Source: an uncultured Bacteroidales bacterium (lineage in GTDB: Bacteria; Bacteroidota; Bacteroidia; Bacteroidales; UBA932). Taken from it: 64,000 nt of DNA. Positions 1 to 64,000 of the stretch are shown piece by piece (within the stretch, counting starts at the first letter, position 1; each line of letters opens with the position of its first letter). The stretch is from contig CAJONC010000003.1 of the NCBI GenBank assembly GCA_905235675.1, forward strand, positions 1-64,000, given 5' to 3'. The translations under genes and the position numbers were made by a program. A model generated the notes under the pieces. That model ran no database searches. It saw only the letters and a list, made by a program, of their open reading frames with translations, and had not been told where the DNA came from.

Positions 1-258
1 GGTTATTGTTTCAAGTATGATTCGGACTATCTTGCTTCTGATGCCCCATCAATATCCGTAACATTATCAAAGAGAAAAGATAGCTATGAGTCTTCCACCC
101 TCTTCCCCTTTTTTGCAAATCTGCTTCCGGAAGGAGCCAATCGAAAAGTGATTTGTCGGACTTTCAGGATCGATGAACACGATTTATTTGGTATTCTTGC
201 AGCTATGGCCGGAAAAGATTTCATAGGAGGCGTACACATTAAAACGACTGCTGTATGA
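1..258 (+). CDS. HipS-like HipA N-terminal domain protein (5' end outside window)
   Basis: The frame is open from base 1 to the TGA at 256-258, giving the last 85 residues of a protein that begins upstream. The stretch 'FFANLLPEGANRK' followed by a small acidic segment and 'GGVHI' is the usual signature of the HipA N-terminal subdomain. In E. coli HipA that subdomain is fused to the kinase, but here it ends in a stop that overlaps the kinase ATG by four bases (ATGA). This is the split layout known from HipBST and from many Bacteroidetes pairs, where the small protein (HipS) restrains the kinase. A HipB-type DNA-binding partner, if present, would be upstream of the window. The domain call is fairly sure; the antitoxin role is inferred from layout. 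Confidence 0.75.
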   Translation, partial: GYCFKYDSDYLASDAPSISVTLSKRKDSYESSTLFPFFANLLPEGANRKVICRTFRIDEHDLFGILAAMAGKDFIGGVHIKTTAV

Positions 259-1259
259 TTGACATCAAACATTGCCCTTCCTGTCTTGACGAGGGCTTCT
301 CTACATATAGCCCGAGGGCTGCCCGTGCACTGTTTGATGGACATAAAGTAAGCCATCAATTGGATTTCGACATCGACGGGCTTCATAACAAACCGGAAAT
401 TATTGAAGCGATGCACAGGATATCCGTATCCGGTGTTCAGGAGAAGTTTCCGGCTGTAATTGAGAGGGGAATCATCCGTATTGCCGGGGAAGATGAACAG
501 TCCACTTACATTTTGAAGCCTGCACCATGGGATGAAACGCTCCGGGAGCGCAATCAGATTCCTGCCAATGAGAATCTTACTATGCAAATTGCATCGCAAG
601 TGTATGGAATCCTTACAGCCGCAAATGGCCTTTGCTTTTCCCGAAAAGGCCAGATGGTTTATATAACCAAACGATTCGATGTCCTCCCGGATGGAGCAAA
701 GATGCTTATGGAAGATTTCGCGGCAGTTATCGGTAGGAATGAGCAAGAAGATGGAAAGGAATTCAAATATAGCGGTTGTTATGAGGATATTGCCATAGCC
801 ATCAGGAAAAATGTCTCAGCCTGGATGGTTGATATGGAAAGGTTCTTTGAACTTGTGATCTTCAACTACATCTACGCTAATGGCGATGACCATCTTAAAA
901 ACTTCTCTTTGATTCTACGTGGTGAAGATTATCGCCTTGCTCCGGCATATGATCTCCTAAATACAAACTTACACGTACGAGGCGATGATTTCGGTCTGGA
1001 TGGAGGGCTTTCTCCAAACATACCCAGGAGTGTTGTATATGAGCAGACAGGTCATCCCTGTCGTCTCGACTTTGAACGTTTCGGGGATTGCATCGGTCTG
1101 GTTAAAACTCGTGTGGGCCGGATACTCGACAAGTATATGCAATTGCCCGAGTCTGCCATTATGCTTGTCGGAAGAAGTTACCTGAACGACAAGATGAAGC
1201 GCTACTATTTAAGAATAGTCAACGAGCGAATAGCCAGATTCACCAGAGTATCAGCATGA
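255..1259 (+). CDS. HipA-family serine/threonine kinase, split form (HipT-like)
   Basis: A 334-residue protein matching the kinase body of HipA without its N-terminal subdomain. Visible landmarks are 'SVSGVQEKFPAV' (the phosphate-binding Ser/Gly loop region), 'TYILKPAP' with the ATP-contacting lysine, 'YITKRFDV', the catalytic loop 'NGDDHLKNFSL', and the metal-binding 'RLAPAYDLLNT'. HipA kinases phosphorylate aminoacyl-tRNA synthetases (GltX or TrpS in studied cases) and stop translation. The ATG overlaps the stop of the preceding HipS-like gene, so the two are translationally coupled. All catalytic motifs are present, so the kinase looks intact. Its target cannot be read from sequence. A bare N-terminal zinc-ribbon-like 'CPSCLDEG' precedes the kinase body. 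Confidence 0.85.
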   Translation: MIDIKHCPSCLDEGFSTYSPRAARALFDGHKVSHQLDFDIDGLHNKPEIIEAMHRISVSGVQEKFPAVIERGIIRIAGEDEQSTYILKPAPWDETLRERNQIPANENLTMQIASQVYGILTAANGLCFSRKGQMVYITKRFDVLPDGAKMLMEDFAAVIGRNEQEDGKEFKYSGCYEDIAIAIRKNVSAWMVDMERFFELVIFNYIYANGDDHLKNFSLILRGEDYRLAPAYDLLNTNLHVRGDDFGLDGGLSPNIPRSVVYEQTGHPCRLDFERFGDCIGLVKTRVGRILDKYMQLPESAIMLVGRSYLNDKMKRYYLRIVNERIARFTRVSA

Positions 1260-1299
1260 AGAGCTTGTATCCTACTTCAAAAAAAAGTATCAAAGTTAG

Positions 1300-1635
1300 T
1301 CCCTCAAAAAACCGCCGCACCATTCAGAACTTGATTCGCACATACCCGGCAAACGCGGCATCCGGAAGATTCGCAAGGCACTCCAAGGAGTTGGACTGCC
1401 AGATCCTGTCTTTGAAGATAACTGCGGCGGAGTCCGTGTCACCATCCTGCGTCCCCGCAACATCGCCAACCTTAGCGCAGTAAATGGCGGTGATTTTGGC
1501 GATGATTTTGGCGATGAAAAACGAGTCTGCACAGTCATCCTTGCCTCACCGGAAATCAGCCAGCCTCAGATAGCCAAAATTACAGGTATCAGTGTTGTCC
1601 AAGAGGCCCACAGACAGAATTTCATCGAAACATAG
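1300..1635 (+). pseudogene. C-terminal remnant of an AlbA-type ATP-binding transcriptional regulator
   Basis: There is no start codon context, but this frame is open from 1300 to TAG at 1633-1635 and translates to a recognisable tail. 'GKRGIRKIRKALQGVGLPDP' and 'FEDNCGGVRVTILRP' are the conserved end of the ATPase-like domain of AlbA_2/DUF4062-type putative regulators. 'ISQPQIAKITGIS' is the start of the winged helix that normally follows. The upstream three quarters of the protein are missing and the frame is closed by TAG at 1297-1299. The ORF-track entry 1256..1483 is in another frame and is not the gene. I read this as a decayed fragment abutting the HipA pair, typical of defence or accessory-gene turnover. 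Confidence 0.6.
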
Positions 1636-1642
1636 AAAATCG

Positions 1643-1650
1643 TATATTTG
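1643..1650 (+). promoter_or_regulatory. Putative -7 box (TATATTTG) for the S46 peptidase gene
   Basis: TATATTTG matches the Bacteroidetes TAnnTTTG element and lies 38 bases before the ATG at 1689. No TTG stands at the ideal -33 distance, so the call rests on the -7 box and its position. Confidence 0.4.
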
Positions 1651-1688
1651 CAAACGACAATGCCGGAATCATTTAAAAACGACTTCTT

Positions 1689-3707
1689 ATGCGTGCTAAA
1701 TTTACACATATTTCTTTCCTGAAGACCATAGTTTGCATCGTCCTGCTGCTCTCCCTGGCTCCCGCCGCCCTTGCCGACGAAGGGATGTGGATGGTGAACA
1801 CCATAGACAAGGCCCTTGCCAAGCAAATGAAACAGAGAGGATTGAAGCTTGCTCCACGGGAAATCTACAACGCTGATGCGCCCGGTGCCACGCTGTCTGA
1901 CGCCATCGTGTCGCTGGAATTCTACGGCACCGCGAGCCTGGTGTCGCCGGAAGGCCTCATCATCACAAACCACCACTGCGCATTCAGCGACATTGCAGCC
2001 ATCTCCACAGCCGACCACAACTATCTGGAAGACGGATTCTGGGCATACTCGCGCCAGGAGGAACTGCCTATTCCCAATAAAAAGGTCTATATCCTGAAGC
2101 GCGTGCTGGATGTCACCGGCGAGGTGGAAGCGCTCAAGGCCGGACTGGATGCCAAAGGCGAACGCTACGGATCCCGCAAGCTCAGTCACCTGATGGAGAC
2201 CAAATACGAGAAAGAAACAGGTCTGGAGGCCTCTTTAGAGTCGATGTGGGCCGGGGAAAAATATTATATATCCCTCTATCAGACCTACACCGACATCCGT
2301 CTGGTGGCCGCTCCGCCGGTAAGCATCGCGGCCTTCGGTGGTGACGAGGACAACTGGGAATGGCCGCAGCATAAATGCGATTTCGCGCTCTATCGTATTT
2401 ACGACCATGGCGAACCGCTTGTGAGCGAGAAATGGCTCAAAATCTCAACCAAAGGAGTTCAGGAGGGCGATTTTACCATGGTGCTCGGCTTTCCCGGCCG
2501 TACAGACCGTTATAGCAGCGCGGCAAAGACGGCACATGTCATCGAACTGCAGCGCACCGTGACGAATGACATACGCAAGGAGCAGATGGAAATCGTCCGG
2601 AAGGCTATGGACGCCGATCCCGAAGTGCGTCTCAAATACGCCGACTGGTTCTTTATGCTGTCCAATGTTCAGGAACTGCAGGAAGGCGAAGTGCAGTGTG
2701 TAGATCGCTTCCGCGTGATTGATGAAAAACGCGCTGAAGAGCGGGAACTGCAGGCCTGGATTGACGCCGACTCTGACAGAAAGGCCCGCTGGGGCACTCT
2801 TCTGAGCGATCTGGAGGCCGAATATGCCGCCACGGATGCCATTGAGCAGCAGAAATCCTGGTATCGCGAAACGCTTATACGCGGGACCCGTATAGCTCCC
2901 ACGATGCTCCGGATGTCCAATAACCGTACGGGCGACAAAGAGGAAATCTACCGCCGCGGCCTCTCTGAAGTTGACCCTGCCGTGGAAAAGGCGCTGCTTG
3001 CCCTGGCTGCCGAAAAATACTTTGAAAACGTCAGCCCGGCTTTCACCGGCGAGCACCAGAAAGCCCTGCGCTCAGAATTTACCAACGCGGCAGGCAGCAC
3101 TGATTATCCCGCCCTTGCCGCATGGCTTTGGGAACATCCCGATGAAATGGTGGACTTCTATTCAGAAGTAAAAATCACGGCATTCAACGATGCCGAGCAG
3201 CATGTGGCCTCCCTCACCGACCTCCATCACGAGTATATCCATGCGCTCTACGCCATGCGTTCCGAAAAAGGGCTCATGCAGTATCCCGACGCCAATTCCA
3301 CGCTGCGCCTCACCTACGGCCGCGTGAGCGCCCTTTCCCCCTGCGACGGCGTCGTGTGCTCCTGGCAGTCCACCTCGCAGGGCCTGCTGGAAAAGAACAA
3401 CCCCGCGCAGCACGACTTCGCGCTGCCGGACGCCTTCGTGCAGACGGTGGCCGGCGCCCCGCGTTTCCCCGTCAACTTCCTCACCGACAACGACATCACG
3501 GGCGGTAACAGCGGCTCTCCTGTGCTCAACGCCCGCGGCGAAGTGGTGGGCCTGGCCTTCGACGGCAACAAGGAGTCGCTTGCCAGCAACTTCTCCGCCA
3601 CGGAGGGCTATAACAAATGCGTCTGCGTCGACATCCGCTATGTGCTGCGGACGCTCAAAGAATACGCCCACCTCGACCGTATTCTGGAAGAGATGGGCAT
3701 ACGCTAA
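1689..3707 (+). CDS. S46 family dipeptidyl-peptidase, DPP7-like
   Basis: A 672-residue secreted or periplasmic serine exopeptidase that removes dipeptides from peptide N-termini, feeding amino-acid catabolism. The first 29 residues form a signal peptide ending ...APAALA, and mature 'DEGMWM' is the usual S46 start. The triad regions are visible: His in 'LIITNHHCAFSD', Asp in 'GGDEDNWEWPQH', and Ser in 'TGGNSGSPVLNARG'. After the serine comes 'GLAFDGN'. In characterised enzymes this position is Gly in DPP7 (hydrophobic P1) and Arg in DPP11 (Asp/Glu P1), so the Gly points to DPP7-like specificity. The gene stands alone and converges on the fimbrillin gene with only 19 bases between stops. Confidence 0.9.
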   Translation: MRAKFTHISFLKTIVCIVLLLSLAPAALADEGMWMVNTIDKALAKQMKQRGLKLAPREIYNADAPGATLSDAIVSLEFYGTASLVSPEGLIITNHHCAFSDIAAISTADHNYLEDGFWAYSRQEELPIPNKKVYILKRVLDVTGEVEALKAGLDAKGERYGSRKLSHLMETKYEKETGLEASLESMWAGEKYYISLYQTYTDIRLVAAPPVSIAAFGGDEDNWEWPQHKCDFALYRIYDHGEPLVSEKWLKISTKGVQEGDFTMVLGFPGRTDRYSSAAKTAHVIELQRTVTNDIRKEQMEIVRKAMDADPEVRLKYADWFFMLSNVQELQEGEVQCVDRFRVIDEKRAEERELQAWIDADSDRKARWGTLLSDLEAEYAATDAIEQQKSWYRETLIRGTRIAPTMLRMSNNRTGDKEEIYRRGLSEVDPAVEKALLALAAEKYFENVSPAFTGEHQKALRSEFTNAAGSTDYPALAAWLWEHPDEMVDFYSEVKITAFNDAEQHVASLTDLHHEYIHALYAMRSEKGLMQYPDANSTLRLTYGRVSALSPCDGVVCSWQSTSQGLLEKNNPAQHDFALPDAFVQTVAGAPRFPVNFLTDNDITGGNSGSPVLNARGEVVGLAFDGNKESLASNFSATEGYNKCVCVDIRYVLRTLKEYAHLDRILEEMGIR

Positions 3708-3726
3708 GAAACTGATTTACAGTTGA

Positions 3727-5298
3727 CTACTTGTTGCGGACGCAACGTACCTCGCAGCCGTTGAGGTAGTTGTTGAACGATACGTTCAGCCTGCCTTCGG
3801 GATAGGTGTTGGTGAACGTCGACATCAGGCCGAAGAACTGGAAGTTCGTGGCGGTGGCGCTGTTGCCGGTGGAGGAAATCATATAGTTCATACGTGCTTT
3901 GCCCTGATAGGCGTCTACCGTGCTCTGGGCAGACGTAATCGACAGCGTATTGTACGAGCCGGTAGCGGTGTTGCTGCCTTTGAGGCGCACGCCGGTAAAG
4001 GCATAGTTGAAGCCGTCGGCATCGAGGGTGGTAATCTTGCCGCCGTTGTAGGCGCTGTCGAAATACGCTGCGGTGTCGTCGGTGATGGCGGCCGCATCGT
4101 TCGCGCCCTTCACGCTGCTGCCCACGAGGGCGATGAATTCAGCACGGGTGGGGATGTGCCAGCCGTCGGGGCAGATGCCCTGTACTCCTTCCAGTGTATT
4201 GTAGTTCTCGGCCGTGATTTCAACGCCAAGGGCGGTGGGAGTATTGTAGAGGTAGCCGTTGCTGGCGTCGGTGGCGGGAACGACAGCGGTGCCGTCGTCA
4301 TTGGGCTTCATTGTAAACCAGATGCCGCTGTCTTCGGCAGGGTCGCTGGAGACGGTCTTGCCCTTCGGCACGAAGGCGAGCGGCTGTGCCATCCAATAAC
4401 GGTTGTCGTCGAGTTTGACGATGTTGTAGCGGACATTGTCGTAGGTAAAGTAGCCTTCTTCCAGGTTTTCTTCAAACTGTACGGGCTCATCGCCGCCGGG
4501 TTCAAGTTCACCGCCGTTGTCCCAGCCGTCAATCTCGCCTGAAATCACAACCTGAAGGTCGTCGGGATTCACGACGACGTTGGCGATATATGACTTTCCG
4601 GGGGCGAGGGTGGCGGATGCAAGCCTCTGCTCCAGCGTCACGTCGCCGGCGGTGGCGGCAATCGTCAGCGCGACCGTCTGGGCGGGGAGAATCGCATACC
4701 AGCTGTCCCCGTTCTTAAACGCCTTGATATTGGCGGCGTCTGCCGTTTCATCCACGGTAGCGGTAAGGTCGTCGGCGATGATGGCGGTGGGGATGGCACC
4801 CTTCACGGTGAAGGCGTCGATCGCGGCGCCGTAGTTGTTGGTCACCTGCAGGGCAAGACGGGCCAGACGGTGCTTGAAGTTCATCGTGACGGTGCCCGGG
4901 GTGGGGACGACATCTTCCTTCACGCAGGAGATGAAGTCGGAGGCGGAGAGGCCTGCGCTCTGGTCGGCCTGGACGGTGAACGTGGCGGGCTTGGTGGCGG
5001 AATACGGATAATACGCGGCGAAGGTAGCGACATCGGCGCCCTCGGCATACCAGGTGAGTTCGCCCTTGAAGGCGCTGCCGTCGAAGGTGAGCTTGGCGTT
5101 GTCGGCATAGACGCCGGCCTCGCGGCTGACGGTCAGACCGATGGCATCACCGGCCTCGAAGTTGGTCTCTGTGGCACGGGTGAGTATAGGCTCCACCGTA
5201 ATTGCCATACTGGAAAAGTCCCGGCTATTGTCCGAGATACGGTTGCAAGCAGCCAGCGTGAGAGCTGCTGCAGCCATGAGAAACAGTGTTTTTTTCAT
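3727..5298 (-). CDS. Fimbrillin-like lipoprotein with C-terminal FISUMP domain
   Basis: The start is placed at the second ATG (MKKTLFLMAA), three codons into the track ORF, because it gives a clean lipoprotein signal with lipobox LAAC. After the cysteine comes a Mfa/fimbrillin-like region: 'FEAGDAIGLTVSREAGVYAD', then 'TWYAEGADVATFAAYYPYSA', which is the conserved pattern of Bacteroidales fimbrillin-family proteins. The C-terminal third has 'QGICPDGWHIPTRAEFIAL', the FISUMP (Fibrobacter succinogenes paralogous) signature, and ends with 'GCEVRCVRNK'. It is probably a surface-exposed adhesin-like protein. It is last in the TonB receptor operon, five bases after the DUF6850 gene. Whether it polymerises into fimbriae or caps the surface complex is unknown. 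Confidence 0.8.
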   Translation of the reverse strand: MKKTLFLMAAAALTLAACNRISDNSRDFSSMAITVEPILTRATETNFEAGDAIGLTVSREAGVYADNAKLTFDGSAFKGELTWYAEGADVATFAAYYPYSATKPATFTVQADQSAGLSASDFISCVKEDVVPTPGTVTMNFKHRLARLALQVTNNYGAAIDAFTVKGAIPTAIIADDLTATVDETADAANIKAFKNGDSWYAILPAQTVALTIAATAGDVTLEQRLASATLAPGKSYIANVVVNPDDLQVVISGEIDGWDNGGELEPGGDEPVQFEENLEEGYFTYDNVRYNIVKLDDNRYWMAQPLAFVPKGKTVSSDPAEDSGIWFTMKPNDDGTAVVPATDASNGYLYNTPTALGVEITAENYNTLEGVQGICPDGWHIPTRAEFIALVGSSVKGANDAAAITDDTAAYFDSAYNGGKITTLDADGFNYAFTGVRLKGSNTATGSYNTLSITSAQSTVDAYQGKARMNYMISSTGNSATATNFQFFGLMSTFTNTYPEGRLNVSFNNYLNGCEVRCVRNK

Positions 5299-5303
5299 AT
5301 ATA

Positions 5304-6797
5304 TCATTGTTTTTGTGAGAATTCATAACCCAGTCGGAGCCCGGCCGTGAAACGTTCGCTGCCGGGAAGGACGGTAAGGTTGAAGCCGTGCTGCCAGCTG
5401 CCGTCGGCCGTGATGCGCAGCCCCCGGACAGATTGGAATCGGTAGGTGAGTCCCATCGAGACCCCGCAGCGGGTGGCCGTAAGATATTCCATCTTCCGGT
5501 CCCAGTCGCCTTGGAGGCGGTAGGGCTGCACCGGCGCATCGCCAAGAACTTCTCCCAGGCCTTTTTCAGTTTTTCCGCCCCAGCCGGCCCATACGTCCGC
5601 ATCAATCAAAAAGCGCCAGGCTTCAAAGCCCGCCTTGATGCCCGCCAACCCGAAATTAATATCCAGAGCATCCCTGTAGGGGTAGAAAAGATATGATGCC
5701 TCCAACCATTTTGCGTAACTCACTTCAGCCTGGAGCAGCCGCACGGCACCGGAGCGGAAATGCATCCCGTAGGTGCCCTTCATCTGATGATGGGCGCGGT
5801 CGGACACGCCGTTGAACGCATACACCACCGGGGTGGTGACGCCGCCGTCCGTTACCTTGTCGAGCACGGATTCTTCGAGGCGGTCGCTGTCGAGGCGGTA
5901 TTCGAGCTCCCAGCTGCCGGTGAATGCCGGGGCGTTGTGGCTGCCGCTCAGGCGGTCTCTGATCGCATAGCCGGGGAAGCGGAACCACGTATATCCCTTT
6001 TCGCCAACGATACCCTGCTTGAACAGCAGTTCAGCATGGTTGGAAACGGGCCGGGACAAAATGACGATGGAAAATCCGTGGCTGTACTCCTTCACGGGAA
6101 GCAGGCCCACGCCGGCCTCGTCGAGATGGATGCCGTCACCGTCCCACACCTGATAGGCGCCGTAGCGCATACCTTTGTCAAGGAAGGCGTAGTAGGATTC
6201 GTCGGTGGCGGTGCCCACCTGCTCAGCATCAATTGTTTCCGCTGTCTTTCTGAAAATATATGACATGCTCAGAATGGCCTTGCCGTCGGAGAGTTTTACG
6301 CCCACAGTAGGCTCAATGGAGAAGTCCATTCCGTATGTGGTATGGCGGATATCCTTTCGTTTGGCATAGTTGATGGCCTCGTATGACATCTTGCCGCCGA
6401 GCAGCCAACGCTCGCCGAGGCCGGCCAGCATCGACCCGCCGAACGAATAGGTCTGGCGAGTCTTGTTGCCCGGTGTAAACTCCAGTACATCAATAGGATA
6501 GTATCCCGGATGGATAAACATAGAGGTGAGCATGTTCTCTCCGCTGAAATGCTCGAAACCGAAACGCCCGTTCCACGTGACGTGGCGGCCGCGGTGGGTG
6601 CCCTCGGCCTTCGCGCCCACCTTCCAGAGCGACGCGGCATCGTATCCGGAATGGAAACCACCCGATTCGTAGCCGCCAAACAGCTCCGCATAGCCGCCCG
6701 TGGGTGTGGCGGGGGAACGCAGCGAGGCCACTTCCTGTGCCCCGAGCGATACTGAGAGGCTTAAGCTAACGGCGCAGAGAAGGAATTTCGCTTTCAT
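5304..6797 (-). CDS. DUF6850-type outer-membrane beta-barrel protein
   Basis: About 497 residues from the preferred start MKAKFLLC, which gives a normal signal peptide ending in LGAQE; the track ORF begins three codons earlier. The body is rich in alternating aromatic and polar strands with 'GGYAELFGGYESGGFHSGYD' near the N-terminus, and it ends 'LRLGYEFSQKQ' in an aromatic strand, as expected for an outer-membrane barrel. In Bacteroidetes this family sits beside a TonB-dependent receptor and a DUF4876 protein, as here. Its start overlaps the end of the DUF4876 gene by about 32 bases, so translation is likely coupled. The function is not established. Confidence 0.7.
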   Translation of the reverse strand: MKAKFLLCAVSLSLSVSLGAQEVASLRSPATPTGGYAELFGGYESGGFHSGYDAASLWKVGAKAEGTHRGRHVTWNGRFGFEHFSGENMLTSMFIHPGYYPIDVLEFTPGNKTRQTYSFGGSMLAGLGERWLLGGKMSYEAINYAKRKDIRHTTYGMDFSIEPTVGVKLSDGKAILSMSYIFRKTAETIDAEQVGTATDESYYAFLDKGMRYGAYQVWDGDGIHLDEAGVGLLPVKEYSHGFSIVILSRPVSNHAELLFKQGIVGEKGYTWFRFPGYAIRDRLSGSHNAPAFTGSWELEYRLDSDRLEESVLDKVTDGGVTTPVVYAFNGVSDRAHHQMKGTYGMHFRSGAVRLLQAEVSYAKWLEASYLFYPYRDALDINFGLAGIKAGFEAWRFLIDADVWAGWGGKTEKGLGEVLGDAPVQPYRLQGDWDRKMEYLTATRCGVSMGLTYRFQSVRGLRITADGSWQHGFNLTVLPGSERFTAGLRLGYEFSQKQ

Positions 6798-7983
6798 AGA
6801 AGTCATTGCTGGAGTTGTTGGTATCCACGAGAATCTCGTAACCGCACTGCCGCGTCGCCTCCTCGTCGATATTGCGAATGATAGAGTGGCTCTTGAAGAC
6901 GTCGGTCAGAACGACGAATCCGGCATCGGCTGCCGGGGCAAGGCGCTTGGAGTTGTTGGAGGAACGTCCGTCGAACACCTCCACGGCGTCGAGCAGCCAG
7001 TCGTACGGCACGGTGACGGCGCGGTCGGCGGTATTGCCGGGAGCCGACTGCACCACGCCCGGAAGCAGGATATAGTCTTCCATCGCGATGCCTTTCGACT
7101 TGAAGATGACAAAGGTGGGGGAGCTCAGGGAAATGGTGTTGGCGTTGGACTGGCCGGTCTTGACGAGCACTTCGAGGATATGGTCCTGGCGGATCTGGTC
7201 GCCGGGGGCGGGGTGGTAGACGGTATTCGGGAACAGGGTGGAATTGTAGCAGACAAAGCAGTCGCTGCGGTTCAGGTTGACCGACAACGGATATGCGGCG
7301 CTGTGGTCGATGGCGCCCCTTAGGGCGATGAGGGCATCTTCGCCGGGCTCAAGAGGATAGGTGCTTCCGTCGCCGGGGAATTTCCAGACCACGGTCACGA
7401 CCGGCACGAAATCGGGGAAGGTCTTGCTTCCCGTCTCCGAATCATCCACCAGCCAAGAATTCACCGCAGTGGAATTGTACGGCGAGAGCGTGCCGAAGCA
7501 TAGACTGTCGAGATAGACCGTACGGTCGTCGTTGTTATGCAGAATCACATATTGGTCGCTCTGGTAGGTACCCTCTTCCGGGGCCTTGCTGCAGCCGCTG
7601 GTGTAGAGTTCCTTGACTACGAGGGTGCCCGCTTCGGAGATGGACAAAGCCAGCGCGAGGCGTCTGTCTTCGGTCACACGAATCTTGTCGGCCGAGGCGT
7701 TGTAAACGGTGCGTCCGATGCGGTTGTTCACGGAAATACGGTAGATGCCGCTCTGCAGGGAAAAAACGGCAGTGCCGTCGCTCCCCGTTTCCTTCTTGTA
7801 GCGGGCTCCGCTGGAAATTTCTTCTACGGAGACGGTGGCGCCGACATTTCCCCCTTCCGGAAGCGTATCCGGCAGCGTGGCCTCGACAGTCAGGGACAGA
7901 AGACTTCCCGACCAGGGGTTGTCCCCGCTCTGGCAAGCGACCAGGAATGCAGCCGAAAACAACAGTGTCAGAAAGCGTTTCAT
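6766..7983 (-). CDS. DUF4876 lipoprotein
   Basis: A 405-residue lipoprotein starting at MKRFLTLLFSAAFLVACQSG (lipobox LVAC). The track ORF extends 23 codons further into the TonB receptor gene, but the lipoprotein start is clearly better and gives a four-base overlap with the receptor stop. Residues about 25-115 look like an Ig/carboxypeptidase-regulatory-like beta domain ('GTAVFSLQSGIYRISVNN'). The rest ('LVVKELYTSGCSKAPEEGTY', 'DQYVILHNNDDRTVYLDSL') is the DUF4876 core, which resembles lamin-tail-like beta sandwiches. The likely place is the outer membrane surface, working with the TonB receptor. The ligand is unknown. Confidence 0.78.
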   Translation of the reverse strand: MKRFLTLLFSAAFLVACQSGDNPWSGSLLSLTVEATLPDTLPEGGNVGATVSVEEISSGARYKKETGSDGTAVFSLQSGIYRISVNNRIGRTVYNASADKIRVTEDRRLALALSISEAGTLVVKELYTSGCSKAPEEGTYQSDQYVILHNNDDRTVYLDSLCFGTLSPYNSTAVNSWLVDDSETGSKTFPDFVPVVTVVWKFPGDGSTYPLEPGEDALIALRGAIDHSAAYPLSVNLNRSDCFVCYNSTLFPNTVYHPAPGDQIRQDHILEVLVKTGQSNANTISLSSPTFVIFKSKGIAMEDYILLPGVVQSAPGNTADRAVTVPYDWLLDAVEVFDGRSSNNSKRLAPAADAGFVVLTDVFKSHSIIRNIDEEATRQCGYEILVDTNNSSNDFYESEIPSLRR

Positions 7984-10781
7984 AGTTTGATCCGGCAAGT
8001 GAGACCATAGTAGAAGGCCGGGGTGAAGATGGCGGAAACGCCTGTGGCCCAACTCTTCCTGTACGGTCTTGCGTTGGTGAAATTATTGGCGAAGAAGGAA
8101 AGTGAGACATGCTTCCCTATTTCCTTGGTAAGGCTCAGATTGGCGCTGACATAAGGGTCGTAGCCGTCGAGCGCGAAGGTGTAGATGTTGCCCGAACGGA
8201 GAATCAGCCGCTGCAGGGCAGGGTCGTCGGCACATTCTGCCGTCCAAGGGTGTTCCACGCCGTCAAGGTCGAGGTATGACGAGGGATATATGGCGGTGTA
8301 ACTGTTTCCTTCATAGATGTTTCCACCTGTCGGTGCCAGCGTTGCACCATCGACGGTAATCGCCCTTGTGGAGAGGTTCTGCGCGTTGCGAAGCAGGGTA
8401 GCCTCTACCCGCAGCGTCACGATCAGGCGTACCTCCGGGATGTGGGTAATGGCGGTTAGGTTGGCATCGAGATAGTCCGTGCGCCTGCCGCTCGCCACGG
8501 AGGTGCCGCCGGGGTAAATGCCCACATATTCAAAGGAACGGTTCGGCAGCGAGGAATGTGTCCAGCCGTTCTGATAATAGGCTACCGGCGCCTCATTCAT
8601 AAATTGCGTACGCGTGTAAGCGCCGTCAAGACGCAGTTTCGTGCGGATTACGGGAATCTCCGGGAAATCGGCAGTCAGTTCGACGCCATAGCGGAAGATG
8701 TCGGCACCGCTGCGCTGATACCGTTTGCCGGCGAAGCTCCTGTCGGTCACCAGGACGTTCATCGGCGTGTAATAATCGTCATCGCTTCCGCGAAGAAAGA
8801 CCTCGCCGGTCTGGTGATCCGTTACGACAACGGGTACCTGCGGGACCGTATATCCTTCGGGCAGCTCCAACACCTTGTAGGAGAAAGGGGTATAATGCAG
8901 CGCGAACTCGTATGGGTCACGCGTGACATTGCGGAAACCGGCTACGGAGAACCGCCAGCCCTTGAAATCGAGATCGACCCCAATCTCGGCGTTGCTGTTG
9001 CACTGCCATTTCAAATCGGGGTTATATTCCATTGTAAACGGTTGGGTATAATAGATATACGTACTTTCTGCACCGTGGGACAGACCGAAGGTAAGGATAT
9101 CCCTGTATTCCTGACGCGGGAAGAGCACATAGAATGACGGGAGCTTGCTGGTGATGCCCCATCCGCCACGGATGGAAACGGCCTTGGAAAAGTTCCAGCG
9201 GGCATTGAGCCGAGGCGAGAAGGTCTGTAGGTTTTTATACTGCGTTCCGGCGATGAAAGCATGTTCCCAGCGCAGCCCGGCGCTCATTTCGAGGCTGGTC
9301 TTGCCGACGGGCACGGAGAGTTTTTCTTCGGCGTAGGCCGCGAGATTGTGGAGGTAAGGGTAGTCGGTGTAGGGGCGGGGACGGTAGCCGTTTGCGGCGA
9401 GGGCAGGGTCTTCGTAGTATTCGCCCCGGCCGATGTTGCCGTCAGCCTTCCATTGCACACCGGCCTTCAGCACGCTCTTGACGGCGCCGAAGTGGTGGAG
9501 CCAGTCGTATTTGAGGGCGGCGGCGTAGTCGAGCTCGCGGGAGTCGGAGATGCGGTCGGCGTAGAACGTGAGCGGGAGCGCGGTGGCGGCCCAGTAGCCT
9601 TCCTCTTCGGCGTGGACGGCGGGCTGCATCGATGCGAATGAATTGTAAAGATGATCGAGCGTGCGCGTGTCGTGATAATACAGGGAGGCTTCGAAGCTGA
9701 GGTTGGTGGCCCAGGAACGGTTCAGGAGCCAGGTGAGCCTGGCGTGGGAGGTGACGAGGTTGTCGTTTGCCTTGGTGTACTGGTTGGAGAAGACGTCGGG
9801 GTCGTCCTTGCTGTTCATCCCGCCGATGTTGCCGCCCAGCCCGGCTTCGAGCCGGAGCACTTTGGCGAAGGTCTGTGTGTATTCCGCGGAGAGCCCGCCG
9901 CGGGTGTAGGAGGTGTAGGGCGAGGTGAGCTTGGCGGTGGCGCGGGCCCATTCGCCGCTGAGGTTGAGCACGCCGCCGCCGATGGCTACGCCCTTGGAGA
10001 GGGCGGCGTTGTAGGTCTTGGGGTTGACGGAAAAGACGATGTTGAAGGGTGTCTGGCCCTGTTTTGTGCGGATTCGGACCATTCCGCTGCCGAGGTCGCC
10101 GTATTCCGCGGAGGGCACGCCGGCCACGATTTCGACGGACTCGATGTTCTCGACCTGGATGCTGCGGGTGTCGACGCCGGCCAGGGCGTCAAAGCTGGCG
10201 TTGTCGCCCATCCGCACGCCGTTGACCTCGATGGCGGTGGAGAAGGCGGCGTTGCCGGCGGTGGAGCCGCCGCCGCGCACTACGAGCTCCGAGGGTTGGG
10301 TGAGGTCGGGGTTGATGGTCTTTCCGCCGGGCAGAAGGGCCGCAATATTGGATACACCGGAGATTTGCAGGTGGTCGAGGGCCTGCCGGCCGATGGTCTG
10401 GGTGGTGTTGAGCTCATCCTTGGACAGCTGGGCGGTGACGACGGCTTCGCTCAGGGCCAGGCTCTCTTCGCTGAGGAGCCATACCTTGTCTTTCATATCG
10501 GAGCGGATCGTCAGCTGTTCGCGGAGGGTGACATAGCCGACGCACTGGATTTCCAGTACATACGTGCCGGAAGATATGCCCTGCATGGCGAAGCGGCCTT
10601 TGTCGTCGGAGACGGTCCAGAGGGCGCCCTCATCCAGCAGGACCACCGCTTCGGGGACAGGGGTGCGCCCGTCGGCGTCCAGTACGCTGCCGGAGAGGGT
10701 GAAGCGTCCGGAACCTTTCTGCGCGAAAGCGGTGTGGCAGAGCAGGAAACACGCAAGCAATATGAACAGCTCCTTTCTCAT
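7980..10781 (-). CDS. TonB-dependent receptor with carboxypeptidase-regulatory N-domain
   Basis: A 933-residue outer-membrane active transporter. A signal peptide (ending TAFAQ) is followed by a CarboxypepD_reg-like domain ('TLSGSVLDADGRTPVPEAVV', residues about 25-110). The plug follows ('LVVRGGGSTAGNAAFSTAIE', 'VEIVAGVPSAEYGDLGSGMV') and then a 22-strand-type barrel ending 'FYYGLTCRIKL' with the terminal aromatic strand. It lacks the SusC-type signature stretch and no SusD partner follows; DUF4876 takes that place. It is the first gene of a four-gene operon. The substrate could be a metal complex, peptide or cofactor, and nothing in the sequence decides this. Confidence 0.88.
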   Translation of the reverse strand: MRKELFILLACFLLCHTAFAQKGSGRFTLSGSVLDADGRTPVPEAVVLLDEGALWTVSDDKGRFAMQGISSGTYVLEIQCVGYVTLREQLTIRSDMKDKVWLLSEESLALSEAVVTAQLSKDELNTTQTIGRQALDHLQISGVSNIAALLPGGKTINPDLTQPSELVVRGGGSTAGNAAFSTAIEVNGVRMGDNASFDALAGVDTRSIQVENIESVEIVAGVPSAEYGDLGSGMVRIRTKQGQTPFNIVFSVNPKTYNAALSKGVAIGGGVLNLSGEWARATAKLTSPYTSYTRGGLSAEYTQTFAKVLRLEAGLGGNIGGMNSKDDPDVFSNQYTKANDNLVTSHARLTWLLNRSWATNLSFEASLYYHDTRTLDHLYNSFASMQPAVHAEEEGYWAATALPLTFYADRISDSRELDYAAALKYDWLHHFGAVKSVLKAGVQWKADGNIGRGEYYEDPALAANGYRPRPYTDYPYLHNLAAYAEEKLSVPVGKTSLEMSAGLRWEHAFIAGTQYKNLQTFSPRLNARWNFSKAVSIRGGWGITSKLPSFYVLFPRQEYRDILTFGLSHGAESTYIYYTQPFTMEYNPDLKWQCNSNAEIGVDLDFKGWRFSVAGFRNVTRDPYEFALHYTPFSYKVLELPEGYTVPQVPVVVTDHQTGEVFLRGSDDDYYTPMNVLVTDRSFAGKRYQRSGADIFRYGVELTADFPEIPVIRTKLRLDGAYTRTQFMNEAPVAYYQNGWTHSSLPNRSFEYVGIYPGGTSVASGRRTDYLDANLTAITHIPEVRLIVTLRVEATLLRNAQNLSTRAITVDGATLAPTGGNIYEGNSYTAIYPSSYLDLDGVEHPWTAECADDPALQRLILRSGNIYTFALDGYDPYVSANLSLTKEIGKHVSLSFFANNFTNARPYRKSWATGVSAIFTPAFYYGLTCRIKL

Positions 10782-10797
10782 CGTTCTTTTTCTACTG

Positions 10798-10805
10798 CAA
10801 AGTTA
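10798..10805 (-). promoter_or_regulatory. Putative -7 box (TAACTTTG) for the TonB receptor operon
   Basis: Read on the minus strand, TAACTTTG fits TAnnTTTG and lies 16 bases before the receptor ATG. A well-spaced TTG at -33 is not seen. Confidence 0.4.
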
Positions 10806-10857
10806 ATCATAGTTTTGGGGAAAATTAATCCCAAAATGTAATGATTTTGCAGGACGA

Positions 10858-10993
10858 CATGAGCAAGAACACAGCAAAAGGCCAACCACAGAGCACTCTC
10901 CAGGAGGGCCAGAGCGGTTCTACGGATGATGTCAACGTTCTTAGCGCACATATTGAGGAGTTGGAGGAGCAGCTCCGGCATGAAAAGATGCGG
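10858..10993 (+). pseudogene. Possible remnant of an IS3-type transposase OrfA coiled coil
   Basis: A short frame starting MSKNTAKGQPQS contains 'IEELEEQLRHEKMR', which resembles the C-terminal leucine-zipper of Bacteroidetes IS3-family OrfA proteins. It then loses sense. Neither a DDE domain nor terminal inverted repeats were found nearby. The rest of the gap 10782-11135 holds nothing else recognisable, apart from a minus-strand open stretch described in the findings. The call is weak. Confidence 0.25.
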
Positions 10994-11135
10994 GTATTCT
11001 GCCTGAATAGACCATGGACAATTTGCAGGATGGAGAAATCCAGCGCCTCAGCCACATCTGCATATTCATCCACGTATGAACCTAGAATCTTGTAGCGGCC
11101 TTCGTTGATATAATACTCATTATAAGGGATTTCCG

Positions 11136-11422
11136 CTGTAGGTCCTCCTTGAAACGCAAGGACCTACAGCACTTTTCTGGGTTTTCTGCTATAGGTCTCC
11201 CTTGAAATGCAAGGACCTACAGCACTTTTCTGGGTTTTCTGCTGTAGGTCCTCCTTGAAACGCAGGGACCTATTGCGTTTTTCTGGGATATCTGCTCTAG
11301 GTCTCCCTTGAAATGCAAGGACCTACAGCACTTTTCTGGGTTTTCTGCTATAGGCCCCCCTTGAAACGCAGGGACCTACAGCACTTTTCTGGGTTTTCTG
11401 CTATAGGTCTCCCTTGAAATGC
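11136..11422. repeat. 53-bp tandem repeat, five full copies plus a partial sixth, each a hairpin
   Basis: Copies begin at 11136, 11189, 11242, 11295, 11348 and 11401, an exact 53-base period; the sixth breaks off near 11422. Each unit is CTGTAGGTCC, a 14-base middle, GGACCTACAG, then the 19-base linker CACTTTTCTGGGTTTTCTG. The middle itself holds CCTTG/CAAGG, so each unit can fold into a roughly 13-bp stem with a three-base bulge. Linker and arms are both conserved, so this is a tandem repeat and not a CRISPR array. Confidence 0.9.
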
Positions 11423-11433
11423 ATAGCCGGCGC

Positions 11434-11621
11434 CAGTGAGCGGATAAGGGGGCGGCGCCCCCTCAACTTGAGCAGGCGCAGCCTGCGAAGGCGCGCCTCA
11501 GCGCGCCCGGCGGTGCGGGCATTTTGGCGCTTAGCGACAAAATGTGGGAGCAAGGAGCCGCGGGGGTAGCGAACAATAGCGTCAGCGTCAGTGAGCGGAT
11601 AAGGGGGCAGCGCCCCCTCAA
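11434..11621. repeat. Pair of GC-rich direct repeats, 155 bp apart
   Basis: CAGTGAGCGGATAAGGGGGC is followed by an R (G or A) and GCGCCCCCTCAA; it occurs at 11434-11466 and again at 11589-11621, with one mismatch. Each copy holds its own palindromic GGGGGC..GCGCCCCC core. Between them the sequence is GC-rich (GCGCGCC runs) with no supported ORF. It is probably intergenic repeat debris next to the tRNA. Confidence 0.7.
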
Positions 11622-11622
11622 A

Positions 11623-11654
11623 ACGAAGGAAGACCAGCGAAATGCTGGTCTTCC
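11623..11654 (-). terminator. Intrinsic terminator after rplS-tRNA-Arg
   Basis: The stem GGAAGACCAGC / GCTGGTCTTCC is 11 bp and perfect, with a five-base loop. On the minus strand it is followed by TTCGTTTT. It lies just past the 3' end of the tRNA and would end the rplS-tRNA transcript. Confidence 0.75.
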
Positions 11655-11658
11655 TGAG

Positions 11659-11732
11659 TGACTCCTGCAGGACTCAAACCTGCAACCTTTTGATCCGTAG
11701 TCAAATGCTCTATTCAATTGAGCTAAGGAGCC
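11659..11732 (-). tRNA. tRNA-Arg (anticodon ACG)
   Basis: The reverse complement folds as a 74-base cloverleaf. The acceptor is GGCTCCT/AGGAGTC with one G-U pair. The D arm is GCTC..GAGC, the anticodon stem TTTGA/TCAAA with loop CTACGGA (anticodon ACG), and the T arm GCAGG/CCTGC with loop TTTGAGT. CCA is not encoded. A34 would be deaminated to inosine to read CGU/CGC/CGA arginine codons. It sits 31 bases downstream of rplS on the same strand and probably shares its transcript. Confidence 0.93.
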
Positions 11733-11763
11733 GGGATGTATTTCTCCAAACTTCTACCCTGGA

Positions 11764-12135
11764 CTACTCTGCCTTCTTGGTGTAGGCGCGCTCCTTGATG
11801 CGGGCCTTCTTGCCGGCGAGGTTGCGGAGGTAGAAGATGCGTGCGCGACGGACCTTGCCGTACTTGTTGACAGTGATGCTGTCGATGAAGGGTGACTGGT
11901 AGGGGAAAATCCTTTCAACTCCGATACCGCTGGAAACCTTGCGGACTGTGAAGGTGCGGGTGTAGGGAGTTGCACCGCTTATCTGGATAACCACTCCACG
12001 GAAATCCTGGAGGCGGAATTTGTCACCTTCCTTGATTTTGTAGGTGACGGTGATGGTGTCACCGGCCTTGAAATCAGGATAATTGGCTACGTTCTCGTTC
12101 GCGAACGACTTTTCAACTACATTCAATAAATCCAT
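11764..12135 (-). CDS. rplS: 50S ribosomal protein L19
   Basis: A 123-residue protein with the full L19 pattern: 'FKAGDTITVTYKIKEG', 'RLQDFRGVVIQISG', 'FTVRKVSSGIGVERIFPYQS' and 'GKVRRARIFYLRNLAGKKAR'. L19 sits at the 30S-50S interface. The length is normal for Bacteroidetes (115-125). A strong promoter with perfect spacing lies about 70 bases upstream. The tRNA-Arg gene follows closely on the same strand. Confidence 0.97.
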   Translation of the reverse strand: MDLLNVVEKSFANENVANYPDFKAGDTITVTYKIKEGDKFRLQDFRGVVIQISGATPYTRTFTVRKVSSGIGVERIFPYQSPFIDSITVNKYGKVRRARIFYLRNLAGKKARIKERAYTKKAE

Positions 12136-12205
12136 AACTACTTTTCGGTCTTATGCAGGCAGCATCACCGAACCGTTCAGTGAGAGGCTGCTGATTTGTG
12201 GACCG

Positions 12206-12235
12206 CAAAGATAAAAACTTTTTCCGAGTACACAA
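12206..12235 (-). promoter_or_regulatory. Promoter of rplS (TTG-N19-TATCTTTG)
   Basis: On the minus strand TTG at 12235-12233 is followed by exactly 19 bases and TATCTTTG at 12213-12206, matching both elements of the Bacteroidetes housekeeping promoter. Transcription would start near 12199, leaving a leader of about 60 bases. Confidence 0.75.
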
Positions 12236-12245
12236 AATTATTTTT

Positions 12246-13430
12246 CTAAAAATATTGGCTTTCCTTCTCGAAGAGGTTTTTGTCTTCGCGTGTAGGGTCG
12301 GGCTTTATCGCGGATGAGGCCGCCAGTTTTTCGACGGCTTCCTTGTCGGAACCCTTGAGTTTGCGGGGAATCCATACGAGAATTTTTACGTAAAGGTCGC
12401 CGCTGCCATATCCGTTGACGGAAGGAAGGCCTTTTCCGCGAAGCCTCTGGACAGTTCCCGACTGGGTGCCGGGCTCAAGTTTGAGTTTGTATGTGCCGTC
12501 GAGGCAGGGGATGCTCAGCTCGGTTCCGAGAATCGCGTCGGTTACCGATATCACCCTGGTATAGAACAGATTCTGCCCGTCCCTCTTGAACTGGGAGTGC
12601 TGAAGTTCTTCCACCACCAGCAGCAGGTCGCCGTTGATTCCTCCCCTCGGGGCCGCATGGCCTTCGCCGCGTACGGTTATCTGCATTCCGTTCTCCACTC
12701 CGGCGGGGATATGCACGCGCACCGTCTCCTTCTTCCTCTCCAGCCCCGTTCCGCCGCATTTGCGGCAGGGATTGTTCACGATTTTGCCCTCCCCGTTGCA
12801 CTGGGGACAGGTGGAATAGGTCATCGTGCGCCCGAAAATGGAATTCGCCATCTGGGATACCTGACCGCTGCCTTTGCAACTGGGGCAGGTCTTGATGTCG
12901 GATTCGTTTTTGGTGCCGCGGCCGTTGCATTCGGAGCAGGGGCGGTTGCGCTCTATGCTCACTTCCTTGTCGCAGCCGGTGCGTATCTCTTCAAGGGTTA
13001 GCCTCACGCGGGTGCGGATGTCGCGTCCGCGCATTACCCTGGGGCCTCTCTGGCTGCCTCCGCCGCCGAAACTGAATCCGCTTCCGAAGTCGAATCCGCC
13101 TCCGAAATTGAATCCGCCCCCGAACAAATTGTTCAGGAGGTCGTTCAGGCTGCCGAATCCCTGGCTGAAATCGGGCCCTGACGCACCGTCGACTCCGGCA
13201 AAGCCGAACTGGTCATACTTCGCCTTCTTCTGCGGATCCGAGAGGACGGAATAGGCTTCGGAAGCTTCCTTGAACTTTTCTTCCGCGGTCTTCCTCTCCT
13301 CGTCGGTGCCGCTGACCCAGCGGTCGGGATGCCACTTCAGCGCAGCCTTGCGGTACGCCTGCTTTATGTCGTCTTCCGAGGCATTTTTCTGTATGCCAAG
13401 GACCTCGTAATAATCTCTTTTCTCTGCCAT
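12246..13430 (-). CDS. dnaJ: Chaperone DnaJ (Hsp40)
   Basis: A 394-residue type I J-protein that delivers substrates to DnaK and stimulates its ATPase. The J domain covers residues 1-78 with the HPD motif in 'LKWHPDRWV'. A G/F-rich linker follows ('GGGFNFGGGFDFGSGFSFGG'). Four zinc-binding CxxCxGxG repeats run from 'CSECNGRG' to 'CRKCGGTG' (about 158-220). The client-binding C-terminal domains come next. The J domain has a short extra segment 'VSGTDEERKTAEE' between helices II and III, common in Bacteroidetes. It follows grpE with a three-base gap, so the two form an operon. Confidence 0.97.
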   Translation of the reverse strand: MAEKRDYYEVLGIQKNASEDDIKQAYRKAALKWHPDRWVSGTDEERKTAEEKFKEASEAYSVLSDPQKKAKYDQFGFAGVDGASGPDFSQGFGSLNDLLNNLFGGGFNFGGGFDFGSGFSFGGGGSQRGPRVMRGRDIRTRVRLTLEEIRTGCDKEVSIERNRPCSECNGRGTKNESDIKTCPSCKGSGQVSQMANSIFGRTMTYSTCPQCNGEGKIVNNPCRKCGGTGLERKKETVRVHIPAGVENGMQITVRGEGHAAPRGGINGDLLLVVEELQHSQFKRDGQNLFYTRVISVTDAILGTELSIPCLDGTYKLKLEPGTQSGTVQRLRGKGLPSVNGYGSGDLYVKILVWIPRKLKGSDKEAVEKLAASSAIKPDPTREDKNLFEKESQYF

Positions 13431-13433
13431 CGT

Positions 13434-13976
13434 TTATGCTCCTACTACTACTTTTGCATAGCGGAGAACCTTGCCTCCAAGGGTGTAACCTGTCTGTACC
13501 ACGTCGATCACCGTGCCCTTCTGTTCGGGGGTTGGTGCGGGGAACTGGGTCACCGCTTCGTGGAAATCGACGTCGAACTTGGCGCCTTTCGCGTCAATCA
13601 CTTCCAGGCCCCTGGTCTTCAGGTACTCCATCAATTTATTGTATATCAGCGCAGTGCCTTCTTTCGCGGCTTCGTCGGACGATTTTGCGAGCAGTTCCAT
13701 GGCCCTTTCGCAGTCGTCCAGAACGGGAAGCAGGCCCTTGATGGTGTCGGCGGATGCCGAGTTTACCAGGGCGAGACGCTCTTCGGCGCTGCGGCGGCGG
13801 AATGTCTCGAATTCCGCCATAAGGCGCAGATAGTCTTCGTGTTCCTTCGCGAGCTTACTGTTCAGGTCGTCGACGGTCTTCCTGAGTTCTGCGTTTTCCT
13901 TGCTTTCTTTATTTTCCTTTACTTCTTTTTTGACGGTCTTTGCGGTCTTCCCGGCCTTTTCTGTTTTTTCTGCCAT
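13434..13976 (-). CDS. grpE: Nucleotide exchange factor GrpE
   Basis: The start is placed at MAEKTEKAG (second ATG of the track ORF), because the first ATG at 14003 would lie inside the TATCTTTG promoter box. The result is 180 residues. A lysine/glutamate-rich N-terminal coil ('KTVKKEVKENKESKENAEL') leads into the long dimer helix. The beta domain follows ('GLEVIDAKGAKFDVDFHEAV', 'DVVQTGYTLGGKVLRYAKV'), which is the GrpE signature. It releases ADP from DnaK. dnaJ follows immediately; dnaK is not in this window. Confidence 0.96.
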   Translation of the reverse strand: MAEKTEKAGKTAKTVKKEVKENKESKENAELRKTVDDLNSKLAKEHEDYLRLMAEFETFRRRSAEERLALVNSASADTIKGLLPVLDDCERAMELLAKSSDEAAKEGTALIYNKLMEYLKTRGLEVIDAKGAKFDVDFHEAVTQFPAPTPEQKGTVIDVVQTGYTLGGKVLRYAKVVVGA

Positions 13977-14000
13977 AATTTTCAGTATCTCTACACGCCA

Positions 14001-14008
14001 CAAAGATA
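14001..14008 (-). promoter_or_regulatory. Putative -7 box (TATCTTTG) for grpE-dnaJ
   Basis: The minus-strand TATCTTTG lies 24 bases before the chosen grpE ATG. The nearest upstream TTG leaves only a 14-base spacer, so the -33 element is uncertain. It supports the downstream start choice for grpE. Confidence 0.5.
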
Positions 14009-14072
14009 ATCAAAAGTTCTGCCAAGCCGGTAAAATTGACATATTGTCAAAATTATTCATTAAATTTGTGAT

Positions 14073-15362
14073 ATGAAGAAAATTCTTGCAGCAATCAATA
14101 TTTTCCTGCTGGCCGGCCTGGCATGCATGGCGCAGGTCAATGCAGAGCTTGACCGGATGATAACAGGGCATCACGAGGTTGCAGGCCTCACGGTATGTCC
14201 CTACGAACTCAATCCCGCCTTCGGCGATTTCACCGACACCAAGGCTCCCAAAGGTTACAAGCCCGTGTATATAAGCCATTACGGAAGGCACGGCAGCCGT
14301 TCTTCATGGGACCGCGAAACCTACGGCAAGCTGATTTCCATACTCGAACAGGCGAAAGAAGCCGGAGTGCTGAGCGCAAGCGGGGATTCCCTGCTGCATG
14401 AAACGCGCCTCATACTCGAAGCCACCGCCGGCATGGACGGACGCCTGACTTACCGCGGACAAAGGGAGCACAGGGGCATAGCTTCGCGCATGTACAGGCG
14501 CTACCGCGGAGTATTCCGCAACGGCAGCAGGTATGTAAGGGTGCTTTCGAGCGAAGTTCCGCGCTGCCTCGTGAGCATGGCGGCTTTCACCGGAGAACTC
14601 AGCAGGCTCGATCCGTCGCTGAGCTTCAATATGGACTGCGGATCCGAGATTCAGAAGATGGTGGACAACGGAGCGAGCAATGAAGCCAACACTATACGCA
14701 GGACTGTCCTGGATTCGCTGCGCTCGGCCATGGACCCCGACCTCGAACCTATGATGAAGAGGCTTTTCACCGACACGGATGCGGCGGAAAAAATAGTGGA
14801 TAGTCCGCTATACCTTTCCAGATACATTTATTATACCGCAAGGATAGCCCCATCCTTCGATTTCGACTTCGATACCTACCGTTTCCTTGATGACGAACTT
14901 ATCTGTCTCTGGTCTGAACATACCAACCTCAGCATCTATCTCGGCCAGTGCAATTCCGAACTCCTGGGCGACGACCGCATGCCGCGTACCGAGCCCATGA
15001 TCGGCAACATAGTGGCATTCGCCGATGAAGCCCTGGCGATCGGCAATGTCGCGGCCGACCTTCGTTTCGGGCACGACTATCCCCTGCTTGCACTGTGCAG
15101 CCGCATCGGACTCGAAGGGGTGGGGGAAAGGTATTCGGTGGATGAAGCGCGGAGAAACTTCATCACAACGCTATACAGCCCCTTCGCGGGGAACCTCCAG
15201 ATGATATTCTACAAGGGCCGCAAGTCCTCGGATCCGGTACTCGTGAAGTTCCTCGTCAATGAAAAAGAAAGTTCAATTCCCGCGCTTGAAAGCGTGGAAG
15301 GCCCTTATTACGAATGGGATAAGGTAAAAGAACATCTGCAATCAACTAAAATCAGCAAATAA
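14073..15362 (+). CDS. Secreted histidine-type acid phosphatase (branch 2, phytase/MINPP-like)
   Basis: A 429-residue protein with signal peptide MKKILAAINIFLLAGLACMAQ. The catalytic motif of the histidine acid phosphatase branch is 'YISHYGRHGSRSSW' (RHGxR), where the His is phosphorylated. The C-terminal proton donor region is 'LRFGHDYPLLALC' (HD). The family removes phosphate from inositol phosphates or sugar phosphates in the periplasm. Bacteroides relatives include the MINPP phytase, but specificity cannot be read here. The stop codon overlaps the ribokinase ATG by one base (TAATG), so the two are coupled: a periplasmic phosphatase with a sugar kinase. Confidence 0.85.
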   Translation: MKKILAAINIFLLAGLACMAQVNAELDRMITGHHEVAGLTVCPYELNPAFGDFTDTKAPKGYKPVYISHYGRHGSRSSWDRETYGKLISILEQAKEAGVLSASGDSLLHETRLILEATAGMDGRLTYRGQREHRGIASRMYRRYRGVFRNGSRYVRVLSSEVPRCLVSMAAFTGELSRLDPSLSFNMDCGSEIQKMVDNGASNEANTIRRTVLDSLRSAMDPDLEPMMKRLFTDTDAAEKIVDSPLYLSRYIYYTARIAPSFDFDFDTYRFLDDELICLWSEHTNLSIYLGQCNSELLGDDRMPRTEPMIGNIVAFADEALAIGNVAADLRFGHDYPLLALCSRIGLEGVGERYSVDEARRNFITTLYSPFAGNLQMIFYKGRKSSDPVLVKFLVNEKESSIPALESVEGPYYEWDKVKEHLQSTKISK

Positions 15363-16264
15363 TGGAAAAGAAAAAAATTCTGGTAATCGGCAGCAGCAAT
15401 ACCGATATGACCGTAAAGACCAAGGCCCTCCCGCTTCCCGGCGAGACGGTGCTTGGAGGTGAATTTGTGATGGGCCCCGGCGGAAAGGGCGCAAACCAGG
15501 CCGTGGCCGCCTGCAGGCTGGGAGGAGACGTCTCCTTCATCTGCAAGGTGGGACGCGACGTATTCGGCGACAATGCCCGCCGCCAGTATGAGGGCGAGGG
15601 ACTCGACATCAGCGGTGTGCTCTATTCCGAAAAACCTTCGGGCGTGGCGCTGATTACAGTCGACGAGTCCGCGGAGAACTGCATAGTGGTGGCTTCCGGA
15701 GCCAACGGCGACGTGACCGAGGAAGATATCGAAAAGTCGAGGGCCGCGATCGAGGCCGCGGACATCCTCCTTCTCCAGCTGGAAATCCCCATCCCCGCAG
15801 TGCTCAAGGCCGCGAAGATAGCAAGCGAAGCCGGCGCCTACGTGGTGCTGAATCCCGCTCCCATGGCGGAACTCCCCGAAGAGATATGGCCCTGCATCTC
15901 GCTTATCACTCCCAACGAGACCGAACTCGCCATCTTCTCGGGACAGACCGTCACCGACGAAGCCTCGGCCTCCGAGGCGGTCAAGGCTCTCCAGTCCAAG
16001 GGAGTTAAGGATGTAATCGTTACCATGGGATCCAAGGGATCGCTCATCTGCAATGGCGAAGGCCGTGACTTCGTGCCCGCCAGGAGGGTGAAGGCCGTGG
16101 ATACCACCGGAGCAGGCGATACATATAGCGGAGCGCTCTGCGTCGCCCTCTCCGAAGGAAAGACTCTGAAGCAGGCTGCGGAATTCGCTACCGCCGCTTC
16201 GGCGCTTCAGGTCCAGAAGATGGGCGCGCAGAACGCTATGCCTTATCGCAAGGACTTAGATTAG
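15362..16264 (+). CDS. rbsK: Ribokinase (PfkB family)
   Basis: A 300-residue sugar kinase. PfkB signature 1 is 'MGPGGKGANQAVAACRLGG' and signature 2, with the catalytic Asp, is 'DTTGAGDTYSGALCVALS'. The opening 'ILVIGSSNTDMTVKTKALPL' is the ribokinase-type substrate lid region. It phosphorylates ribose at O5 in the cytoplasm. It is coupled to the upstream phosphatase, which suggests salvage of sugar from phosphorylated compounds, perhaps nucleotides, and the neighbouring purine operon agrees with that. Its end converges with the NCS2 permease by nine bases. Confidence 0.9.
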   Translation: MEKKKILVIGSSNTDMTVKTKALPLPGETVLGGEFVMGPGGKGANQAVAACRLGGDVSFICKVGRDVFGDNARRQYEGEGLDISGVLYSEKPSGVALITVDESAENCIVVASGANGDVTEEDIEKSRAAIEAADILLLQLEIPIPAVLKAAKIASEAGAYVVLNPAPMAELPEEIWPCISLITPNETELAIFSGQTVTDEASASEAVKALQSKGVKDVIVTMGSKGSLICNGEGRDFVPARRVKAVDTTGAGDTYSGALCVALSEGKTLKQAAEFATAASALQVQKMGAQNAMPYRKDLD

Positions 16265-17597
16265 TATATACCTCGCAATAAACAGGGCTGCAAGTACCCA
16301 CATTGTCGGTGAGATGTCTTTGAACTTGCCGGCAATGGCGTGCATTACAACGTAGGAGATGACACCTATCATGATGCCGTCGGAGATGCTGTAGGCAAAG
16401 GGCATGAGCACGATGGTGAGGAAGGCGGGGATGCTCTTGCAGAAATCTTCCCAGTGAATGCGGTCGATGGAGTGCATCATCATCACGCCTACAATTAGCG
16501 GGTGCGGTGGCGGCTCCGGGGATGGCGAGGAAGATGGGGGAGAAGAGCAGTGCGAGTGCGAAGCAGACCGCGGTGCTGAAGGCCGTGAGGCCGGTGCGTC
16601 CTCCTGCTCCTACGCCGGAGGCGCTTTCCACGTAGGTGGTGGTGGTGGAAGTTCCGAAGCATGCGCCTGCGACGGTGGCTATGGAGTCGGAGAGGAACAT
16701 CTTGTCCATGCCTTCAACCTTGCCCTTTTCGCCGTCGATTCCCGCACCCTGGCATACGCCGATGATGGTTCCCATGGTATCGAACATATCGATGAAGAGG
16801 AAGGTGAACACCACTACTACCATATCCCAGGAGAGCACGTGGCTCCATTCAAACTTGCAGAATATGGGGTCTATGCTGTGGGGGAGGGATATGAATACCG
16901 CGTGTCCTGTTTCGGGATTGCGGGTGAGCTGGGTGATGGCGGCCCCTGTGGCGGGATCTTTTACGAACAGGCCTATCACGGCGGTAATGAGTATGCCCAA
17001 GAGTATTCCGCCCTTCACTTTCATCATCACGAGACCGCCGGTGATGGCGAGGCCTATGACTGCGAGCAGTGCCTTTCCGTGCGTAACGTCGCCAAGGGTG
17101 ACGAGTGTAGCAGGGCTGTCGGCCACTATGCCGGCGTTCTGAAGACCGATGAATGCTATGAACAGGCCTATACCTGCACCGATGGCCTTCTTGAGTGTGC
17201 CGGGGATGGCTTCAAGCAGCCAGCTGCGAACTTTCGTCAAGGTAAGGATAATGAAGATGATACCTTCGATGAAGACAGCCGTGAGTGCGAACTGCCAGCT
17301 GTAGCCCATGCCGAGGCATACGGTGTAAACGAAGAAGGCGTTGAGCCCCATGCCGGGAGCAAGGGCGAAAGGTTTCTTGGCATAGAATGCCATTATCAGG
17401 GTACCCACTATGGCAGCGAGTGCGGTAGCGGTGAATACAGCACCTCCGGGCATTCCGGGAAGGGCGCTGAAAATACCGGGGTTGACGGCCAGGATGTAGG
17501 CCATCGTAAGGAAAGTGGTAATGCCCGCAACGATTTCCGTGCGAACATTGTTCACACCTTCCTTGAAGCCGAAAGCTTTTTCAAGGAATTTAAGCAT
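16256..17597 (-). pseudogene. NCS2 (AzgA-type) adenine/guanine/hypoxanthine permease, frameshifted near the C-terminus
   Basis: The N-terminal frame (17597 to about 16495) encodes a normal AzgA-type permease: 'ILAVNPGIFSALPGMPGGAV', 'FALAPGMGLNAFFVYTVCLG', 'SASGVGAGGRTGLTA'. After 'GAATAPA' the frame runs into low-sense Arg/His-rich sequence. The true end, 'VMMMHSIDRIHWEDF' through 'FIARYILI', continues in another frame from 16486 to the TAA at 16258. One extra base, or two missing, in CGCTAATTGTAGG (about 16491-16499) explains it. The last two or three membrane helices are affected. It is the last gene of the purine operon. A real inactivation and a single-base assembly error look the same here. 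Confidence 0.85.
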
Positions 17598-17608
17598 AAG
17601 TCAGAAAA

Positions 17609-18340
17609 TCAGAAGGTCCAACGTATACCGGCGCAAGGGTTGCACATGAAGCCTTTGTGTCCTGCAAAGTTGTAGGAAAGCTCGATTTCGGTACCTATAT
17701 CGAGGTGGTTGTCGAAGGCGCCGCCGAGGTTGTACCAGAGCTGGGGCTCGGTGAGGATGCTGAATTTGGTGTCTGTGACAGTGAGGTCTTTGTTGATGAA
17801 CGAGCTGTTGTTTCCCCAGATGTCGCAGAATCCCTTGAAGGTGAGTCCGCTTACTCCGAAGATGTCGTTGAGGCCCCAGACCGCGGAGAACTTGACGGGA
17901 ACGTCGGCATTGCCGAGACCGCAGTGAATGTCATACATCAGGTACAGCGTCAGCATCTTGCTGTAGTCGGAAGAGTGGAGGAAATACTTGGCGCCAAGGC
18001 ACCAGATTCCTGCACCCCAGGTGCTGCCGTCATATTCCACGTGTGCGCTCAGGTTCTTGAGTTCAGTGTCCTGCCAGAAATTGAGTCCGCGCTCGATTTC
18101 GAAATAACTGCCGTTGATGGCGCTGCTGTATCCGTTTTTCCCCTGGTCGGAATCTGCATAGTAGTGGTCGATGAAGAAGAAGGTGTCACCGAACTTGTCG
18201 CCTTTGAACATTTCGAAGGTCGTGGTTACATACTTTCGGCCTTCGCCGAAATCATAGAAAACCTGAAGGTTCTGGGCCTTGGCTCCTTGAGCCAGGGCGA
18301 GCGCTGCAAATGCAACGGCAAAAATGTACTTTTTGGACAT
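17609..18340 (-). CDS. DUF5020 outer-membrane protein (Tsx-like nucleoside channel fold)
   Basis: A 243-residue protein with a signal peptide ending GAKAQ and a barrel-like body: 'QVFYDFGEGRKYVTTTFEMF', 'GDTFFFIDHYYAD', 'FSILTEPQLWYNLGGAF', and the final strand 'GFMCNPCAGIRWTF'. The family is related to Tsx, the nucleoside-specific channel. Lying between apt and a purine permease in the purine operon, it is probably the outer-membrane entry for nucleosides or nucleobases. The domain call is good; the substrate is inferred from context. Confidence 0.8.
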   Translation of the reverse strand: MSKKYIFAVAFAALALAQGAKAQNLQVFYDFGEGRKYVTTTFEMFKGDKFGDTFFFIDHYYADSDQGKNGYSSAINGSYFEIERGLNFWQDTELKNLSAHVEYDGSTWGAGIWCLGAKYFLHSSDYSKMLTLYLMYDIHCGLGNADVPVKFSAVWGLNDIFGVSGLTFKGFCDIWGNNSSFINKDLTVTDTKFSILTEPQLWYNLGGAFDNHLDIGTEIELSYNFAGHKGFMCNPCAGIRWTF

Positions 18341-18374
18341 AAAATGTAATTTATGAACAGAATATGATTAAAAA

Positions 18375-18908
18375 TTATTTTTCTGCAAGCTCGAGCAGGG
18401 CTGTCACAGGCACGTCCGAAGGAATCTCGGCCGTGCGGGGACAGTCTGTGATGCTTATGATAAAGTTTACATAAACAGCTTTGGGATGGAACTGCTTCAC
18501 CAGCCTGATTGCCGCGGCTGCCGTGCCTCCGGTGGCGAGTATGTCGTCGTGAATCAATACTACATCGTCGGGCCCGATTGCGTCGGAATGAATCTCAATG
18601 CTGTCGGTGCCGTACTCCTTGTTGTAAGATTCTTTAAGGGTGTCCGCAGGCAGTTTGCCGGGCTTGCGTACCGGCACGAATCCGGCACCCAGCCTGGCCG
18701 CTACAGCGGCACCGGCCACGAATCCGCGGGATTCTATCCCTGCAACCTTGGTTATGCCTTTATCCTTGTAAAGATTGCTGATGCGCGTCACCAGTTCTTC
18801 GAAACACTCCCCGTTTTTGAACAGGGTAGTCACGTCGAAGAACATTATGCCCTTGACGGGATAGTCGGGGACGACACGGAGCAATGATTTGATTCTTTCG
18901 TCGGTCAT
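18375..18908 (-). CDS. apt: Adenine phosphoribosyltransferase
   Basis: A 177-residue type I PRTase that makes AMP from adenine and PRPP. Features are 'VPDYPVKGIMFFDVTTLF' at the start, 'GIESRGFVAGAAVAARLGAG', the basic loop 'VPVRKPGKLPADTLKESYN', and the PRPP-binding loop 'VVLIHDDILATGGTAAAA'. It has the usual length and is complete. It starts four bases after the stop of the xanthine/uracil permease gene, so imported or salvaged bases can be trapped at once. Confidence 0.96.
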   Translation of the reverse strand: MTDERIKSLLRVVPDYPVKGIMFFDVTTLFKNGECFEELVTRISNLYKDKGITKVAGIESRGFVAGAAVAARLGAGFVPVRKPGKLPADTLKESYNKEYGTDSIEIHSDAIGPDDVVLIHDDILATGGTAAAAIRLVKQFHPKAVYVNFIISITDCPRTAEIPSDVPVTALLELAEK

Positions 18909-18912
18909 TGTC

Positions 18913-20280
18913 TTATTTCTTCTTTTCCTTTCTGAGCGAAGGATTGATTTCGAAGTCGACGGCCATGTCGCCTATCGAATTCGAACCGAACTCGTAGTCG
19001 TTTCCAGGAAGAACCGCGTTGAGTATGATACCCACGATTGCCGCAATCGCAAGGCCGGTGAGCTTGACGGAACCGATGGTTATTGCGCCGGCGCTGCTAT
19101 AGGACACGCCTATTGAAAGCACGAGGATGATAGCCATCACCAGCACGTTGCGGGAAGCCTTGAAGTCCACGTTGTTCTCGACTATGTTCCTCACGCCCAC
19201 CGCGGAAATCATACCGTAGAGTATGAGCGAGACGCCTCCGATGGTAGCTGCGGGCATGCAGGCTATGACTGCGGAGAATTTGGGGCAGAAGGAAAGGAGG
19301 ATGGCGAAATAGGCTGCGATGCGTATCACCCTCGGGTCGTAAACCTTTGTGATGTTGAGCACTCCGGTGTTCTCGCCGTAGGTGGTGTTCGCAGGGGCGC
19401 CGAAAAGCGAGGCGATTGCAGTCGCGAGACCGTCACCCATGAGAGTGCGGTGCAGGCCCGGATCTTCCAGATAGTTGATTCCTGTGGTGGAGGAGATTGC
19501 GCACATGTCGCCTATGTGCTCCATCATGGTGGCGATGGAGATGGGGATGATGGCGATGATGGCGGCTACTACGAGGTTCCAGTCCGGATTATTGAACACG
19601 GAGATTGCGGTGTTCTCCCACTGTACGGGGAGGCCTATCCATGCGGCTTCATGCACTTTGCTGAAGTCGCAGAGCCCGAAGCAGGCGGCCACCAGGTATG
19701 ATCCTATTACACCGAGCAGTATGGGGATGATCCTGACCATGCCCTTGCCCCAGATGTTGCATACTATGATGATCACGATGGCTACGAGGGCGATCCACCA
19801 GTTCTGGCTGCAGTTGTTGACTGCCGAGCCCGAAAGTATCAGGCCAATCGCAATAATGATGGGGCCGGTGACGATGGGCGGGAAGTACTTCATTACCTTT
19901 TGGGGCCCGAAGGCTGCGAAGAGAGCCGCCAGGACAAAATAGAGAAGCCCTGCGCAGAACACGCCTATGCAGGCGTAGGGGAGTGCCTGGGCCTGGGTGA
20001 GGCCGCCGGCCATGCCCAACTGCACCACCGTTGCATATCCTCCGAGGAATGCAAAGGAGGATCCCAGGAATGCGGGCACTTTGAATTTGGTGCAGAGATG
20101 GAAGATCAGGGTGCCGAGACCTGCGAAGAGCAGGGTGGCGGACATGCTCAGACCCGTGATGACCGGAACCAGGACCGTGGCCCCGAACATGGCGAACATG
20201 TGCTGGAGGCCGAGGGTCAGTGCTTTTCCGGTGCCCAGGGGGCGTACATCGTAGATGCCTTCGTTTTGAGTTTGTGCCAT
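18913..20280 (-). CDS. Uracil/xanthine permease (NCS2, NAT family)
   Basis: The start is taken at MAQTQNEGIYD (20280) rather than the track ATG at 20310, which lies inside guaA. The result is 455 residues with about 14 hydrophobic segments, opening 'LTLGLQHMFAMFGATVLVPV' as in UraA/RutG/XanQ proteins. It has 'ISIATMMEHIGDMCAISSTT', carrying the conserved helix 8 glutamate, and 'TTYGENTGVLNITKVYDPRV' before the QxxP-like region. It moves a nucleobase by proton symport across the inner membrane. Its place after guaA and before apt suggests a purine (xanthine) or uracil. It is last-but-three in a six-gene operon. Confidence 0.85.
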   Translation of the reverse strand: MAQTQNEGIYDVRPLGTGKALTLGLQHMFAMFGATVLVPVITGLSMSATLLFAGLGTLIFHLCTKFKVPAFLGSSFAFLGGYATVVQLGMAGGLTQAQALPYACIGVFCAGLLYFVLAALFAAFGPQKVMKYFPPIVTGPIIIAIGLILSGSAVNNCSQNWWIALVAIVIIIVCNIWGKGMVRIIPILLGVIGSYLVAACFGLCDFSKVHEAAWIGLPVQWENTAISVFNNPDWNLVVAAIIAIIPISIATMMEHIGDMCAISSTTGINYLEDPGLHRTLMGDGLATAIASLFGAPANTTYGENTGVLNITKVYDPRVIRIAAYFAILLSFCPKFSAVIACMPAATIGGVSLILYGMISAVGVRNIVENNVDFKASRNVLVMAIILVLSIGVSYSSAGAITIGSVKLTGLAIAAIVGIILNAVLPGNDYEFGSNSIGDMAVDFEINPSLRKEKKK

Positions 20281-20300
20281 AATATTGTTTTTGATGGTTT

Positions 20301-21827
20301 CTATTCCCATTCAATGGTCGCGGGCGGCTTGCTGCAGATGTCGTAGACAACCCTGTTCACGCCTTTCACCCTGCGGATGATGGTATCCGACATCTCCGCA
20401 AGGAAATCGTAGGGAAGGCGTACCCAGTCGGCAGTCATGCCGTCGACGGAGGTCACTGCCCGTAACGCTATAGTATATTCATAGGTGCGCTCGTCCCCCA
20501 TTACGCCCACGCTCTTGATGGGCAGCAGCATGGCTCCGGCCTGCCATATCTGGTCGTAGAGACCTTCGCGCTTGAGTGAATCTATATAAATTTTGTCGGC
20601 TTCCTGGAGTATGGCCACTTTTTCGGGGGTGACTTCTCCGAGCACCCTGATGCCGAGGCCGGGGCCTGGGAAGGGATGCCTGCCGAGAATCTCGGGGTCG
20701 AGACCGAGGGCTTTTCCGACGCGCCGCACTTCGTCTTTGAAGAGCAGGCGGAGAGGTTCCACCACCTTGAGTTTCATGTCCTTGGGAAGACCTCCCACAT
20801 TGTGGTGGCTCTTGATGGTTGCGGAAGCTCCGGGCACTGCGGAACTCTCAATCACATCGGGATAAATCGTGCCCTGGGCGAGCCAGCGTACATCTTCTAT
20901 CTTTTCCGCTTCGGCGTTGAACACTTCCACGAAATCGCGTCCTATTATCTTGCGCTTCTGCTCGGGGTCGGTCACTCCGGCGAGGTCGGAAAGGAACTTG
21001 TCGCCCGCTTCCACGCCTTTCACATTGAGGCCCATGCCCTTGTAGGATGCGAGCACTGAACTGAATTCATCCTTGCGGAGCAGGCCGCTGTCCACGAAGA
21101 TGCAGTGCAACTGCGGACCAATGGCCCTGTGCAGCAGCAGCGCGGCAACCGACGAATCCACTCCTCCGGAAAGCCCGAGCACCACCTTTTCGCTCCCAAT
21201 CTGCTCCCTGAGGCCCGCCACGGTCGATTCAATGAAGCTGTCCGGAGTCCAGTCGCCCGCACAGCCGCAGATTCCAAGCACGAAGTTGCGCAGTATCTGC
21301 CTGCCGTAGTCGCTGTGATGCACTTCCGCATGGAACTGTATGCCCCAGACGGGCTTGCCGCTAATCCTGAAAGCCGCGTTGTCCACGCTTGCGGTGGAAG
21401 CGATAACCTTGTATCCTTCGGGGAGGGAGTTGATGGTGTCGCCGTGGCTCATCCACACCTGGCTTTCGGCCGGAATGTCCTTCAGCAGGGGATCCTGCGC
21501 GTCCTTCACGCTGAGAAGGGCGCGGCCGTACTCGCGGGTGTCGGAGGAATATACCTTGCCGCCGCGGCTCCAAGCGAGCCACTGCGCCCCGTAGCAGATA
21601 CCGAGGATGGGGAGCTCTTCGGGAACTCCGCCCAGGTCCGGCCTGGGAGCGTTTTCCGCGGTCACCGAAGAGGGACTTCCGGAAAGCACTATGCCCTTGA
21701 CTTCGGAGTCGATTGCGGGAATTTTGTTGAATGGAACTATGTCGCAGTACACGTTCATTTCGCGGATACGCCTGGCAATGAGCATTGTGTATTGCGATCC
21801 GAAATCAAGAATGAGTATACGTTCCAT
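20301..21827 (-). CDS. guaA: GMP synthase (glutamine-hydrolysing)
   Basis: A 508-residue two-domain amidotransferase converting XMP to GMP. The class I glutaminase (about 1-190) has the nucleophile in '[11 protein letters not shown]' and His/Glu in '[14 protein letters not shown]', where the usual FHPEV is FHAEV. The ATP pyrophosphatase domain has the P-loop '[13 protein letters not shown]'. The C-terminal dimer domain ends '[12 protein letters not shown]', the universal GuaA ending. The start overlaps the guaB stop by one base (TAATG). Confidence 0.97.
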
Positions 21828-22915
21828 TACTTGTTGTAATTAGGGGCGGGTTTTGCAATTATAAGGTCGTGAGGGTGATTCTCTATCACACCGTTGGAGG
21901 TGATGCGAACGAAACTTGCGTTCCATAGTTCTTCTATGGTATGGGCTCCGCAGTAGCCCATGCCGGAACGGAGCCCTCCGATAAGCTGGTACAGTATGTC
22001 GCCCACAGGGCCCTTGTAGGGCACTTTGCCCACTATTCCCTCGGGAACGAGCTTCATTGCTCCGGTCTGGAAGTAGCGGTCGCGCGAGCCTGCCTCCATC
22101 GCGTCGATGGATCCCATTCCGCGGTAGACCTTGAACTTCTTTCCGTTCTTGAAATCTTCAATCACGTCGCCCGGGGTTTCATCGGCTCCGGCGAGTATGG
22201 AACCGCACATCACCGTGGATGCTCCCGCCGCCAGGGCCTTGACTATGTCGCCGCTGTAGCGCAGTCCGCCGTCCGCAATGACGGGGACGCCGCTCTTCGC
22301 GGCTTCTTCGGCGCAGTCGAAGATTGCGCTCAGCTGGGGTACGCCGACGCCGGCAACTACACGGGTGGTGCAGATGGATCCCGGCCCTATACCTACCTTC
22401 ACCGCATCGGCTCCCGCGTCGATCAGGCAGCGGGTGCCTTCGGCAGTGGCAACGTTGCCCACCACCACATCTACTTTGGGGAAGGCCCTCTTGACCTTCT
22501 TCAAGGCGTTCACCACACCCTTGCTGTGCCCGTGGGCGGAGTCCAGGACTATGGCGTCGACGCCCGCTTCCACAAGCTTGGAGGCGCGGTCGACCGCATC
22601 CGCGGTGATACCCACTCCGGCCGCCACCTTGAATCCGGCGGCCTTCACCTTGGCGACTTCCGCTGCCTGGCTCTCCGAACTCATGTTCTTATGAAGAACC
22701 CCTATGCCTCCTTCTTTTGCAAGAGCGATGGCCATAGGGGCTTCTGTCACGGTATCCATGGCTGCCGAAGCAATAGGGATATCCAGCGCTATGTTCTTTG
22801 AAAATCGGGTTTTTAGGGAAACTTCCCTTGGCAGTACTTCCGACCATGCCGGAACCAGAAGTACGTCGTCGAAGGTGAGACCTTCCTGCTTGATGCGTTT
22901 TTCGGTAAATGACAT
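21827..22915 (-). CDS. guaB: IMP dehydrogenase lacking the CBS (Bateman) domain
   Basis: The start is set at [20 protein letters not shown]; the track ORF extends 25 codons upstream through the promoter. The result is 362 residues against about 490 for normal GuaB. The catalytic loop is IMPDH-type ('[20 protein letters not shown]'), as are the flap ('[16 protein letters not shown]', '[13 protein letters not shown]') and the end '[17 protein letters not shown]', so this is not GMP reductase. The paired CBS module should follow '[18 protein letters not shown]'. Instead the sequence passes directly to '[20 protein letters not shown]'. The purine-nucleotide allosteric site is therefore absent while the barrel is complete. 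It is first in the operon and coupled to guaA. Confidence 0.95.
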
Positions 22916-22934
22916 ATCTGTAACTTCCAATGGA

Positions 22935-22965
22935 CAAATGTACGGAAAAATGCGCCCCGTTGCAA
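22935..22965 (-). promoter_or_regulatory. Promoter of the guaB operon (TTG-N20-TACATTTG)
   Basis: Minus strand: TTG at 22965-22963, a 20-base spacer, and TACATTTG at 22942-22935, 20 bases before the guaB ATG. The spacer overlaps the htpG terminator hairpin. Confidence 0.6.
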
Positions 22966-22982
22966 GGACGGGACGCATTTTT
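22946..22982 (-). terminator. Terminator of htpG, overlapping the guaB promoter
   Basis: The arms AAAAATGCGCCCCGT and ACGGGACGCATTTTT pair over 15 positions with one mismatch and a seven-base loop. T-rich sequence follows on the minus strand. It lies 31 bases after the htpG stop and would fold on both strands. Confidence 0.7.
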
Positions 22983-23013
22983 TTGAACAAAATTTCAACA
23001 AGGCCGCGAAGCT

Positions 23014-24942
23014 TTATTTAAGCAGGGCTTCGCTGCGTGCGATGAAGTCGCTGAGGGCCTTGCCTTTCAGCATTCCGGCTCCGAGGAGGGCCAGGTCTAT
23101 CACCTGGTGCAGGAGGTCCTGCTCACCGGTGACGCTGTGGCTTGTCTCCGCAGTCTCCTTGCCTTCTTCGTCGGTTCCGGCAGGGGTGTCCACTACCTTT
23201 TCGCGGGCGTTCCATATCCTGGCGATGAGGGGATTCTCCATGTTGACCTTGATATTGAACGATTCGGGCATTTCGCCGTAGAAGTTCATTCCGCCGCCCA
23301 TTGCGCTCATGTCGCGGTAGCGGCGCATGAATTCGTTGCGGGTGATGAGTACCGGCGAGGAGTTTTCTCCAAGGTTCTCGGCCTCCACATAGTAGTCGTT
23401 GCCTTCGGGGAGGGATGCCTGGAAGATGTCGTCGAGGGCTTTCTTGTCTTCGTCGCTCATTTCGGGCTTCACGCGGTCTTCCTTGGGGACGAGGTTCGCC
23501 ACGGAGTCGGAATCCACGCGGGCGAAACGGGTGCCGGGAATCCTCTGCTCAAGCAGGTTCACGAAGTGCGCATCCAGTTCGCAGTCCATCAGGAGTACGT
23601 CGTAACCGAGATTCTTCGCGGCCTCGATCTGCACATACTGCTCGTCGGGATTGGTGGCGTACAGATAAACCACGTTCTTGTCCTTGTCGGTCTGCGCAGT
23701 CTCGATGGCCTTGCGGTAGTCTTCGAAGCTGAAATACTTGCCGTCGGTGTTCTTGAACAGTGCAAAGTTCATCGCGCGGTCGCAGAACTTCTCGTCGGAA
23801 AGCATTCCGTATTCGATGAAGAGCTTGAGGTTGTCCCACTTCTGTTCGAACTGTCCGCGCTGCTCCTTGAATATCTCTTCGAGGCGGTCGGACACCTTCT
23901 TTGTAATATAGGTGCTTATCTTCTTGACGTTGGCATCGCTCTGCAGATAGCTGCGGCTGACATTCAGCGGAATGTCGGGGGAGTCTATCACGCCGTGCAG
24001 CAGGGTGAGGAAGTCGGGGACGATGTTGTCTACATGGTCGGTCACGAACATCTGGTTGCAGTAGAGCTGGATCTTGTTCTTGTCGATTGCCATGCGCTCC
24101 TTGATCTTGGGGAAGTAGAGCACGCCGGTGAGGGTGAAAGGATAGTCGACGTTCAGATGAATCCAGAACATAGGTTCCTCTTCGTAGGGATAGAGCGCCC
24201 TGTAGAAACTGAGGTAGTCCTCGTCCTTGAGATCGGAAGGGGCCTTGGTCCAGATGGGCTCGATGCTGTTTATCACATTGTCTTCGTCGGTCTCGACTTC
24301 CTTGTCCTCCTTCCATTCGGTCTTCTTTCCGAACACTACGGGAACGGGCATGAACTTGCAGTATTTGCCCAGCAGCTGGGAGATGCGTCCCTTGGTGGCG
24401 AACTCTTCGCCGTCCTTGTCGAGGTAGAGGGTTATCACGGTGCCGCGGTCCTTCCTGGTGGAATCGGTCATGCTGTACTCGGGAGAGCCGTCGCAGCTCC
24501 ATTTCACGGCCTTGGCGCCGTCCTGCCAGGAGAGGGTGTCTATGGTAACTTTCTTGCTCACCATGAATGCGGAATAGAATCCGAGGCCGAAGTGGCCGAT
24601 GATGTTCTGGTCCTTGTATTTTTCGAGGAACTCGCCTGCGGAAGAGAATGCTATCTGGTTGATGTACTTGTCCACTTCTTCGGCGGTCATGCCTATGCCG
24701 TGGTCGATGACCTTCAGGGTTTTCTTGCTCTCGTCGAGTTTGATTTCCACTTTGAGATCGCCAAGTTCTCCCTTGAATTCACCGTTCGATGCCAGGGTCT
24801 TGAGCTTCCGGGTGGCGTCGACTGCGTTTGCTACCAGTTCCCTGAGGAAGATTTCGTGGTCCGAATAAAGGAACTGTTTGATTACCGGAAAGATATTCTC
24901 GGTGGTTACGCCGATAGTACCCTGTAGTTTTTCTTTAGCCAT
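23014..24942 (-). CDS. htpG: Molecular chaperone HtpG (Hsp90)
   Basis: A 642-residue ATP-dependent chaperone. The N-terminal GHKL ATPase has '[17 protein letters not shown]' (the usual NASDA is NAVDA), '[18 protein letters not shown]' and '[14 protein letters not shown]'. The middle domain has '[14 protein letters not shown]'. The C-terminal dimer region includes '[20 protein letters not shown]' and ends 'RSEALLK'. The length is in the normal range (about 620-690). It has its own terminator. An unusual inverted repeat sits directly before its ATG. A degenerate copy of its last 39 bases occurs at 51842-51880. Confidence 0.97.
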
Positions 24943-24949
24943 ATATAAA

Positions 24950-24981
24950 AAATGTTTCAGTTATTTTCCGCTGAAACATTT
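24950..24981 (-). promoter_or_regulatory. Inverted repeat directly upstream of htpG (terminator-like or operator-like)
   Basis: AAATGTTTCAG and CTGAAACATTT form an 11-bp perfect inverted repeat with a 10-base centre. On the minus strand the second arm runs into TTTTTTATAT and then the htpG ATG, about eight bases away. It can act as the terminator of the HAD gene upstream, but its spacing also suits an operator or an RNA thermosensor for a heat-shock gene. It does not match the CIRCE sequence. Confidence 0.5.
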
Positions 24982-25015
24982 CTCAAATGGCGAGCCAGTG
25001 ACATTTTGTCACGCG

Positions 25016-25855
25016 TCAGCGAAAATTCGACAGTTCGCGCAGTTCTTCTTCGGCTTTTATCTTGTCGATTATGGAAGCCACGATCCTGAAGGTGCGTGAA
25101 TCCCCGGTATAAACCGCAGGGGTGATGAACTTCACGCGGCCCTGCTGCCTCATCTTTGCCGCCGCGGCATGTTTCTTCGGAGATGCCGGGTCGTAGACCG
25201 CGATGGGATTGCCTCCGAACATGCCCACTATCTTCATGCAGGGGATGTCGGTCTCGCCGTCGCCGAAGTATATCATGTGGGTGAAGGGTATGCGTTTCTT
25301 GTCGTCAGCCATGCTCGCGTTCACCTTCTTGGTGTCGTGCTGGCTGAAGATGCCTTTGCTTATCTTGAAAAGGAACTGGGTCTTGGCGGTATGGTCCACG
25401 GCAATGCCGGGCCATTCGGCCTCGCCTTCATCATTATATATAAAGGTGCCCGCATAGATGTGCTTGAACTCCGACGCTATGGGACTTCCCTCGATGATTT
25501 CCTTGAGGCCGGAAGAGTTGATATAATGTTCCACCTTCACTCCGCGCTCCCTGCCGTAATTGTTGACGAGGGTGAACCACTCCTTCACTCCCGGAAAGAG
25601 CTCTATCTGCTTGCCGAACTCCTTGAACTTGCTGCGGCGAAGTGGTATCCCCGCCTTGTGGGCTTCGTCGTACATCAGCTTCATATACGAGAGTACGTTG
25701 CTGGCATCCTGCCCGACGGCTATCCCGTCGCTCATGCTCCAGAACTCTTCCTTGGTTTTTCCGACGGCCTGTATGAACCCGAACTCCTGCATATTGCCCG
25801 GGGAAAGGGTGCCGTCAAAGTCGTAGATAAGTGCAACTATAGGTTTTTTCGTCAT
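25016..25855 (-). CDS. HAD-family phosphatase, phosphoserine-phosphatase-like
   Basis: A 279-residue cytoplasmic hydrolase. HAD motif I is 'ALIYDFDGTLSPGNMQEF' (nucleophile Asp), motif II the region 'HYINSSGLKEIIEGS', and motif III/IV 'IYFGDGETDIPCMKIVG' with the acidic pair. A helical cap lies between motifs I and II. The motif IV form and cap resemble the SerB-like group in Bacteroidetes, but the substrate is unknown. The C-terminal part ends in a charged helix ('IIDKIKAEEELRELSNFR'). It stands alone, divergent from the acyl-CoA ligase and upstream of htpG on the same strand. Confidence 0.8.
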   Translation of the reverse strand: MTKKPIVALIYDFDGTLSPGNMQEFGFIQAVGKTKEEFWSMSDGIAVGQDASNVLSYMKLMYDEAHKAGIPLRRSKFKEFGKQIELFPGVKEWFTLVNNYGRERGVKVEHYINSSGLKEIIEGSPIASEFKHIYAGTFIYNDEGEAEWPGIAVDHTAKTQFLFKISKGIFSQHDTKKVNASMADDKKRIPFTHMIYFGDGETDIPCMKIVGMFGGNPIAVYDPASPKKHAAAAKMRQQGRVKFITPAVYTGDSRTFRIVASIIDKIKAEEELRELSNFR

Positions 25856-25886
25856 GATTTTTACCCCTGATATCAGTATTTCGCCA

Positions 25887-25894
25887 CAAATTTA
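25887..25894 (-). promoter_or_regulatory. Putative -7 box (TAAATTTG) for the HAD phosphatase
   Basis: The minus-strand TAAATTTG is 31 bases before the HAD gene ATG. No well-spaced TTG is seen. Confidence 0.4.
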
Positions 25895-25925
25895 CTCAAA
25901 TTTCGCCACATCTGCCGAAAATTCC

Positions 25926-25956
25926 TTGCCCGTTGCCTGAAAGGGACGTAATTTTG
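25926..25956 (+). promoter_or_regulatory. Promoter of the acyl-CoA ligase gene (TTG-N20-TAATTTTG)
   Basis: TTG at 25926-25928, a 20-base spacer, TAATTTTG at 25949-25956, then 35 bases to the ATG at 25992. Both elements fit the Bacteroidetes consensus. Confidence 0.6.
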
Positions 25957-25991
25957 CCGGCAGCTGAAACTTTTAGTAAGTATTCTTAGAT

Positions 25992-27662
25992 ATGTACAAA
26001 AGACCTGCGGCTCCCAGGGCCGAACATTTTCTGGGCAAACTTCAGAAGAGCATGACTCTCTGGTGGAACGAACTTGCAGTATGCGATTATCACGGGCAGC
26101 AGTATACCTTCGGCACCCTCGCCCGCAGAATCGAGCGCATTCATCTGGCTTTCGAGTCTGTCGGCATCAAGAAAGGCGACAAGGTGGCCCTCTGCGGCAA
26201 GAACTCCGCAAACTGGGCGGTTTCCTTCCTCTCGATCAGCACCTACGAAGGCGTCGTGGTCCCTCTCCTTTCCGACTTCCTTCCCGAAGCGGTGGAGCGC
26301 CTTACCGACCACTCCGACAGCGTAGTCCTCTTCACCGATCCCGAACTCTTCGACAAACTCGATATCGCCAGGATTCCCCAGTTGCGCTACGTCATCAGCC
26401 TTGCCGATTTCATGCCCCTGTGGGGCAAGGACGATGAGCTGATGAAGGCGTACACCACCCTCGACGAGCGCTTCAACGCCAAATTTCCCGACGGGTTCGA
26501 CGCCTCCAAGCTGAATTATCCTACCGACAACGACAAGGAACTCGCCGTCATCAACTACACCTCCGGTTCCACCGGCAACCCCAAGGGTGTAATGCTCCGC
26601 TACGAATGCTTCAGCGCTACCATCGACTTCGGCCAGCGCTACATTCCCTGCAGCAATGAAGACAATATAGTCTCCATGCTTCCCATGGGCCATATCTACG
26701 GCCTTACATACGAATTCCTCTATCCCCTCATCAGCGGCGTAACCGTCTACTATCTCGGCAAGACGCCTTCCCCTTCACTGCTGCTCAAGGCAATGCAGGA
26801 AGTGCAGCCTTACATAGTGATTACCGTTCCGCTCGTGATGGAAAAGGTATACAAGTCCTCCATCAAGCCCGTGCTCGGCAAGCCCGCCATGAAGCTGCTT
26901 ACCGCCATTCCCGGGGTCAATGGAGTCATTTATAAGAAAGTAGGTGAAAAACTTCAGTCCGCATTCGGCGGCAAGGTCCGCGAATTCGTCATGGGCGGCG
27001 CGGCCCTCAACCCCGAGGTGGAGAATTGTTTCAGGAAAATCAAACTTCCTTATACCGTGGGTTACGGTATGACGGAAGCTGCCCCGCTACTTGCCTATGA
27101 ACATCCTACTTTATACGCGCAGGGTTCCTGCGGAAAGGCAGTGGACTGCGCCGACGTGCGCATAGATTCGGAAGATCCCGAACACATCGCCGGAGAAATC
27201 CAGGCCAGGGGAACGAACGTCTGCAGCGGATATTACAAGTATCCCGAAGCTGATTCAGCAGTGTTTACCGCCGACGGTTACCTGCACACGGGAGACCTTG
27301 GCACCATTGACGCCAACGGCAACATCTTCATCCGCGGCCGATCCAAGAGCATGATACTCGGCCCCAGCGGACAGAACATCTATCCCGAAGAGGTCGAGGC
27401 TGCCGTGAACCAGCGTCCTTTCGTTTCCGAAAGTGTGGTGGTTGACCGTGCCGGCAAACTTGTCGCACTCGTGTATCTCGATTCCGAAGGCATCAAAAAG
27501 GCGGGACTCGACGAAGAAGCCATCTCCGACATTCCCGAGCAGGTACGCCGCGGTGCAAACAGGCATCTCCCCGGATACAGCCAGATTACCAAGGTGGAAG
27601 TCGTGCTCCAGCCTTTCGAAAAAACACCGAAGATGAGCATCAAGCGCTTCCTCTACAAGTAA
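25992..27662 (+). CDS. AMP-binding acyl-CoA synthetase (long-chain fatty acid-CoA ligase type)
   Basis: A 556-residue adenylate-forming enzyme. The AMP/P-loop signature is 'VINYTSGSTGNPKGVML'. Motif A5 is 'TVGYGMTEAAPLLAYE', motif A7 'YLHTGDLGTIDANGNIFIRG', and the hinge and catalytic lysine region 'NIYPEEVEAAVNQR' through the terminal 'EKTPKMSIKRFLYK'. All core motifs for adenylation and thioester formation are present. The length and the A5 region suit medium/long-chain fatty acid activation in the cytoplasm. The exact chain length is not readable. It has its own promoter and ends 24 bases before a strong hairpin, so it is monocistronic. Confidence 0.9.
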   Translation: MYKRPAAPRAEHFLGKLQKSMTLWWNELAVCDYHGQQYTFGTLARRIERIHLAFESVGIKKGDKVALCGKNSANWAVSFLSISTYEGVVVPLLSDFLPEAVERLTDHSDSVVLFTDPELFDKLDIARIPQLRYVISLADFMPLWGKDDELMKAYTTLDERFNAKFPDGFDASKLNYPTDNDKELAVINYTSGSTGNPKGVMLRYECFSATIDFGQRYIPCSNEDNIVSMLPMGHIYGLTYEFLYPLISGVTVYYLGKTPSPSLLLKAMQEVQPYIVITVPLVMEKVYKSSIKPVLGKPAMKLLTAIPGVNGVIYKKVGEKLQSAFGGKVREFVMGGAALNPEVENCFRKIKLPYTVGYGMTEAAPLLAYEHPTLYAQGSCGKAVDCADVRIDSEDPEHIAGEIQARGTNVCSGYYKYPEADSAVFTADGYLHTGDLGTIDANGNIFIRGRSKSMILGPSGQNIYPEEVEAAVNQRPFVSESVVVDRAGKLVALVYLDSEGIKKAGLDEEAISDIPEQVRRGANRHLPGYSQITKVEVVLQPFEKTPKMSIKRFLYK

Positions 27663-27685
27663 AATCTCGAAAATAATCCTTATCT

Positions 27686-27718
27686 TGCACTCTTGCTGGT
27701 TCAAGAGTGCATTTTTTT
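27686..27718 (+). terminator. Strong intrinsic terminator whose T-run touches the lysA start codon
   Basis: TGCACTCTTG / CAAGAGTGCA is a perfect 10-bp stem with a six-base loop, followed by seven Ts (27712-27718). The next three bases are the lysA ATG. It ends the acyl-CoA ligase transcript and may also act as an attenuator for lysA. Confidence 0.85.
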
Positions 27719-28873
27719 ATGTTGAAGTTCAAGAATCCCCAGAGAATCCAGAATCTCGAAACGCCATTCTGGTATTACGATATGGACCTTTTCCGCGCAA
27801 CGGTCGCGGCAGTGGTGGCGGCGTCGCGGAAGTACGACGTCAAGGTGCATTATTCCATCAAGGCGAACACCGAAAAGCGCCTGGTGGAGGTGCTGAAAGA
27901 CAATGGAATAGGTATAGACTGCGTCAGCGGAAACGAAGTCCGCTGGTCGATAGTGAACGGTGTGGACCCTTCCGGAATCGTTTTCGCCGGTGTGGGGAAA
28001 AGCGACAGGGAGATACTCTATGCAATGCAGGTGGGGATAGCTTCCTTCAACTGCGAATCCCTCGAAGAACTCGAGATTATCGAGGGCATAGCGGCCAAGG
28101 AGGGGCTCATCGCCAATGTGTCGCTGCGCATCAATCCCGAGGTGGACGCCAAAACCCACAAATTCATCACCACCGGCCTTGAAATGGACAAGTTCGGCAT
28201 ACCCAGGAGGATGATGGGCCGTGCGGTGGAGATACTCAGGAACAGCCCTCACCTGAATTTCAGGGGCCTGCATTTCCATATAGGCTCGCAGATTACCGAC
28301 GTGGAGAATGTTTTCGCCAATGAATGCCGCAGCGCGAGGAGCATAATATCCTTCTTTGAAGAGAACGGATTGAAAGTGGCGAACGTGGACCTCGGAGGAG
28401 GCCTGGGCATAGATTACCACAATCCCGACAGCCACGCCATTCCCGAATTCGACCTTTGGTTCCGCACCCTGAGGGACCATCTTCCCCTGCGTCCCGACCA
28501 GCAGCTGCATGTGGAGCCGGGACGGTCGATAGCCGGCCAGTGCGTGAGCCTTATCTCCAGGGTGATTCTCGTAAAGGAAGGAGAAAAGAAGAACTTCGTT
28601 ATCCTCGATACCGGAATGAACGACCTGCTGCGCCCCGCCCTTTACGGCGCATATCACAAGATTGAGAACCTCGACGGCGCAGGGCGGGAACTCCGCCTGT
28701 ACGATATCGCAGGGCCAATCTGCGAGAGCGCGGACGTGCTTGCCGAAGACCGCGTGCTGCCGGAAACCCGCAGGGGGGACCTGATTGCGATACGCAGCGC
28801 CGGAGCATACGGCTCGGTAATGAGCAGCAGCTACAACATGCGCGACCGGGCCTATTCGGTTTTCTCGGATTAA
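27719..28873 (+). CDS. lysA: Diaminopimelate decarboxylase
   Basis: A 384-residue PLP enzyme making L-lysine from meso-diaminopimelate. The start ATG at 27719 is preferred over the track GTG at 27707, which lies inside the hairpin arm; 'MLKFKNPQRIQNLETPFWYY' matches the Bacteroidetes LysA opening. The PLP lysine is in 'VHYSIKANTEKRLV', the phosphate-binding glycines in 'VDLGGGLGIDYHN', the arginine in 'HVEPGRSIAG', and the substrate cysteine in 'GPICESADVLAEDR'. It is complete. It has no room for a conventional ribosome-binding site. Confidence 0.94.
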   Translation: MLKFKNPQRIQNLETPFWYYDMDLFRATVAAVVAASRKYDVKVHYSIKANTEKRLVEVLKDNGIGIDCVSGNEVRWSIVNGVDPSGIVFAGVGKSDREILYAMQVGIASFNCESLEELEIIEGIAAKEGLIANVSLRINPEVDAKTHKFITTGLEMDKFGIPRRMMGRAVEILRNSPHLNFRGLHFHIGSQITDVENVFANECRSARSIISFFEENGLKVANVDLGGGLGIDYHNPDSHAIPEFDLWFRTLRDHLPLRPDQQLHVEPGRSIAGQCVSLISRVILVKEGEKKNFVILDTGMNDLLRPALYGAYHKIENLDGAGRELRLYDIAGPICESADVLAEDRVLPETRRGDLIAIRSAGAYGSVMSSSYNMRDRAYSVFSD

Positions 28874-28878
28874 TTTAT

Positions 28879-28886
28879 TAAATTTG
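28879..28886 (+). promoter_or_regulatory. Putative -7 box (TAAATTTG) for the ADP-ribosylglycohydrolase-GH106 operon
   Basis: TAAATTTG ends 28 bases before the ATG at 28915 and begins just after the lysA stop. A TTG at -33 is lacking. Confidence 0.45.
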
Positions 28887-28914
28887 ACTCCCCGAAACAA
28901 TTCAGAACATATAT

Positions 28915-30501
28915 ATGAGACATCGCAGTATCATTGCTTTTGCGGCAGGGGCCATGGTCCTCGCCACGGTTTGCGGCGTGAATGCAGACGCCAAGTCGAA
29001 GAAAACCAAGAAGTCAGCCACCGTCATACCCGCCGAGGTGACACTCAGCAAGCAGGTGCTCCAGGACAAGATCCGCGGCGCCTGGGCGGGCCAGGTGATA
29101 GGATGCACCTACGGCGGCCCCACCGAATTCAAATATTCGAACTTCATCCCTGATGAATACGTTATTGAATGGGATGAGCATAAGGTCAAATGGTGGTACG
29201 ATCATGCTCCCGGATTGTACGATGACGTCTATATGGATCTCACCTTCGTGGAGGTATTCGACCGTGAAGGGCTCGACGCCCCCGTGGAATCGTTTGCAAA
29301 GGCATTCGCCAATGCCGGTTATCCCCTCTGGCATGCCAACCTGCAGGCTCGCTACAACATACTGCACGGCATCATGCCCCCTGAATCCGGCGACTGGCGC
29401 CATAACTCCCACGCCGACGACATCGACTTCCAGATTGAAGCCGACTATGCGGGCATAATGGCTCCGGGCATGATAAATGCCGCCACCGGATACACCGATG
29501 AAATCGGCCATATAATGAACTACGGCGACGGCTGGTACGGCGGTGTGTATGTAGCCGCGATGTATGCCCTCGCATTTGTCACCGACGACATCCCCTTCAT
29601 CGTCAGGGAAGCCCTCAAGACCATTCCTGCTGAGAGCCGCTATTACAAATGCATGGCCGACGTCATCAAATGGTGGGAGCAGTATCCCGACGACTGGCAC
29701 ATCACCTGGGCCCTCGCGAATGAGAAGTACGGCTTTGACATTGGCTGCCCCGGCGGCTTCAACTCCGCGTTCAACATCGACGCGGTAATCAACAGCGCCT
29801 ACATAATCATCGGCCTGCTCTACGGCCAGGGCAATTTCTACCGCACAATCGACATTTCGACACGCTGCGGCTACGATTCCGACTGCAACCCTGCATCCGC
29901 CGCAGGCATACTCGGCACCATACTCGGCTTCAACAACATTCCCGAATACTGGAAACTTCCCATCTACGAAGTCGAGGACCGCGATTTCAAATACACCGAT
30001 ATCTCCCTCAACCGCGCCTGCAAAATGAGCTTCAAGCAGGCCCTGCAGGTGATTGAAAAGAACGGCGGCGCAATCGACGGGCCCACCGTCACCATCAGGA
30101 CACAAAAGCCTCAGGCTGTGCGCCTGGAACAGGGATTCGAAGGCCACTGGCCCGTAGCGAAGAAGGATATCAAGCAGACTCCTTACAAGATGGGAGAATA
30201 CAGTTTCGAAGGCAAGGGAGCCGTGCTCACCTATCATTTCACCCTTCCCACACCCTACAACGTTACCGGCTACGAAGCCAATATCGAGGTATGGCTGGAC
30301 GGCAGCCTCTGCAAGACCATCCTCCTTCCCACTTCGGGCAACGGCCAGAGCCGCGAAATCTGCGGAATCTGGGATCTGCCTCTCGGGGAGCACAAAGTCG
30401 CCCTTCGATGGACCAACAAGCCCGACGACATCAACATGGTGGTCGACAACATCGTCATCTATTCCGACAAGCCCGCACCCGTAAAGCACGTTGACAAATG
30501 A
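28915..30501 (+). CDS. Secreted ADP-ribosylglycohydrolase-fold protein
   Basis: A 528-residue protein with a signal-peptide-like N-terminus (MRHRSIIAFAAGAMVLATVC). The fold opens 'KIRGAWAGQVIGCTYGGPTE', as in DraG-type enzymes. Metal ligands are seen in 'GLYDDVYMDLTFVEVF' (DDxxMD) and 'RCGYDSDCNPASAAGILG' (DSDxNPA). The last 130 residues form an extra beta domain ('YHFTLPTPYNVTGYEANIEV'). In Bacteroidetes such secreted members occur in glycan gene clusters and may cleave an N- or O-glycosidic bond in a sugar rather than ADP-ribose on protein. The stop overlaps the GH106 ATG by four bases, which supports a carbohydrate role. Confidence 0.82.
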   Translation: MRHRSIIAFAAGAMVLATVCGVNADAKSKKTKKSATVIPAEVTLSKQVLQDKIRGAWAGQVIGCTYGGPTEFKYSNFIPDEYVIEWDEHKVKWWYDHAPGLYDDVYMDLTFVEVFDREGLDAPVESFAKAFANAGYPLWHANLQARYNILHGIMPPESGDWRHNSHADDIDFQIEADYAGIMAPGMINAATGYTDEIGHIMNYGDGWYGGVYVAAMYALAFVTDDIPFIVREALKTIPAESRYYKCMADVIKWWEQYPDDWHITWALANEKYGFDIGCPGGFNSAFNIDAVINSAYIIIGLLYGQGNFYRTIDISTRCGYDSDCNPASAAGILGTILGFNNIPEYWKLPIYEVEDRDFKYTDISLNRACKMSFKQALQVIEKNGGAIDGPTVTIRTQKPQAVRLEQGFEGHWPVAKKDIKQTPYKMGEYSFEGKGAVLTYHFTLPTPYNVTGYEANIEVWLDGSLCKTILLPTSGNGQSREICGIWDLPLGEHKVALRWTNKPDDINMVVDNIVIYSDKPAPVKHVDK

Positions 30502-33323
30502 GAAAACTCTTTACCCTGATAGCAACCGCCGCGCTGGCACTTCCCCTCTTCGGGGCCACAAATTCAAAAACAGTCTGGCAGGCATTCCAGAACCCTTCCG
30601 ACGCCTACCGGCCCTATGTGCGCTGGTGGTGGAACGGCGACAGGGTGGACGAGGCTGAGATCCGCCGCGAACTGCGCCTGCTCAAGGATGCAGGCATAGC
30701 CGGCGTGGAGATTAATCCCATCTCCTTCCCCGGAAGGCAGGAAGACACCGTTGGCAAAAAGACCATGGTCTGGCTCAGCGACGAGTGGATAGATATGCTG
30801 GGAGTGGCTTTCGACGAGGCCAAGAAGCTCGGCATGACCTGCGACCTGATAGTTGGTTCGGGCTGGCCTTTCGGCGCCGAAAGCCTGCCCCGCGAGGAAC
30901 GCGCTTCGGTAATGCTCACCTACTGCGACAAGCTTTCTTCGGGAGTGGTCTATGAAAAGTCCCTGTTCCATGTATTCAAGGAACTCGATCCCAAAGTCAC
31001 CATTCCCAATCCCCGCCGTCAGCCCGAACTTCAGAAAGTGCTGATGGTGCCGGATCCCATAAATGACATTTCCGAGGCCGTGGACATCACTGACAAAGTA
31101 AAGGACGGCGTGCTGCGCGTGAAGGCTCCTGCAGGGAACTGGCAGCTTTACTACCTGGTGAAATATGAATCCTTCGCCAGCGTAATCAACGGCGCCCCGG
31201 GTGCCGCGGGCCCCATACTCGACCACATGAACGCGGCCGCCGTACGCAAGTATCTCGACCGCATGTCCGACAGGATAGAATCCAGGCTCGGCCCACTGTC
31301 CGACCATATACGTGCGACCTTCGTGGACAGCATGGAACTGGAAGGGGCCAACTGGACCGGCGATTTCGCCGAGGAGTTCAAGGCGCGCAGGGGATATGAT
31401 TTACTTCCCTGGCTGCCTTTCACCATGTTCAAGGTAAGGCGCCTCGGCGAGGTGGAAGACTTCAACTACGGCTGTGCCAAAGGCGAAAAATTCCAGGACA
31501 GGGTGAACCGCGCCCGTTACGACTTCGAACTTACCAAGGCCGAACTCCTCGAGGAGCGTTTTTTCAAGGTATATGAGCAATGGGCCCGTGATCACGGAGT
31601 AAAATCCCGTGCACAGGGCTATGGCTGCGGATTCTTCATTGAAGAGACTTCGATGGGCCTCGACATTCCCGAAGGGGAGTCCTGGACCACGAACTGGCTG
31701 CGCCATGTGGTAGGCGAGGAGATGGGCGACGAGGATTACCGCCGCGGCCGCGCCTATACCATGATAGACAAATATGTTTCTTCGGCGGCCCATCTTACCG
31801 GCAAGCGCCTGGTGAGCTGCGAAGAGATGACCAATACCTACAATGTGTTCTCCACTTCGCTGGAATACCTGAAGGTAGGATCCGACATGAGCTGCATCTC
31901 CGGAATAACCCATTCGGTTTGGCACGGATTCAACTATTCCCCCAAGGAGGCTCCGTTCCCCGGCTGGGTGCAGTACGGCAGCTATTACAACGAAAAGAAC
32001 ACCTGGTGGCCCTACTGGCATCTGCTGAACGACTACCGCGCCCGCCTGGGCGCCCTCGTCCGCAATGCCGACATGTATACCGACATTGCCATACTTCCCG
32101 CCAACGCCGACCTCTGGTCGACCATGGGTGTGCAGACCGAGCCCTTCCCCGTGAAGCTGAACGTACCCTATACCTCGCTTGTGTGGGAGGCCATCCACAA
32201 GAACGGTGGCGGCGCCGACTATGTTTCGGAAATTATCCTGAGGGATGCTACAGTGAAGAAAGGAAAGCTGTGCTACGGGCCTAAGAGCTACAGCGAGCTG
32301 TTCATGGTGGAAGTCGGCGGAACCACGGTTGAGGCTATGGAGAAGATACGCGAGTTCGTACTCGGCGGAGGCAGGGTGTTCTGCATAGAGAAGTATCCCG
32401 AGAAGTCCGTAGGAATGATGGGTGCCGAGGCGAGGGACGCCCGTATCAAGGCCATAGTCGAAGAACTTTCGGCGACGGGGCGTTTCATCCTTCTCCCCAA
32501 GCCTGAAGGGGATCATTTCCTGGAATGGTACACCGACCTTATGCATGAGTACAATCTCCCTCATTCTGTGGAGATAGGCACTCCGGATCGTTTCCTGCTG
32601 CAGAACCGCTATACCATGGACGACGGCAGCGATTTCTTCCTTTTCGTGAATGCCAGCCGCCTGGAAGGCAAGTCCACCGACATCACCTTCCCCGCGTCCG
32701 TGACAAAGGGGAGGAAGGGCTGGATATACGACCCTGCCACAGGCAAGCGTTATGCCCTCAAGCTGGATGCGTCCGGAAAACTGCATTTCGATTTCGGCCC
32801 TTCGGAGAGCTATGTGTTCATGTTCAACAGGATGGGAGGTTCCGCCCCCGCGTTCAGCCGCAAGCCTGTTTCCGGGGAGGATACCATCGAGTTGAAAGAC
32901 TGGAATGTGAGTTTCGTGAATCCCGAAGTTCCGGATGTTCCTTCCACGACCATGGCGGATCTCAAGGACCTGAAAGATACCGACGAATACAGGAATTTCA
33001 TGGGTGTAGCAACTTACACTACGGTCGTGAATGTCCCTGCCGGCAAGGCATTGCCCAAATATATGAATCTCGGCAATGTAGGATATATAGCCGAAGTGAA
33101 GGTTAACGGTAAGCCCGCGGGGCTGCACTGGTATGGAGAGCCTGTGTTGGATGTTTCAGGCCTGTTCACCACAGGGGACAATACGGTGGAGGTAAAGGTT
33201 ACGACGCTGATGAGCAATTATATGCAGACGCTCACCGATAACCGCAATGCCCAGCGCTTCGTGCTGCGCCGCAACACTCCTCTGAAGCCCGCCGGACTGA
33301 TAGGGCCTGTGAGGTTGTACTAG
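30498..33323 (+). CDS. GH106 family alpha-L-rhamnosidase-like glycosidase
   Basis: A 941-residue secreted enzyme (signal peptide ending LPLFGATN). It opens 'SDAYRPYVRWWWNGDRVDEA' and 'IRRELRLLKDAGIAGVEINP', the GH106 entrance to the barrel. Further GH106 landmarks are 'FVDSMELEGANWTGDFAEEF' and 'RLVSCEEMTNTYNV', with acidic residues in the active-site region. The C-terminal quarter has galactose-binding-like beta domains ('GNVGYIAEVKVNGKPAGLHW'). GH106 enzymes release terminal rhamnose from rhamnogalacturonan I and II. It is translationally coupled to the ADP-ribosylglycohydrolase-fold gene and ends 35 bases before the convergent EEP gene. Confidence 0.85.
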   Translation: MRKLFTLIATAALALPLFGATNSKTVWQAFQNPSDAYRPYVRWWWNGDRVDEAEIRRELRLLKDAGIAGVEINPISFPGRQEDTVGKKTMVWLSDEWIDMLGVAFDEAKKLGMTCDLIVGSGWPFGAESLPREERASVMLTYCDKLSSGVVYEKSLFHVFKELDPKVTIPNPRRQPELQKVLMVPDPINDISEAVDITDKVKDGVLRVKAPAGNWQLYYLVKYESFASVINGAPGAAGPILDHMNAAAVRKYLDRMSDRIESRLGPLSDHIRATFVDSMELEGANWTGDFAEEFKARRGYDLLPWLPFTMFKVRRLGEVEDFNYGCAKGEKFQDRVNRARYDFELTKAELLEERFFKVYEQWARDHGVKSRAQGYGCGFFIEETSMGLDIPEGESWTTNWLRHVVGEEMGDEDYRRGRAYTMIDKYVSSAAHLTGKRLVSCEEMTNTYNVFSTSLEYLKVGSDMSCISGITHSVWHGFNYSPKEAPFPGWVQYGSYYNEKNTWWPYWHLLNDYRARLGALVRNADMYTDIAILPANADLWSTMGVQTEPFPVKLNVPYTSLVWEAIHKNGGGADYVSEIILRDATVKKGKLCYGPKSYSELFMVEVGGTTVEAMEKIREFVLGGGRVFCIEKYPEKSVGMMGAEARDARIKAIVEELSATGRFILLPKPEGDHFLEWYTDLMHEYNLPHSVEIGTPDRFLLQNRYTMDDGSDFFLFVNASRLEGKSTDITFPASVTKGRKGWIYDPATGKRYALKLDASGKLHFDFGPSESYVFMFNRMGGSAPAFSRKPVSGEDTIELKDWNVSFVNPEVPDVPSTTMADLKDLKDTDEYRNFMGVATYTTVVNVPAGKALPKYMNLGNVGYIAEVKVNGKPAGLHWYGEPVLDVSGLFTTGDNTVEVKVTTLMSNYMQTLTDNRNAQRFVLRRNTPLKPAGLIGPVRLY

Positions 33324-33358
33324 TTTTTGGCATACACCTGTTCAAACCCCCATTTGCT

Positions 33359-34201
33359 TTACTTATATTCAAGCACGGATACTATAGGATAATGGTCTGA
33401 TACGTACTGTCTTTCAGCGTAAGGCTTGTCATCCGTATAAAACAGGGGCACGGAAGCAAAACCGGAAACATAGATATAATCTATCACATACTTTTCTTCC
33501 GGTGTCCTGGTGCCCCATCCGTGGTATGAACTCTTGTCGTCAGAGACTTTCGCTATCTTTCTTGCGCTTTCCATCTGCTTGTCAAGGTCGGTCAGGCACT
33601 CATCGTCCGGTAGAACATTGAAGTCTCCGGTCAGAACCATAGGATAGCCATCCGGATTCATGGAAGCAATACTGTCTACAAGAAGTTGAAGGCCATTCTT
33701 TCTGGCCTCGACTCCTTTATGGTCCAGATGGGTATTTACGAAGAAGAACATCTTACCGTTTCTCTTATCCTTCATAAGAGCCCAAGTTGCTGTCCTTCTG
33801 CAGGCGGCATCCCATCCGTAAGAAGGCACGTCGGGTGTTTCGGAGAGCCAATATGTTCCCCAGTCTACCATCTCGACAGTCCTGGCATTCCAGAAAATCG
33901 ACATATGCTCGCCCTTGGATATTCCGTCATCGCGCCCAACACCCACGTTCTTGTAGTCAGGAGCCTCAGCACTTATATAATCCAGCTGATTGGAGAGGGC
34001 TTCCTGCACCCCAAAAACATCAGGCTTCACATCCGCAAGCATCGCTATCGTTGCCTGTTTCCTCAAATCCCAGGCATTTTCACCATCTTTTGGCGTATCA
34101 TAGCGGATGTTATAGGACATCACCGTGAGTTGGTTAGAGTCACTGCAAGAAGCAATAAAGAACAAAGACGCAACAGTCGCAAACAATACAATCCTTTTCA
34201 T
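33359..34201 (-). CDS. Endonuclease/exonuclease/phosphatase (EEP) family lipoprotein
   Basis: A 280-residue lipoprotein (MKRIVLFATVASLFFIASCS). The EEP fold is clear: 'LTVMSYNIRYDTPKDGENAW', the metal Glu in 'DVFGVQEAL', the His in 'FVNTHLDHKG', the Asp/Asn in 'MVLTGDFNVLPDD' and the final 'QYVSDHYPIVSVLE'. All catalytic residues are present. Members cleave phosphoester bonds of very different substrates, from DNA to inositol phosphates and sphingomyelin. As an anchored extracytoplasmic protein at the end of an operon with two other phosphodiesterase-type enzymes and a rhamnosidase, it more likely works on a glycan phosphate or phospholipid headgroup. Confidence 0.85.
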   Translation of the reverse strand: MKRIVLFATVASLFFIASCSDSNQLTVMSYNIRYDTPKDGENAWDLRKQATIAMLADVKPDVFGVQEALSNQLDYISAEAPDYKNVGVGRDDGISKGEHMSIFWNARTVEMVDWGTYWLSETPDVPSYGWDAACRRTATWALMKDKRNGKMFFFVNTHLDHKGVEARKNGLQLLVDSIASMNPDGYPMVLTGDFNVLPDDECLTDLDKQMESARKIAKVSDDKSSYHGWGTRTPEEKYVIDYIYVSGFASVPLFYTDDKPYAERQYVSDHYPIVSVLEYK

Positions 34202-34207
34202 CTCAGA

Positions 34208-36871
34208 TTAACGATTAATGTTGTTACCAATATGGCAATTCAATGAATATGAACCGGAATACAGGTCGTGCTCACTACCATCCGGCAGATATACTTTGGC
34301 AGTGCTGCCGACAGGAATCCTGACATCTATCTTAAACCTGTCTTCTGCTTGTTTCCAACTGACTTCTACTCTTCCATAAGGAGTATCCTTGGAAGCCTTC
34401 ACCCAGGCTATATCCCTGATAAGCTGCGGACGGATAATTATATGCTTGTATCCGGGATCGGATTCATCAGGGTTGATACCTGCCAAAGCCTGATAGAACC
34501 AGGTTCCTATGCCGTTGTAGCAATTGTGGATACGGCTTCTGCGGCCATTCCAGTGCTCCCAGGTCAAGTCTGCGCCATTATCCAGCATATATAGATAGCC
34601 CGGATAATCCCGTTTTTTGAGCATATTGTAAACAAACTCTGTTTCAGATTCCCTTGTGGCCCATTGCGTCAGGACAGGAACCCCGACCAGGCCAGTAGAA
34701 AGGTGGCCTTTGAAACGCCCTTCAGTTTCGTTCCTGAGAGTTTCCTTCACCTTGTCGAGGCAATCCTCAGGTGTTGCTCCTACAAACATAGGATAGACAA
34801 GATCTATCTGGGTACCTGTAGAATAGCTGTTATTATCCGGATTGAAGAATTCCTTATGCAAATTCTCGTTCTGCTCTCTGTGTTTTTCGAGATATAAATC
34901 AGCCTGCTCATGCTTTCCCAGAGCTCTTGCTATCTTCGACATAGTAAGATAACTCTCGGACAATACACAGTTGCTGACAATGTTGATTGAGAGCGGGTCC
35001 TTCTGATCTATTCCGGTTGGGGTTGCCCAGTCACCCAGATACCACCATCTGTAGTCCCTGTCTCCCCAGTTGGTAAGAAGGCCGTTTCTCTTGTATCTTT
35101 CTGCAAACGAGATCCATCTCTCCATATTAGGGTAGAACTTCTCCATCATACGGGTATCACCGTAGTTGAGATAAGTCTGCCACGAGGCTATGATAAGGAA
35201 TTCGCACCAGAACGGACCGCCTCCGGCCCTGTTCGGATTAGGTGCAGTATGGGGCATATCACCGTCTTCCTTCTGGCTGTCCGACCAGGCCTGCAGCCAG
35301 TTCATATAGAGAGGATTCGCATTGAACATTGTCTGGAATGTAGGGGTGGAGGCATTGCCATCTCCACCATATCCCAGTTTTTCGTGATGAGGACAGTCAA
35401 CCATATAGCCACCCAGGGTGAGGGCCTTGACAGTCTTGTGAATCATATTATGAATAGCATTCAAATCCTCATCCGAACATTCGAATTCGGAATCACCATC
35501 ATAATCTGTCGTGATTGCACGTCCTGTAATGGCCGAAGGTTCCAGGGGTTCAGCCAAGCCTTTTATCTCCAGATAACGCAGCGCTTTATACTGGAACTTG
35601 TTGGTGTATCTTGCCGCTGTTTTGCCGTCACCTATATAGACGTCAGCAAAATTCTTCATTTCTCTGAAATCCTTCGGATCCTCCAGATAGAAATCCTCAT
35701 AGAAGAATGTAACTTCCTTGCCGTCACCGACAACAGGCATATCGATTTCGACAAAGCCGACGAACGCGTGACCAAGGTCATACACATAACTGCTGTCCGC
35801 CACCTTATGCACAGCCACCGGCTTGTATGTCTGGTAAAAAACATTTGGCTCACACATCTGAGGAGAAGCTTCGTGTTCGGGGATATCTCCGACAACTACG
35901 GGCTGCCACCGGACAGCGTTAAGAGACTTCGAAGTGAAATCCTTTACGGACTTCCGCAAATCAACGACTTCACCTTTTGTCCAGTCCTTTCCGGAATAAT
36001 AACGTCCGATATCCGCGGCTTCCCAAGTTGAATCCGTCCTTGCCAGCACCTCATATCGCCCGTTACCGATTCTTTCAAGTTGTGCGCGGACATACGGCCC
36101 CCCTGCCACAACGCCCGGTATCCTCTTTAGATACCAGCCTGTCCCGGCCCAGATGACAAGTTCGTTTTCGCCTTTTTCAAGCAGGTCCGTAACATCATAG
36201 GTCCTGATGATGGAGCGCTTCGGATGCTGGCTTACAGCCGGATTCAAGACTGAAGCGGAAACCGGCACCCCGTTGATGTATGCATCGTGATAACCCAGGG
36301 AATTAACGTGAAGGAGAACTCTTTCTTTGCCCGGAGAATAAGTGAATGATTTTCTAAAAAGCGGAGAGATGTGCATATCCTTATCCTCGCGAGGCTGTCG
36401 GATACCTATGAAACACGTATTGCCATCCCAATCGTCCCCACGAAGAAGTCCAATTCCGAAATCGGCGGGTTTACTCCAGGCAGAAGGTTTTCCATTCTCG
36501 TCCCATACCCTCACCTTCCACCAGGCCCGGGTTCTCGGGCCGAGAGGACGCCCGTCAAATACTACTCCCGTTGAGCTTTCTTTTTCCACCTTGCCGCTGT
36601 TCCAAAGGTCGGCTTCTTTCTCATTGAGTCTGTCCGGTTCGCTTGCGACCAGCACCTGATATGCGGTAGAATGGGCGCCTTTTTTCCTGCTGGTCATCTT
36701 CCAGCTGAAACGAGGTGCAGTATTGTCGATTGCCAGTGGATTCTTCAGATAATCACATCTCAAATCATTAATCCTGATGCTGGCGCAACAGGGCATTGCC
36801 AGAAAGGCAAAAACGGCCATTGTCAAAAGCAAGGCCGGCCTGCCAGGGGAATGGATGCTATTTCTTCTCAT
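34208..36871 (-). CDS. GH78 alpha-L-rhamnosidase
   Basis: The start is put at MRRNSIHSPGRPALLLTMAV (36871), the second ATG, overlapping the end of the NAGPA gene by 14 bases. The result is 887 residues. The N-terminal Bac_rhamnosid_N region has 'LRCDYLKNPLAIDNTAPRFS' and 'WNSGKVEKESSTGVVFDGRP', and beta domains follow. The (alpha/alpha)6 catalytic domain has 'VDCPHHEKLGYGGDGNAST' (the usual acid region DCPxREKxGWxGD), 'YRWWYLGDWATP' and 'LDNGADLTWEHWNGR' (catalytic Glu). The end is a beta sandwich. It releases alpha-L-rhamnose. It is fourth in the regulator-led operon. Confidence 0.92.
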   Translation of the reverse strand: MRRNSIHSPGRPALLLTMAVFAFLAMPCCASIRINDLRCDYLKNPLAIDNTAPRFSWKMTSRKKGAHSTAYQVLVASEPDRLNEKEADLWNSGKVEKESSTGVVFDGRPLGPRTRAWWKVRVWDENGKPSAWSKPADFGIGLLRGDDWDGNTCFIGIRQPREDKDMHISPLFRKSFTYSPGKERVLLHVNSLGYHDAYINGVPVSASVLNPAVSQHPKRSIIRTYDVTDLLEKGENELVIWAGTGWYLKRIPGVVAGGPYVRAQLERIGNGRYEVLARTDSTWEAADIGRYYSGKDWTKGEVVDLRKSVKDFTSKSLNAVRWQPVVVGDIPEHEASPQMCEPNVFYQTYKPVAVHKVADSSYVYDLGHAFVGFVEIDMPVVGDGKEVTFFYEDFYLEDPKDFREMKNFADVYIGDGKTAARYTNKFQYKALRYLEIKGLAEPLEPSAITGRAITTDYDGDSEFECSDEDLNAIHNMIHKTVKALTLGGYMVDCPHHEKLGYGGDGNASTPTFQTMFNANPLYMNWLQAWSDSQKEDGDMPHTAPNPNRAGGGPFWCEFLIIASWQTYLNYGDTRMMEKFYPNMERWISFAERYKRNGLLTNWGDRDYRWWYLGDWATPTGIDQKDPLSINIVSNCVLSESYLTMSKIARALGKHEQADLYLEKHREQNENLHKEFFNPDNNSYSTGTQIDLVYPMFVGATPEDCLDKVKETLRNETEGRFKGHLSTGLVGVPVLTQWATRESETEFVYNMLKKRDYPGYLYMLDNGADLTWEHWNGRRSRIHNCYNGIGTWFYQALAGINPDESDPGYKHIIIRPQLIRDIAWVKASKDTPYGRVEVSWKQAEDRFKIDVRIPVGSTAKVYLPDGSEHDLYSGSYSLNCHIGNNINR

Positions 36872-37832
36872 AAACCAAAAGGAACGTGGGAACCGAACGC
36901 TCGCCCGAGTCACTCGGCGTGTTGACCAGTCTTCCTCTTACACTCAAGGCTGTGGATCCGCCACCGTCCATATTAAGCGCATATTGAGGGTTGAAGTGAT
37001 ATTTGAGGAACTGAGTCATCCCCCTTGCAGACATTCCGGCGACGGTACCATAGGTCCTGTCCTTGTCAATCGCAATTAAAAGGAGATGATTATCCCCGGT
37101 CATTGCAAAAACGGTACGGGGATGCGTAACACCCTGATGACGATAAGGATGCTCATAATTATATGAGTTCAACTGGGATTCCGTCAGGTTAGCAGGGACG
37201 AAGTTCTCACCAACCGGGTCATAATTATCTATCAGCATCGGAGCGCTTGAAAATATATTCGGACAAGTATGCAGCCTATAATAACGGCGCTGCTGCGCAA
37301 GATTCATACCCTTACCCGAATACTCCAGATAGACGGTCCCGTCTTCGCGCATGTAAATTGCTCCGTCGTTTTTCCAGTTCGGCACATCCGTATCGCGTAT
37401 GTATGAATTAGAGATATTGTGATACTCTATTCCATCAACCCTTATATATACGGACTGGGGCTCAAAGGTAGCATTTATCGATGCGATTGCACCTTTCTCT
37501 TTCGCAAGGGCAGAACCGACTTTATCCGATGCAAGGACGAATTCAATCCGGTATTTATTGCTGTTCATATCCACGTCCAGAACTCTGACTCTCTGCCTCG
37601 CACAAGTGACCGGGTCATACCCTTCAAATCTATGGAGAAGCAAGCCTTCCGAAACCGTTTCGCTTGTCCAGCCCATCGTCCCGGGCCCGCCCTGAACTTT
37701 ATCCGCAGGTTCTTGGGGGGTCTCCGGTACTTCTTGCGATGTATTGTCTTCAACAGGGATAACGTCTTGCCTGCAAGAAATCAGGATGAGAAAAAAGACC
37801 AGTAATACTGCTGATTTGCAATGATATCTCAT
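36858..37832 (-). CDS. Phosphodiester glycosidase (NAGPA domain) lipoprotein
   Basis: A 324-residue lipoprotein (signal ...FFLILISCRQD). Residues about 60-320 match the NAGPA domain, named for the human uncovering enzyme that removes GlcNAc from a GlcNAc-1-phospho-6-mannose diester. Landmarks are 'CARQRVRVLDVDMNSNKYRI' and the end 'QYALNMDGGGSTALSVRG', 'NTPSDSGERSVPTFLLVYEK'. In bacteria this domain is also found in phosphodiester hydrolases acting on wall polymers and exopolysaccharides. It starts 20 bases after the GDPD fusion gene and overlaps the GH78 start, so it is part of the same transcript. The substrate is unknown. Confidence 0.85.
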   Translation of the reverse strand: MRYHCKSAVLLVFFLILISCRQDVIPVEDNTSQEVPETPQEPADKVQGGPGTMGWTSETVSEGLLLHRFEGYDPVTCARQRVRVLDVDMNSNKYRIEFVLASDKVGSALAKEKGAIASINATFEPQSVYIRVDGIEYHNISNSYIRDTDVPNWKNDGAIYMREDGTVYLEYSGKGMNLAQQRRYYRLHTCPNIFSSAPMLIDNYDPVGENFVPANLTESQLNSYNYEHPYRHQGVTHPRTVFAMTGDNHLLLIAIDKDRTYGTVAGMSARGMTQFLKYHFNPQYALNMDGGGSTALSVRGRLVNTPSDSGERSVPTFLLVYEKK

Positions 37833-37852
37833 ACGCGCAAAACTTTCATATA

Positions 37853-40800
37853 TTACCTTTTCCCTTTACTTGCCAGAACTTCGATCAGTTCCTCGGGGCA
37901 ATCCGTCATAATCATCTTGCAGGCGGGGAACACATTGAATATCGAATTGACCTGTGACGGATCGATGGATTTGGCGGGGATATAGTCCGCCAGGACGTTC
38001 AGCAGACACACCGTAACCACCATACCGGCATTGTGGGCATTTTTAGCATTGACAGCAGTTCCGCTGGACGGCGTCAATGTGTTGCCCCAGATAGCCTGGA
38101 TGCAATATGGCCCTTTACCCGCCATCTTCCTATAGATGCTATGGTTGAAATAAACCTGTGCATCGGGATTCAGAGAGAGTACTTCATCCACCTTTTCTTC
38201 ACTGTTGCAATAATAAAGCACCTGCCCGTTCATCCCGAGTTTGTCGACAACTTCCATAACCTGTGCGGTGGAAGCCGTCCTCGGGGAATAATCAAGGTTC
38301 ACATATACTTTTCCACGAGCCGCAAGCAGGAACTCTTCGAGCGTAGGCATCTTTTCCGATGTAACTCTCCCGTTCCTGTCTTTCATATAATACGATTTGA
38401 TCTTTGAAAGGGTCAAACTGGGAATATCGCCTGTTCCGTTCGTGGTGGAATTGATTGTCTGGTCGTGACATACCACAACCACTCCGTCAGAAGTGATCTG
38501 TGTATCCGTCTCGATGAATTCTGCGCCGGCGGCAATCGAGGCATTGACTGCAGATACGGAATTCTCGGGAATAGACCAGTCCGTGGTGTGGGCCCTGTGA
38601 GTCATCACCCAGCATTTGTTGCCGTCATGCAGCTCCGCCATTGCTTTATCCAGAGACAGGAGGCTCGAAACAGTTATTTCAAATGAAGCTGAAACGCCTC
38701 CGGCCTTAGCTGTTATTGAATAAACTCCCGGAGCGATAAACTCATGCGAAAGCACTCCGTTGGCGTTAAGCTTTTCGTTGCTTGCCGAACCATCGCCCCA
38801 ATCAACAGAAACATCAGTTGCCTGATAGATATTGAAGAAAGATAGCCTTACAGCCTCCCGCAACATGGCATAAGAAATTGTCGAGGATTTTATGAGTATA
38901 TCTGCTGAAGGAGAAATATGCGTTCCTTCATAAGCTCCAGGCCTCAAGTAATCGGTTTCACGACGATTGCCATTGTAATCTGTTGTCAGAGCTTCCGGAT
39001 CGACTTCATCCAACCAATTCAGAAAGTCCTGTGAAAGAGCCTGCCGGAGTTGTTCAGGCGTTGCCGGATCAAAACCGGCCGGTTGGTCATCCCAATGGTA
39101 GTTATTATCTCTTTCGTCCCACACGGCATTGATCGAAGCGACATTCTGCAGGTCGCTCCTGTGAGGCTGGAAAGCCTGCTCACCGGAGCCGTCGACACTC
39201 CCAAGGATATTATGTCCATATGAGTTCAAGCGGTACTTCTGATTGTTCATTGTAATGGCAGGTTTCGAATCCGCAGTATTTATGACGATACTGTTGATGA
39301 TTCTCCCCTCTGCGTCGTTCTCTACCCGGATTACCCCTCTCAATTTTGTTTCTTCGATGAATGTGCAGTTCGAAACGGAAAAGTGATACTGGCCGTTAAA
39401 AGTCGGGTCGTTGGAAGATACCGTCGAATAGTTGCCATGACTGACACAGTTGTTCATGGCAACGACGGACTGGGAATTGCAACTTGACACCGTACCCCAT
39501 TCACCCCCGTCCAGATAATTTGATATGAACGCACATTTGTTAAAATACAAGAAGGCTTCCGACGAAGAAGCATTGAACACAGCTCCACGGTCGTGCGCAG
39601 AGTTGTTCTCAAAGATACAATTATGGAAGGCCGCTTTTCCGGACGACACAAACAAGGCTCCGCCACGGTAAGCATAATTGGAATAAAAGCAGGCATTATC
39701 TACCTGGAACAAGGCCTCCGGATTGTTCAAATAAACAACACCGCCATAGTTGCTTGCGCCATTTGCATAGGCGAAATCAATGCCGTCGAAAACAAATTTA
39801 AGTGGTGCGCTTATATACATTATGCGTCCACTGTTATTCCCGGTGACAAGCGTTTTGTTATTGTGTATGTCGCGGCAGTCGGTATCTCCATTATGAAGGC
39901 CTTGCGGATATCCTCCTTTGAAATGGCAGGAATACGATCCGGTATCAATAGAGACATTTATATTGTATTCACCTTCGGCCATATGAACCGACACATCTTC
40001 CGTGATTGTCCCTGACCTGAGCAATGCAGACAGTTCGCTCGCTGACATTGCATTTTCCCACGTTTTACCATTCTTTTTGCCCGCACCTGTCTGTGTTACA
40101 TAATAGTTTTTCCCATCCCAGTTGAATTCATAATGCCCATCGGCGGGCACGAGGATATCTTCAAGACTGCCAAGTTCAAGAAGGTCTCCTGCTTCAAGAC
40201 TGATGGATTCGGAAGAAGAGCCCCTTGCTATAAGAGTCCCGGAATCATCATACGCATTTATCGAATACCCTTTGCTCAACTTGCAAGGCAAGGCACCATA
40301 AAAGAAGGTGTCATCATCTGTAACTGAAACAGATATGCTGTCACAGGCATTCGGAACATCGACGGATAACCCGCCATTCTTCAAATTCAGGCCTATGTCC
40401 CCACCGGTGCCGCAGACAGGAGTTCCGTCATTGGAGCGGAACGTCAAGCTTCGAACGCCATTTTTCCCGCAGGAAAAGCGAATGAAAGCAAAAATGGGAT
40501 AAATAACCTGCTCTTCACTTGATTCAGTATCCAGAATACCTGCAAACAACGGCGAAACAGTGTTGACAGTGTACTTATCATTAACCTTTGACATCCCTGT
40601 ACATCCGTATACTGCAAGCACATTCTTACAAGAAGACTCCACCTCCAGCGGTAAGGAAACTACGCCCCCGTTGGAATAGACCTTTGCAGTACGCACGATT
40701 CCCGTTGCAGGATTGACATAAAAAACAGAATCTCCCTTTGTCCAGTAAGGAGAGCTGTTTTCACTAATCGACATTTTAGTATTCAATTTGCCAAGGCGGA

Positions 40801-40921
40801 CAGTCACTCCTTTATATACCAATTCGTCTTTAGTATGTTCCACCGGTTCTGTATCATCGGGTTTTTCGCAAGAAAATGGAACTATACAAGACAGCGCAAA
40901 TAAAAGTAATAGTCGTTTCAT
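37853..40921 (-). CDS. Large lipoprotein: beta-helix, PKD and glycerophosphodiester phosphodiesterase
   Basis: A 1022-residue lipoprotein (MKRLLLLFALSCIVPFSCEK). There are four parts. An N-terminal beta region covers residues 1-270. A parallel beta-helix of polymorphic-repeat type covers about 280-640 ('CHFKGGYPQGLHNGDTDCRD', 'NNPEALFQVDNACFYSNYAY', 'KAAFHNCIFENNSAHDRG'). A PKD domain lies at about 680-755 ('VSVDWGDGSASNEKL', 'EFIAPGVYSITAKAG'). The C-terminal GDPD is at about 770-1015 ('VMTHRAHTTDWSIPENSVSA', 'AEFIETDTQITSDGVVVVCH', 'MTDCPEELIEVL'), with both catalytic His and the metal Glu/Asp. It should release an alcohol from glycerophospho-diesters at the cell surface. It follows the regulator by seven bases. 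Confidence 0.88.
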   Translation of the reverse strand: MKRLLLLFALSCIVPFSCEKPDDTEPVEHTKDELVYKGVTVRLGKLNTKMSISENSSPYWTKGDSVFYVNPATGIVRTAKVYSNGGVVSLPLEVESSCKNVLAVYGCTGMSKVNDKYTVNTVSPLFAGILDTESSEEQVIYPIFAFIRFSCGKNGVRSLTFRSNDGTPVCGTGGDIGLNLKNGGLSVDVPNACDSISVSVTDDDTFFYGALPCKLSKGYSINAYDDSGTLIARGSSSESISLEAGDLLELGSLEDILVPADGHYEFNWDGKNYYVTQTGAGKKNGKTWENAMSASELSALLRSGTITEDVSVHMAEGEYNINVSIDTGSYSCHFKGGYPQGLHNGDTDCRDIHNNKTLVTGNNSGRIMYISAPLKFVFDGIDFAYANGASNYGGVVYLNNPEALFQVDNACFYSNYAYRGGALFVSSGKAAFHNCIFENNSAHDRGAVFNASSSEAFLYFNKCAFISNYLDGGEWGTVSSCNSQSVVAMNNCVSHGNYSTVSSNDPTFNGQYHFSVSNCTFIEETKLRGVIRVENDAEGRIINSIVINTADSKPAITMNNQKYRLNSYGHNILGSVDGSGEQAFQPHRSDLQNVASINAVWDERDNNYHWDDQPAGFDPATPEQLRQALSQDFLNWLDEVDPEALTTDYNGNRRETDYLRPGAYEGTHISPSADILIKSSTISYAMLREAVRLSFFNIYQATDVSVDWGDGSASNEKLNANGVLSHEFIAPGVYSITAKAGGVSASFEITVSSLLSLDKAMAELHDGNKCWVMTHRAHTTDWSIPENSVSAVNASIAAGAEFIETDTQITSDGVVVVCHDQTINSTTNGTGDIPSLTLSKIKSYYMKDRNGRVTSEKMPTLEEFLLAARGKVYVNLDYSPRTASTAQVMEVVDKLGMNGQVLYYCNSEEKVDEVLSLNPDAQVYFNHSIYRKMAGKGPYCIQAIWGNTLTPSSGTAVNAKNAHNAGMVVTVCLLNVLADYIPAKSIDPSQVNSIFNVFPACKMIMTDCPEELIEVLASKGKR

Positions 40922-40928
40922 ACCTGTT

Positions 40929-42548
40929 CTATACTTTCTTGTTTTGAATCTGCATTACTTCTGACTCAAAAGAGTCACGTTCGCATATCGCTGCATTTCT
41001 GGCTTTTACGCGATAATTGTAAATCGTGGAGACCGACTTGTTCAGAAAAGAAGCAATCTTCACCGAGTCAGTTACGCCAAACCTGATAAGAGCGAATATG
41101 CGTAGTTCGGTATTCAATGTTCCTTTTCCAATCAATTCTTCTCCGATATGCTTGTCCGGTTCAAGCAATGCATTAAACTGTTCAATAAAATCCGGAAAGA
41201 GACCAAGAAAGGCGTTGTCAAATTCCTTATATATGAACTGCCGCTCTTCATCAATAAACGAATCGGACTTGAGCTCAGACTTTATTGTCTGGATATCGTT
41301 CTGTTTTGCAGTAACCCTTAATTTCGATCTGTATCTTTCCAAGCTATTGATATGATCGGTAAATAATAAAAGATATTGGCCCAATGTGGCATTAAGGGCG
41401 ACGTTGGCAGCCTGAATCTCTTCGTTCTGCTTTTTTATCATGGATTGTGCATCAATTACTTCCTGATGATATTGCCTCAAAGCATTGAATCCATATACGA
41501 GAAATACCAGCATCAGCACCAAAATCAACAGCGCATAAAATAAAGATCTGATAAGTTTCCGCTCCCTGACGCTATAAGCATCATTTATAATGGGGAGGAT
41601 CTGGGATATTTCATTCAGGCATATCCGGGCATCTGAGCTCACAGCTCCCTTGTATGCAAAATCGATAAAACTATATGCCGTTTTAACATCTCCCCGTTCA
41701 TAAAGAAGACGGGCAACCTGAATGATGGACCGCCCTTCCTTGTTTAACAAGCGTACATCATAATCGGCACTGATCGCAAAATTAAGCAGAGCGTTATCAG
41801 TATCGCCTTCATTCAAATATATTTTCGCCTTGAAATAATATAAGATGGGATAATCTTCCAACGGCAATTCCCCACAATCCAGGCGCCTGTCGAGCAAAGC
41901 CAGGGCCTGCTTATACTCTTTATTCTGGATAAGACGATTCACATACTGTGAATAATACTCTATGATCGTATTGTCTTCAGTGCCGTATGAAATGATAGTC
42001 GAAATATAATATGCCTCCTTGCGATGATATATGTCGCGGAGATTCGCGTCTCTTGTCGTGCTTGCAAGTCCGTGCCATATTAGATTCTGTGCAATGTAAT
42101 ACTCCACTTGATTGCCTGAAGAAAAATACAAAACAGAGTCTTGGGAACTTAGTGCGTCCAAAGACGCATTATAAAGGCCGGAGATAGCATAACGGTTTGC
42201 AAGGTCCAGAGTCGCATCCACCATTAAATCGGAATCGTTGCTATGTGCCGCTACAAGGCTTTTTTTATGAGCATAAACAAGCGCAGAATCAACGTTGTTC
42301 TTATAATATAAACCATAGAGGGAATCAAGAATAAAATACTCCTGCCGAGGAGTGCAGGAACCGTTCAAAGAAGATTTTAGTTCCTTGAGGGACCTCTCAC
42401 GGGACTTTTCAATCTCCGGAGCCTCGGAGACAGAATGGTTAAGTTCACGTATTGCATTTTTTATGTCCTCCCTGTAATTGTTCTGACTTGCACAAGAAAA
42501 CAGGATTGGCATAAAACAAATTGCAGCAATATGGATATGGCGTTTCAT
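40929..42548 (-). CDS. DUF6377-type membrane-anchored TPR regulator with C-terminal HTH
   Basis: The start is set at MKRHIHIAAICFMPILFSCA (42548), giving 539 residues with a lipobox-like FSC. A long tetratricopeptide-like helical region fills the periplasmic part ('LMVDATLDLANRYAISGLYN', 'YEQALALLDRR'-type repeats). One transmembrane helix at about 335-355 ('LFYALLILVLMLVFLVYGF') is followed by a coiled coil. A LuxR-like HTH closes the protein ('NTELRIFALIRFGVTDSVKI', 'FLNKSVSTIYNYRVKARNAA'). Bacteroidetes proteins of this build sense glycans across the inner membrane and bind DNA directly. It is the first gene of the phosphodiesterase operon and divergent from susC, so it is the likely controller of both. 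Confidence 0.83.
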   Translation of the reverse strand: MKRHIHIAAICFMPILFSCASQNNYREDIKNAIRELNHSVSEAPEIEKSRERSLKELKSSLNGSCTPRQEYFILDSLYGLYYKNNVDSALVYAHKKSLVAAHSNDSDLMVDATLDLANRYAISGLYNASLDALSSQDSVLYFSSGNQVEYYIAQNLIWHGLASTTRDANLRDIYHRKEAYYISTIISYGTEDNTIIEYYSQYVNRLIQNKEYKQALALLDRRLDCGELPLEDYPILYYFKAKIYLNEGDTDNALLNFAISADYDVRLLNKEGRSIIQVARLLYERGDVKTAYSFIDFAYKGAVSSDARICLNEISQILPIINDAYSVRERKLIRSLFYALLILVLMLVFLVYGFNALRQYHQEVIDAQSMIKKQNEEIQAANVALNATLGQYLLLFTDHINSLERYRSKLRVTAKQNDIQTIKSELKSDSFIDEERQFIYKEFDNAFLGLFPDFIEQFNALLEPDKHIGEELIGKGTLNTELRIFALIRFGVTDSVKIASFLNKSVSTIYNYRVKARNAAICERDSFESEVMQIQNKKV

Positions 42549-42560
42549 TATAGCAATATG

Positions 42561-42568
42561 CAAATGTA
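42561..42568 (-). promoter_or_regulatory. Putative -7 box (TACATTTG) for the regulator-led operon
   Basis: The minus-strand TACATTTG ends 12 bases before the chosen ATG. The 226-base divergent region (42549-42774) is AT-rich and must also carry the regulator's binding site. I saw no convincing dyad in it. Confidence 0.45.
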
Positions 42569-42711
42569 ATTAAAAACAATGATTTAAGAGCATCTTACGC
42601 ACTACTATTTCCTTCTGCTTTTGCAAAAATAATAAATTGTCAAACAAATACTTAGATACCAAAAATCACTACTATCGACTTTGTCGGGGGCTATAAGAAC
42701 TCCTTTTAGTC

Positions 42712-42719
42712 TAACTTTG
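42712..42719 (+). promoter_or_regulatory. Putative -7 box (TAACTTTG) for the susC operon
   Basis: TAACTTTG fits TAnnTTTG and leaves a leader of about 50 bases before the ATG at 42775, usual for regulated SusC genes. There is no TTG at the expected -33 position, as expected for an activator-dependent promoter. Confidence 0.45.
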
Positions 42720-42774
42720 TAAGTAAAACAAGGTATTAAACCATAGATTCCACATTTTAATTAATTAACATAAG

Positions 42775-45700
42775 ATGAAGCTATTTTCACGATTAACAGT
42801 AATTTTGCTGGTGTTTTCCATCTCCGAAGCGATTAATGGGGAAATGACTCTCCTTTCCGCACAAGATGGGAAAACAGTCACCGTGACAGTAAGCGACGAG
42901 ATAGGCCCGGTTATGGGGGCTACGGTTGCGATTAAAGGCACCAGCAAAGGTGTTGTAACGGACCTTGATGGCAAAGCGGTCTTGCACAATGTTCCCTCAA
43001 GGGCAGTTCTCCAAGTTTCCTGTCTGGGTTATCTTCCCCAAGAAATCGAAGCGGTGAAATCTACTGTCAGCATCTTTCTTGTGGTTGATTCTCAAGTTCT
43101 TGATGACGTAATTGTTATCGGTTATGGCACCGCCAAACGTAAAGACTATACCGGATCGGTATCCTCGGTCAAACTTCAAGACTCTCCTATCGCCCAGGTG
43201 AACAATCTGAACCCCATAGAAGCAATCAAGGGTAATGTCCCGGGGCTTGATGTCGGCGCGACAAACAGCGCGGGAGGAAGCCCGGGAATGCAGATTCGCG
43301 GACAAAAATCAATCTCAGGATCAAACGACCCTTTACTGGTGGTGGACGGCGTCATATTCCTGGGGAGCATCAACGATATCAATCCGAATGATGTGGCTTC
43401 GTTCGATATTCTCAAGGATGCGACTTCTGCCGCCGCTTTCGGTTCCCGTTCGGCCAATGGTGTCATTATGATAACGACCAAAAAAGGCCGCAGCCAGAAA
43501 CCGGTATTCACTTTCAACACAACCGGCAGCCTGCAGTATTGGAACAACAGGCCGGAAGTAATGGGGCCCGATCAGTGGATTAAGACGGTGATGGCTAGAA
43601 ACAATGCTGCCGATCTTTCCTGGATGACACCTCAGGAGAAAGCTAATATGGCCGCCGGCAAAGCCACGGACTGGTTCGATCTGGTCAGCCGCACAGGATT
43701 TGTGCAGGATCATCAGATTTCCGTTTCCGGTGCCGGCAACAAGGTCAACTATTATCTTTCCGGATCCTTTTCACAGAACCAGGGTATAGTCGTCGGCGAC
43801 GACTTCAGCAGAATCTCGGTTTTATCCAAAATCAACGCAGATATTACCAACTGGATGCAAATCGGCTTTGACGCGTCATATACATTCAGGGATTATTCCG
43901 GTGCCGGAGCCAGTTTGTCCAGGGCTTATACGGAATCTCCTTATGGCGTCTGCTTCCGGGATGAGGCGCACACACAACTCGAAAAATATCCGGATGAACA
44001 GGGAAGCGAAAACCCGTTATGGGGTGTTCTGGGTGATACTCGTGAAAATACAGACACGAGAAACAATTTCAGAATGAATGCGTTCGCGCTTATCAAGTGT
44101 CCATGGATCGAGGGTTTGAGTTACCGCATCAATTATTCAAACAACCTTACTACCCGCAGGACAAGTGACTTCTATTACGAATCCCACTACGTGCCTACCG
44201 GACCTACTTCCGATGCAACCAGATATGCTCCTAACACTTTGGAAAAATTGCTCTCACAGGCGAACGGAACTATTACAAATTATACAACCAAAAGTTGGGT
44301 TCTCGACAATATCCTTAACTACAACAGATCTTTTGGTGTCCACTCCGTCGACTTGACAGCCGTCGCGACCAGAGACCGCCAGGTTTATGACTGGATTGAA
44401 ACGACCGGCTCTGACTTTTCGGCCAATGGCAACACGTCATTAGGAATCAACGGTCTCCCTAAGGCCACTGTCCAATTAATCAACATGGGAGGTAACGAGC
44501 GTGCCAACATCGGTTATCTGGTCAGGGGAATGTACTCCTACGACGACCGTTACTTCCTGACAGCATCTTATCGCCGTGACGGGGCGTCCGTATTCGGACT
44601 CAATAAAAAATGGGGCAATTACGCCGCATTCGGACTTGCCTGGAAAGTCACCAATGAGTCATTTATGCCGACTTCTTTCAAAGAGAACATCCTGAATAAT
44701 CTGAAACTCAAGGCATCTTGGGGAAGGAATGGCAATCAGAGCATCGATCCGTTCGGAACATACTCCAGAATGAAAAATGGCGTTGACGGAGGAGTCCGCT
44801 ATGAATTCGGCGACGACAACATCATTTACGGACTTCAGGCAAGTGAACTTGGCAATGCCGACCTGGGCTGGGAGTCCACGACCGCCATCAACCTTGGCTT
44901 TGAATCCGCCTGGCTCAGAAACAGGATTTTCCTTGATGTCGACACCTACGTTTCTCAAACGACGAATCAGATCTTTACACGCAAGATTCCTGTTATGATT
45001 GGTTTTGCAGGGATGAAAACCACGATGGGACAGGTCGACAATTTCGGTATAGAAGCAACCCTCAGGACCATAAACATCAGGACCAAGAATTTCACCTGGG
45101 ACTCCAGTGTCATGTTCTGGATCAACAGAAACAAGCTGGTTCACCTGTATGGAGAAGATCTTGACGGCGATGGCAAAGAAGATGATGATGTAGGAAGCGA
45201 ACTCTTCATAGGCAAACATCTCGGCGCTATTTACGGATACCGTCAGGATGGTATCGTTCAGGAGGATGACACTGAATACATCACTGCAAACGGTGTGGCG
45301 CCGGGAACCCCCAAATACGTAGACCTTTCCGGTGATGGTATCATCAACGCCGATGACAGGGAGATTCTTGGTTATTCCTCACCAAATTTCAGGCTGAATC
45401 TTGCCAATACATTCACCTACAAGAATTGGGAGCTCTACTGCCTGCTTACCGGCACATTTGGTGGAAATGGCTATTACCTCAAGTCCAATACCGGGGCATA
45501 TATGGTATACAGTTCGATGTTCGCAAATAACGGCATCTACATCCCTTGGTGGACTCCCCAGAACAAGAGCAATGTCTATCCTTCCGCGACTTTCGGTGGG
45601 GACAGCCGTTTCCTCGGTCTGCAGGACCGTGCGTTCGTCCGCCTTCAGGATGTCACTTTATCTTACACAATCCGGAACGAGAAGGTAAAGGCGTTCGGTA

Positions 45701-45849
45701 TCAACGGCCTGAAGGTATTCCTTTCCGCAAAGAATATCTTGACGCTCACCAAATGGGAAGGTGCAGATCCTGAAACAGGAGCCGGTGTTTCATCGGGCAC
45801 TTATCCTATTCTGACATCTGTTTCTCTTGGTGCCAATATCAACTTCTAA
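42775..45849 (+). CDS. SusC/RagA-type TonB-linked outer-membrane glycan importer
   Basis: A 1024-residue protein. A signal peptide is followed by a carboxypeptidase-regulatory-like domain ('GAAVAIKG'-type, here 'VMGATVAIKGTSKGVVTDLD') and the TonB-box-like 'DDVIVIGYGTAKRKDYTGSV'. The plug has 'LNPIEAIKGNVPGLDVG' and 'SNDPLLVVDGVIF' through 'AAAFGSRSANGVIMITTKKG', all SusC/RagA hallmarks. The barrel ends 'PILTSVSLGANINF'. It imports oligosaccharides held by SusD, energised by TonB. It is first in a susC-susD-lipoprotein set. Confidence 0.95.
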   Translation: MKLFSRLTVILLVFSISEAINGEMTLLSAQDGKTVTVTVSDEIGPVMGATVAIKGTSKGVVTDLDGKAVLHNVPSRAVLQVSCLGYLPQEIEAVKSTVSIFLVVDSQVLDDVIVIGYGTAKRKDYTGSVSSVKLQDSPIAQVNNLNPIEAIKGNVPGLDVGATNSAGGSPGMQIRGQKSISGSNDPLLVVDGVIFLGSINDINPNDVASFDILKDATSAAAFGSRSANGVIMITTKKGRSQKPVFTFNTTGSLQYWNNRPEVMGPDQWIKTVMARNNAADLSWMTPQEKANMAAGKATDWFDLVSRTGFVQDHQISVSGAGNKVNYYLSGSFSQNQGIVVGDDFSRISVLSKINADITNWMQIGFDASYTFRDYSGAGASLSRAYTESPYGVCFRDEAHTQLEKYPDEQGSENPLWGVLGDTRENTDTRNNFRMNAFALIKCPWIEGLSYRINYSNNLTTRRTSDFYYESHYVPTGPTSDATRYAPNTLEKLLSQANGTITNYTTKSWVLDNILNYNRSFGVHSVDLTAVATRDRQVYDWIETTGSDFSANGNTSLGINGLPKATVQLINMGGNERANIGYLVRGMYSYDDRYFLTASYRRDGASVFGLNKKWGNYAAFGLAWKVTNESFMPTSFKENILNNLKLKASWGRNGNQSIDPFGTYSRMKNGVDGGVRYEFGDDNIIYGLQASELGNADLGWESTTAINLGFESAWLRNRIFLDVDTYVSQTTNQIFTRKIPVMIGFAGMKTTMGQVDNFGIEATLRTINIRTKNFTWDSSVMFWINRNKLVHLYGEDLDGDGKEDDDVGSELFIGKHLGAIYGYRQDGIVQEDDTEYITANGVAPGTPKYVDLSGDGIINADDREILGYSSPNFRLNLANTFTYKNWELYCLLTGTFGGNGYYLKSNTGAYMVYSSMFANNGIYIPWWTPQNKSNVYPSATFGGDSRFLGLQDRAFVRLQDVTLSYTIRNEKVKAFGINGLKVFLSAKNILTLTKWEGADPETGAGVSSGTYPILTSVSLGANINF

Positions 45850-45868
45850 TGCCCAGACAACAATCCAT

Positions 45869-47641
45869 ATGAAAAAGTACATATATATTATTGCCGCGCT
45901 TCTGTCGCTGACGGCCATCTCAGGATGCAATGATGAAAAATTCCTTGAAGAGAACCCCAAGTATTTCTATACCCCGGACAATATCTTTTCTACAGCCACC
46001 CAGGTGGACCAGGTACTGGCAGCTTGTTACTCCCACATACGCCAGATGTATTGCATCGAAATCAATTATTACACATTGAATTGGAGCGGCAGCAACGGAA
46101 CGGACATGTTCGATGTCCCCGTATTCCGCCGTGGCAATACATTCAACGATTACAGCACGATCAATCCGGACATTTCGACATTCGACACCAGCTTCAAGCA
46201 ATGGTTCTATCTTATTTCCAAAGCGAATCTGGCACTTCGTTCCGCACAATTGGAAGGTATCTACTGGGGGGATGAGAAGAACAGGGCTTATGCAATCGCA
46301 CAGGCCAAGTTCTTCCGCTCCTGGGCATATATGAACCTTGGTGAACTCTTCGGAGGGGTCCCGATTGTCGACGATGTTGTCGACATCCCCCGATACGACT
46401 TTGTACGTTCAACGCGTGTCGAGACTTATCAGTTTGCAATCGACGATCTCGAATCCTGTCTGAACGACTTTCCCGAGTTCCCTGAGAAACCCGGCCGCAT
46501 AGCCAAGGGTGCAGCACAGCATGCGCTAATCGAGCTTTACCTCGACAAGGGAATTGCTCTTAAGGAAGAGGGTAAAGAAGCAGAAGCAAAACAGGCATTC
46601 AAAAAATCAATCGATTATGGTGACGCTCTTATCGATGGCCCTACACATTCATTGATGACTTCGCGGTTTGGCAGCCGTAAAACTGAAGGCCCCGTTTTCT
46701 ACTACGCCACAAGCGTTGCAGACCAAACTCCGGAACATTCGTATGCTTCTGCCGGTGTCAATATCGAAGGAAACGTCTTCTGGGACTTGTTCCAGGTGGG
46801 CAACACTTCATATCAGGCAGGCAACAAAGAATCCATCTGGACTATTTCTGCCAATTATGATGCCTGGGTCCGTGAAGACGAATCTGCCGGTTTCAATTTC
46901 TCCCGCACCTACGGCCCTGTATTCAGGGATGCCTGCTCAGACTATTGCACGGGCAGTATGGAAGATGTCGGAGGACACGGTGTATGCTTTATTATGCCTA
47001 CAATGTATACAAGAGACCTCATCTATCAGGATAAATGGGGAAGCGACATGAGAAATTCCGAGGCTGTCCTTCGCAGGTCATTCATTGGGAACGTGCCCGG
47101 CAAGGAATGGTATGGAAAAGTGATTCCGTGGAGCACCCTGTATCGTGAAGGCGGAAGCGTCGATGAAGGAAGAGGCCGTGTATTCCCGGTATCCTGCAAG
47201 ATCAACTCTGACTTTTATCCTGGAGTAGCCCAGGGTTCCAACAGAACCATGCTCTTCCGTGATCAGTATGCCATCAGGCTTGCCGAAAGCATACTCCTGC
47301 GTGCAGAAGCAAAGATGCGCAATGATGACAATGCCGGAGCTGCTTCCGATATCAATATGCTTCGTAACCGCGCAAAATGCGGCTACCTTGTCACTGCCGC
47401 CGATGTGAACGTGGATCTGATTCTTGATGAACGCGCGCGGGAACTTGTATACGAAGAACACCGTTGGAACACTCTTCTTAGAATGGGCGGTACCGTAGCT
47501 ACCGACAGAATCAAGAAATACGCTTACTGGGATAACCCCAGAACCACCCTGACCAAGAATTTCAATCTCTGGCCCATACCTCAGAATGTTATCGACAGCA
47601 ACAAAGAAGCTGTTATCGAGCAGAACCCTGGATGGAACTAA
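45869..47641 (+). CDS. SusD/RagB-type glycan-binding lipoprotein
   Basis: The start is set at MKKYIYIIAALLSLTAISGC (45869), 14 codons into the track ORF, giving 590 residues with lipobox ISGC. Typical SusD features are 'CNDEKFLEENPKYFYTPDNI' after the cysteine, 'AQAKFFRSWAYMNLGELFGG' with the TPR-type helices, and the end 'NLWPIPQNVIDSNK' and 'QNPGWN'. It forms the lid over the upstream SusC and gives the pair its sugar specificity. It begins 19 bases after the susC stop. Confidence 0.95.
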   Translation: MKKYIYIIAALLSLTAISGCNDEKFLEENPKYFYTPDNIFSTATQVDQVLAACYSHIRQMYCIEINYYTLNWSGSNGTDMFDVPVFRRGNTFNDYSTINPDISTFDTSFKQWFYLISKANLALRSAQLEGIYWGDEKNRAYAIAQAKFFRSWAYMNLGELFGGVPIVDDVVDIPRYDFVRSTRVETYQFAIDDLESCLNDFPEFPEKPGRIAKGAAQHALIELYLDKGIALKEEGKEAEAKQAFKKSIDYGDALIDGPTHSLMTSRFGSRKTEGPVFYYATSVADQTPEHSYASAGVNIEGNVFWDLFQVGNTSYQAGNKESIWTISANYDAWVREDESAGFNFSRTYGPVFRDACSDYCTGSMEDVGGHGVCFIMPTMYTRDLIYQDKWGSDMRNSEAVLRRSFIGNVPGKEWYGKVIPWSTLYREGGSVDEGRGRVFPVSCKINSDFYPGVAQGSNRTMLFRDQYAIRLAESILLRAEAKMRNDDNAGAASDINMLRNRAKCGYLVTAADVNVDLILDERARELVYEEHRWNTLLRMGGTVATDRIKKYAYWDNPRTTLTKNFNLWPIPQNVIDSNKEAVIEQNPGWN

Positions 47642-47683
47642 AACTCTAAACATAATTAATTAATCAACTTATCATTCAATCCA

Positions 47684-49294
47684 ATGAAAAAGTATCTATT
47701 AACCATCTTGGCACTTGCCGGAATAGTGGCAACAGTGTCTTGCAAAAAGGACAAAGGAGAAGACACCCCGGAAACTCCCAGCGTTGTCCTGTCTCTTGAA
47801 GCTTCAGTCGGCTCAAATGCCGTTGAAGCAGTTACATCTTACGACTTGCAGAGCGGTCAGCAGAGAGCAATCAACGTGAAAGCATCAGTAGCTGAAATCG
47901 GCAACTATGCTCTTTCTGTCACCTTTGGCGGAGACAACAACCTTGTTGCCACATATAATGCTGCCAATCAGACTTCCTACACAATGCTCCCCGCGACTGC
48001 ATATTCGTTTGAGCCGCAGTCTGTTACACTCGATGTCTACAACAAGACCACCACGGCCAGCGTTCTTACCCTGACCGCTCCCGATGTAGAAGTCGAGACT
48101 TCTTACATTTTCCCTCTTGTCATTTCAAATGTCAAGGGCGCCGAGTTCACGGTTGATCCAAAAGCTGACAAGTACTATTTCGTACTTAATGTCAAGCCCG
48201 AAGACAAGACCGGTGCCGGCACAAAGGAGAATCCTTACAGGCTCAGGACCACGGAAGACCTTCTTGCCATTGAATCCAAAATGGTTGAAGGGAATGTCAC
48301 TTACTTCAGGATGGAAAATGATATCGATATGAAGGATGTAGAAAAATGGGCTCCTATCAATCTTGATGAACCTTATGCTCTGCAGATTTATTTTGATGGA
48401 AATGGCAAGACTATCAAAAACTTCACCTGCAAAGAAGTTGAACAGGCCGGTTTCTTCGGTGTTCTGAACGGAACCGTGGAGAATGTGACTTTCGATAACG
48501 CTTTCATTGAGCCCACCGGACGTAAAAAGGCTTCCGGTATCCTTGCTGCTTATCTTGCAAAAGGCAATGATATAAAGGCTACTGTAAAGAAGGTTACCAT
48601 CAAGAATTCAACACATTCCACCACTGTAGACACCTCTCACGAACGTGGAGGCATTGTCGCCGGCGAAAGCAGCGATGCTCTTGTCGAACAGGTCTATATT
48701 GAGAATTGCAATATTACCGGTGACCACAGAATCCGTTACGTAGGTTTCATTGGCGGCCTCGGTGCTGACGGAAGCGACAAGCCCACGGTAATCAGGAATT
48801 GCTACGTCAAGGGCGGAACAATCTATGGCGACCAGCAGGTAGCAGGCATCTACGGACGTTCCATGGCGGGTATTACCATCGAGAACTGCGGCGTTTCCTG
48901 CGATGTTGACGCCAACTTCAATTTTGCCGGTATTCTTGCTTATCCCTCTTCCACAGTGCAGGAAACTGTCACCGGCTGCCTTGTATGGAGTAATTTCCTT
49001 AAGGGAACCGGAACCAACGCCCGCACCTCCGCCACAATTGCCGGTGTCGCAGAAAAAGGCAGAGGCCCCTTCACCTTCAAGAACAATGTCTACAAGGCCG
49101 GCATTGAGTTCTCCTCTGCTACTGATGGAAACGTTCTCGGCGAAACTGACAATTGGGAAAACAAGACAGTTGATGGCAATACTCCTTACTTCGGCAAGGC
49201 TTCCAGCGCCAAAACAGCTTCCGAAGCAGCCAAGGCTCTTGGTTGGGACGAGACTATTTGGGATCTCAGCGGTGCTGAACCTGTTCTCAAGTAG
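47684..49294 (+). CDS. DUF1735-type surface glycan-binding lipoprotein with GLUG-like beta-helix
   Basis: A 536-residue lipoprotein (MKKYLLTILALAGIVATVSC). Residues 30-170 match the DUF1735 fold common in proteins next to SusD ('VVLSLEASVGSNAVEAVTSY', 'YTMLPATAYSFEPQSVTLDV'). From 180 on, 'GAGTKENPYRLRTTEDLLAI' opens a GLUG-like beta-helix of short turns ('GFFGVLNGTVENVTFDNAFI', 'GGIVAGESSDALVEQVYIEN', 'VAGIYGRSMAGITIENCGVS'). It is probably the surface glycan-binding protein of this locus. A strong hairpin follows. Confidence 0.85.
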   Translation: MKKYLLTILALAGIVATVSCKKDKGEDTPETPSVVLSLEASVGSNAVEAVTSYDLQSGQQRAINVKASVAEIGNYALSVTFGGDNNLVATYNAANQTSYTMLPATAYSFEPQSVTLDVYNKTTTASVLTLTAPDVEVETSYIFPLVISNVKGAEFTVDPKADKYYFVLNVKPEDKTGAGTKENPYRLRTTEDLLAIESKMVEGNVTYFRMENDIDMKDVEKWAPINLDEPYALQIYFDGNGKTIKNFTCKEVEQAGFFGVLNGTVENVTFDNAFIEPTGRKKASGILAAYLAKGNDIKATVKKVTIKNSTHSTTVDTSHERGGIVAGESSDALVEQVYIENCNITGDHRIRYVGFIGGLGADGSDKPTVIRNCYVKGGTIYGDQQVAGIYGRSMAGITIENCGVSCDVDANFNFAGILAYPSSTVQETVTGCLVWSNFLKGTGTNARTSATIAGVAEKGRGPFTFKNNVYKAGIEFSSATDGNVLGETDNWENKTVDGNTPYFGKASSAKTASEAAKALGWDETIWDLSGAEPVLK

Positions 49295-49316
49295 TTGTTT
49301 CTTTATTATATTATCT

Positions 49317-49353
49317 ATCTATCTTTCTGCCTGATGGCAGAAAGATAGATTTT
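49317..49353 (+). terminator. Terminator or attenuating hairpin between the SusCD set and GH97
   Basis: ATCTATCTTTCTGCC / GGCAGAAAGATAGAT is a perfect 15-bp stem with a TGAT tetraloop, followed by TTTAT. It lies 23 bases after the lipoprotein gene and 14 before the GH97 ATG. It should lower GH97 transcription relative to susCD, or GH97 needs its own promoter. Confidence 0.75.
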
Positions 49354-49367
49354 ATGATGCATTAAGT

Positions 49368-51713
49368 ATGTTTTTAAAAAGGATTCTTCCGGCACTGACC
49401 GCAATAATGCTGGTCGCTTGCAGTACCGATGGCTCTTTGAGAGAAGAAATACTCTATAGCCCGGACGGCACATTATCCCTATGTTTTTCTCTTTCAGAAA
49501 AAGGAGAGCCCTCATATTCACTTAAATACGCGGACACTTATGTGGTACTGCCCAGCCGTATGGGATTTACTCTCCGCGGAAGATTCAGGGGTGCTCTTGC
49601 AGAAAACCTGGAATGTGTAAAACAATATGGCCCTGATATAGACATTACTTGCGGTTTCGCACTTGCTGACGTATCCCGCGATAGTCTGGATCAGACCTGG
49701 GATACTATATGGGGGGAAGAATCCAATATCCGGAATCATTATAATGAACTCGCTGTGACTCTTGTTCAGGACAAATTCGAAGCCACCAAAATGTCACAGG
49801 AGAGAGGTATGAAAAGTAAAGGCCAACAGGATGGAAGCATGAAAATGATTATCCGCTTCCGTCTGTATGATGATGGCCTTGGCTTTCGTTATGAGTTCCC
49901 GGAACAGGAAGCGCTCACATACTTTACAATCAAAGATGAGTGCACTGAATTCCGTATGGCAGGAGACCATACAGCCTGGTGGATTCCCGCCGATTACGAA
50001 ACTCAGGAATATAATTATACCGAAAGCAGGATCTCGGAAATTCCAGCCCGTATGGTGAAGGCCACTGATTATAAAGATCCCAGGCATTTTTCGGAAAGTG
50101 CCGTGCAGACCGCATTGCAGATGCGTTCCGATGATGGTTTGTACATAAATATACACGAGGCGGCCTTGATTAATTATCCGGCCACACACCTTGTTTATCA
50201 TAAAAAGAAGAATAGTTTCACAACTTGGCTATGTCCTGACGCAGAAGGATGGAAGGGCCACCTGCAAACCCCGTCCAAGAGCCCCTGGAGAACAGTTATG
50301 GTTGTGGACGATGCCCGCAAAGCCCTGGCATCCCGTTTGACACTCAATCTCAACGACCCCTGCGCCCTGGAAGATGTATCCTGGATTCATCCTGTTAAAT
50401 ATATGGGTGTTTGGTGGGAAATGATAACAGGTAAAAGCACCTGGTCTTACACGAGTGATTTTGCTGCGGTCACACTGGGGACAACCGATTATTCAGCAGC
50501 CACACCACACGGAAGACACGGAGCCTGCAACGAGAACGTGCGCCGATATATCGACTTTGCCGCTGAAAATGGTTTTGATGCAGTGCTTGTCGAGGGCTGG
50601 GATCAAGGTTGGGAAGACTGGTACGGATGCCAGAAAGAAGAGGTGTTCGACTTTGTAACGCCTTACCCGGATTTCGACCTCCCTGAATTGAACAAATATG
50701 CACATTCCAAGGGCATCCGTCTTGTTATGCATCACGAATCCTCTTCATCCGCAATAAACTATGAACGCCACCTGGACCAGGCTTTCAACTTGATGAACCA
50801 GTATGGCTACAACGCCGCAAAGACCGGATATGTAGGAGACATAATTCCCCGCGGAGAAGGGCATTACGGACAGTTTATGGTCAATCATTATAACTATGTC
50901 CTCAAGAAAGCGGCGGAAAAGCACATTATGATCAACGCTCACGAGGCCGTACGTCCTACCGGTTTATGCCGAACCTGGCCGAACTTGATCGGAAATGAAA
51001 GCGCAATGGGAACTGAATACAGGGGAGGAATAAAGCCTCAACACGTAACCATCCTCCCGTTCACCAGATTACAAGGCGGGCCGATGGATTATACTCCAGG
51101 CATTTTCGAGACAGACATTTCGCGTCTGAACCCCCAATCTACGGCTTATATGACCACTACAATATGCAAACAGCTCGCATTGTATGTTACATTGTATTCT
51201 CCACTTCAGATGGCCGCCGATCTTCCTGAACATTATGCTCAGTTCCCTGATGCATTTCAGTTTATTAAAGATGTCGCCGTCGACTGGGAACAGAGCAGGT
51301 ACTTGCTTGCCGAACCTGGTGAAGAGCTGGTCATTGCCAGGCAGGTAAAGAAGAATAGTTTGTCCCTTGCCTCCAGGGGAGTTGCATCCCTGCCGGACGG
51401 GAAAAAAGATTATGTGAATGGTGCCACCCGATTCGCCGATGGTGATAAAGACGTTTGGTTCGTGGGGGGTGTTACCGATGAAAAAGAACGCACCGTCTGC
51501 TTTGCCCTGAACTTTTTGAAACCGGGCGTTGTTTATACAGCAACATTGTATATGGATGCTCCTGATGCTTCGGGAGTTCAAGGCATTCAACCCGACGGTT
51601 CCAATCCCAGTCAACGTTACAATATTGAGCAGAGAACAGTTTCATCAACAGATTCTCTTAGTCTGTGGATGGCCCCTTCCGGCGGGTTCGCCATTTCTCT
51701 GAAAGAACAGTAG
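49368..51713 (+). CDS. GH97 alpha-glycosidase (SusB-like)
   Basis: A 781-residue lipoprotein (MFLKRILPALTAIMLVACST). The N-terminal beta supersandwich ('YSPDGTLSLCFSLSEKGEPS') is followed by the (beta/alpha)8 barrel ('GVWWEMITGKSTWSY', 'DAVLVEGWDQGWEDWYG', 'HHESSSSAINYERHLDQAF', 'MINAHEAVRPTGLCRTWPN', 'GNESAMGTEYRGG'). The Glu in HHES and in NAHE match the positions used as base by the inverting alpha-glucosidases such as SusB. Retaining alpha-galactosidases of GH97 lack them. Calcium ligands include the later Glu. The most likely role is removal of alpha-linked glucose branches at the surface or in the periplasm. Confidence 0.9.
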   Translation: MFLKRILPALTAIMLVACSTDGSLREEILYSPDGTLSLCFSLSEKGEPSYSLKYADTYVVLPSRMGFTLRGRFRGALAENLECVKQYGPDIDITCGFALADVSRDSLDQTWDTIWGEESNIRNHYNELAVTLVQDKFEATKMSQERGMKSKGQQDGSMKMIIRFRLYDDGLGFRYEFPEQEALTYFTIKDECTEFRMAGDHTAWWIPADYETQEYNYTESRISEIPARMVKATDYKDPRHFSESAVQTALQMRSDDGLYINIHEAALINYPATHLVYHKKKNSFTTWLCPDAEGWKGHLQTPSKSPWRTVMVVDDARKALASRLTLNLNDPCALEDVSWIHPVKYMGVWWEMITGKSTWSYTSDFAAVTLGTTDYSAATPHGRHGACNENVRRYIDFAAENGFDAVLVEGWDQGWEDWYGCQKEEVFDFVTPYPDFDLPELNKYAHSKGIRLVMHHESSSSAINYERHLDQAFNLMNQYGYNAAKTGYVGDIIPRGEGHYGQFMVNHYNYVLKKAAEKHIMINAHEAVRPTGLCRTWPNLIGNESAMGTEYRGGIKPQHVTILPFTRLQGGPMDYTPGIFETDISRLNPQSTAYMTTTICKQLALYVTLYSPLQMAADLPEHYAQFPDAFQFIKDVAVDWEQSRYLLAEPGEELVIARQVKKNSLSLASRGVASLPDGKKDYVNGATRFADGDKDVWFVGGVTDEKERTVCFALNFLKPGVVYTATLYMDAPDASGVQGIQPDGSNPSQRYNIEQRTVSSTDSLSLWMAPSGGFAISLKEQ

Positions 51714-51730
51714 CCCATAACGTTGTACTA

Positions 51731-51834
51731 GCGTCAGGATACAGTTTACCCTGGAGCAAACCTGCCACCCCCGGCTAGGGGGAGGGCGCCCTTCAGGGAG
51801 GGGGTTGTCTCCAGGGTAAACTGTATCCTGATGC
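51731..51834. repeat. 104-bp inverted-repeat element between convergent glycosidase genes
   Basis: The left arm (51731-51756) begins GCGTCAGGATACAGTTTACC and the right arm (51809-51834) is its reverse complement with one mismatch over 26 bases. The 52-base centre is made of C-runs and G-runs that can also pair (CCCCCGGC/GGGGAGGG). It lies between the GH97 stop and the GH78 stop, so it can terminate both. The strict long arms look like a MITE-type or dispersed palindrome rather than an ordinary terminator. No target duplication is evident. Confidence 0.75.
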
Positions 51835-51841
51835 CTGTGTT

Positions 51842-51880
51842 CTTCGTTGCAGGCGATGAAATCGCTCAGGGCCTTGCCCT
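51842..51880 (-). pseudogene. 39-base fragment of an htpG 3' end
   Basis: This stretch aligns base for base with 23028-23066, the end of htpG, with about seven differences. On the minus strand it reads '[12 protein letters not shown]', against '[12 protein letters not shown]' in HtpG. It starts directly after the GH78 stop codon, in the same frame, and ends beside the inverted-repeat element. It is too short to function. Confidence 0.7.
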
Positions 51881-54047
51881 ACAATGTTATGGAGTGTTTT
51901 CCGGAGGGAAGGGCGTGCCGCCTGCCGCGTGAGTCCGTGTAAACGGCCGCGGTGCCCTCGGGGACGCTAATCACGGCATTGATGCGCTTTCCTTTGCGGT
52001 CGAGTCGGACTTCAATCATTCCAAAAGCGGTGTCCACCCCGCACTCCACGTGCTTGAGCGAACCCATCTGCGGCTTAATGCTGAATTCCCTGAATCCGGG
52101 CTTGAGGGGCTCTATGCCTGCTATACGCTGTCCCATGTGAATTATTCCGTGTCCGCTCCAGGCGTGATTCCTGGAATTTATGTGGTTGCGGTGCTCCCAC
52201 AGGGTGGAGCAATCTTCCTCCATTATGGAGGGATAGAAGGAATGCATGCGCTCCAGGGCCTTGTCCGGCCTGCCCATAATAAAGTAAGCGTCAATCACAT
52301 AGCGCATGAAGTAGGTCTCCGCTTCCTGCCTTTCGTCCAGAACCTTGAGGATTGCATCGTATTTGTCCGGACCGGCGATTCCGGACACTACTGCAAGCGC
52401 CTGGACCCTGTCGTCGGCGGGGCCTTCATAACCCGGAGTCTTGTAGCAGCTGCCTGTCCAGTACAGCCTGTTGTAAGATTCCTTCAGGCGGTCCATTATG
52501 CCCTCGTCCACGCCCACGTCGTCAATTTTGCTGATCTGTCCCGCCATGGCCTGCTCTCCCTTGAGGGCGAGATAATACCAGGGATGCAGCAGCGCCACCT
52601 TGTCTATGTCCTTTCCTGCATCCGCCCAGTTCCAGCCATTGGTGCGCTCCAGCGGAAGGTCGTCAGGGTCAAGTTTCCAGCACTCGTGCAGGTATCTGTG
52701 CACCGCCGGATAGACCAGGGGGATAATGCTGTCGTCGCCGCTGTAGAACCAGTAATTATGGAAGCCGAACCAGCCTACGGAAGCGAGGCTCTGCTGGGCA
52801 AGTTCCTTGAACCAGTTGGAGCAGGGGACAGGAGCGTAGAGGGATCCGTCGGGCATGGCCCAGTTCACCATCTCGAGCATGCCTTTGCGGGCGAGGGCCC
52901 AGGAAGAAGGGCTCAGGGCATAGAATGCTTCGGTGAGTTCATGGACCTCGTCGCCCCACCATTGTGCACGTTCGCGGTCGGGGCAGTCCATGTATGTATC
53001 GCGCATGCACACGTAGAGGGTGCGCTGCGCCTTTTGCCAGTATTCGTTGAGCAGTTCGTCGTCGCAGCGGAAATATCCGCTGAAAGAAGTGTCGTACCCG
53101 GTTTCGCGGAACTGAAGCTTGGTTACGGTAACATCTTCGGGGACAATATAATACATGTAATCCCCGTTCATCCACGGGAGATGCTCGTAGCTCTGGACGC
53201 CTTCTTTCGTGACATATTCCCCGTGCACGCACTTCTCCGTACCCACTGAATCGTGGTCGGTATGCAGCCCTATCAGTCTGCCCGCGGGGGCCTCGAGCTC
53301 CAAGTATGCGGAAAACTGGGCATTGTAGGGGAGTTTGCAGACAAGGGTATCGCCCGAACGGCGCACGGACTCATAGTCCTTCAGGCCGTAGTCTTTCCAG
53401 AGGGGAATGGGGCGGGGGACAAGTTTCCCGAAAGGGGGATCGCCTGGTTTCACGCCTATCTCATAGGCGCTTCCCATATGCTTTGAAGACCCTTTATACC
53501 AGTCGGAATTGTACTTTCGGGCATCATAGCGGACATTGCTTTCGCTGAGACGGTAGTTGGGGGCCTTTCCTGATGCTGTGCCGTATGCGAAGTGCTCGCA
53601 GGCGTCCCAACTGTCGTCGGAAAGAATCTTCACGTTTCCTGCCCTGGCTTCAAAGAGCAGGGCGGGGGTTCCGCTGCTCATGTGGCTGAATCCGCTGCGG
53701 CCGAAATACCAGACAAGAACCGCTATGCAGTTGTTGCCGGGTTTGAGCCATGGGGCGATGTCGACAGTGTCATAATATCCGTCCCCGGGAGCGGGCCCGC
53801 GCTTGAGCCCGCCCTCGAAGACGACCATTTCTCCGTTAATCCACAGCCAGTATTTGCTGTCGGCTGCAATTTTTGCGGGAACTTCGGCAGGAATTTCCTT
53901 GAGCTCCACATTTTTTCGGAAAGCAATCCAGGTGTTGCCGGTTCCGGCGCAGTATGCGCGCGAAATCCATTTGGCTTCCCACTCTTCCGCCGCGAAAACC
54001 TGCAGGGAAAGCAGGGTGAAAATTGCAAGTGACAGCAGCTTTTTCAT
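51879..54047 (-). CDS. GH78-family alpha-L-rhamnosidase-like enzyme (second copy)
   Basis: A 722-residue secreted protein (signal ending LQVFAAE). It opens 'EEWEAKWISRAYCAGTGNTW' and has a sugar-binding-like jelly roll ('YWLWINGEMVVFEGGLKRGP'). The alpha barrel follows with 'RDTYMDCPDRERAQWWGDEV' (DCPxRE acid region), 'VPCSNWFKELAQQSLASVG' and 'CSTLWEHRNHINSRNHAWSG' (catalytic Glu), and a C-terminal beta domain ends it. It is shorter than the GH78 at 34208-36871 and clearly not a recent copy of it. It is last in the six-gene pectin operon, one base after the short GH28-like gene. Confidence 0.85.
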   Translation of the reverse strand: MKKLLSLAIFTLLSLQVFAAEEWEAKWISRAYCAGTGNTWIAFRKNVELKEIPAEVPAKIAADSKYWLWINGEMVVFEGGLKRGPAPGDGYYDTVDIAPWLKPGNNCIAVLVWYFGRSGFSHMSSGTPALLFEARAGNVKILSDDSWDACEHFAYGTASGKAPNYRLSESNVRYDARKYNSDWYKGSSKHMGSAYEIGVKPGDPPFGKLVPRPIPLWKDYGLKDYESVRRSGDTLVCKLPYNAQFSAYLELEAPAGRLIGLHTDHDSVGTEKCVHGEYVTKEGVQSYEHLPWMNGDYMYYIVPEDVTVTKLQFRETGYDTSFSGYFRCDDELLNEYWQKAQRTLYVCMRDTYMDCPDRERAQWWGDEVHELTEAFYALSPSSWALARKGMLEMVNWAMPDGSLYAPVPCSNWFKELAQQSLASVGWFGFHNYWFYSGDDSIIPLVYPAVHRYLHECWKLDPDDLPLERTNGWNWADAGKDIDKVALLHPWYYLALKGEQAMAGQISKIDDVGVDEGIMDRLKESYNRLYWTGSCYKTPGYEGPADDRVQALAVVSGIAGPDKYDAILKVLDERQEAETYFMRYVIDAYFIMGRPDKALERMHSFYPSIMEEDCSTLWEHRNHINSRNHAWSGHGIIHMGQRIAGIEPLKPGFREFSIKPQMGSLKHVECGVDTAFGMIEVRLDRKGKRINAVISVPEGTAAVYTDSRGRRHALPSGKHSITL

Positions 54048-54048
54048 A

Positions 54049-54633
54049 TTATTCCCTGGTGTCAGTGAAGCATCCTTCCACCTTTACATCGCTGTTCACG
54101 GCCTCGTAGAACTTGCTTCCCGTGGCGGCGTTGCGATACAGCACCTTCTGGAGCTTGATGTTCTTGCAGTTCTCAAAGTAGAAAAGGGTGGGAACAGGGG
54201 TTCCTGCGGGAAGATATCCTTTCTCCTTCTGGTCGTTCCAGCTTTGGAGCACGAGTTCTCCGCGGCCGTCCACCACACCGTTTCCGCGGGTAGTATAGAT
54301 GGTGACATTCTCCACTCCTACTGCGTTGAATATGGCCTTCTGCCCTTTGTAGCCATAGATGTTGTCGGTGCCGATGATGTCGGCGGCAGCATCGAGGCGG
54401 ATATTCACACCGCTCTTGAGATTGACGGCTCCGGTGACGAAGCGTCCTACCGAGAAGGTAAGGGTGCCGCCGCCCTGCTCCGCGATGTAATCGATGGCTT
54501 TCTGTATGCTGGTGGTATTGTCGGTGACGCCGTTACTCTTGATGCCGAAGTAGGATACAAGGTATTCCTTTCCCTGTGCGAAACCCGAAATGCAGAGCAA
54601 TGCAGCTGCTGCGAATGCAATTATCTTTTTCAT
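54049..54633 (-). CDS. Short GH28/pectate-lyase-like beta-helix protein (194 aa)
   Basis: A signal peptide (ending ISGFAQ) is followed by 'KEYLVSYFGIKSNGVTDNTT', 'AIDYIAEQGGGTLTFSVGRF' and 'GVVDGRGELVLQSWND'. This is the usual N-terminal third of a GH28-type beta-helix. The protein stops after 'CFTDTRE', before any of the acidic catalytic positions found in its two neighbours. It is either a naturally short binding or helper protein or a truncated enzyme. Reading frame, signal peptide and coupling (stop-start overlap of one base with the upstream gene, one-base gap to GH78) are all intact, so it is probably expressed. Confidence 0.75.
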   Translation of the reverse strand: MKKIIAFAAAALLCISGFAQGKEYLVSYFGIKSNGVTDNTTSIQKAIDYIAEQGGGTLTFSVGRFVTGAVNLKSGVNIRLDAAADIIGTDNIYGYKGQKAIFNAVGVENVTIYTTRGNGVVDGRGELVLQSWNDQKEKGYLPAGTPVPTLFYFENCKNIKLQKVLYRNAATGSKFYEAVNSDVKVEGCFTDTRE

Positions 54634-56126
54634 TATTTCTTGTTCTTGTAATTTTTGACATTGTTGGTTACGATCTGCTTCTTTTTCTTGTCGGCAGTGG
54701 GCTGCGAAATCTGCACGCCCTTGAGGTTTAGCCCGTTCACGTCATCGGCGACAATAGCAGGACGGTAGTCCTCGCCGGCGACGCTTATCTTCACGTTCTC
54801 CATGCTCACGCCTTCCGCGTGACGGATGTAGAAGCCCCATGCGGGCAGTTCCTTCCAGTTGGAGAACTCGGGATAGCTCTTTTCCAGTTCGGGAATGGCT
54901 TCGAGTTCGGCCTTGGTGGTTCCGCGGAAAGCATAATCGGGATCCGCCTGTCCGGGATAGACAATGGTGATGTTCTCGAGGCGGATGTTCTGTATGGGCA
55001 TTCCGGGGATTCCCTGAATGCCGCTCGGGCAGACGTTGCGGGGGAGATCCTCCACGGGGCCCTCATAGCTGTAACCTGCATCTGGTTTGTCGAAAGGAAC
55101 TTCGGCGTAGACGTTCTTGATGACGATGTCCTTCATGTAAGGATTCTCGCCGGGACGGCGGGAGCCGGTGCGGATGAAGATGGGATTGCCGGTGTGAATG
55201 CTGGTAAGCCCGTCTATTTCAACATCTTCTATGGATGCTCCGTCGACGGTCGCGATGGTGAGGGCGGAACGGTAGGTGTCGTAGATGTACATGTTCTTGA
55301 AACGGAAGTGCCTGAACTTGCCGAGGGTGTAGGTGCCGAACTTGATGCCGTTGGCGCTGGACCTTCCGCGGCAGTTCTCCACGAGTATGTTCTCGCTCAG
55401 GCCGTCCTTGCTGTGGCTCTTGAAGCAGTAAACATCGTCGGCGGCGTCGAAGTCGCAGTTGCGGATAACTACGTCGGAGCAGTCCACTATGTCGATACCG
55501 TCGTTGTTCCAGTAGGATTTGGCGTCAACCTTCACTCCGTCCACGAGGATGTTGCGGCACTTGTCGTACTGCTGGTTCCAGCTGGCGGGGTCGCGCAGGG
55601 TGATGTCCCTGACGGTGATGCCGTCGCACTTGAAGAAGTGCAGGTTTTCGGGGCGCTTGGCTTCCTGCAGGCGGTCGAGCACGAGGGGGTCTTTGATGAG
55701 CCCGAGGTGTGCATAATCGACGCCCTTGGTGGCAACCTGGAAGCCGCGGCAGTTAATCTCGCCCTTTCCGGTGATGCCGATATTCTTCTGCTTGATGCTG
55801 AATACCATCGATGTCCATTTGGCGTCGGGATCACGCACGTAGTCCCAGGGGTTCAGCGAACCGAGAAGGCGGGAGCCCTCTTCGATGTGAAGTGTCACGT
55901 CGGACTTGATGTAGATGGTGCCGGTCACAAAGTCGCCGCCCTTGAGGATGAGACGGCCGCCTCCGTTGGCGGAGATAAAGTCAATCGCTGCCTGGAGGGA
56001 AGCGGTGTTCAGGGTCTGGCCGTCGGCCTTGGCCCCGAAATCGGTGGCGAGATAATCCTTGGCGCCTGCGCTGAACGAAAGGGCAGCGAGGCAGAGGATA
56101 GCCGCAAGTTTGAAAATTTTCTTCAT
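54633..56126 (-). CDS. GH28-like polygalacturonase-type beta-helix enzyme (tandem copy 2)
   Basis: A 497-residue secreted protein (signal ending FSAGAK). It opens 'DYLATDFGAKADGQTLNTAS', then the helix coils. The GH28-like acidic positions are 'YWNNDGIDIVDCSDV' (NxD) and 'DFDAADDVYCFKSHS' (DD). The place of the usual GHG motif is taken by 'GRSSANGIKFGTYT', without histidine. C-terminal 'ELEAIPELEKSYPEFSNWKE' is shared word for word with copy 1. It probably acts on galacturonic-acid- or rhamnose-containing oligosaccharides. Six bases separate it from copy 1. Confidence 0.82.
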   Translation of the reverse strand: MKKIFKLAAILCLAALSFSAGAKDYLATDFGAKADGQTLNTASLQAAIDFISANGGGRLILKGGDFVTGTIYIKSDVTLHIEEGSRLLGSLNPWDYVRDPDAKWTSMVFSIKQKNIGITGKGEINCRGFQVATKGVDYAHLGLIKDPLVLDRLQEAKRPENLHFFKCDGITVRDITLRDPASWNQQYDKCRNILVDGVKVDAKSYWNNDGIDIVDCSDVVIRNCDFDAADDVYCFKSHSKDGLSENILVENCRGRSSANGIKFGTYTLGKFRHFRFKNMYIYDTYRSALTIATVDGASIEDVEIDGLTSIHTGNPIFIRTGSRRPGENPYMKDIVIKNVYAEVPFDKPDAGYSYEGPVEDLPRNVCPSGIQGIPGMPIQNIRLENITIVYPGQADPDYAFRGTTKAELEAIPELEKSYPEFSNWKELPAWGFYIRHAEGVSMENVKISVAGEDYRPAIVADDVNGLNLKGVQISQPTADKKKKQIVTNNVKNYKNKK

Positions 56127-56132
56127 TCCGTT

Positions 56133-57617
56133 TTATTTGTTTTTATAGTTTTTAACCTTGTTCAGGACAATCTGTTTCTTGTTTTTGGGGGCGCTGTCCT
56201 GCACGATCTTCACCCCTTCGAGCACCAGTCCGTTCACATCGTCGGCGACTATCGCGGGACGGTAGTCCGCATCTTCCACCACAAGGGTGACATTCTTGAA
56301 TCTGATATTGTCGGCATGGCGGATGTAGAAGCCCCATGCGGGCAGTTCCTTCCAGTTGGAGAATTCCGGATAGCTCTTTTCCAGTTCGGGAATGGCCTCC
56401 AGTTCGGCCTTCGACGAGCCGCAGTATGCGTAGTCGGGGTCGGCATTGCCCGGATAGTGGATCTCCACGTTTTCCAGGCTTACGTTCTGTATGCGCAGCT
56501 CGGGTACGCCCTGTATGCCGCTGGGGCAGATGTTGCGCGGAAGGTCTTCCACCGGCCCCTCATACATGTATCCTGCATCGGGCTTGTCGAAAGGTACCTC
56601 GGCGTATACGTTCTTTATGGTGATATTCCGCAGGCAGGGAGCTTCTCCGCCGTTGCGGGTGCCGGTGCGCAGGAAGATGGGATTGCCCGTATGTATGCTG
56701 CGCAGTCCGTCTATCTCGATGTTCTCGATCAAGGCGCCGTCCACGCTTGCGATGGTTATCGCGGAACGGTAGGTGTCATAAATTTCGATGTTGCGGAAGG
56801 TGAAGTTGCGGAAGGTGCCGCGTGTGACCGTGCCGAACTTGATTCCGTTGGCGCTCGAACGCCCCCTGCAGTTCTCCACGAGTATGTTTTCGCTGACTCC
56901 GTAGGGCACGTGGCTCTTGAAGCAGAAAACGTCGTCGGAAGCGTCGAAGTCGCAGTCGCGTATTATTACGTCGGAGCAGTCGACCACGTCGAGTCCGTCG
57001 TTGTTCCAATAGCACTTGGAATCCACTTTCACCCTTTCAATCAGCAGATTGCGGCACTGGTCGTACTGCTGGTTCCAGCTGGCTGGATTGTTGATGCTGA
57101 TATCCTGTACCGTAATGCCGTTGCAGCGGTAGAAATGGATGTTCTCCGGACGGATCTCGCCGCCAACCCTGTCAAGGCGGAGATCGTCTTTCACCAGGCC
57201 TTTGTGTGCATTCTCAACCACATTGTAGCCCACCTGGAAACCCTGGCAGTCGAGGGCGCCCTTTCCGGTTATCGCTATGTTTTCCTGGCCCACTGCAAGC
57301 AGGAGGGCGGTCCACTTGGCATCGGGGTCGCGCTGATAGTCCCAGGGGTTGAGGGATCCGAGAAGGCGGGAGCCTTCTTCAATGTGAAGGTCGACTCCGG
57401 ATTTGAGATAGAGGGTTCCGCAGAGGAAGTCGCCTCCGCCAAGGACAAGTCTTCCTCCCCCGTTTGCGGAGATGAAGTCAATCGCTGCCTGGAGGGAAGC
57501 GGTGTTCAGGGTGATACCGTCAGGCTTAGCCCCGAAGTCCCCCGCGAGATAGTCCTTGGCAGGAGCCTGCCAGGCAATCAGCAGAATGGCTGTAAGTATT
57601 GTCAGAAGTCTTCGCAT
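56133..57617 (-). CDS. GH28-like polygalacturonase-type beta-helix enzyme (tandem copy 1)
   Basis: A 494-residue secreted protein, signal ending WQAPAK, then 'DYLAGDFGAKPDGITLNTAS'. It is collinear with copy 2 along its whole length. The acidic positions are 'YWNNDGLDVVDCSDV' and 'DFDASDDVFCFKSHV', with 'GRSSANGIKFGTVT' where GHG would be. The C-terminal 100 residues differ from copy 2 mainly at surface positions. The two arose by tandem duplication but have diverged enough for different specificity. The gene starts three bases after the GH3 stop. Confidence 0.82.
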   Translation of the reverse strand: MRRLLTILTAILLIAWQAPAKDYLAGDFGAKPDGITLNTASLQAAIDFISANGGGRLVLGGGDFLCGTLYLKSGVDLHIEEGSRLLGSLNPWDYQRDPDAKWTALLLAVGQENIAITGKGALDCQGFQVGYNVVENAHKGLVKDDLRLDRVGGEIRPENIHFYRCNGITVQDISINNPASWNQQYDQCRNLLIERVKVDSKCYWNNDGLDVVDCSDVIIRDCDFDASDDVFCFKSHVPYGVSENILVENCRGRSSANGIKFGTVTRGTFRNFTFRNIEIYDTYRSAITIASVDGALIENIEIDGLRSIHTGNPIFLRTGTRNGGEAPCLRNITIKNVYAEVPFDKPDAGYMYEGPVEDLPRNICPSGIQGVPELRIQNVSLENVEIHYPGNADPDYAYCGSSKAELEAIPELEKSYPEFSNWKELPAWGFYIRHADNIRFKNVTLVVEDADYRPAIVADDVNGLVLEGVKIVQDSAPKNKKQIVLNKVKNYKNK

Positions 57618-57620
57618 ATA

Positions 57621-59909
57621 TTATTCAATTACTTTCAAAGATACGCAATTTAGATCAGAATCCGCAGAGGAAGAACCTATCATTATGGTAAAATCTCCCG
57701 GTTCGACCTCCCAGCGCTCCTTCGCTCCCCAGCAGGCGAGCATTTCCGGAGTAATATCGAAACTCATGCGGATGCTTTCTCCTGCTTTCAGGAACACTTT
57801 CCTGAATCCCTTCAGTTCCTTTACGGGGCGGGTTACCGAGCCGTATTCGTCGCGTATGTAAAGCTGGGCGGTTTCCGCACCGTCGGAGGGGCCGTCGTTG
57901 GTAAGGGTGAAGTTCACGGTAACACTTTCATTTGCAGTAATTTCGCTCTTGGAAAGAGTCGGCTCGCCGTAGTTGAAGGAGCTGTAGCTGAGGCCGAAGC
58001 CGAAGGGGTAGAGGGGCCCCTGCTCAGCGAGGGCGAAATGCCTGGAGTACTGAGAATGTTTGTGGTTGTAGACGCACTGGATCTGTCCTGCGTTGCGGGG
58101 AACGGTGACCGGAAGCTTTCCGGAAGGATTCACCTTGCCGCTGACAATCTCCGCCAGGGCCTGCCCTCCGAACATTCCGGGCTCCCAGGCCTCCACGATT
58201 GCATTCACTGAAGGACTTTCTGCAGCCCATTCCAGACCGAGGGCCCGGCCGCTCATCAGGATGAGCACGGTGGGCCGGCCGGAGGCGGCCACCGCTTCCA
58301 GCAGTTCCTGCTGGCGGCCGGGCAGCGCGATGTTGTCGCGGTCGCAGTTCTCGCCGCAGGTGCGTCCGAAAGCGGAATAACGCTGGGAGTTGTCGCCGAG
58401 AACCAGGATGTTGACATCTGCCTGGCGGGCCTTCGCGGCGGCCTGGCGAATTCCGGCATCGTCCACTGCGGTCACGCGTCCGCGGAAGCACATGGTGTCT
58501 ATCCTTGCATAGGGGAATTCGGCCTGAAGGCCTTCGAATACCGTGATTACGTCGTCATCATCCTGCGGCACCACCCAGTCGCCCAGTATGGTCTGGCTGT
58601 CGGCATTCGGCCCGCAGAGGAATATCTTCTTCAGTTCCCTTCCGGGTTTCAGGGGAAGTATGCCGTCGTTTTTAAGCAGCACTATTCCCTCGCGGGCTGC
58701 ATCCAGGGAGGTCTGCAGATGCTCCGCGGGTTTTTCGTAGCTGCGGTCTTCCGGCACAGGAGGAACGGGATTTTCGAACAGCCCGAGTTCGAACTTGAGC
58801 CTGAGTATCTTCCCCGCAGCTTCGTCGATGCGATTTTCGGGGATTCGTCCGCTCCTTACACCGTCCAGCACCGATTCAAAATAATTGTCGCCCTGCATGT
58901 GCATGTCTATTCCGGATTCAACCGAAACCTTGAATGCTTCGTCTTCCGACGGCACCCAGTGGTGCATGCTGTGCAGCCGCTCTATGTCCATCCAGTCGCT
59001 CACCACGAACCCGTCGAAACCGAGTTCGCCGCGCAGCAGGCCTTCTATCAGTTCTTTGTTGCCGTGGCAGGGAATGCCGTTCAGTTCATTGTGGGCCGTC
59101 ATCACGGTCGCAACCTTGCCCTCCTTCACCGCCACCTCGAACGGAGGCAGGTGAATCTCGCGCATCTTGCGCTCGCTCATGTCCATGGGCGAGGCGTTCA
59201 GTCCGCCGAAAGGTTCTCCTCCGCCTATCAGGTGCTTGGCGCAGGCCGCCACCTTACCTTCGGAGAAGTTGCGGTTGCGGCCCTGGAGCCCCCAGATTGA
59301 ATATTTTCCCATCTGCGATACCAGATAAGGGTCTTCGCCGAAGGTCTCGCCCATACGGCCCCAGCGGGCGTCGCGGGCCACGTCAAGATTGGGTGCGAAG
59401 GTCCAGTAAAGCCCGGTGTGGCGCATCTCCGTTGCAGTCTGCGAGCCGATTGTCTCCATTATTTCGGGATGGAAGCTGGAGGCGAGGTTGATGGGGGAGG
59501 GGTATACCGTGCAGCCTTTGCGAAGTCCGTTGCCGTGAATTGCGTCTATGCCGAGCAGCAGGGGAATGCCGAGGCGCGATTCCTGCGCCATTTCCTGCAG
59601 GGCGTGCGCTTCCTCGCCGGTGAGTACGTGCAGGAAGGCGCCCACGCGGCCGTGGCGTACCTTATCGGCCATGTTGGGATCGCCGAGGTTGTCGTCGGAT
59701 GCATCTATGTTCTTGTAAGGCGAACCCTGGTCGGGCGGCACATAGCACGGGCCTACGTACTGGCACATCTGGCCAATCTTCTCTTCCAGAGTCATCTCCT
59801 TGAGAATCAGTCTGGTGCGCTTCTCGGGCGAGAGCGATGCGTCCCTCCAGTCGCCACGCGAACACGAGGCGGCAAGAAGCACGGCGGCAATCAACAGGTA
59901 TTTTTTCAT
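57621..59909 (-). CDS. GH3 beta-glycosidase lipoprotein
   Basis: A 762-residue protein, signal MKKYLLIAAVLLAASCSRGD (lipobox). Domain 1 barrel: 'KIGQMCQYVGPCYVPPDQGS', 'ARDARWGRMGETFGEDPYLV', and the nucleophile in 'DGFVVSDWMDIERLHSMH'. Domain 2: 'GIVLLKNDGILPLKPGRELK' and 'ILVLGDNSQRYSAFGRTCGE'. The fibronectin-III-like tail is 'YPFGFGLSYSSFNYGEP' to 'GDFTIMIGSSSADSDL'. It is complete and normal in length; it removes terminal beta-linked glucose, xylose or galactose. It overlaps the end of GH31 by one base. Confidence 0.93.
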   Translation of the reverse strand: MKKYLLIAAVLLAASCSRGDWRDASLSPEKRTRLILKEMTLEEKIGQMCQYVGPCYVPPDQGSPYKNIDASDDNLGDPNMADKVRHGRVGAFLHVLTGEEAHALQEMAQESRLGIPLLLGIDAIHGNGLRKGCTVYPSPINLASSFHPEIMETIGSQTATEMRHTGLYWTFAPNLDVARDARWGRMGETFGEDPYLVSQMGKYSIWGLQGRNRNFSEGKVAACAKHLIGGGEPFGGLNASPMDMSERKMREIHLPPFEVAVKEGKVATVMTAHNELNGIPCHGNKELIEGLLRGELGFDGFVVSDWMDIERLHSMHHWVPSEDEAFKVSVESGIDMHMQGDNYFESVLDGVRSGRIPENRIDEAAGKILRLKFELGLFENPVPPVPEDRSYEKPAEHLQTSLDAAREGIVLLKNDGILPLKPGRELKKIFLCGPNADSQTILGDWVVPQDDDDVITVFEGLQAEFPYARIDTMCFRGRVTAVDDAGIRQAAAKARQADVNILVLGDNSQRYSAFGRTCGENCDRDNIALPGRQQELLEAVAASGRPTVLILMSGRALGLEWAAESPSVNAIVEAWEPGMFGGQALAEIVSGKVNPSGKLPVTVPRNAGQIQCVYNHKHSQYSRHFALAEQGPLYPFGFGLSYSSFNYGEPTLSKSEITANESVTVNFTLTNDGPSDGAETAQLYIRDEYGSVTRPVKELKGFRKVFLKAGESIRMSFDITPEMLACWGAKERWEVEPGDFTIMIGSSSADSDLNCVSLKVIE

Positions 59910-62314
59910 TACAGGTTAATGCTTATTTCAGTGTTTTTGTCGATGGGACAGGAGCCGGCATTTACCGTGAGAGTCTCATCCGCCCAGGTCCAGTCCTTTA
60001 CCTTGCTGCCGTTCACCAGCACCTTCCTGGGCTTGGATGTGCAGCGTACCTCGAAACTGTAATTCCTGGCCGCGGGCATCCCTTCGTAACTTCCCTGCAC
60101 GGCATTCGCCACTATCTTTACATTCTTCCCGTTCTCGCTGCATTCGAAGAGGGTGGAACTCACTGCGCCGTTTTCATAGGCGTAGCTCCCGCCGTCGTCC
60201 TCATACATGGTAAAACTGCTTTCGCCGTGAGGATAGACCTTGATTATAAAGTCTTTCTGGGGCTCGGTTCCTATGAATTCCACATAGGGTGCGGTGGGCA
60301 CTATTGCTCCGTTGCGCACGAAGAACTGCCCTGCGCGGTTGTAGGGAATCTCGCGGGAAACCGTCTCTCCCGAGCTTTGCACAAGTTCTCCCGTCCAGAC
60401 GTTTATCCACTCTCCGGCGGGGAGGTAAATGTCGTTGCTGAAGGCGCTTACGGCGTAATTCTTTCCGAACATGTACTGGAACACCATGTCGTCGCAGTTG
60501 CGGTCGTCGGGGAATTCGAGAGGCATGGAGCGCACCATGGGCATTCCTGTAAGCATTCCTTCGAGTGCATTTGAATAAATATAGGGTATGAAGGAATAAC
60601 GCAGCTTGATATAGAATTCATACATTTCCTTTTCCACACCGCTGTAATAGAAAGGCTGCATCATGCTGAACCAGCTGTTCACCTGCAGCCAGGGGAGGAA
60701 TACTCCGAAGTGCAGGCCCTGCATCTCCTGCTCGCGCGGGACGCTCATGACGTCGCAGCTGAGGTTCATGAAACCGGAGTTCCCGAGGTTGTGCTGGTCG
60801 AAGAGGGCCACGATTCCGCCGCCGTTGTCGCCGCTGTTGGCCGCGGTCCAGTGCTGGCTGCCTGCCCATCCTCCGCAGTAGTGGTGCCAGCTGCGCTTTC
60901 CGGTGTGAGAGCGTGTCATCGAAGAAATCTGCTTGGGGAGGAGGACCTGGTTGAGATTGTGCATCTCTTTGTCGGTGAAGCCGTTGTGATAGGTCCAATT
61001 GGCGTGCTCGTCAATCGTGCGCGCGGGGTCGAGCTTGAATCCCTCCACGCCCATGTCCATGAAGGTGGTGAGATGGTCGGGCCAGTGCTCGAGGCCGGAT
61101 ACCGGACGGCCTTCGCGCTCCGCGATGATGTCCTCTTCGATGATGCTGTGGTCGTATTCCTCGCAGAGCCAGAGCCCGAGATGTATGCCCATGCTGTTCA
61201 GTTTGCCGACGAACAGGCGGGGATAGTACTGTTTGGGATAGTCATTCTGCTTCCAGTAAGGCTCGGGCGAGAATCTGTCATAGTTCCATTTCTTTGCGGT
61301 GGAGAAGTCGTAGCGCTTTTCCATCCACTGGGGCTCCAGCCAGAATATGTCCACGGGGACGCCCATCTGGCGGAAATTGGCCGCGTCGCTGAGTATAGCC
61401 CACTGGTCTTCGCGCATGTTGGGCCCGAAGGCGAAACCGTACGCCCATCTCGGGAGCACGTAATTGCGGCCGGTGATGGAGGTGTAGAGCTCCAGCACGT
61501 CGGGCATGCTTTCTCCCACCATAATATAGAAGTCAGCCTCGTCCGCGGTATTGTAGATATTGAAATAAGGCTCTTCGGTGCATCCTACATCGAAGTAGTT
61601 TTTGATCGTCGTATTGTTGAAAATCCCCCATCCGCGGGAGCTCATCATGAAGGGCATGGGAATCTCGGTGTGCTGGTAGGTCGTCCACATCCTGAGCAGC
61701 TCGCCCCTGTGCTGTATGTGCTCGCGGCTGGTGCTGCCTCCGCCGTAGAAACGTTCTCCGTCGGCCATGGTGACGGCGATTATGCTGGATTTGGCGGGAT
61801 CTCCGCTCTCCACCTTGTCGCGTTTGTTCCTGCCCCCGTTGTCGTCGCCTATTATGCCGTCGTTTTTAGCAACGTGCATGTCGCCGAATTTGTCGTTGAT
61901 GACTTCGGCGAGCTTGTAAACTTCCCTGCTGCCGGCCTTGCGGAAGGCGATTTCACTTACGATAACGTTCCCGTCGGCATCCAGCACCTGTATGTTTCCG
62001 TCGGCCTTTGCTATCGAAATAGATCCTGAGGGGCTGCTCACCACGAAGCAGTCGTTAAGTCCTGCGGGCTGTCCCTCTTCAAGCCTGAAGCTGCTTTCCA
62101 CCGGCTCCCAGTCGGTCTTCACTATTCCGTAGCGGTTCATCAGCGCCTCGGAGAATTCCAGCCGTGGCGAAACATTGACATGGAATATCCGCCCGGAGCA
62201 GACTTCCACCTGCATGTTCAAGCCATTGTCAGTCTTTAGTTTATATGTTGGATTTGCAAACAGTGCAGAGCCCGTGAAAAGGCAGATAGCGCTAAGAAGA
62301 AGGATTTTTTTCAT
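59909..62314 (-). CDS. GH31 family glycosidase
   Basis: The start is set at MKKILLLSAICLFTGSALFA (62314), 11 codons into the track ORF, giving 801 residues. The N-terminal beta domain is 'LRLEEGQPAGLNDC'-like, and the barrel includes 'YVLPRWAYGFAFGPNMREDQ', 'PVDIFWLEPQWMEKRYDF' and 'MGVEGFKLDPARTIDEHANW', where the Asp of KLD takes the nucleophile place. 'GGWAGSQHWTAANSGDNGG' carries the acid/base Asp, and the C-terminal beta domains ('NGAIVPTAPYVEFIGTEPQ') close it. It differs from classical alpha-glucosidase motifs (xDxNE), so alpha-xylosidase or alpha-galactosidase action is possible. It is first in the six-gene operon. Confidence 0.9.
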   Translation of the reverse strand: MKKILLLSAICLFTGSALFANPTYKLKTDNGLNMQVEVCSGRIFHVNVSPRLEFSEALMNRYGIVKTDWEPVESSFRLEEGQPAGLNDCFVVSSPSGSISIAKADGNIQVLDADGNVIVSEIAFRKAGSREVYKLAEVINDKFGDMHVAKNDGIIGDDNGGRNKRDKVESGDPAKSSIIAVTMADGERFYGGGSTSREHIQHRGELLRMWTTYQHTEIPMPFMMSSRGWGIFNNTTIKNYFDVGCTEEPYFNIYNTADEADFYIMVGESMPDVLELYTSITGRNYVLPRWAYGFAFGPNMREDQWAILSDAANFRQMGVPVDIFWLEPQWMEKRYDFSTAKKWNYDRFSPEPYWKQNDYPKQYYPRLFVGKLNSMGIHLGLWLCEEYDHSIIEEDIIAEREGRPVSGLEHWPDHLTTFMDMGVEGFKLDPARTIDEHANWTYHNGFTDKEMHNLNQVLLPKQISSMTRSHTGKRSWHHYCGGWAGSQHWTAANSGDNGGGIVALFDQHNLGNSGFMNLSCDVMSVPREQEMQGLHFGVFLPWLQVNSWFSMMQPFYYSGVEKEMYEFYIKLRYSFIPYIYSNALEGMLTGMPMVRSMPLEFPDDRNCDDMVFQYMFGKNYAVSAFSNDIYLPAGEWINVWTGELVQSSGETVSREIPYNRAGQFFVRNGAIVPTAPYVEFIGTEPQKDFIIKVYPHGESSFTMYEDDGGSYAYENGAVSSTLFECSENGKNVKIVANAVQGSYEGMPAARNYSFEVRCTSKPRKVLVNGSKVKDWTWADETLTVNAGSCPIDKNTEISINL

Positions 62315-62334
62315 ATTCTCGTTATTGTCGTTTA

Positions 62335-62342
62335 CAAATTTA
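62335..62342 (-). promoter_or_regulatory. Putative -7 box (TAAATTTG) for the GH31-GH3-GH28-GH78 operon
   Basis: The minus-strand TAAATTTG is 20 bases before the chosen GH31 ATG and just past the terminator of the upstream gene. Confidence 0.45.
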
Positions 62343-62363
62343 ATCAAATAATTCGTTTTTCTT

Positions 62364-62396
62364 AAAAAAAGAAGCCGGCCCCGTGGGGTCGGCTTC
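62364..62396 (-). terminator. Intrinsic terminator after the Ig-like lipoprotein gene
   Basis: GAAGCCGGCCCC / GGGGTCGGCTTC is a 12-bp stem (one G-T pair) with a two-base loop, followed on the minus strand by seven Ts. It separates the Ig-like gene from the GH31 operon. Confidence 0.85.
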
Positions 62397-62414
62397 GATT
62401 ATAAGAAGAAACAA

Positions 62415-63863
62415 TTACTTTCTCGTGATAGTGAATCCGCCGGTGTTCATCGCCTTGCCGGGATTAGCCTGGTAGATTACGTTGTAAGTACCGTTGATAT
62501 CAGCAGCTGCGGGTTTGGCATTCTTGCAAATCGCACAGGTAATACCGATAATCGTGCTGCCGTTGCTTCCATCCTTGCCAACCATGAACTGTTTGTTGGG
62601 ATAGTTGTAATTCAGGGTTTTGAAATCTTCGCTTACGGTAAACCAGAGCCACTGATAATTCTGTTCATCGCTGATGGGCACAGGGACGAATAACCAAGGA
62701 GATGTCATTGCCGTTGCTGACCATACACTGCCGCCTTCAGGGATGAAGCATACATAAGGATAGGTTTCATTCCCGTTTTTAACGGGCTGTGCGTTGCGTT
62801 CATCGAGGAATGCGCCGAAACGTACGGTCTTTTCATCGTAGTCAATGTCAAATACACCGTCCAGGACTGCATCAAGATAGAGACCGACGATACCGACATT
62901 GTTTGTATAGGACTTCTTGTCCACGACATCATAAATAGCGGTCTTGCCATCCAGAGGATCACCAAAAGTGATTTCAATTGTAACATCCGCAGCAGTAGTG
63001 GTTACAGTCGTGTTGTTCGAGAACCTTTGGGTACGGAAGCTATATTTGCCCTTGAAATCTGCCGGGGTAATCTGCGTCACAGTTATCTTGGAATCACCGG
63101 TGGTCAAAGTTGCGGTGCGAGGTTTGCCTGTGGTATTGGCAGTCCAGGCGACAGTCTTCTCTGTTGCATCATAAGTCAAGAAGTCGGAAGTAACATTTAC
63201 AGAACCACCAAGGATAGCACGTTTGCCAGCCTCGTCGTTCTTCCAGATATCCAAAGTCTCAGGCTTGTCAGGAACACGGTACTTGACAGAAACTGCGCAA
63301 GTCGCAGTCTTGCCGCCATCTTTAGTTGTAACAGTAATGGTAGCGTTTCCGGGAACAATTGCAGTCACCTTGCCATCATTGTCAACGGTTGCAATACTCT
63401 CATCGCTGCTCTTCCATTCCACATCCTTCACAGTTGCATTGTCAGGAGCAACAGTTGCTATGAGAGTTTCGCTGTCTTCTTCGACGATCTCCAATGTGGT
63501 TTTGTTAAGAGTCACACCGGTAACGGGAATAGCAGCAACAGTAAGGGTAGCCGTTCCAGAGATCTTTCCATCGGAAGTTTCCGCCGTAATCGTCACACTA
63601 CCGGGTTTTTTGGTAGCAAAACGTCCATAATTGTCAATTGTGGCAACATCAGTATCAGAAGAACTCCACTTTAGGAACTTACTGGTTGAATTGGCAGGAG
63701 TGATAGTTGCGGAAAACTCTCCGGTATCACCATCAAAGACAGTCTGTGACGAGGGTGTAATTGTCACGCTCTCCACAGCAATAACAGATATCTCCTTATT
63801 GCAGGAAGATATTCCAATTGCCAAAAAGGCAAAGAGTACGGAAAGAATAAATAATTTCTTCAT
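62415..63863 (-). CDS. Lipoprotein with bacterial Ig-like (BIG2) repeats
   Basis: The start is set at MKKLFILSVLFAFLAIGISS (63863); the track ORF's extra 21 codons belong to the upstream gene. The result is 482 residues, lipobox ISSC. Two BIG2 repeats follow: 'VESVTITPSSQTVFDGDTGE' to 'VTITAETSDGKISGTATLTV', then 'VTGVTLNKTTLEIVEEDSET' to 'ITVTTKDGGKTATCAVSV'. The C-terminal half, about 260 residues, has no family I recognise. BIG2 repeats usually space a binding domain away from the membrane, so a surface binding role is likely. It lies 14 bases downstream of the partial gene at the window edge. Confidence 0.8.
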   Translation of the reverse strand: MKKLFILSVLFAFLAIGISSCNKEISVIAVESVTITPSSQTVFDGDTGEFSATITPANSTSKFLKWSSSDTDVATIDNYGRFATKKPGSVTITAETSDGKISGTATLTVAAIPVTGVTLNKTTLEIVEEDSETLIATVAPDNATVKDVEWKSSDESIATVDNDGKVTAIVPGNATITVTTKDGGKTATCAVSVKYRVPDKPETLDIWKNDEAGKRAILGGSVNVTSDFLTYDATEKTVAWTANTTGKPRTATLTTGDSKITVTQITPADFKGKYSFRTQRFSNNTTVTTTAADVTIEITFGDPLDGKTAIYDVVDKKSYTNNVGIVGLYLDAVLDGVFDIDYDEKTVRFGAFLDERNAQPVKNGNETYPYVCFIPEGGSVWSATAMTSPWLFVPVPISDEQNYQWLWFTVSEDFKTLNYNYPNKQFMVGKDGSNGSTIIGITCAICKNAKPAAADINGTYNVIYQANPGKAMNTGGFTITRK

Positions 63864-63877
63864 ATTCAATACTTTAC

Positions 63878-64000
63878 TTATTTCCAGTTCGAATTGTTCT
63901 GGGTTTCTTCCTCGATGATGTCGCAAGTCATATCGCTGGCTGCGATTTTGACATTGGCAGCAAGGTGGACATTCGAACCAGTGCGGTCGACATCGATACC
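63878..64000 (-). CDS. C-terminal 40 residues of an unidentified protein (5' end outside window)
   Basis: An open minus-strand frame enters from base 64000 and stops at TAA (63878-63880). It ends 'CDIIEEETQNNSNWK' and is acidic, with no recognised domain in the visible part. It is the gene upstream of the Ig-like lipoprotein and probably in the same operon. Confidence 0.55.
   Translation of the reverse strand, partial: GIDVDRTGSNVHLAANVKIAASDMTCDIIEEETQNNSNWK

Follow-up and report, generated by a model that had tools for sequence, protein, structure and literature searches.

A 53-base tandem hairpin array of a Cryptobacteroides genome very probably belongs to a REP/REPIN-type family with its own RAYT

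The window is a 64,000-nucleotide stretch of contig C3 in a Cryptobacteroides metagenome-assembled genome of 2.2 Mb (G000). It carries a tandem array of a 53-base unit, with rplS and then a tRNA-Arg gene as neighbours. A GC-rich segment adjoins the array. The stretch at 10860-11120, which separates the array from a SusC/TonB-type gene, is non-coding and looks like broken reading-frame remnants, transposase-like by eye. The features are collected in Table 1.

Table 1. Features of the array and its surroundings in the window
Feature	Position	Strand	Details
Composite segment	11097..11511	+	29 bp left, array and 88 bp GC-rich right; BLAST; second copy on contig C7 (L009 4694-5260)
Tandem array	11126..11423	+	period 53, 5.6 units; TRF, unit extraction, column composition
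Unit 1	11135..11187	+	stem 12/13 pairs
Unit 2	11188..11240	+	stem 9/13 pairs
Unit 3	11241..11293	+	diverged linker TTGCGTTTTTCTGGG
Unit 4	11294..11346	+	stem 9/13 pairs
Unit 5	11347..11399	+	stem 10/13 pairs
Partial unit 6	11400..11423	+	terminates within spacer (...TTGAAATGCA)
GC-rich segment	11424..11640	+	two copies of 31-mer GTGAGCGGATAAGGGGGCNGCGCCCCCTCAA; adjoins array

The array is highly regular. TRF reports it with a score of 442 and zero indels, and its identity is 85% at lag 53; apart from lag 106, no other lag exceeds 36%. The first-pass annotation, made from the sequence alone, had placed it at 11136-11422 with the same copy number, a strict 53-base spacing and point changes only between the copies, and all of this holds. 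Folded as RNA, both strands lie far from their shuffles, with z scores of -5.8 and -8.0.

Each unit follows one plan of an arm GCTGTAGGTCC, a 14-nt spacer of the CCCTTGAAACGCAG type, a second arm GGACCTACRGC and a 17-nt loop ACTTTTCTGGGWTTTCY. The tandem layout lets a hairpin form with the spacer at its tip or with the loop there. Two earlier descriptions need trimming. A linker CACTTTTCTGGG, called fixed, is found in four of the five full units and is replaced in unit 3, and the long palindrome ascribed to every unit is near-perfect in unit 1 but reduced to 9–10 of 13 pairs in the others.

The last copy was also said to be cut off by a GC-rich repeat. This is right, and the array and the GC-rich segment together make one composite that recurs on contig C7, where the GC-rich part is 98% identical over 88 bp. 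The GC-rich segment is probably an element separate from the array. Its 31-mer contains GGGGGCNGCGCCCCC and occurs a third time after the C7 array. We considered the GC-rich repeat as a second REP family and set it aside, as it has just three copies, two in the window and one on C7.

The composite spans about 0.4 kb in the window, and its C7 copy abuts a GH43 gene (L009 5260-6078). This gene begins at position 33 of the 288 in its family profile, so that about 32 start positions are gone exactly where the composite ends. Probably, a rearrangement brought in this copy and removed the start of the gene.

The first-pass annotation proposed to seek the 53-base unit across the genome and its relatives, and the search found 11 arrays of 2 to 8 units each in the host genome, a count that comes from such searches rather than from a full repeat census. 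They lie on contigs C1 (two), C3 (the window), C7, C11, C14 (two), C16, C21, C23 and C32 and total about 55–60 units. Allowing up to three mismatches, a 29-base pattern for the unit junction has 52 matches in this genome, all inside the 11 arrays, and none of these junctions is a solitary unit. The reversed pattern, used as a control, has 0 matches.

The step between units is exactly 53 in 45 of the 47 cases, with one of 44 and one of 54, and the mean difference between units is 9.6 of the 53 positions. The arrays are extragenic, the only overlap with an ORF of at least 100 aa being 10 bp at C7, in a doubtful frame. Four of them have tRNA genes within about 0.5 kb and others lie just past stop codons. 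Neighbouring genes vary from array to array, with SusC-like, rplS, GH43 and RAYT ORFs next to the arrays of the window, C7 and C14.

Outside the host genome, we found no real copy of the unit in 60 other genomes, 36 of them congeners. A single DNA match in one of these (G036) lies inside a coding sequence and was rejected as chance. The rplS–tRNA-Arg locus is conserved in congeners and the window array is absent at all 24 loci compared, a few of them shortened by contig ends. The rplS search in the nearest relative, G069, found nothing, hence this genome gave no empty-site comparison. The arrays are thus species-specific and missing at the orthologous places, and therefore they move or turn over, movement being read here from presence and absence between species.

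A search of the host genome for Y1 transposases gave two weak matches. On contig C14, a RAYT-like gene (674-1561, 295 aa) sits between two arrays, 42 bp from C14a and 130 bp from C14b, and the two arrays share the orientation of the gene. Chance would place about 0.004 arrays so near one given gene, by our estimate for a 2.2 Mb genome with 11 arrays.

The only sensible family matches of the C14 protein are NCBIfam REP_Tyr_transpos (NF047646; 24.3 bits, E 2e-5) and the IS200-like Pfam Y1_Tnp (17.8 bits), both below the curated cut-offs of 80 and 23 bits, respectively. Its HUH motif is NHFH and its tyrosine motif YVLRNP has the form Y---NP. Residues N55, H56, H58, Y113 and N117 are invariant in an alignment of 49 RAYT relatives, and K/Q/R residues of the C-terminal part are nearly so.

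The fold was compared on a homologue, L066, about 49% identical to the C14 protein, rather than on the C14 protein itself. The AlphaFold model of L066 has a pLDDT of 94, and its sole PDB match at E≤0.001 is 4er8_A (E 3.6e-4), followed by IS200/IS608/ISDra2 transposases. 4ER8 is the complex of a RAYT with a REP hairpin. A phmmer search of the C14 protein against PDB sequences gave nothing useful.

Relatives of the C14 gene occur in 87 of the 101 sampled Cryptobacteroides genomes. The RAYT reading frames of L033 and L062 (G069), L063, L036 and L044 contain one stop codon, which suggests decay in some lineages.

The host RAYT and six relatives (L062–L067) make one clade with support of 100/98. 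All seven members have near-flank repeats at a pitch of 52–53 with differing unit sequences, weakly in one. Among the six relatives, whose RAYTs are 47–74% identical, the step near the gene is 52 in every case, seen as an array or as a lag-52 signal; that of L064 is weak and degenerate (67–70% over 60 nt). Their units keep the same plan of arm, tip, arm and tip in other letters, with arm pairs such as GGACCTTCC/GGAAGGTCC in L066 and ACCTGG/CCAGGT in L063. The flanking arrays of L063 run in the same direction, as those at C14 do.

The 52–53 step appears also at L085, L094 and L125, elsewhere in the RAYT tree. Near flanks account for 8 matches at lag 52 and a further two at 103–104, far flanks for one. 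What is preserved in these comparisons seems to be the 52–53-base spacing and not the letters. Beside the related RAYTs L099, L114, L091 and L128, a step of 73 bases recurs.

Arrays are dispersed also in genomes G125 and G069. G125, the genome of L094, has several dispersed 53-bp arrays with a step of 53 at all listed junctions. Its arms GGACCTCCGAC/GTCGGAGGTCC differ from the host ones by changes on both sides that keep the pairing, and its loop is near-identical (ACTTTTCCCGCATTTCC versus ACTTTTCTGGGATTTCC in the host). Between its arrays, the inverted-repeat core is 81% identical and the 14-nt spacer 39%, the latter being 84% identical within arrays.

Spacers so variable at a constant 14 nt imply that their letters are renewed in each array with the length held. 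This point stands mainly on G125, the host spacers being more alike (80% identity within arrays and 76% between). A separate tandem array of period 72 with 6 copies lies near a 53-bp array in G125 (L147 1743-2171).

That a spacer of variable sequence keeps its length suggests that the unit is measured, either by the enzyme or by the helical phase, 52–53 bp being five turns of DNA. The lags measured next to RAYT genes tend to fall close to a whole number of helical turns (Rayleigh p 0.007–0.014 with unique lags and a turn fixed at 10.4–10.6), in a post hoc test on a small and partly related set that is only suggestive. The pitch may be set by either the helical phase or the reach of the enzyme.

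We conclude that the window array is very probably one locus of a non-autonomous family of REP/REPIN type that takes the form of tandem arrays and depends on its own RAYT for its spread. By analogy with studied RAYTs, the C14 enzyme would recognize, nick and mobilize the arrays. The inverted arms would fold while the strand is single-stranded, as on the lagging-strand template or in repair. The HUH/Tyr enzyme would then recognize the hairpin and a foot, GTAG in the host and NNAG more generally, nick beside the hairpin and transfer or re-prime the strand. Copies may be seeded between genes in this way and then grow head to tail at the fixed unit of 52–53 nt.

The foot has its own record. GTAG is present in most of the 49 host units (columns 4–7), within the stem, and relatives have GCAG, GAAG or GGAG. 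The units of the host, G069, G123 and G125 share an AG at the foot with GTC after it. RAYTs nick single-stranded DNA beside a hairpin in vitro, with the site selected by the foot (PMC8266576). The recurring AG would fit a role of the last two foot bases.

Counted against spread by the RAYT are the scores below the cut-offs, the same-direction flanking arrays, the low copy number and a structure taken from a homologue. Of the three functions offered by the first-pass annotation, a protein-binding array comes nearest, in that the arrays belong with a RAYT; the binding itself would follow by analogy. The RAYT family binds such hairpins as single-stranded DNA.

More tentatively, this Bacteroidota RAYT clade with its C-terminal DNA-binding extension might maintain the arrays at a five-turn pitch, with letters and spacer replaced and length held. 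The enzyme or a partner would then copy or amplify a measured unit of 52–53 nt, for example by a nick at a set distance with rolling-circle synthesis or re-replication. Alternatively, it would bind the array as a helically phased polymer.

A structural array without mobility is the strongest rival to spread by the RAYT, although we hold it rather unlikely. A protein would bind the units as double-stranded DNA, the 52–53 bp step aligning all its sites along one side of the helix. The protein could be the helix-turn-helix-like C-terminal part of the RAYT, a nucleoid protein or gyrase, and the RAYT would be a domesticated partner and not a mover. A step held at about five turns while the sequences are unrelated, the near-invariant C-terminal residues and the lags near whole turns all suit it. 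Against it, arrays that are species-specific and missing at orthologous places must move or turn over, and the arms are inverted repeats, as needed for single-strand hairpin recognition. The lag test carries its post hoc nature here too.

An RNA element is improbable. The arrays would be transcribed as terminators, mRNA stabilizers or tandem RNAs of a sponge or antitoxin-like (ToxI-like) kind, for which the strong folding of both strands and the places near tRNA genes or just after stop codons speak. A source of structured RNA had been suggested before, and of that suggestion the folding stands. However, Rfam gave only tRNA and no family for the array, and we see no sign of an RNA product. The G-U mismatch bias is slight and contradictory between strands (hairpin 1: plus 40 versus minus 21 of 539 cells), genuine double changes are rare, and the shared neighbour is a DNA-nicking enzyme and not a nuclease toxin. 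Antitoxin RNAs of the ToxI type have a gene for a ToxN-family nuclease directly downstream. The arrays may have a secondary RNA role.

Still less probable is an ordinary minisatellite grown by replication slippage that lies beside a RAYT by chance. Copies are more alike within arrays than between them, and the tandem growth itself may use slippage or unequal recombination. But one unit makes 11 dispersed extragenic arrays, two of which directly flank the sole RAYT of that type against the small chance expectation, the association with RAYTs is repeated in the rest of the clade, and the spacer keeps its length despite differing sequence. The slippage-prone minisatellite of the first-pass annotation thus falls short, with the pitch kept across sequences.

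A CRISPR-like or other defence array has a negligible chance, as its palindromic repeats and regular spacing come with 'spacers' of 14 nt that are repeated within the array, as opposed to unique ones of at least 25 nt, and with neighbours that differ at every array. Of 2.9 million viral contigs searched, none matched an 18-base core pattern.

Earlier work has described RAYTs, REPs and tandem clusters of REPINs beside RAYTs (PMC2817692, PMC3116915, PMC3733652, PMC6006769). The RAYT-spread family proposed here resembles the REP/BIME elements and REPtrons of E. coli, Stenotrophomonas and Pseudomonas (PMC2817692, PMC8266576) in its extragenic palindromes at many places, a single-copy HUH/Tyr1 gene between repeat copies, and a repeat type of its own for each RAYT with codivergence. 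The GTAG at the foot of most host units may be a further likeness. REPs are imperfect palindromes of 20–65 nt, extragenic and dispersed, and the hairpins of 36–39 nt in 11 extragenic arrays agree with this. REPs are often present in more than 100 copies, whereas we count 52 junctions.

Unlike REPtrons, which have two inverted REPs, the C14 gene has direct tandem arrays on both flanks and no inverted pair. Its RAYT is longer with a C-terminal extension, the loci are few and without singletons, the pitch is fixed at 52–53 bp, and the foot of the relatives is not GTAG.

In Pseudomonas fluorescens SBW25, inverted REP pairs with flanking sequence are reiterated in tandem, with one cluster beside each RAYT, and the host arrays are similar to these clusters (PMC3116915). 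The SBW25 REPINs are mostly single, and their clusters have at most 4 REPINs with steps of 71, 110 and 184 bp (PMC3116915). Here, by contrast, the units occur in arrays alone, with a step of 52–53 bp in several species with unrelated sequences.

Among the described TnpA-Y1 (TIRYT) classes, subclass 2.1 has long proteins with an HTH-like C-terminal extension, as here, but that study found no REP-like repeats near its genes, unlike here (PMC3733652, PMC6006769). Subclass 2.6, mostly of Bacteroidetes, has genes flanked by 'atypical secondary structures' copied elsewhere in the genome, as here (PMC3733652, PMC6006769). Its median length is 179 aa, in contrast to about 290 aa with the motif Y(V/I)xRNP in our proteins, and both subclasses were compared by description and not by profiles.

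Our literature search found no paper on REP arrays in Cryptobacteroides. What is new is a pitch fixed at 52–53 bp, close to five turns of DNA, where the sequences themselves are unrelated. Also new are flanking arrays in direct orientation on either side, a population made up of arrays alone, and a Bacteroidota RAYT clade extended at the C-terminus.

How REPs multiply and form arrays has been an open question since RAYTs were first described. An array-only family with a candidate cognate enzyme, independent sequence solutions in several species and the unit length as the sole constant makes the mechanism testable. The RAYT–REP systems are also extended to Cryptobacteroides, an abundant uncultured gut genus.

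The host genome has a second RAYT-like gene of 311 aa on contig C31 (10477-11690; L030 1205-2415). Two direct copies of another hairpin, 83 nt long, flank it; more copies lie on C6, C8, C13 and C31, in no tandem array form. This gene and its hairpin are a separate RAYT–repeat pair.

Follow-up and report, generated by a model that had tools for sequence, protein, structure and literature searches.

The window, a 64,000-nucleotide stretch of contig CAJONC010000003.1 from an uncultured Bacteroidales bacterium, contains a single unbroken ORF of 1022 codons at 37853..40921 on the minus strand, a strand that the first-pass annotation of this DNA had not given. The leader (40850..40921, minus strand) resembles that of a lipoprotein, with acidic residues directly after Cys18 (CEKPDDTE); the lipobox is relaxed, reading PFSC here and LFSC in a relative. 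In Bacteroidetes, acidic residues after the lipoprotein cysteine serve as an export signal to the outer-membrane surface, so that the protein is probably a surface-exposed lipoprotein, as judged from this motif. A protein of the same architecture, 61% identical over residues 16–1022, is encoded by a second species represented by a MAG from water buffalo (L037/G493). The relative named 'Bacteroidales bacterium RGIG7808' came from water buffalo reticulum. A frameshift or assembly join as the source of the fusion was ruled out, since the second species encodes the full length; the proposal that one lipoprotein joins a beta-helix, a PKD-like domain and a glycerophosphodiester phosphodiesterase (GDPD) is therefore upheld, and the architecture is rare but real.

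The GDPD catalytic barrel comprises residues 763–1022 (37856..38635, minus strand) and was identified by PF03009 (E=7e-23, 82.4 bits against a curated cut-off of 23.6), by AF2 and by Foldseek. The AF2 model is a TIM barrel with a pLDDT of about 86–98, and its best PDB neighbours were 3i10, 3mz2 and 2pz0 (E-values between 8e-14 and 7e-12; TM-score by target 0.76–0.82). Alignments placed the active site within 38291..38599 of the minus strand, with both histidines, H775 and H819, present and kept in the aligned relatives and with E804, D806 and D877 as the three acidic metal ligands. The GDPD is thus complete in its histidines and metal acids, as had been claimed, with the correction that the third metal site holds an Asp where a Glu is usual. 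D877 aligns with the Glu of 2pz0 ('VNLD' compared with 'VNIE'), an acid-for-acid exchange, and the same Asp occurs in 3i10. The structure prediction that had been proposed as a check accordingly gave a confident barrel with H775, E804, D806, H819 and D877 all present. From the family match, the barrel and these residues the domain is predicted to hydrolyse phosphodiesters, and we know of no activity established for its subfamily. GDPDs in general are stand-alone proteins. The first-pass annotation had noted this correctly; within the present family, however, GDPDs are fairly often fused to sugar-related domains. Another GDPD of the same genome forms the C-terminal part of a 1682-aa GH106 rhamnosidase chain, with endonuclease/exonuclease/phosphatase-family (EEP) genes alongside.

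After the leader comes a beta-rich N-terminal domain at residues about 26–257 (40151..40846, minus strand), which is shared with further lipoproteins of this family and matched no family in a Pfam search. This domain of 230 residues had been overlooked in the first reading of the sequence. Its assignment as fimbrillin-like (Mfa_like_1) was rejected, as hhalign gave a probability of 0.2 against the Mfa_like_1 domains of relatives and there was no Pfam match. The right-handed beta-helix occupies residues about 263–675 (38897..40135, minus strand) and was recognised by AF2, Foldseek and the family alignment; no Pfam model scored above its cut-off in this region and a PDB sequence search gave no match. 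The N-terminal two thirds of the first full-chain AF2 model were not used because MAFFT had misplaced six rows of beta-helix and N-domain fragments, and the beta-helix was modelled separately from a clean alignment of 12 relatives. The resulting model is a solenoid of short strands with a pLDDT of 86 and a pTM of 0.89. Its best structural match was the surface protein Rhombotarget A (2.4e-5), ahead of weaker matches to pectin methylesterases and to pectate lyase Pel9A (1e-3). The conserved columns of the 12 relatives were searched for the catalytic Lys/Arg and acid cluster of lyases and pectin enzymes, and contained no invariant or near-invariant lysine and no acid cluster; the only acids conserved to this degree, E277 and D391 (fragment numbering), are far apart in sequence. 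The earlier description of the beta-helix as lyase-like is consequently not supported. The beta-helix is followed by the PKD-like domain at residues about 683–756 (38654..38875, minus strand), with DWGDGS at 707. Its own PKD profile score is low (E=0.11, 13 bits against a cut-off of 27), while relatives match PKD or PKD_4 at up to 2e-5, and AF2 gives a confident small beta domain with a pLDDT of 80–93.

The gene lies in a same-strand run in which DUF6377, GDPD, NAGPA, GH78 and EEP genes are separated by 7 bp, 20 bp, an overlap and 6 bp, a spacing that suggests co-transcription. The DUF6377 membrane protein (40929..42563, minus strand; PF19904 5.8e-56) is encoded 7 bp upstream of the GDPD gene and is the likely regulator of the cluster; members of its family also stand beside GDPD genes in L037, G184, G190 and G385. 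The NAGPA phosphodiester glycosidase lipoprotein (36858..37832, minus strand; PF09992 5e-22) is encoded 20 bp downstream. It is followed by a GH78 alpha-L-rhamnosidase (34208..36913, start likely 36871, minus strand; PF17389 5e-90) and by an EEP lipoprotein (33359..34201, minus strand; PF03372 1.8e-11). Farther out lie an ADP-ribosylglycohydrolase-family gene and a GH106 alpha-L-rhamnosidase (30498..33323, plus strand; PF17132 3e-55). Divergent from the run are a SusC-like TonB-dependent transporter (42775..45849, plus strand), a SusD-like lipoprotein (45827..47641, plus strand; PF07980 8e-29) whose orthologue in G493 is 84% identical, a BT_3987-like lipoprotein in the glycan-binding position (47684..49294, plus strand; PF08522 7e-11) with an orthologue in G493, and a SusB-type GH97 alpha-glucosidase (49368..51713, plus strand; PF10566 7e-101). 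The GH97 scored 849 bits to SusB (2d73) compared with 140 to the alpha-galactosidase 3a24. The locus thus carries the SusC/SusD pair and carbohydrate-active enzymes (CAZymes) that define a polysaccharide utilisation locus (PUL). A GH28-rich cluster lies next door at 51879–59909.

In searches of this genome NAGPA is present as a single copy, which adjoins the GDPD gene, an arrangement whose chance probability is of the order of one in a thousand given a few thousand genes. A profile built from four NAGPAs matched the human uncovering enzyme 6pki, while the single sequence gave no match when searched against the PDB. The human enzyme cleaves GlcNAc-1-phosphate diesters. The cluster NAGPA shares the sequence family and NLDGGGS motif of the human uncovering enzyme and DUF2233 proteins (NAGPA; 6pki, 3ohg), but differs from the human enzyme in being a bacterial lipoprotein of a PUL. 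The cluster of G493 keeps the DUF6377, NAGPA, GDPD fusion, GH78, SusC, SusD, BT3987-like and GH97 genes in a changed order, with NAGPA still touching the GDPD gene. The unfused GDPDs of G336 and G613 form the sister clade of the GDPD studied here (support 95/90), and both loci have a homologous NAGPA (39–41% identity) close to the GDPD, directly adjacent in G336. These sister loci contain GH84/GH123 in place of rhamnosidases, indicating that the glycan differs among members; clusters of relatives also carry GH20, GH84 or GH3. SusCD pairs related to that of the window adjoin GH106 or GH78 in G252 and G565, and no GDPD was seen in the stretches examined there. This argues that the base substrate contains rhamnose, that the phosphodiester enzymes are an addition and that the GDPD is not essential to this type of SusCD.

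Close matches to the fusion protein (E<=1e-25) were found in 26 of 400 sampled genomes of the genus, most of which had no close homologue, and nearly all of these homologues are PKD-GDPD proteins of about 370–460 residues. Across the order, one other genome of 393 gave a match at E<=1e-28. A phage origin was rejected, as tblastn against phages returned matches to the GDPD domain only and none of full length. Four fused architectures were distinguished: N-beta-helix-PKD-GDPD in the window and G493; N-PKD-GDPD-beta-helix in G545 (1073 aa); beta-helix-GDPD in G430 (1107 aa); and beta-helix-GDPD-DUF4996-FG-GAP with a type IX secretion (T9SS) tail in G009 (1340 aa), adjoining GH92. A tree of the GDPDs requires four changes between the fused and unfused states, three of which are forced by well-supported branches. 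Three changes could in principle represent one gain and two losses; taken with the differing domain orders, the tree points to more than one joining of beta-helix and GDPD. At no fewer than 12 of some 19 loci, SusC has an unfused PKD-GDPD gene as its immediate neighbour on the same strand, and SusD and then one or two beta-helix lipoproteins usually come next. The fused protein therefore unites two lipoproteins that are encoded as neighbours elsewhere in the genus, and we take the repeated joining as evidence that both parts act on one object.

The individual parts of this system (GDPD, beta-helix lipoprotein, PUL) are already known, and their combination is a variant. The GDPD structures 3i10 (B. 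thetaiotaomicron), 3mz2 (Parabacteroides) and 2pz0 (T. tengcongensis) have the same barrel and active-site layout, with the 'VNLD' Asp shared by 3i10, but are proteins of about 240–290 residues that lack the beta-helix and PKD-like domain. Phage tail and spike proteins (phi812 9eul, phage K 9f5m, enterococcal phages) likewise bear a GDPD on a larger surface-acting protein, although the scaffold is different and the target is a host cell-wall polymer attacked during infection. Classical Bacteroidetes PULs have the same SusC, SusD, surface lipoprotein, GH78, GH106 and SusB-type GH97, to which the present cluster adds a GDPD and a NAGPA, with the DUF6377 protein as likely regulator. The PULs described to date mostly act on glycans that are neutral, acidic or sulfated, and phosphodiester-bearing targets are little described. 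A search of open-access papers gave none that deals with PULs and GDPDs together in Bacteroidetes.

Taken together, the fusion is best explained as a PUL enzyme, probably anchored at the surface, with a GDPD that removes phosphodiester groups (in all likelihood glycerol phosphate) from a glycan containing rhamnose, a reading to which we assign a probability of roughly 60%. The beta-helix and N-terminal domain would keep the glycan bound to the cell's exterior, close to SusC/SusD, with the PKD-like domain as a spacer, while the GDPD would take off the phosphodiester groups and NAGPA would cut those of another kind, sugar-1-P-6-sugar. The GH78 and GH106 rhamnosidases and the GH97 alpha-glucosidase could then finish the now uncharged oligosaccharide. 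The first-pass suggestion that the phosphodiester is part of a polysaccharide gains support from the SusC/SusD and CAZyme genes of the cluster, the adjacent sole NAGPA, the unfused homologues beside SusC/SusD and the GDPD–GH106 fusion. Counting against the best explanation, acidic residues outnumber basic ones in the beta-helix as a whole (48 D+E vs 27 K+R), a composition that on its own would not favour binding of a polyanion. The related rhamnosidase-bearing SusCD loci in which no GDPD was seen, the GH84/GH123 of the sister loci and the small share of the genus with a close homologue also weigh against it.

The best explanation can take more specific forms, which are not exclusive of it. Rhamnose cell-wall polysaccharides decorated with glycerol phosphate would fit the gene set best, and the target might be those of Gram-positive neighbours of the streptococcus/lactococcus type, with the GDPD removing glycerol phosphate from an alpha-Glc side chain, GH97 the glucose, GH78/GH106 trimming the polyrhamnose and NAGPA attacking a GlcNAc-1-P anchor. 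The polymer of S. mutans is a polyrhamnose with alpha-Glc side chains that carry glycerol phosphate at O6 (PMC11754754), and the anchor of streptococcal rhamnopolysaccharide is GlcN(Ac) 1-phosphate (PMC8807736). The gene set would supply one enzyme type for each of these bonds, including the SusB-type GH97. Rhamnosidases are, however, also standard for pectin, and the neighbouring cluster is rich in GH28. Streptococcal glycerol phosphate is believed to be of the opposite form to sn-glycerol-3-phosphate. The stereospecificity of GlpQ-type GDPDs for sn-glycerol-3-phosphate (PMC7086022) thus speaks against this specific target, to which we give a rather low probability. In another form, the substrate would be poly(glycerol phosphate) of teichoic acids, attacked by the GDPD and also by the beta-helix itself. 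It draws on the precedent of GlpQ, a GDPD that degrades wall teichoic acid exolytically (PMC7086022), on the staphylococcal phage spikes with GDPD domains among the structural matches (9eul, 9f5m) and on the GH20 and GH84 HexNAc-ases in the clusters of relatives, but common teichoic acids need no rhamnosidases and the beta-helix has no conserved catalytic acid cluster, making this form quite improbable.

Among the rivals proper, phosphate scavenging is the strongest. Here the protein would release glycerol phosphate from organic phosphorus such as deacylated phospholipids, and SusCD would import the product, as in the Flavobacterium phosphate utilisation systems (PUS; PusCD, FI/FII/FIII lipoproteins; PMC8115612). 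In those clusters phosphodiesterases are encoded together with SusCD-like transporters, and the same response induces abundant beta-helix-like lipoproteins whose homology to pectate lyases and polygalacturonases is weak (PMC8115612). Phosphodiesterases are also found at 576 SusCD loci without known CAZymes (PMC6499787), and beta-helix lipoproteins, GDPD and SusCD recur together in the genus. The PUS, however, are described as free of CAZymes, are phosphate-regulated and have separately encoded phosphodiesterases from other families (PMC8115612), whereas the present locus accompanies its phosphodiesterase with GH78, GH106 and GH97, and those of relatives have GH20, GH84 or GH3. The cluster showed no gene of the alkaline phosphatase type, and NAGPA is a glycosidase for sugar-1-phosphate diesters. 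The CAZymes and NAGPA disfavour scavenging as the main role, which we regard as unlikely. A further reading makes the beta-helix the catalytic domain, a polysaccharide lyase or hydrolase with the GDPD as accessory. The right-handed fold and the weak Foldseek matches to Pel9A and pectin methylesterases would agree with it, but the conserved columns described above, the better match to Rhombotarget A and the lack of a PDB sequence match leave it very little room.

The occurrence of the fusion in a sugar-harvesting cluster suggests digestion of a polysaccharide that bears phosphodiesters, for example glycerol phosphate. More broadly, and tentatively, these clusters may form a PUL class of gut Bacteroidales directed at phosphodiester-bearing bacterial cell-wall or capsular glycans, in which a GDPD displayed at the surface on a beta-helix would act together with a phosphodiester glycosidase as a decapping step before the rhamnosidases and glucosidases. 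With a surface GDPD, a phosphodiester glycosidase and rhamnosidases together in one cluster, it would become possible to test whether gut Bacteroidales use cell-wall polysaccharides of neighbouring Gram-positive bacteria as food.

A single open reading frame of 1682 residues on contig C8 of the window's own genome (fetched stretch L045, 4958-10006) was found to combine a GH106 rhamnosidase, a histidine-phosphatase region with a sub-threshold match, and a GDPD. This frame is neighboured by two EEP-family genes and one SGNH-like protein. The stretch L044 contained a complete GH2 beta-galactosidase with a GDPD joined at its N-terminus (5108-8899), and similar frames of 1263-1314 amino acids were present in further genomes of the same genus. 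GDPD-DUF4996 was joined to a six-hairpin domain of the 'glutaminase A' type in L092 (2593-5061). The 1037-residue protein of L073 (14215-17328) consisted of an N-terminal GDPD and a long, repeat-like C-terminal part, for which a Pfam search gave no match.

NAGPA was fused behind BACON / BT3987-like domains in L074 (6635-9157) and L075 (9017-11527), where PKD-GDPD genes adjoin or lie close to the fusions. In G336, the relative whose unfused GDPD belongs to the sister clade, GH84 and GH123 were located close to a BACON / BT3987-like–NAGPA fusion.

The window also contained a separate pectin-type cluster on the minus strand (51879-63926), comprising GH78-like, GH28, GH3 and GH31 genes and a Big_2 protein. 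Two of its GH28 reading frames directly adjoin each other (54049-54633 and 54633-56126), and stops occur inside the SusD match immediately beyond the window end. An exported ADP-ribosylglycohydrolase-family protein (28915-30501) is encoded directly ahead of the window's GH106 gene.
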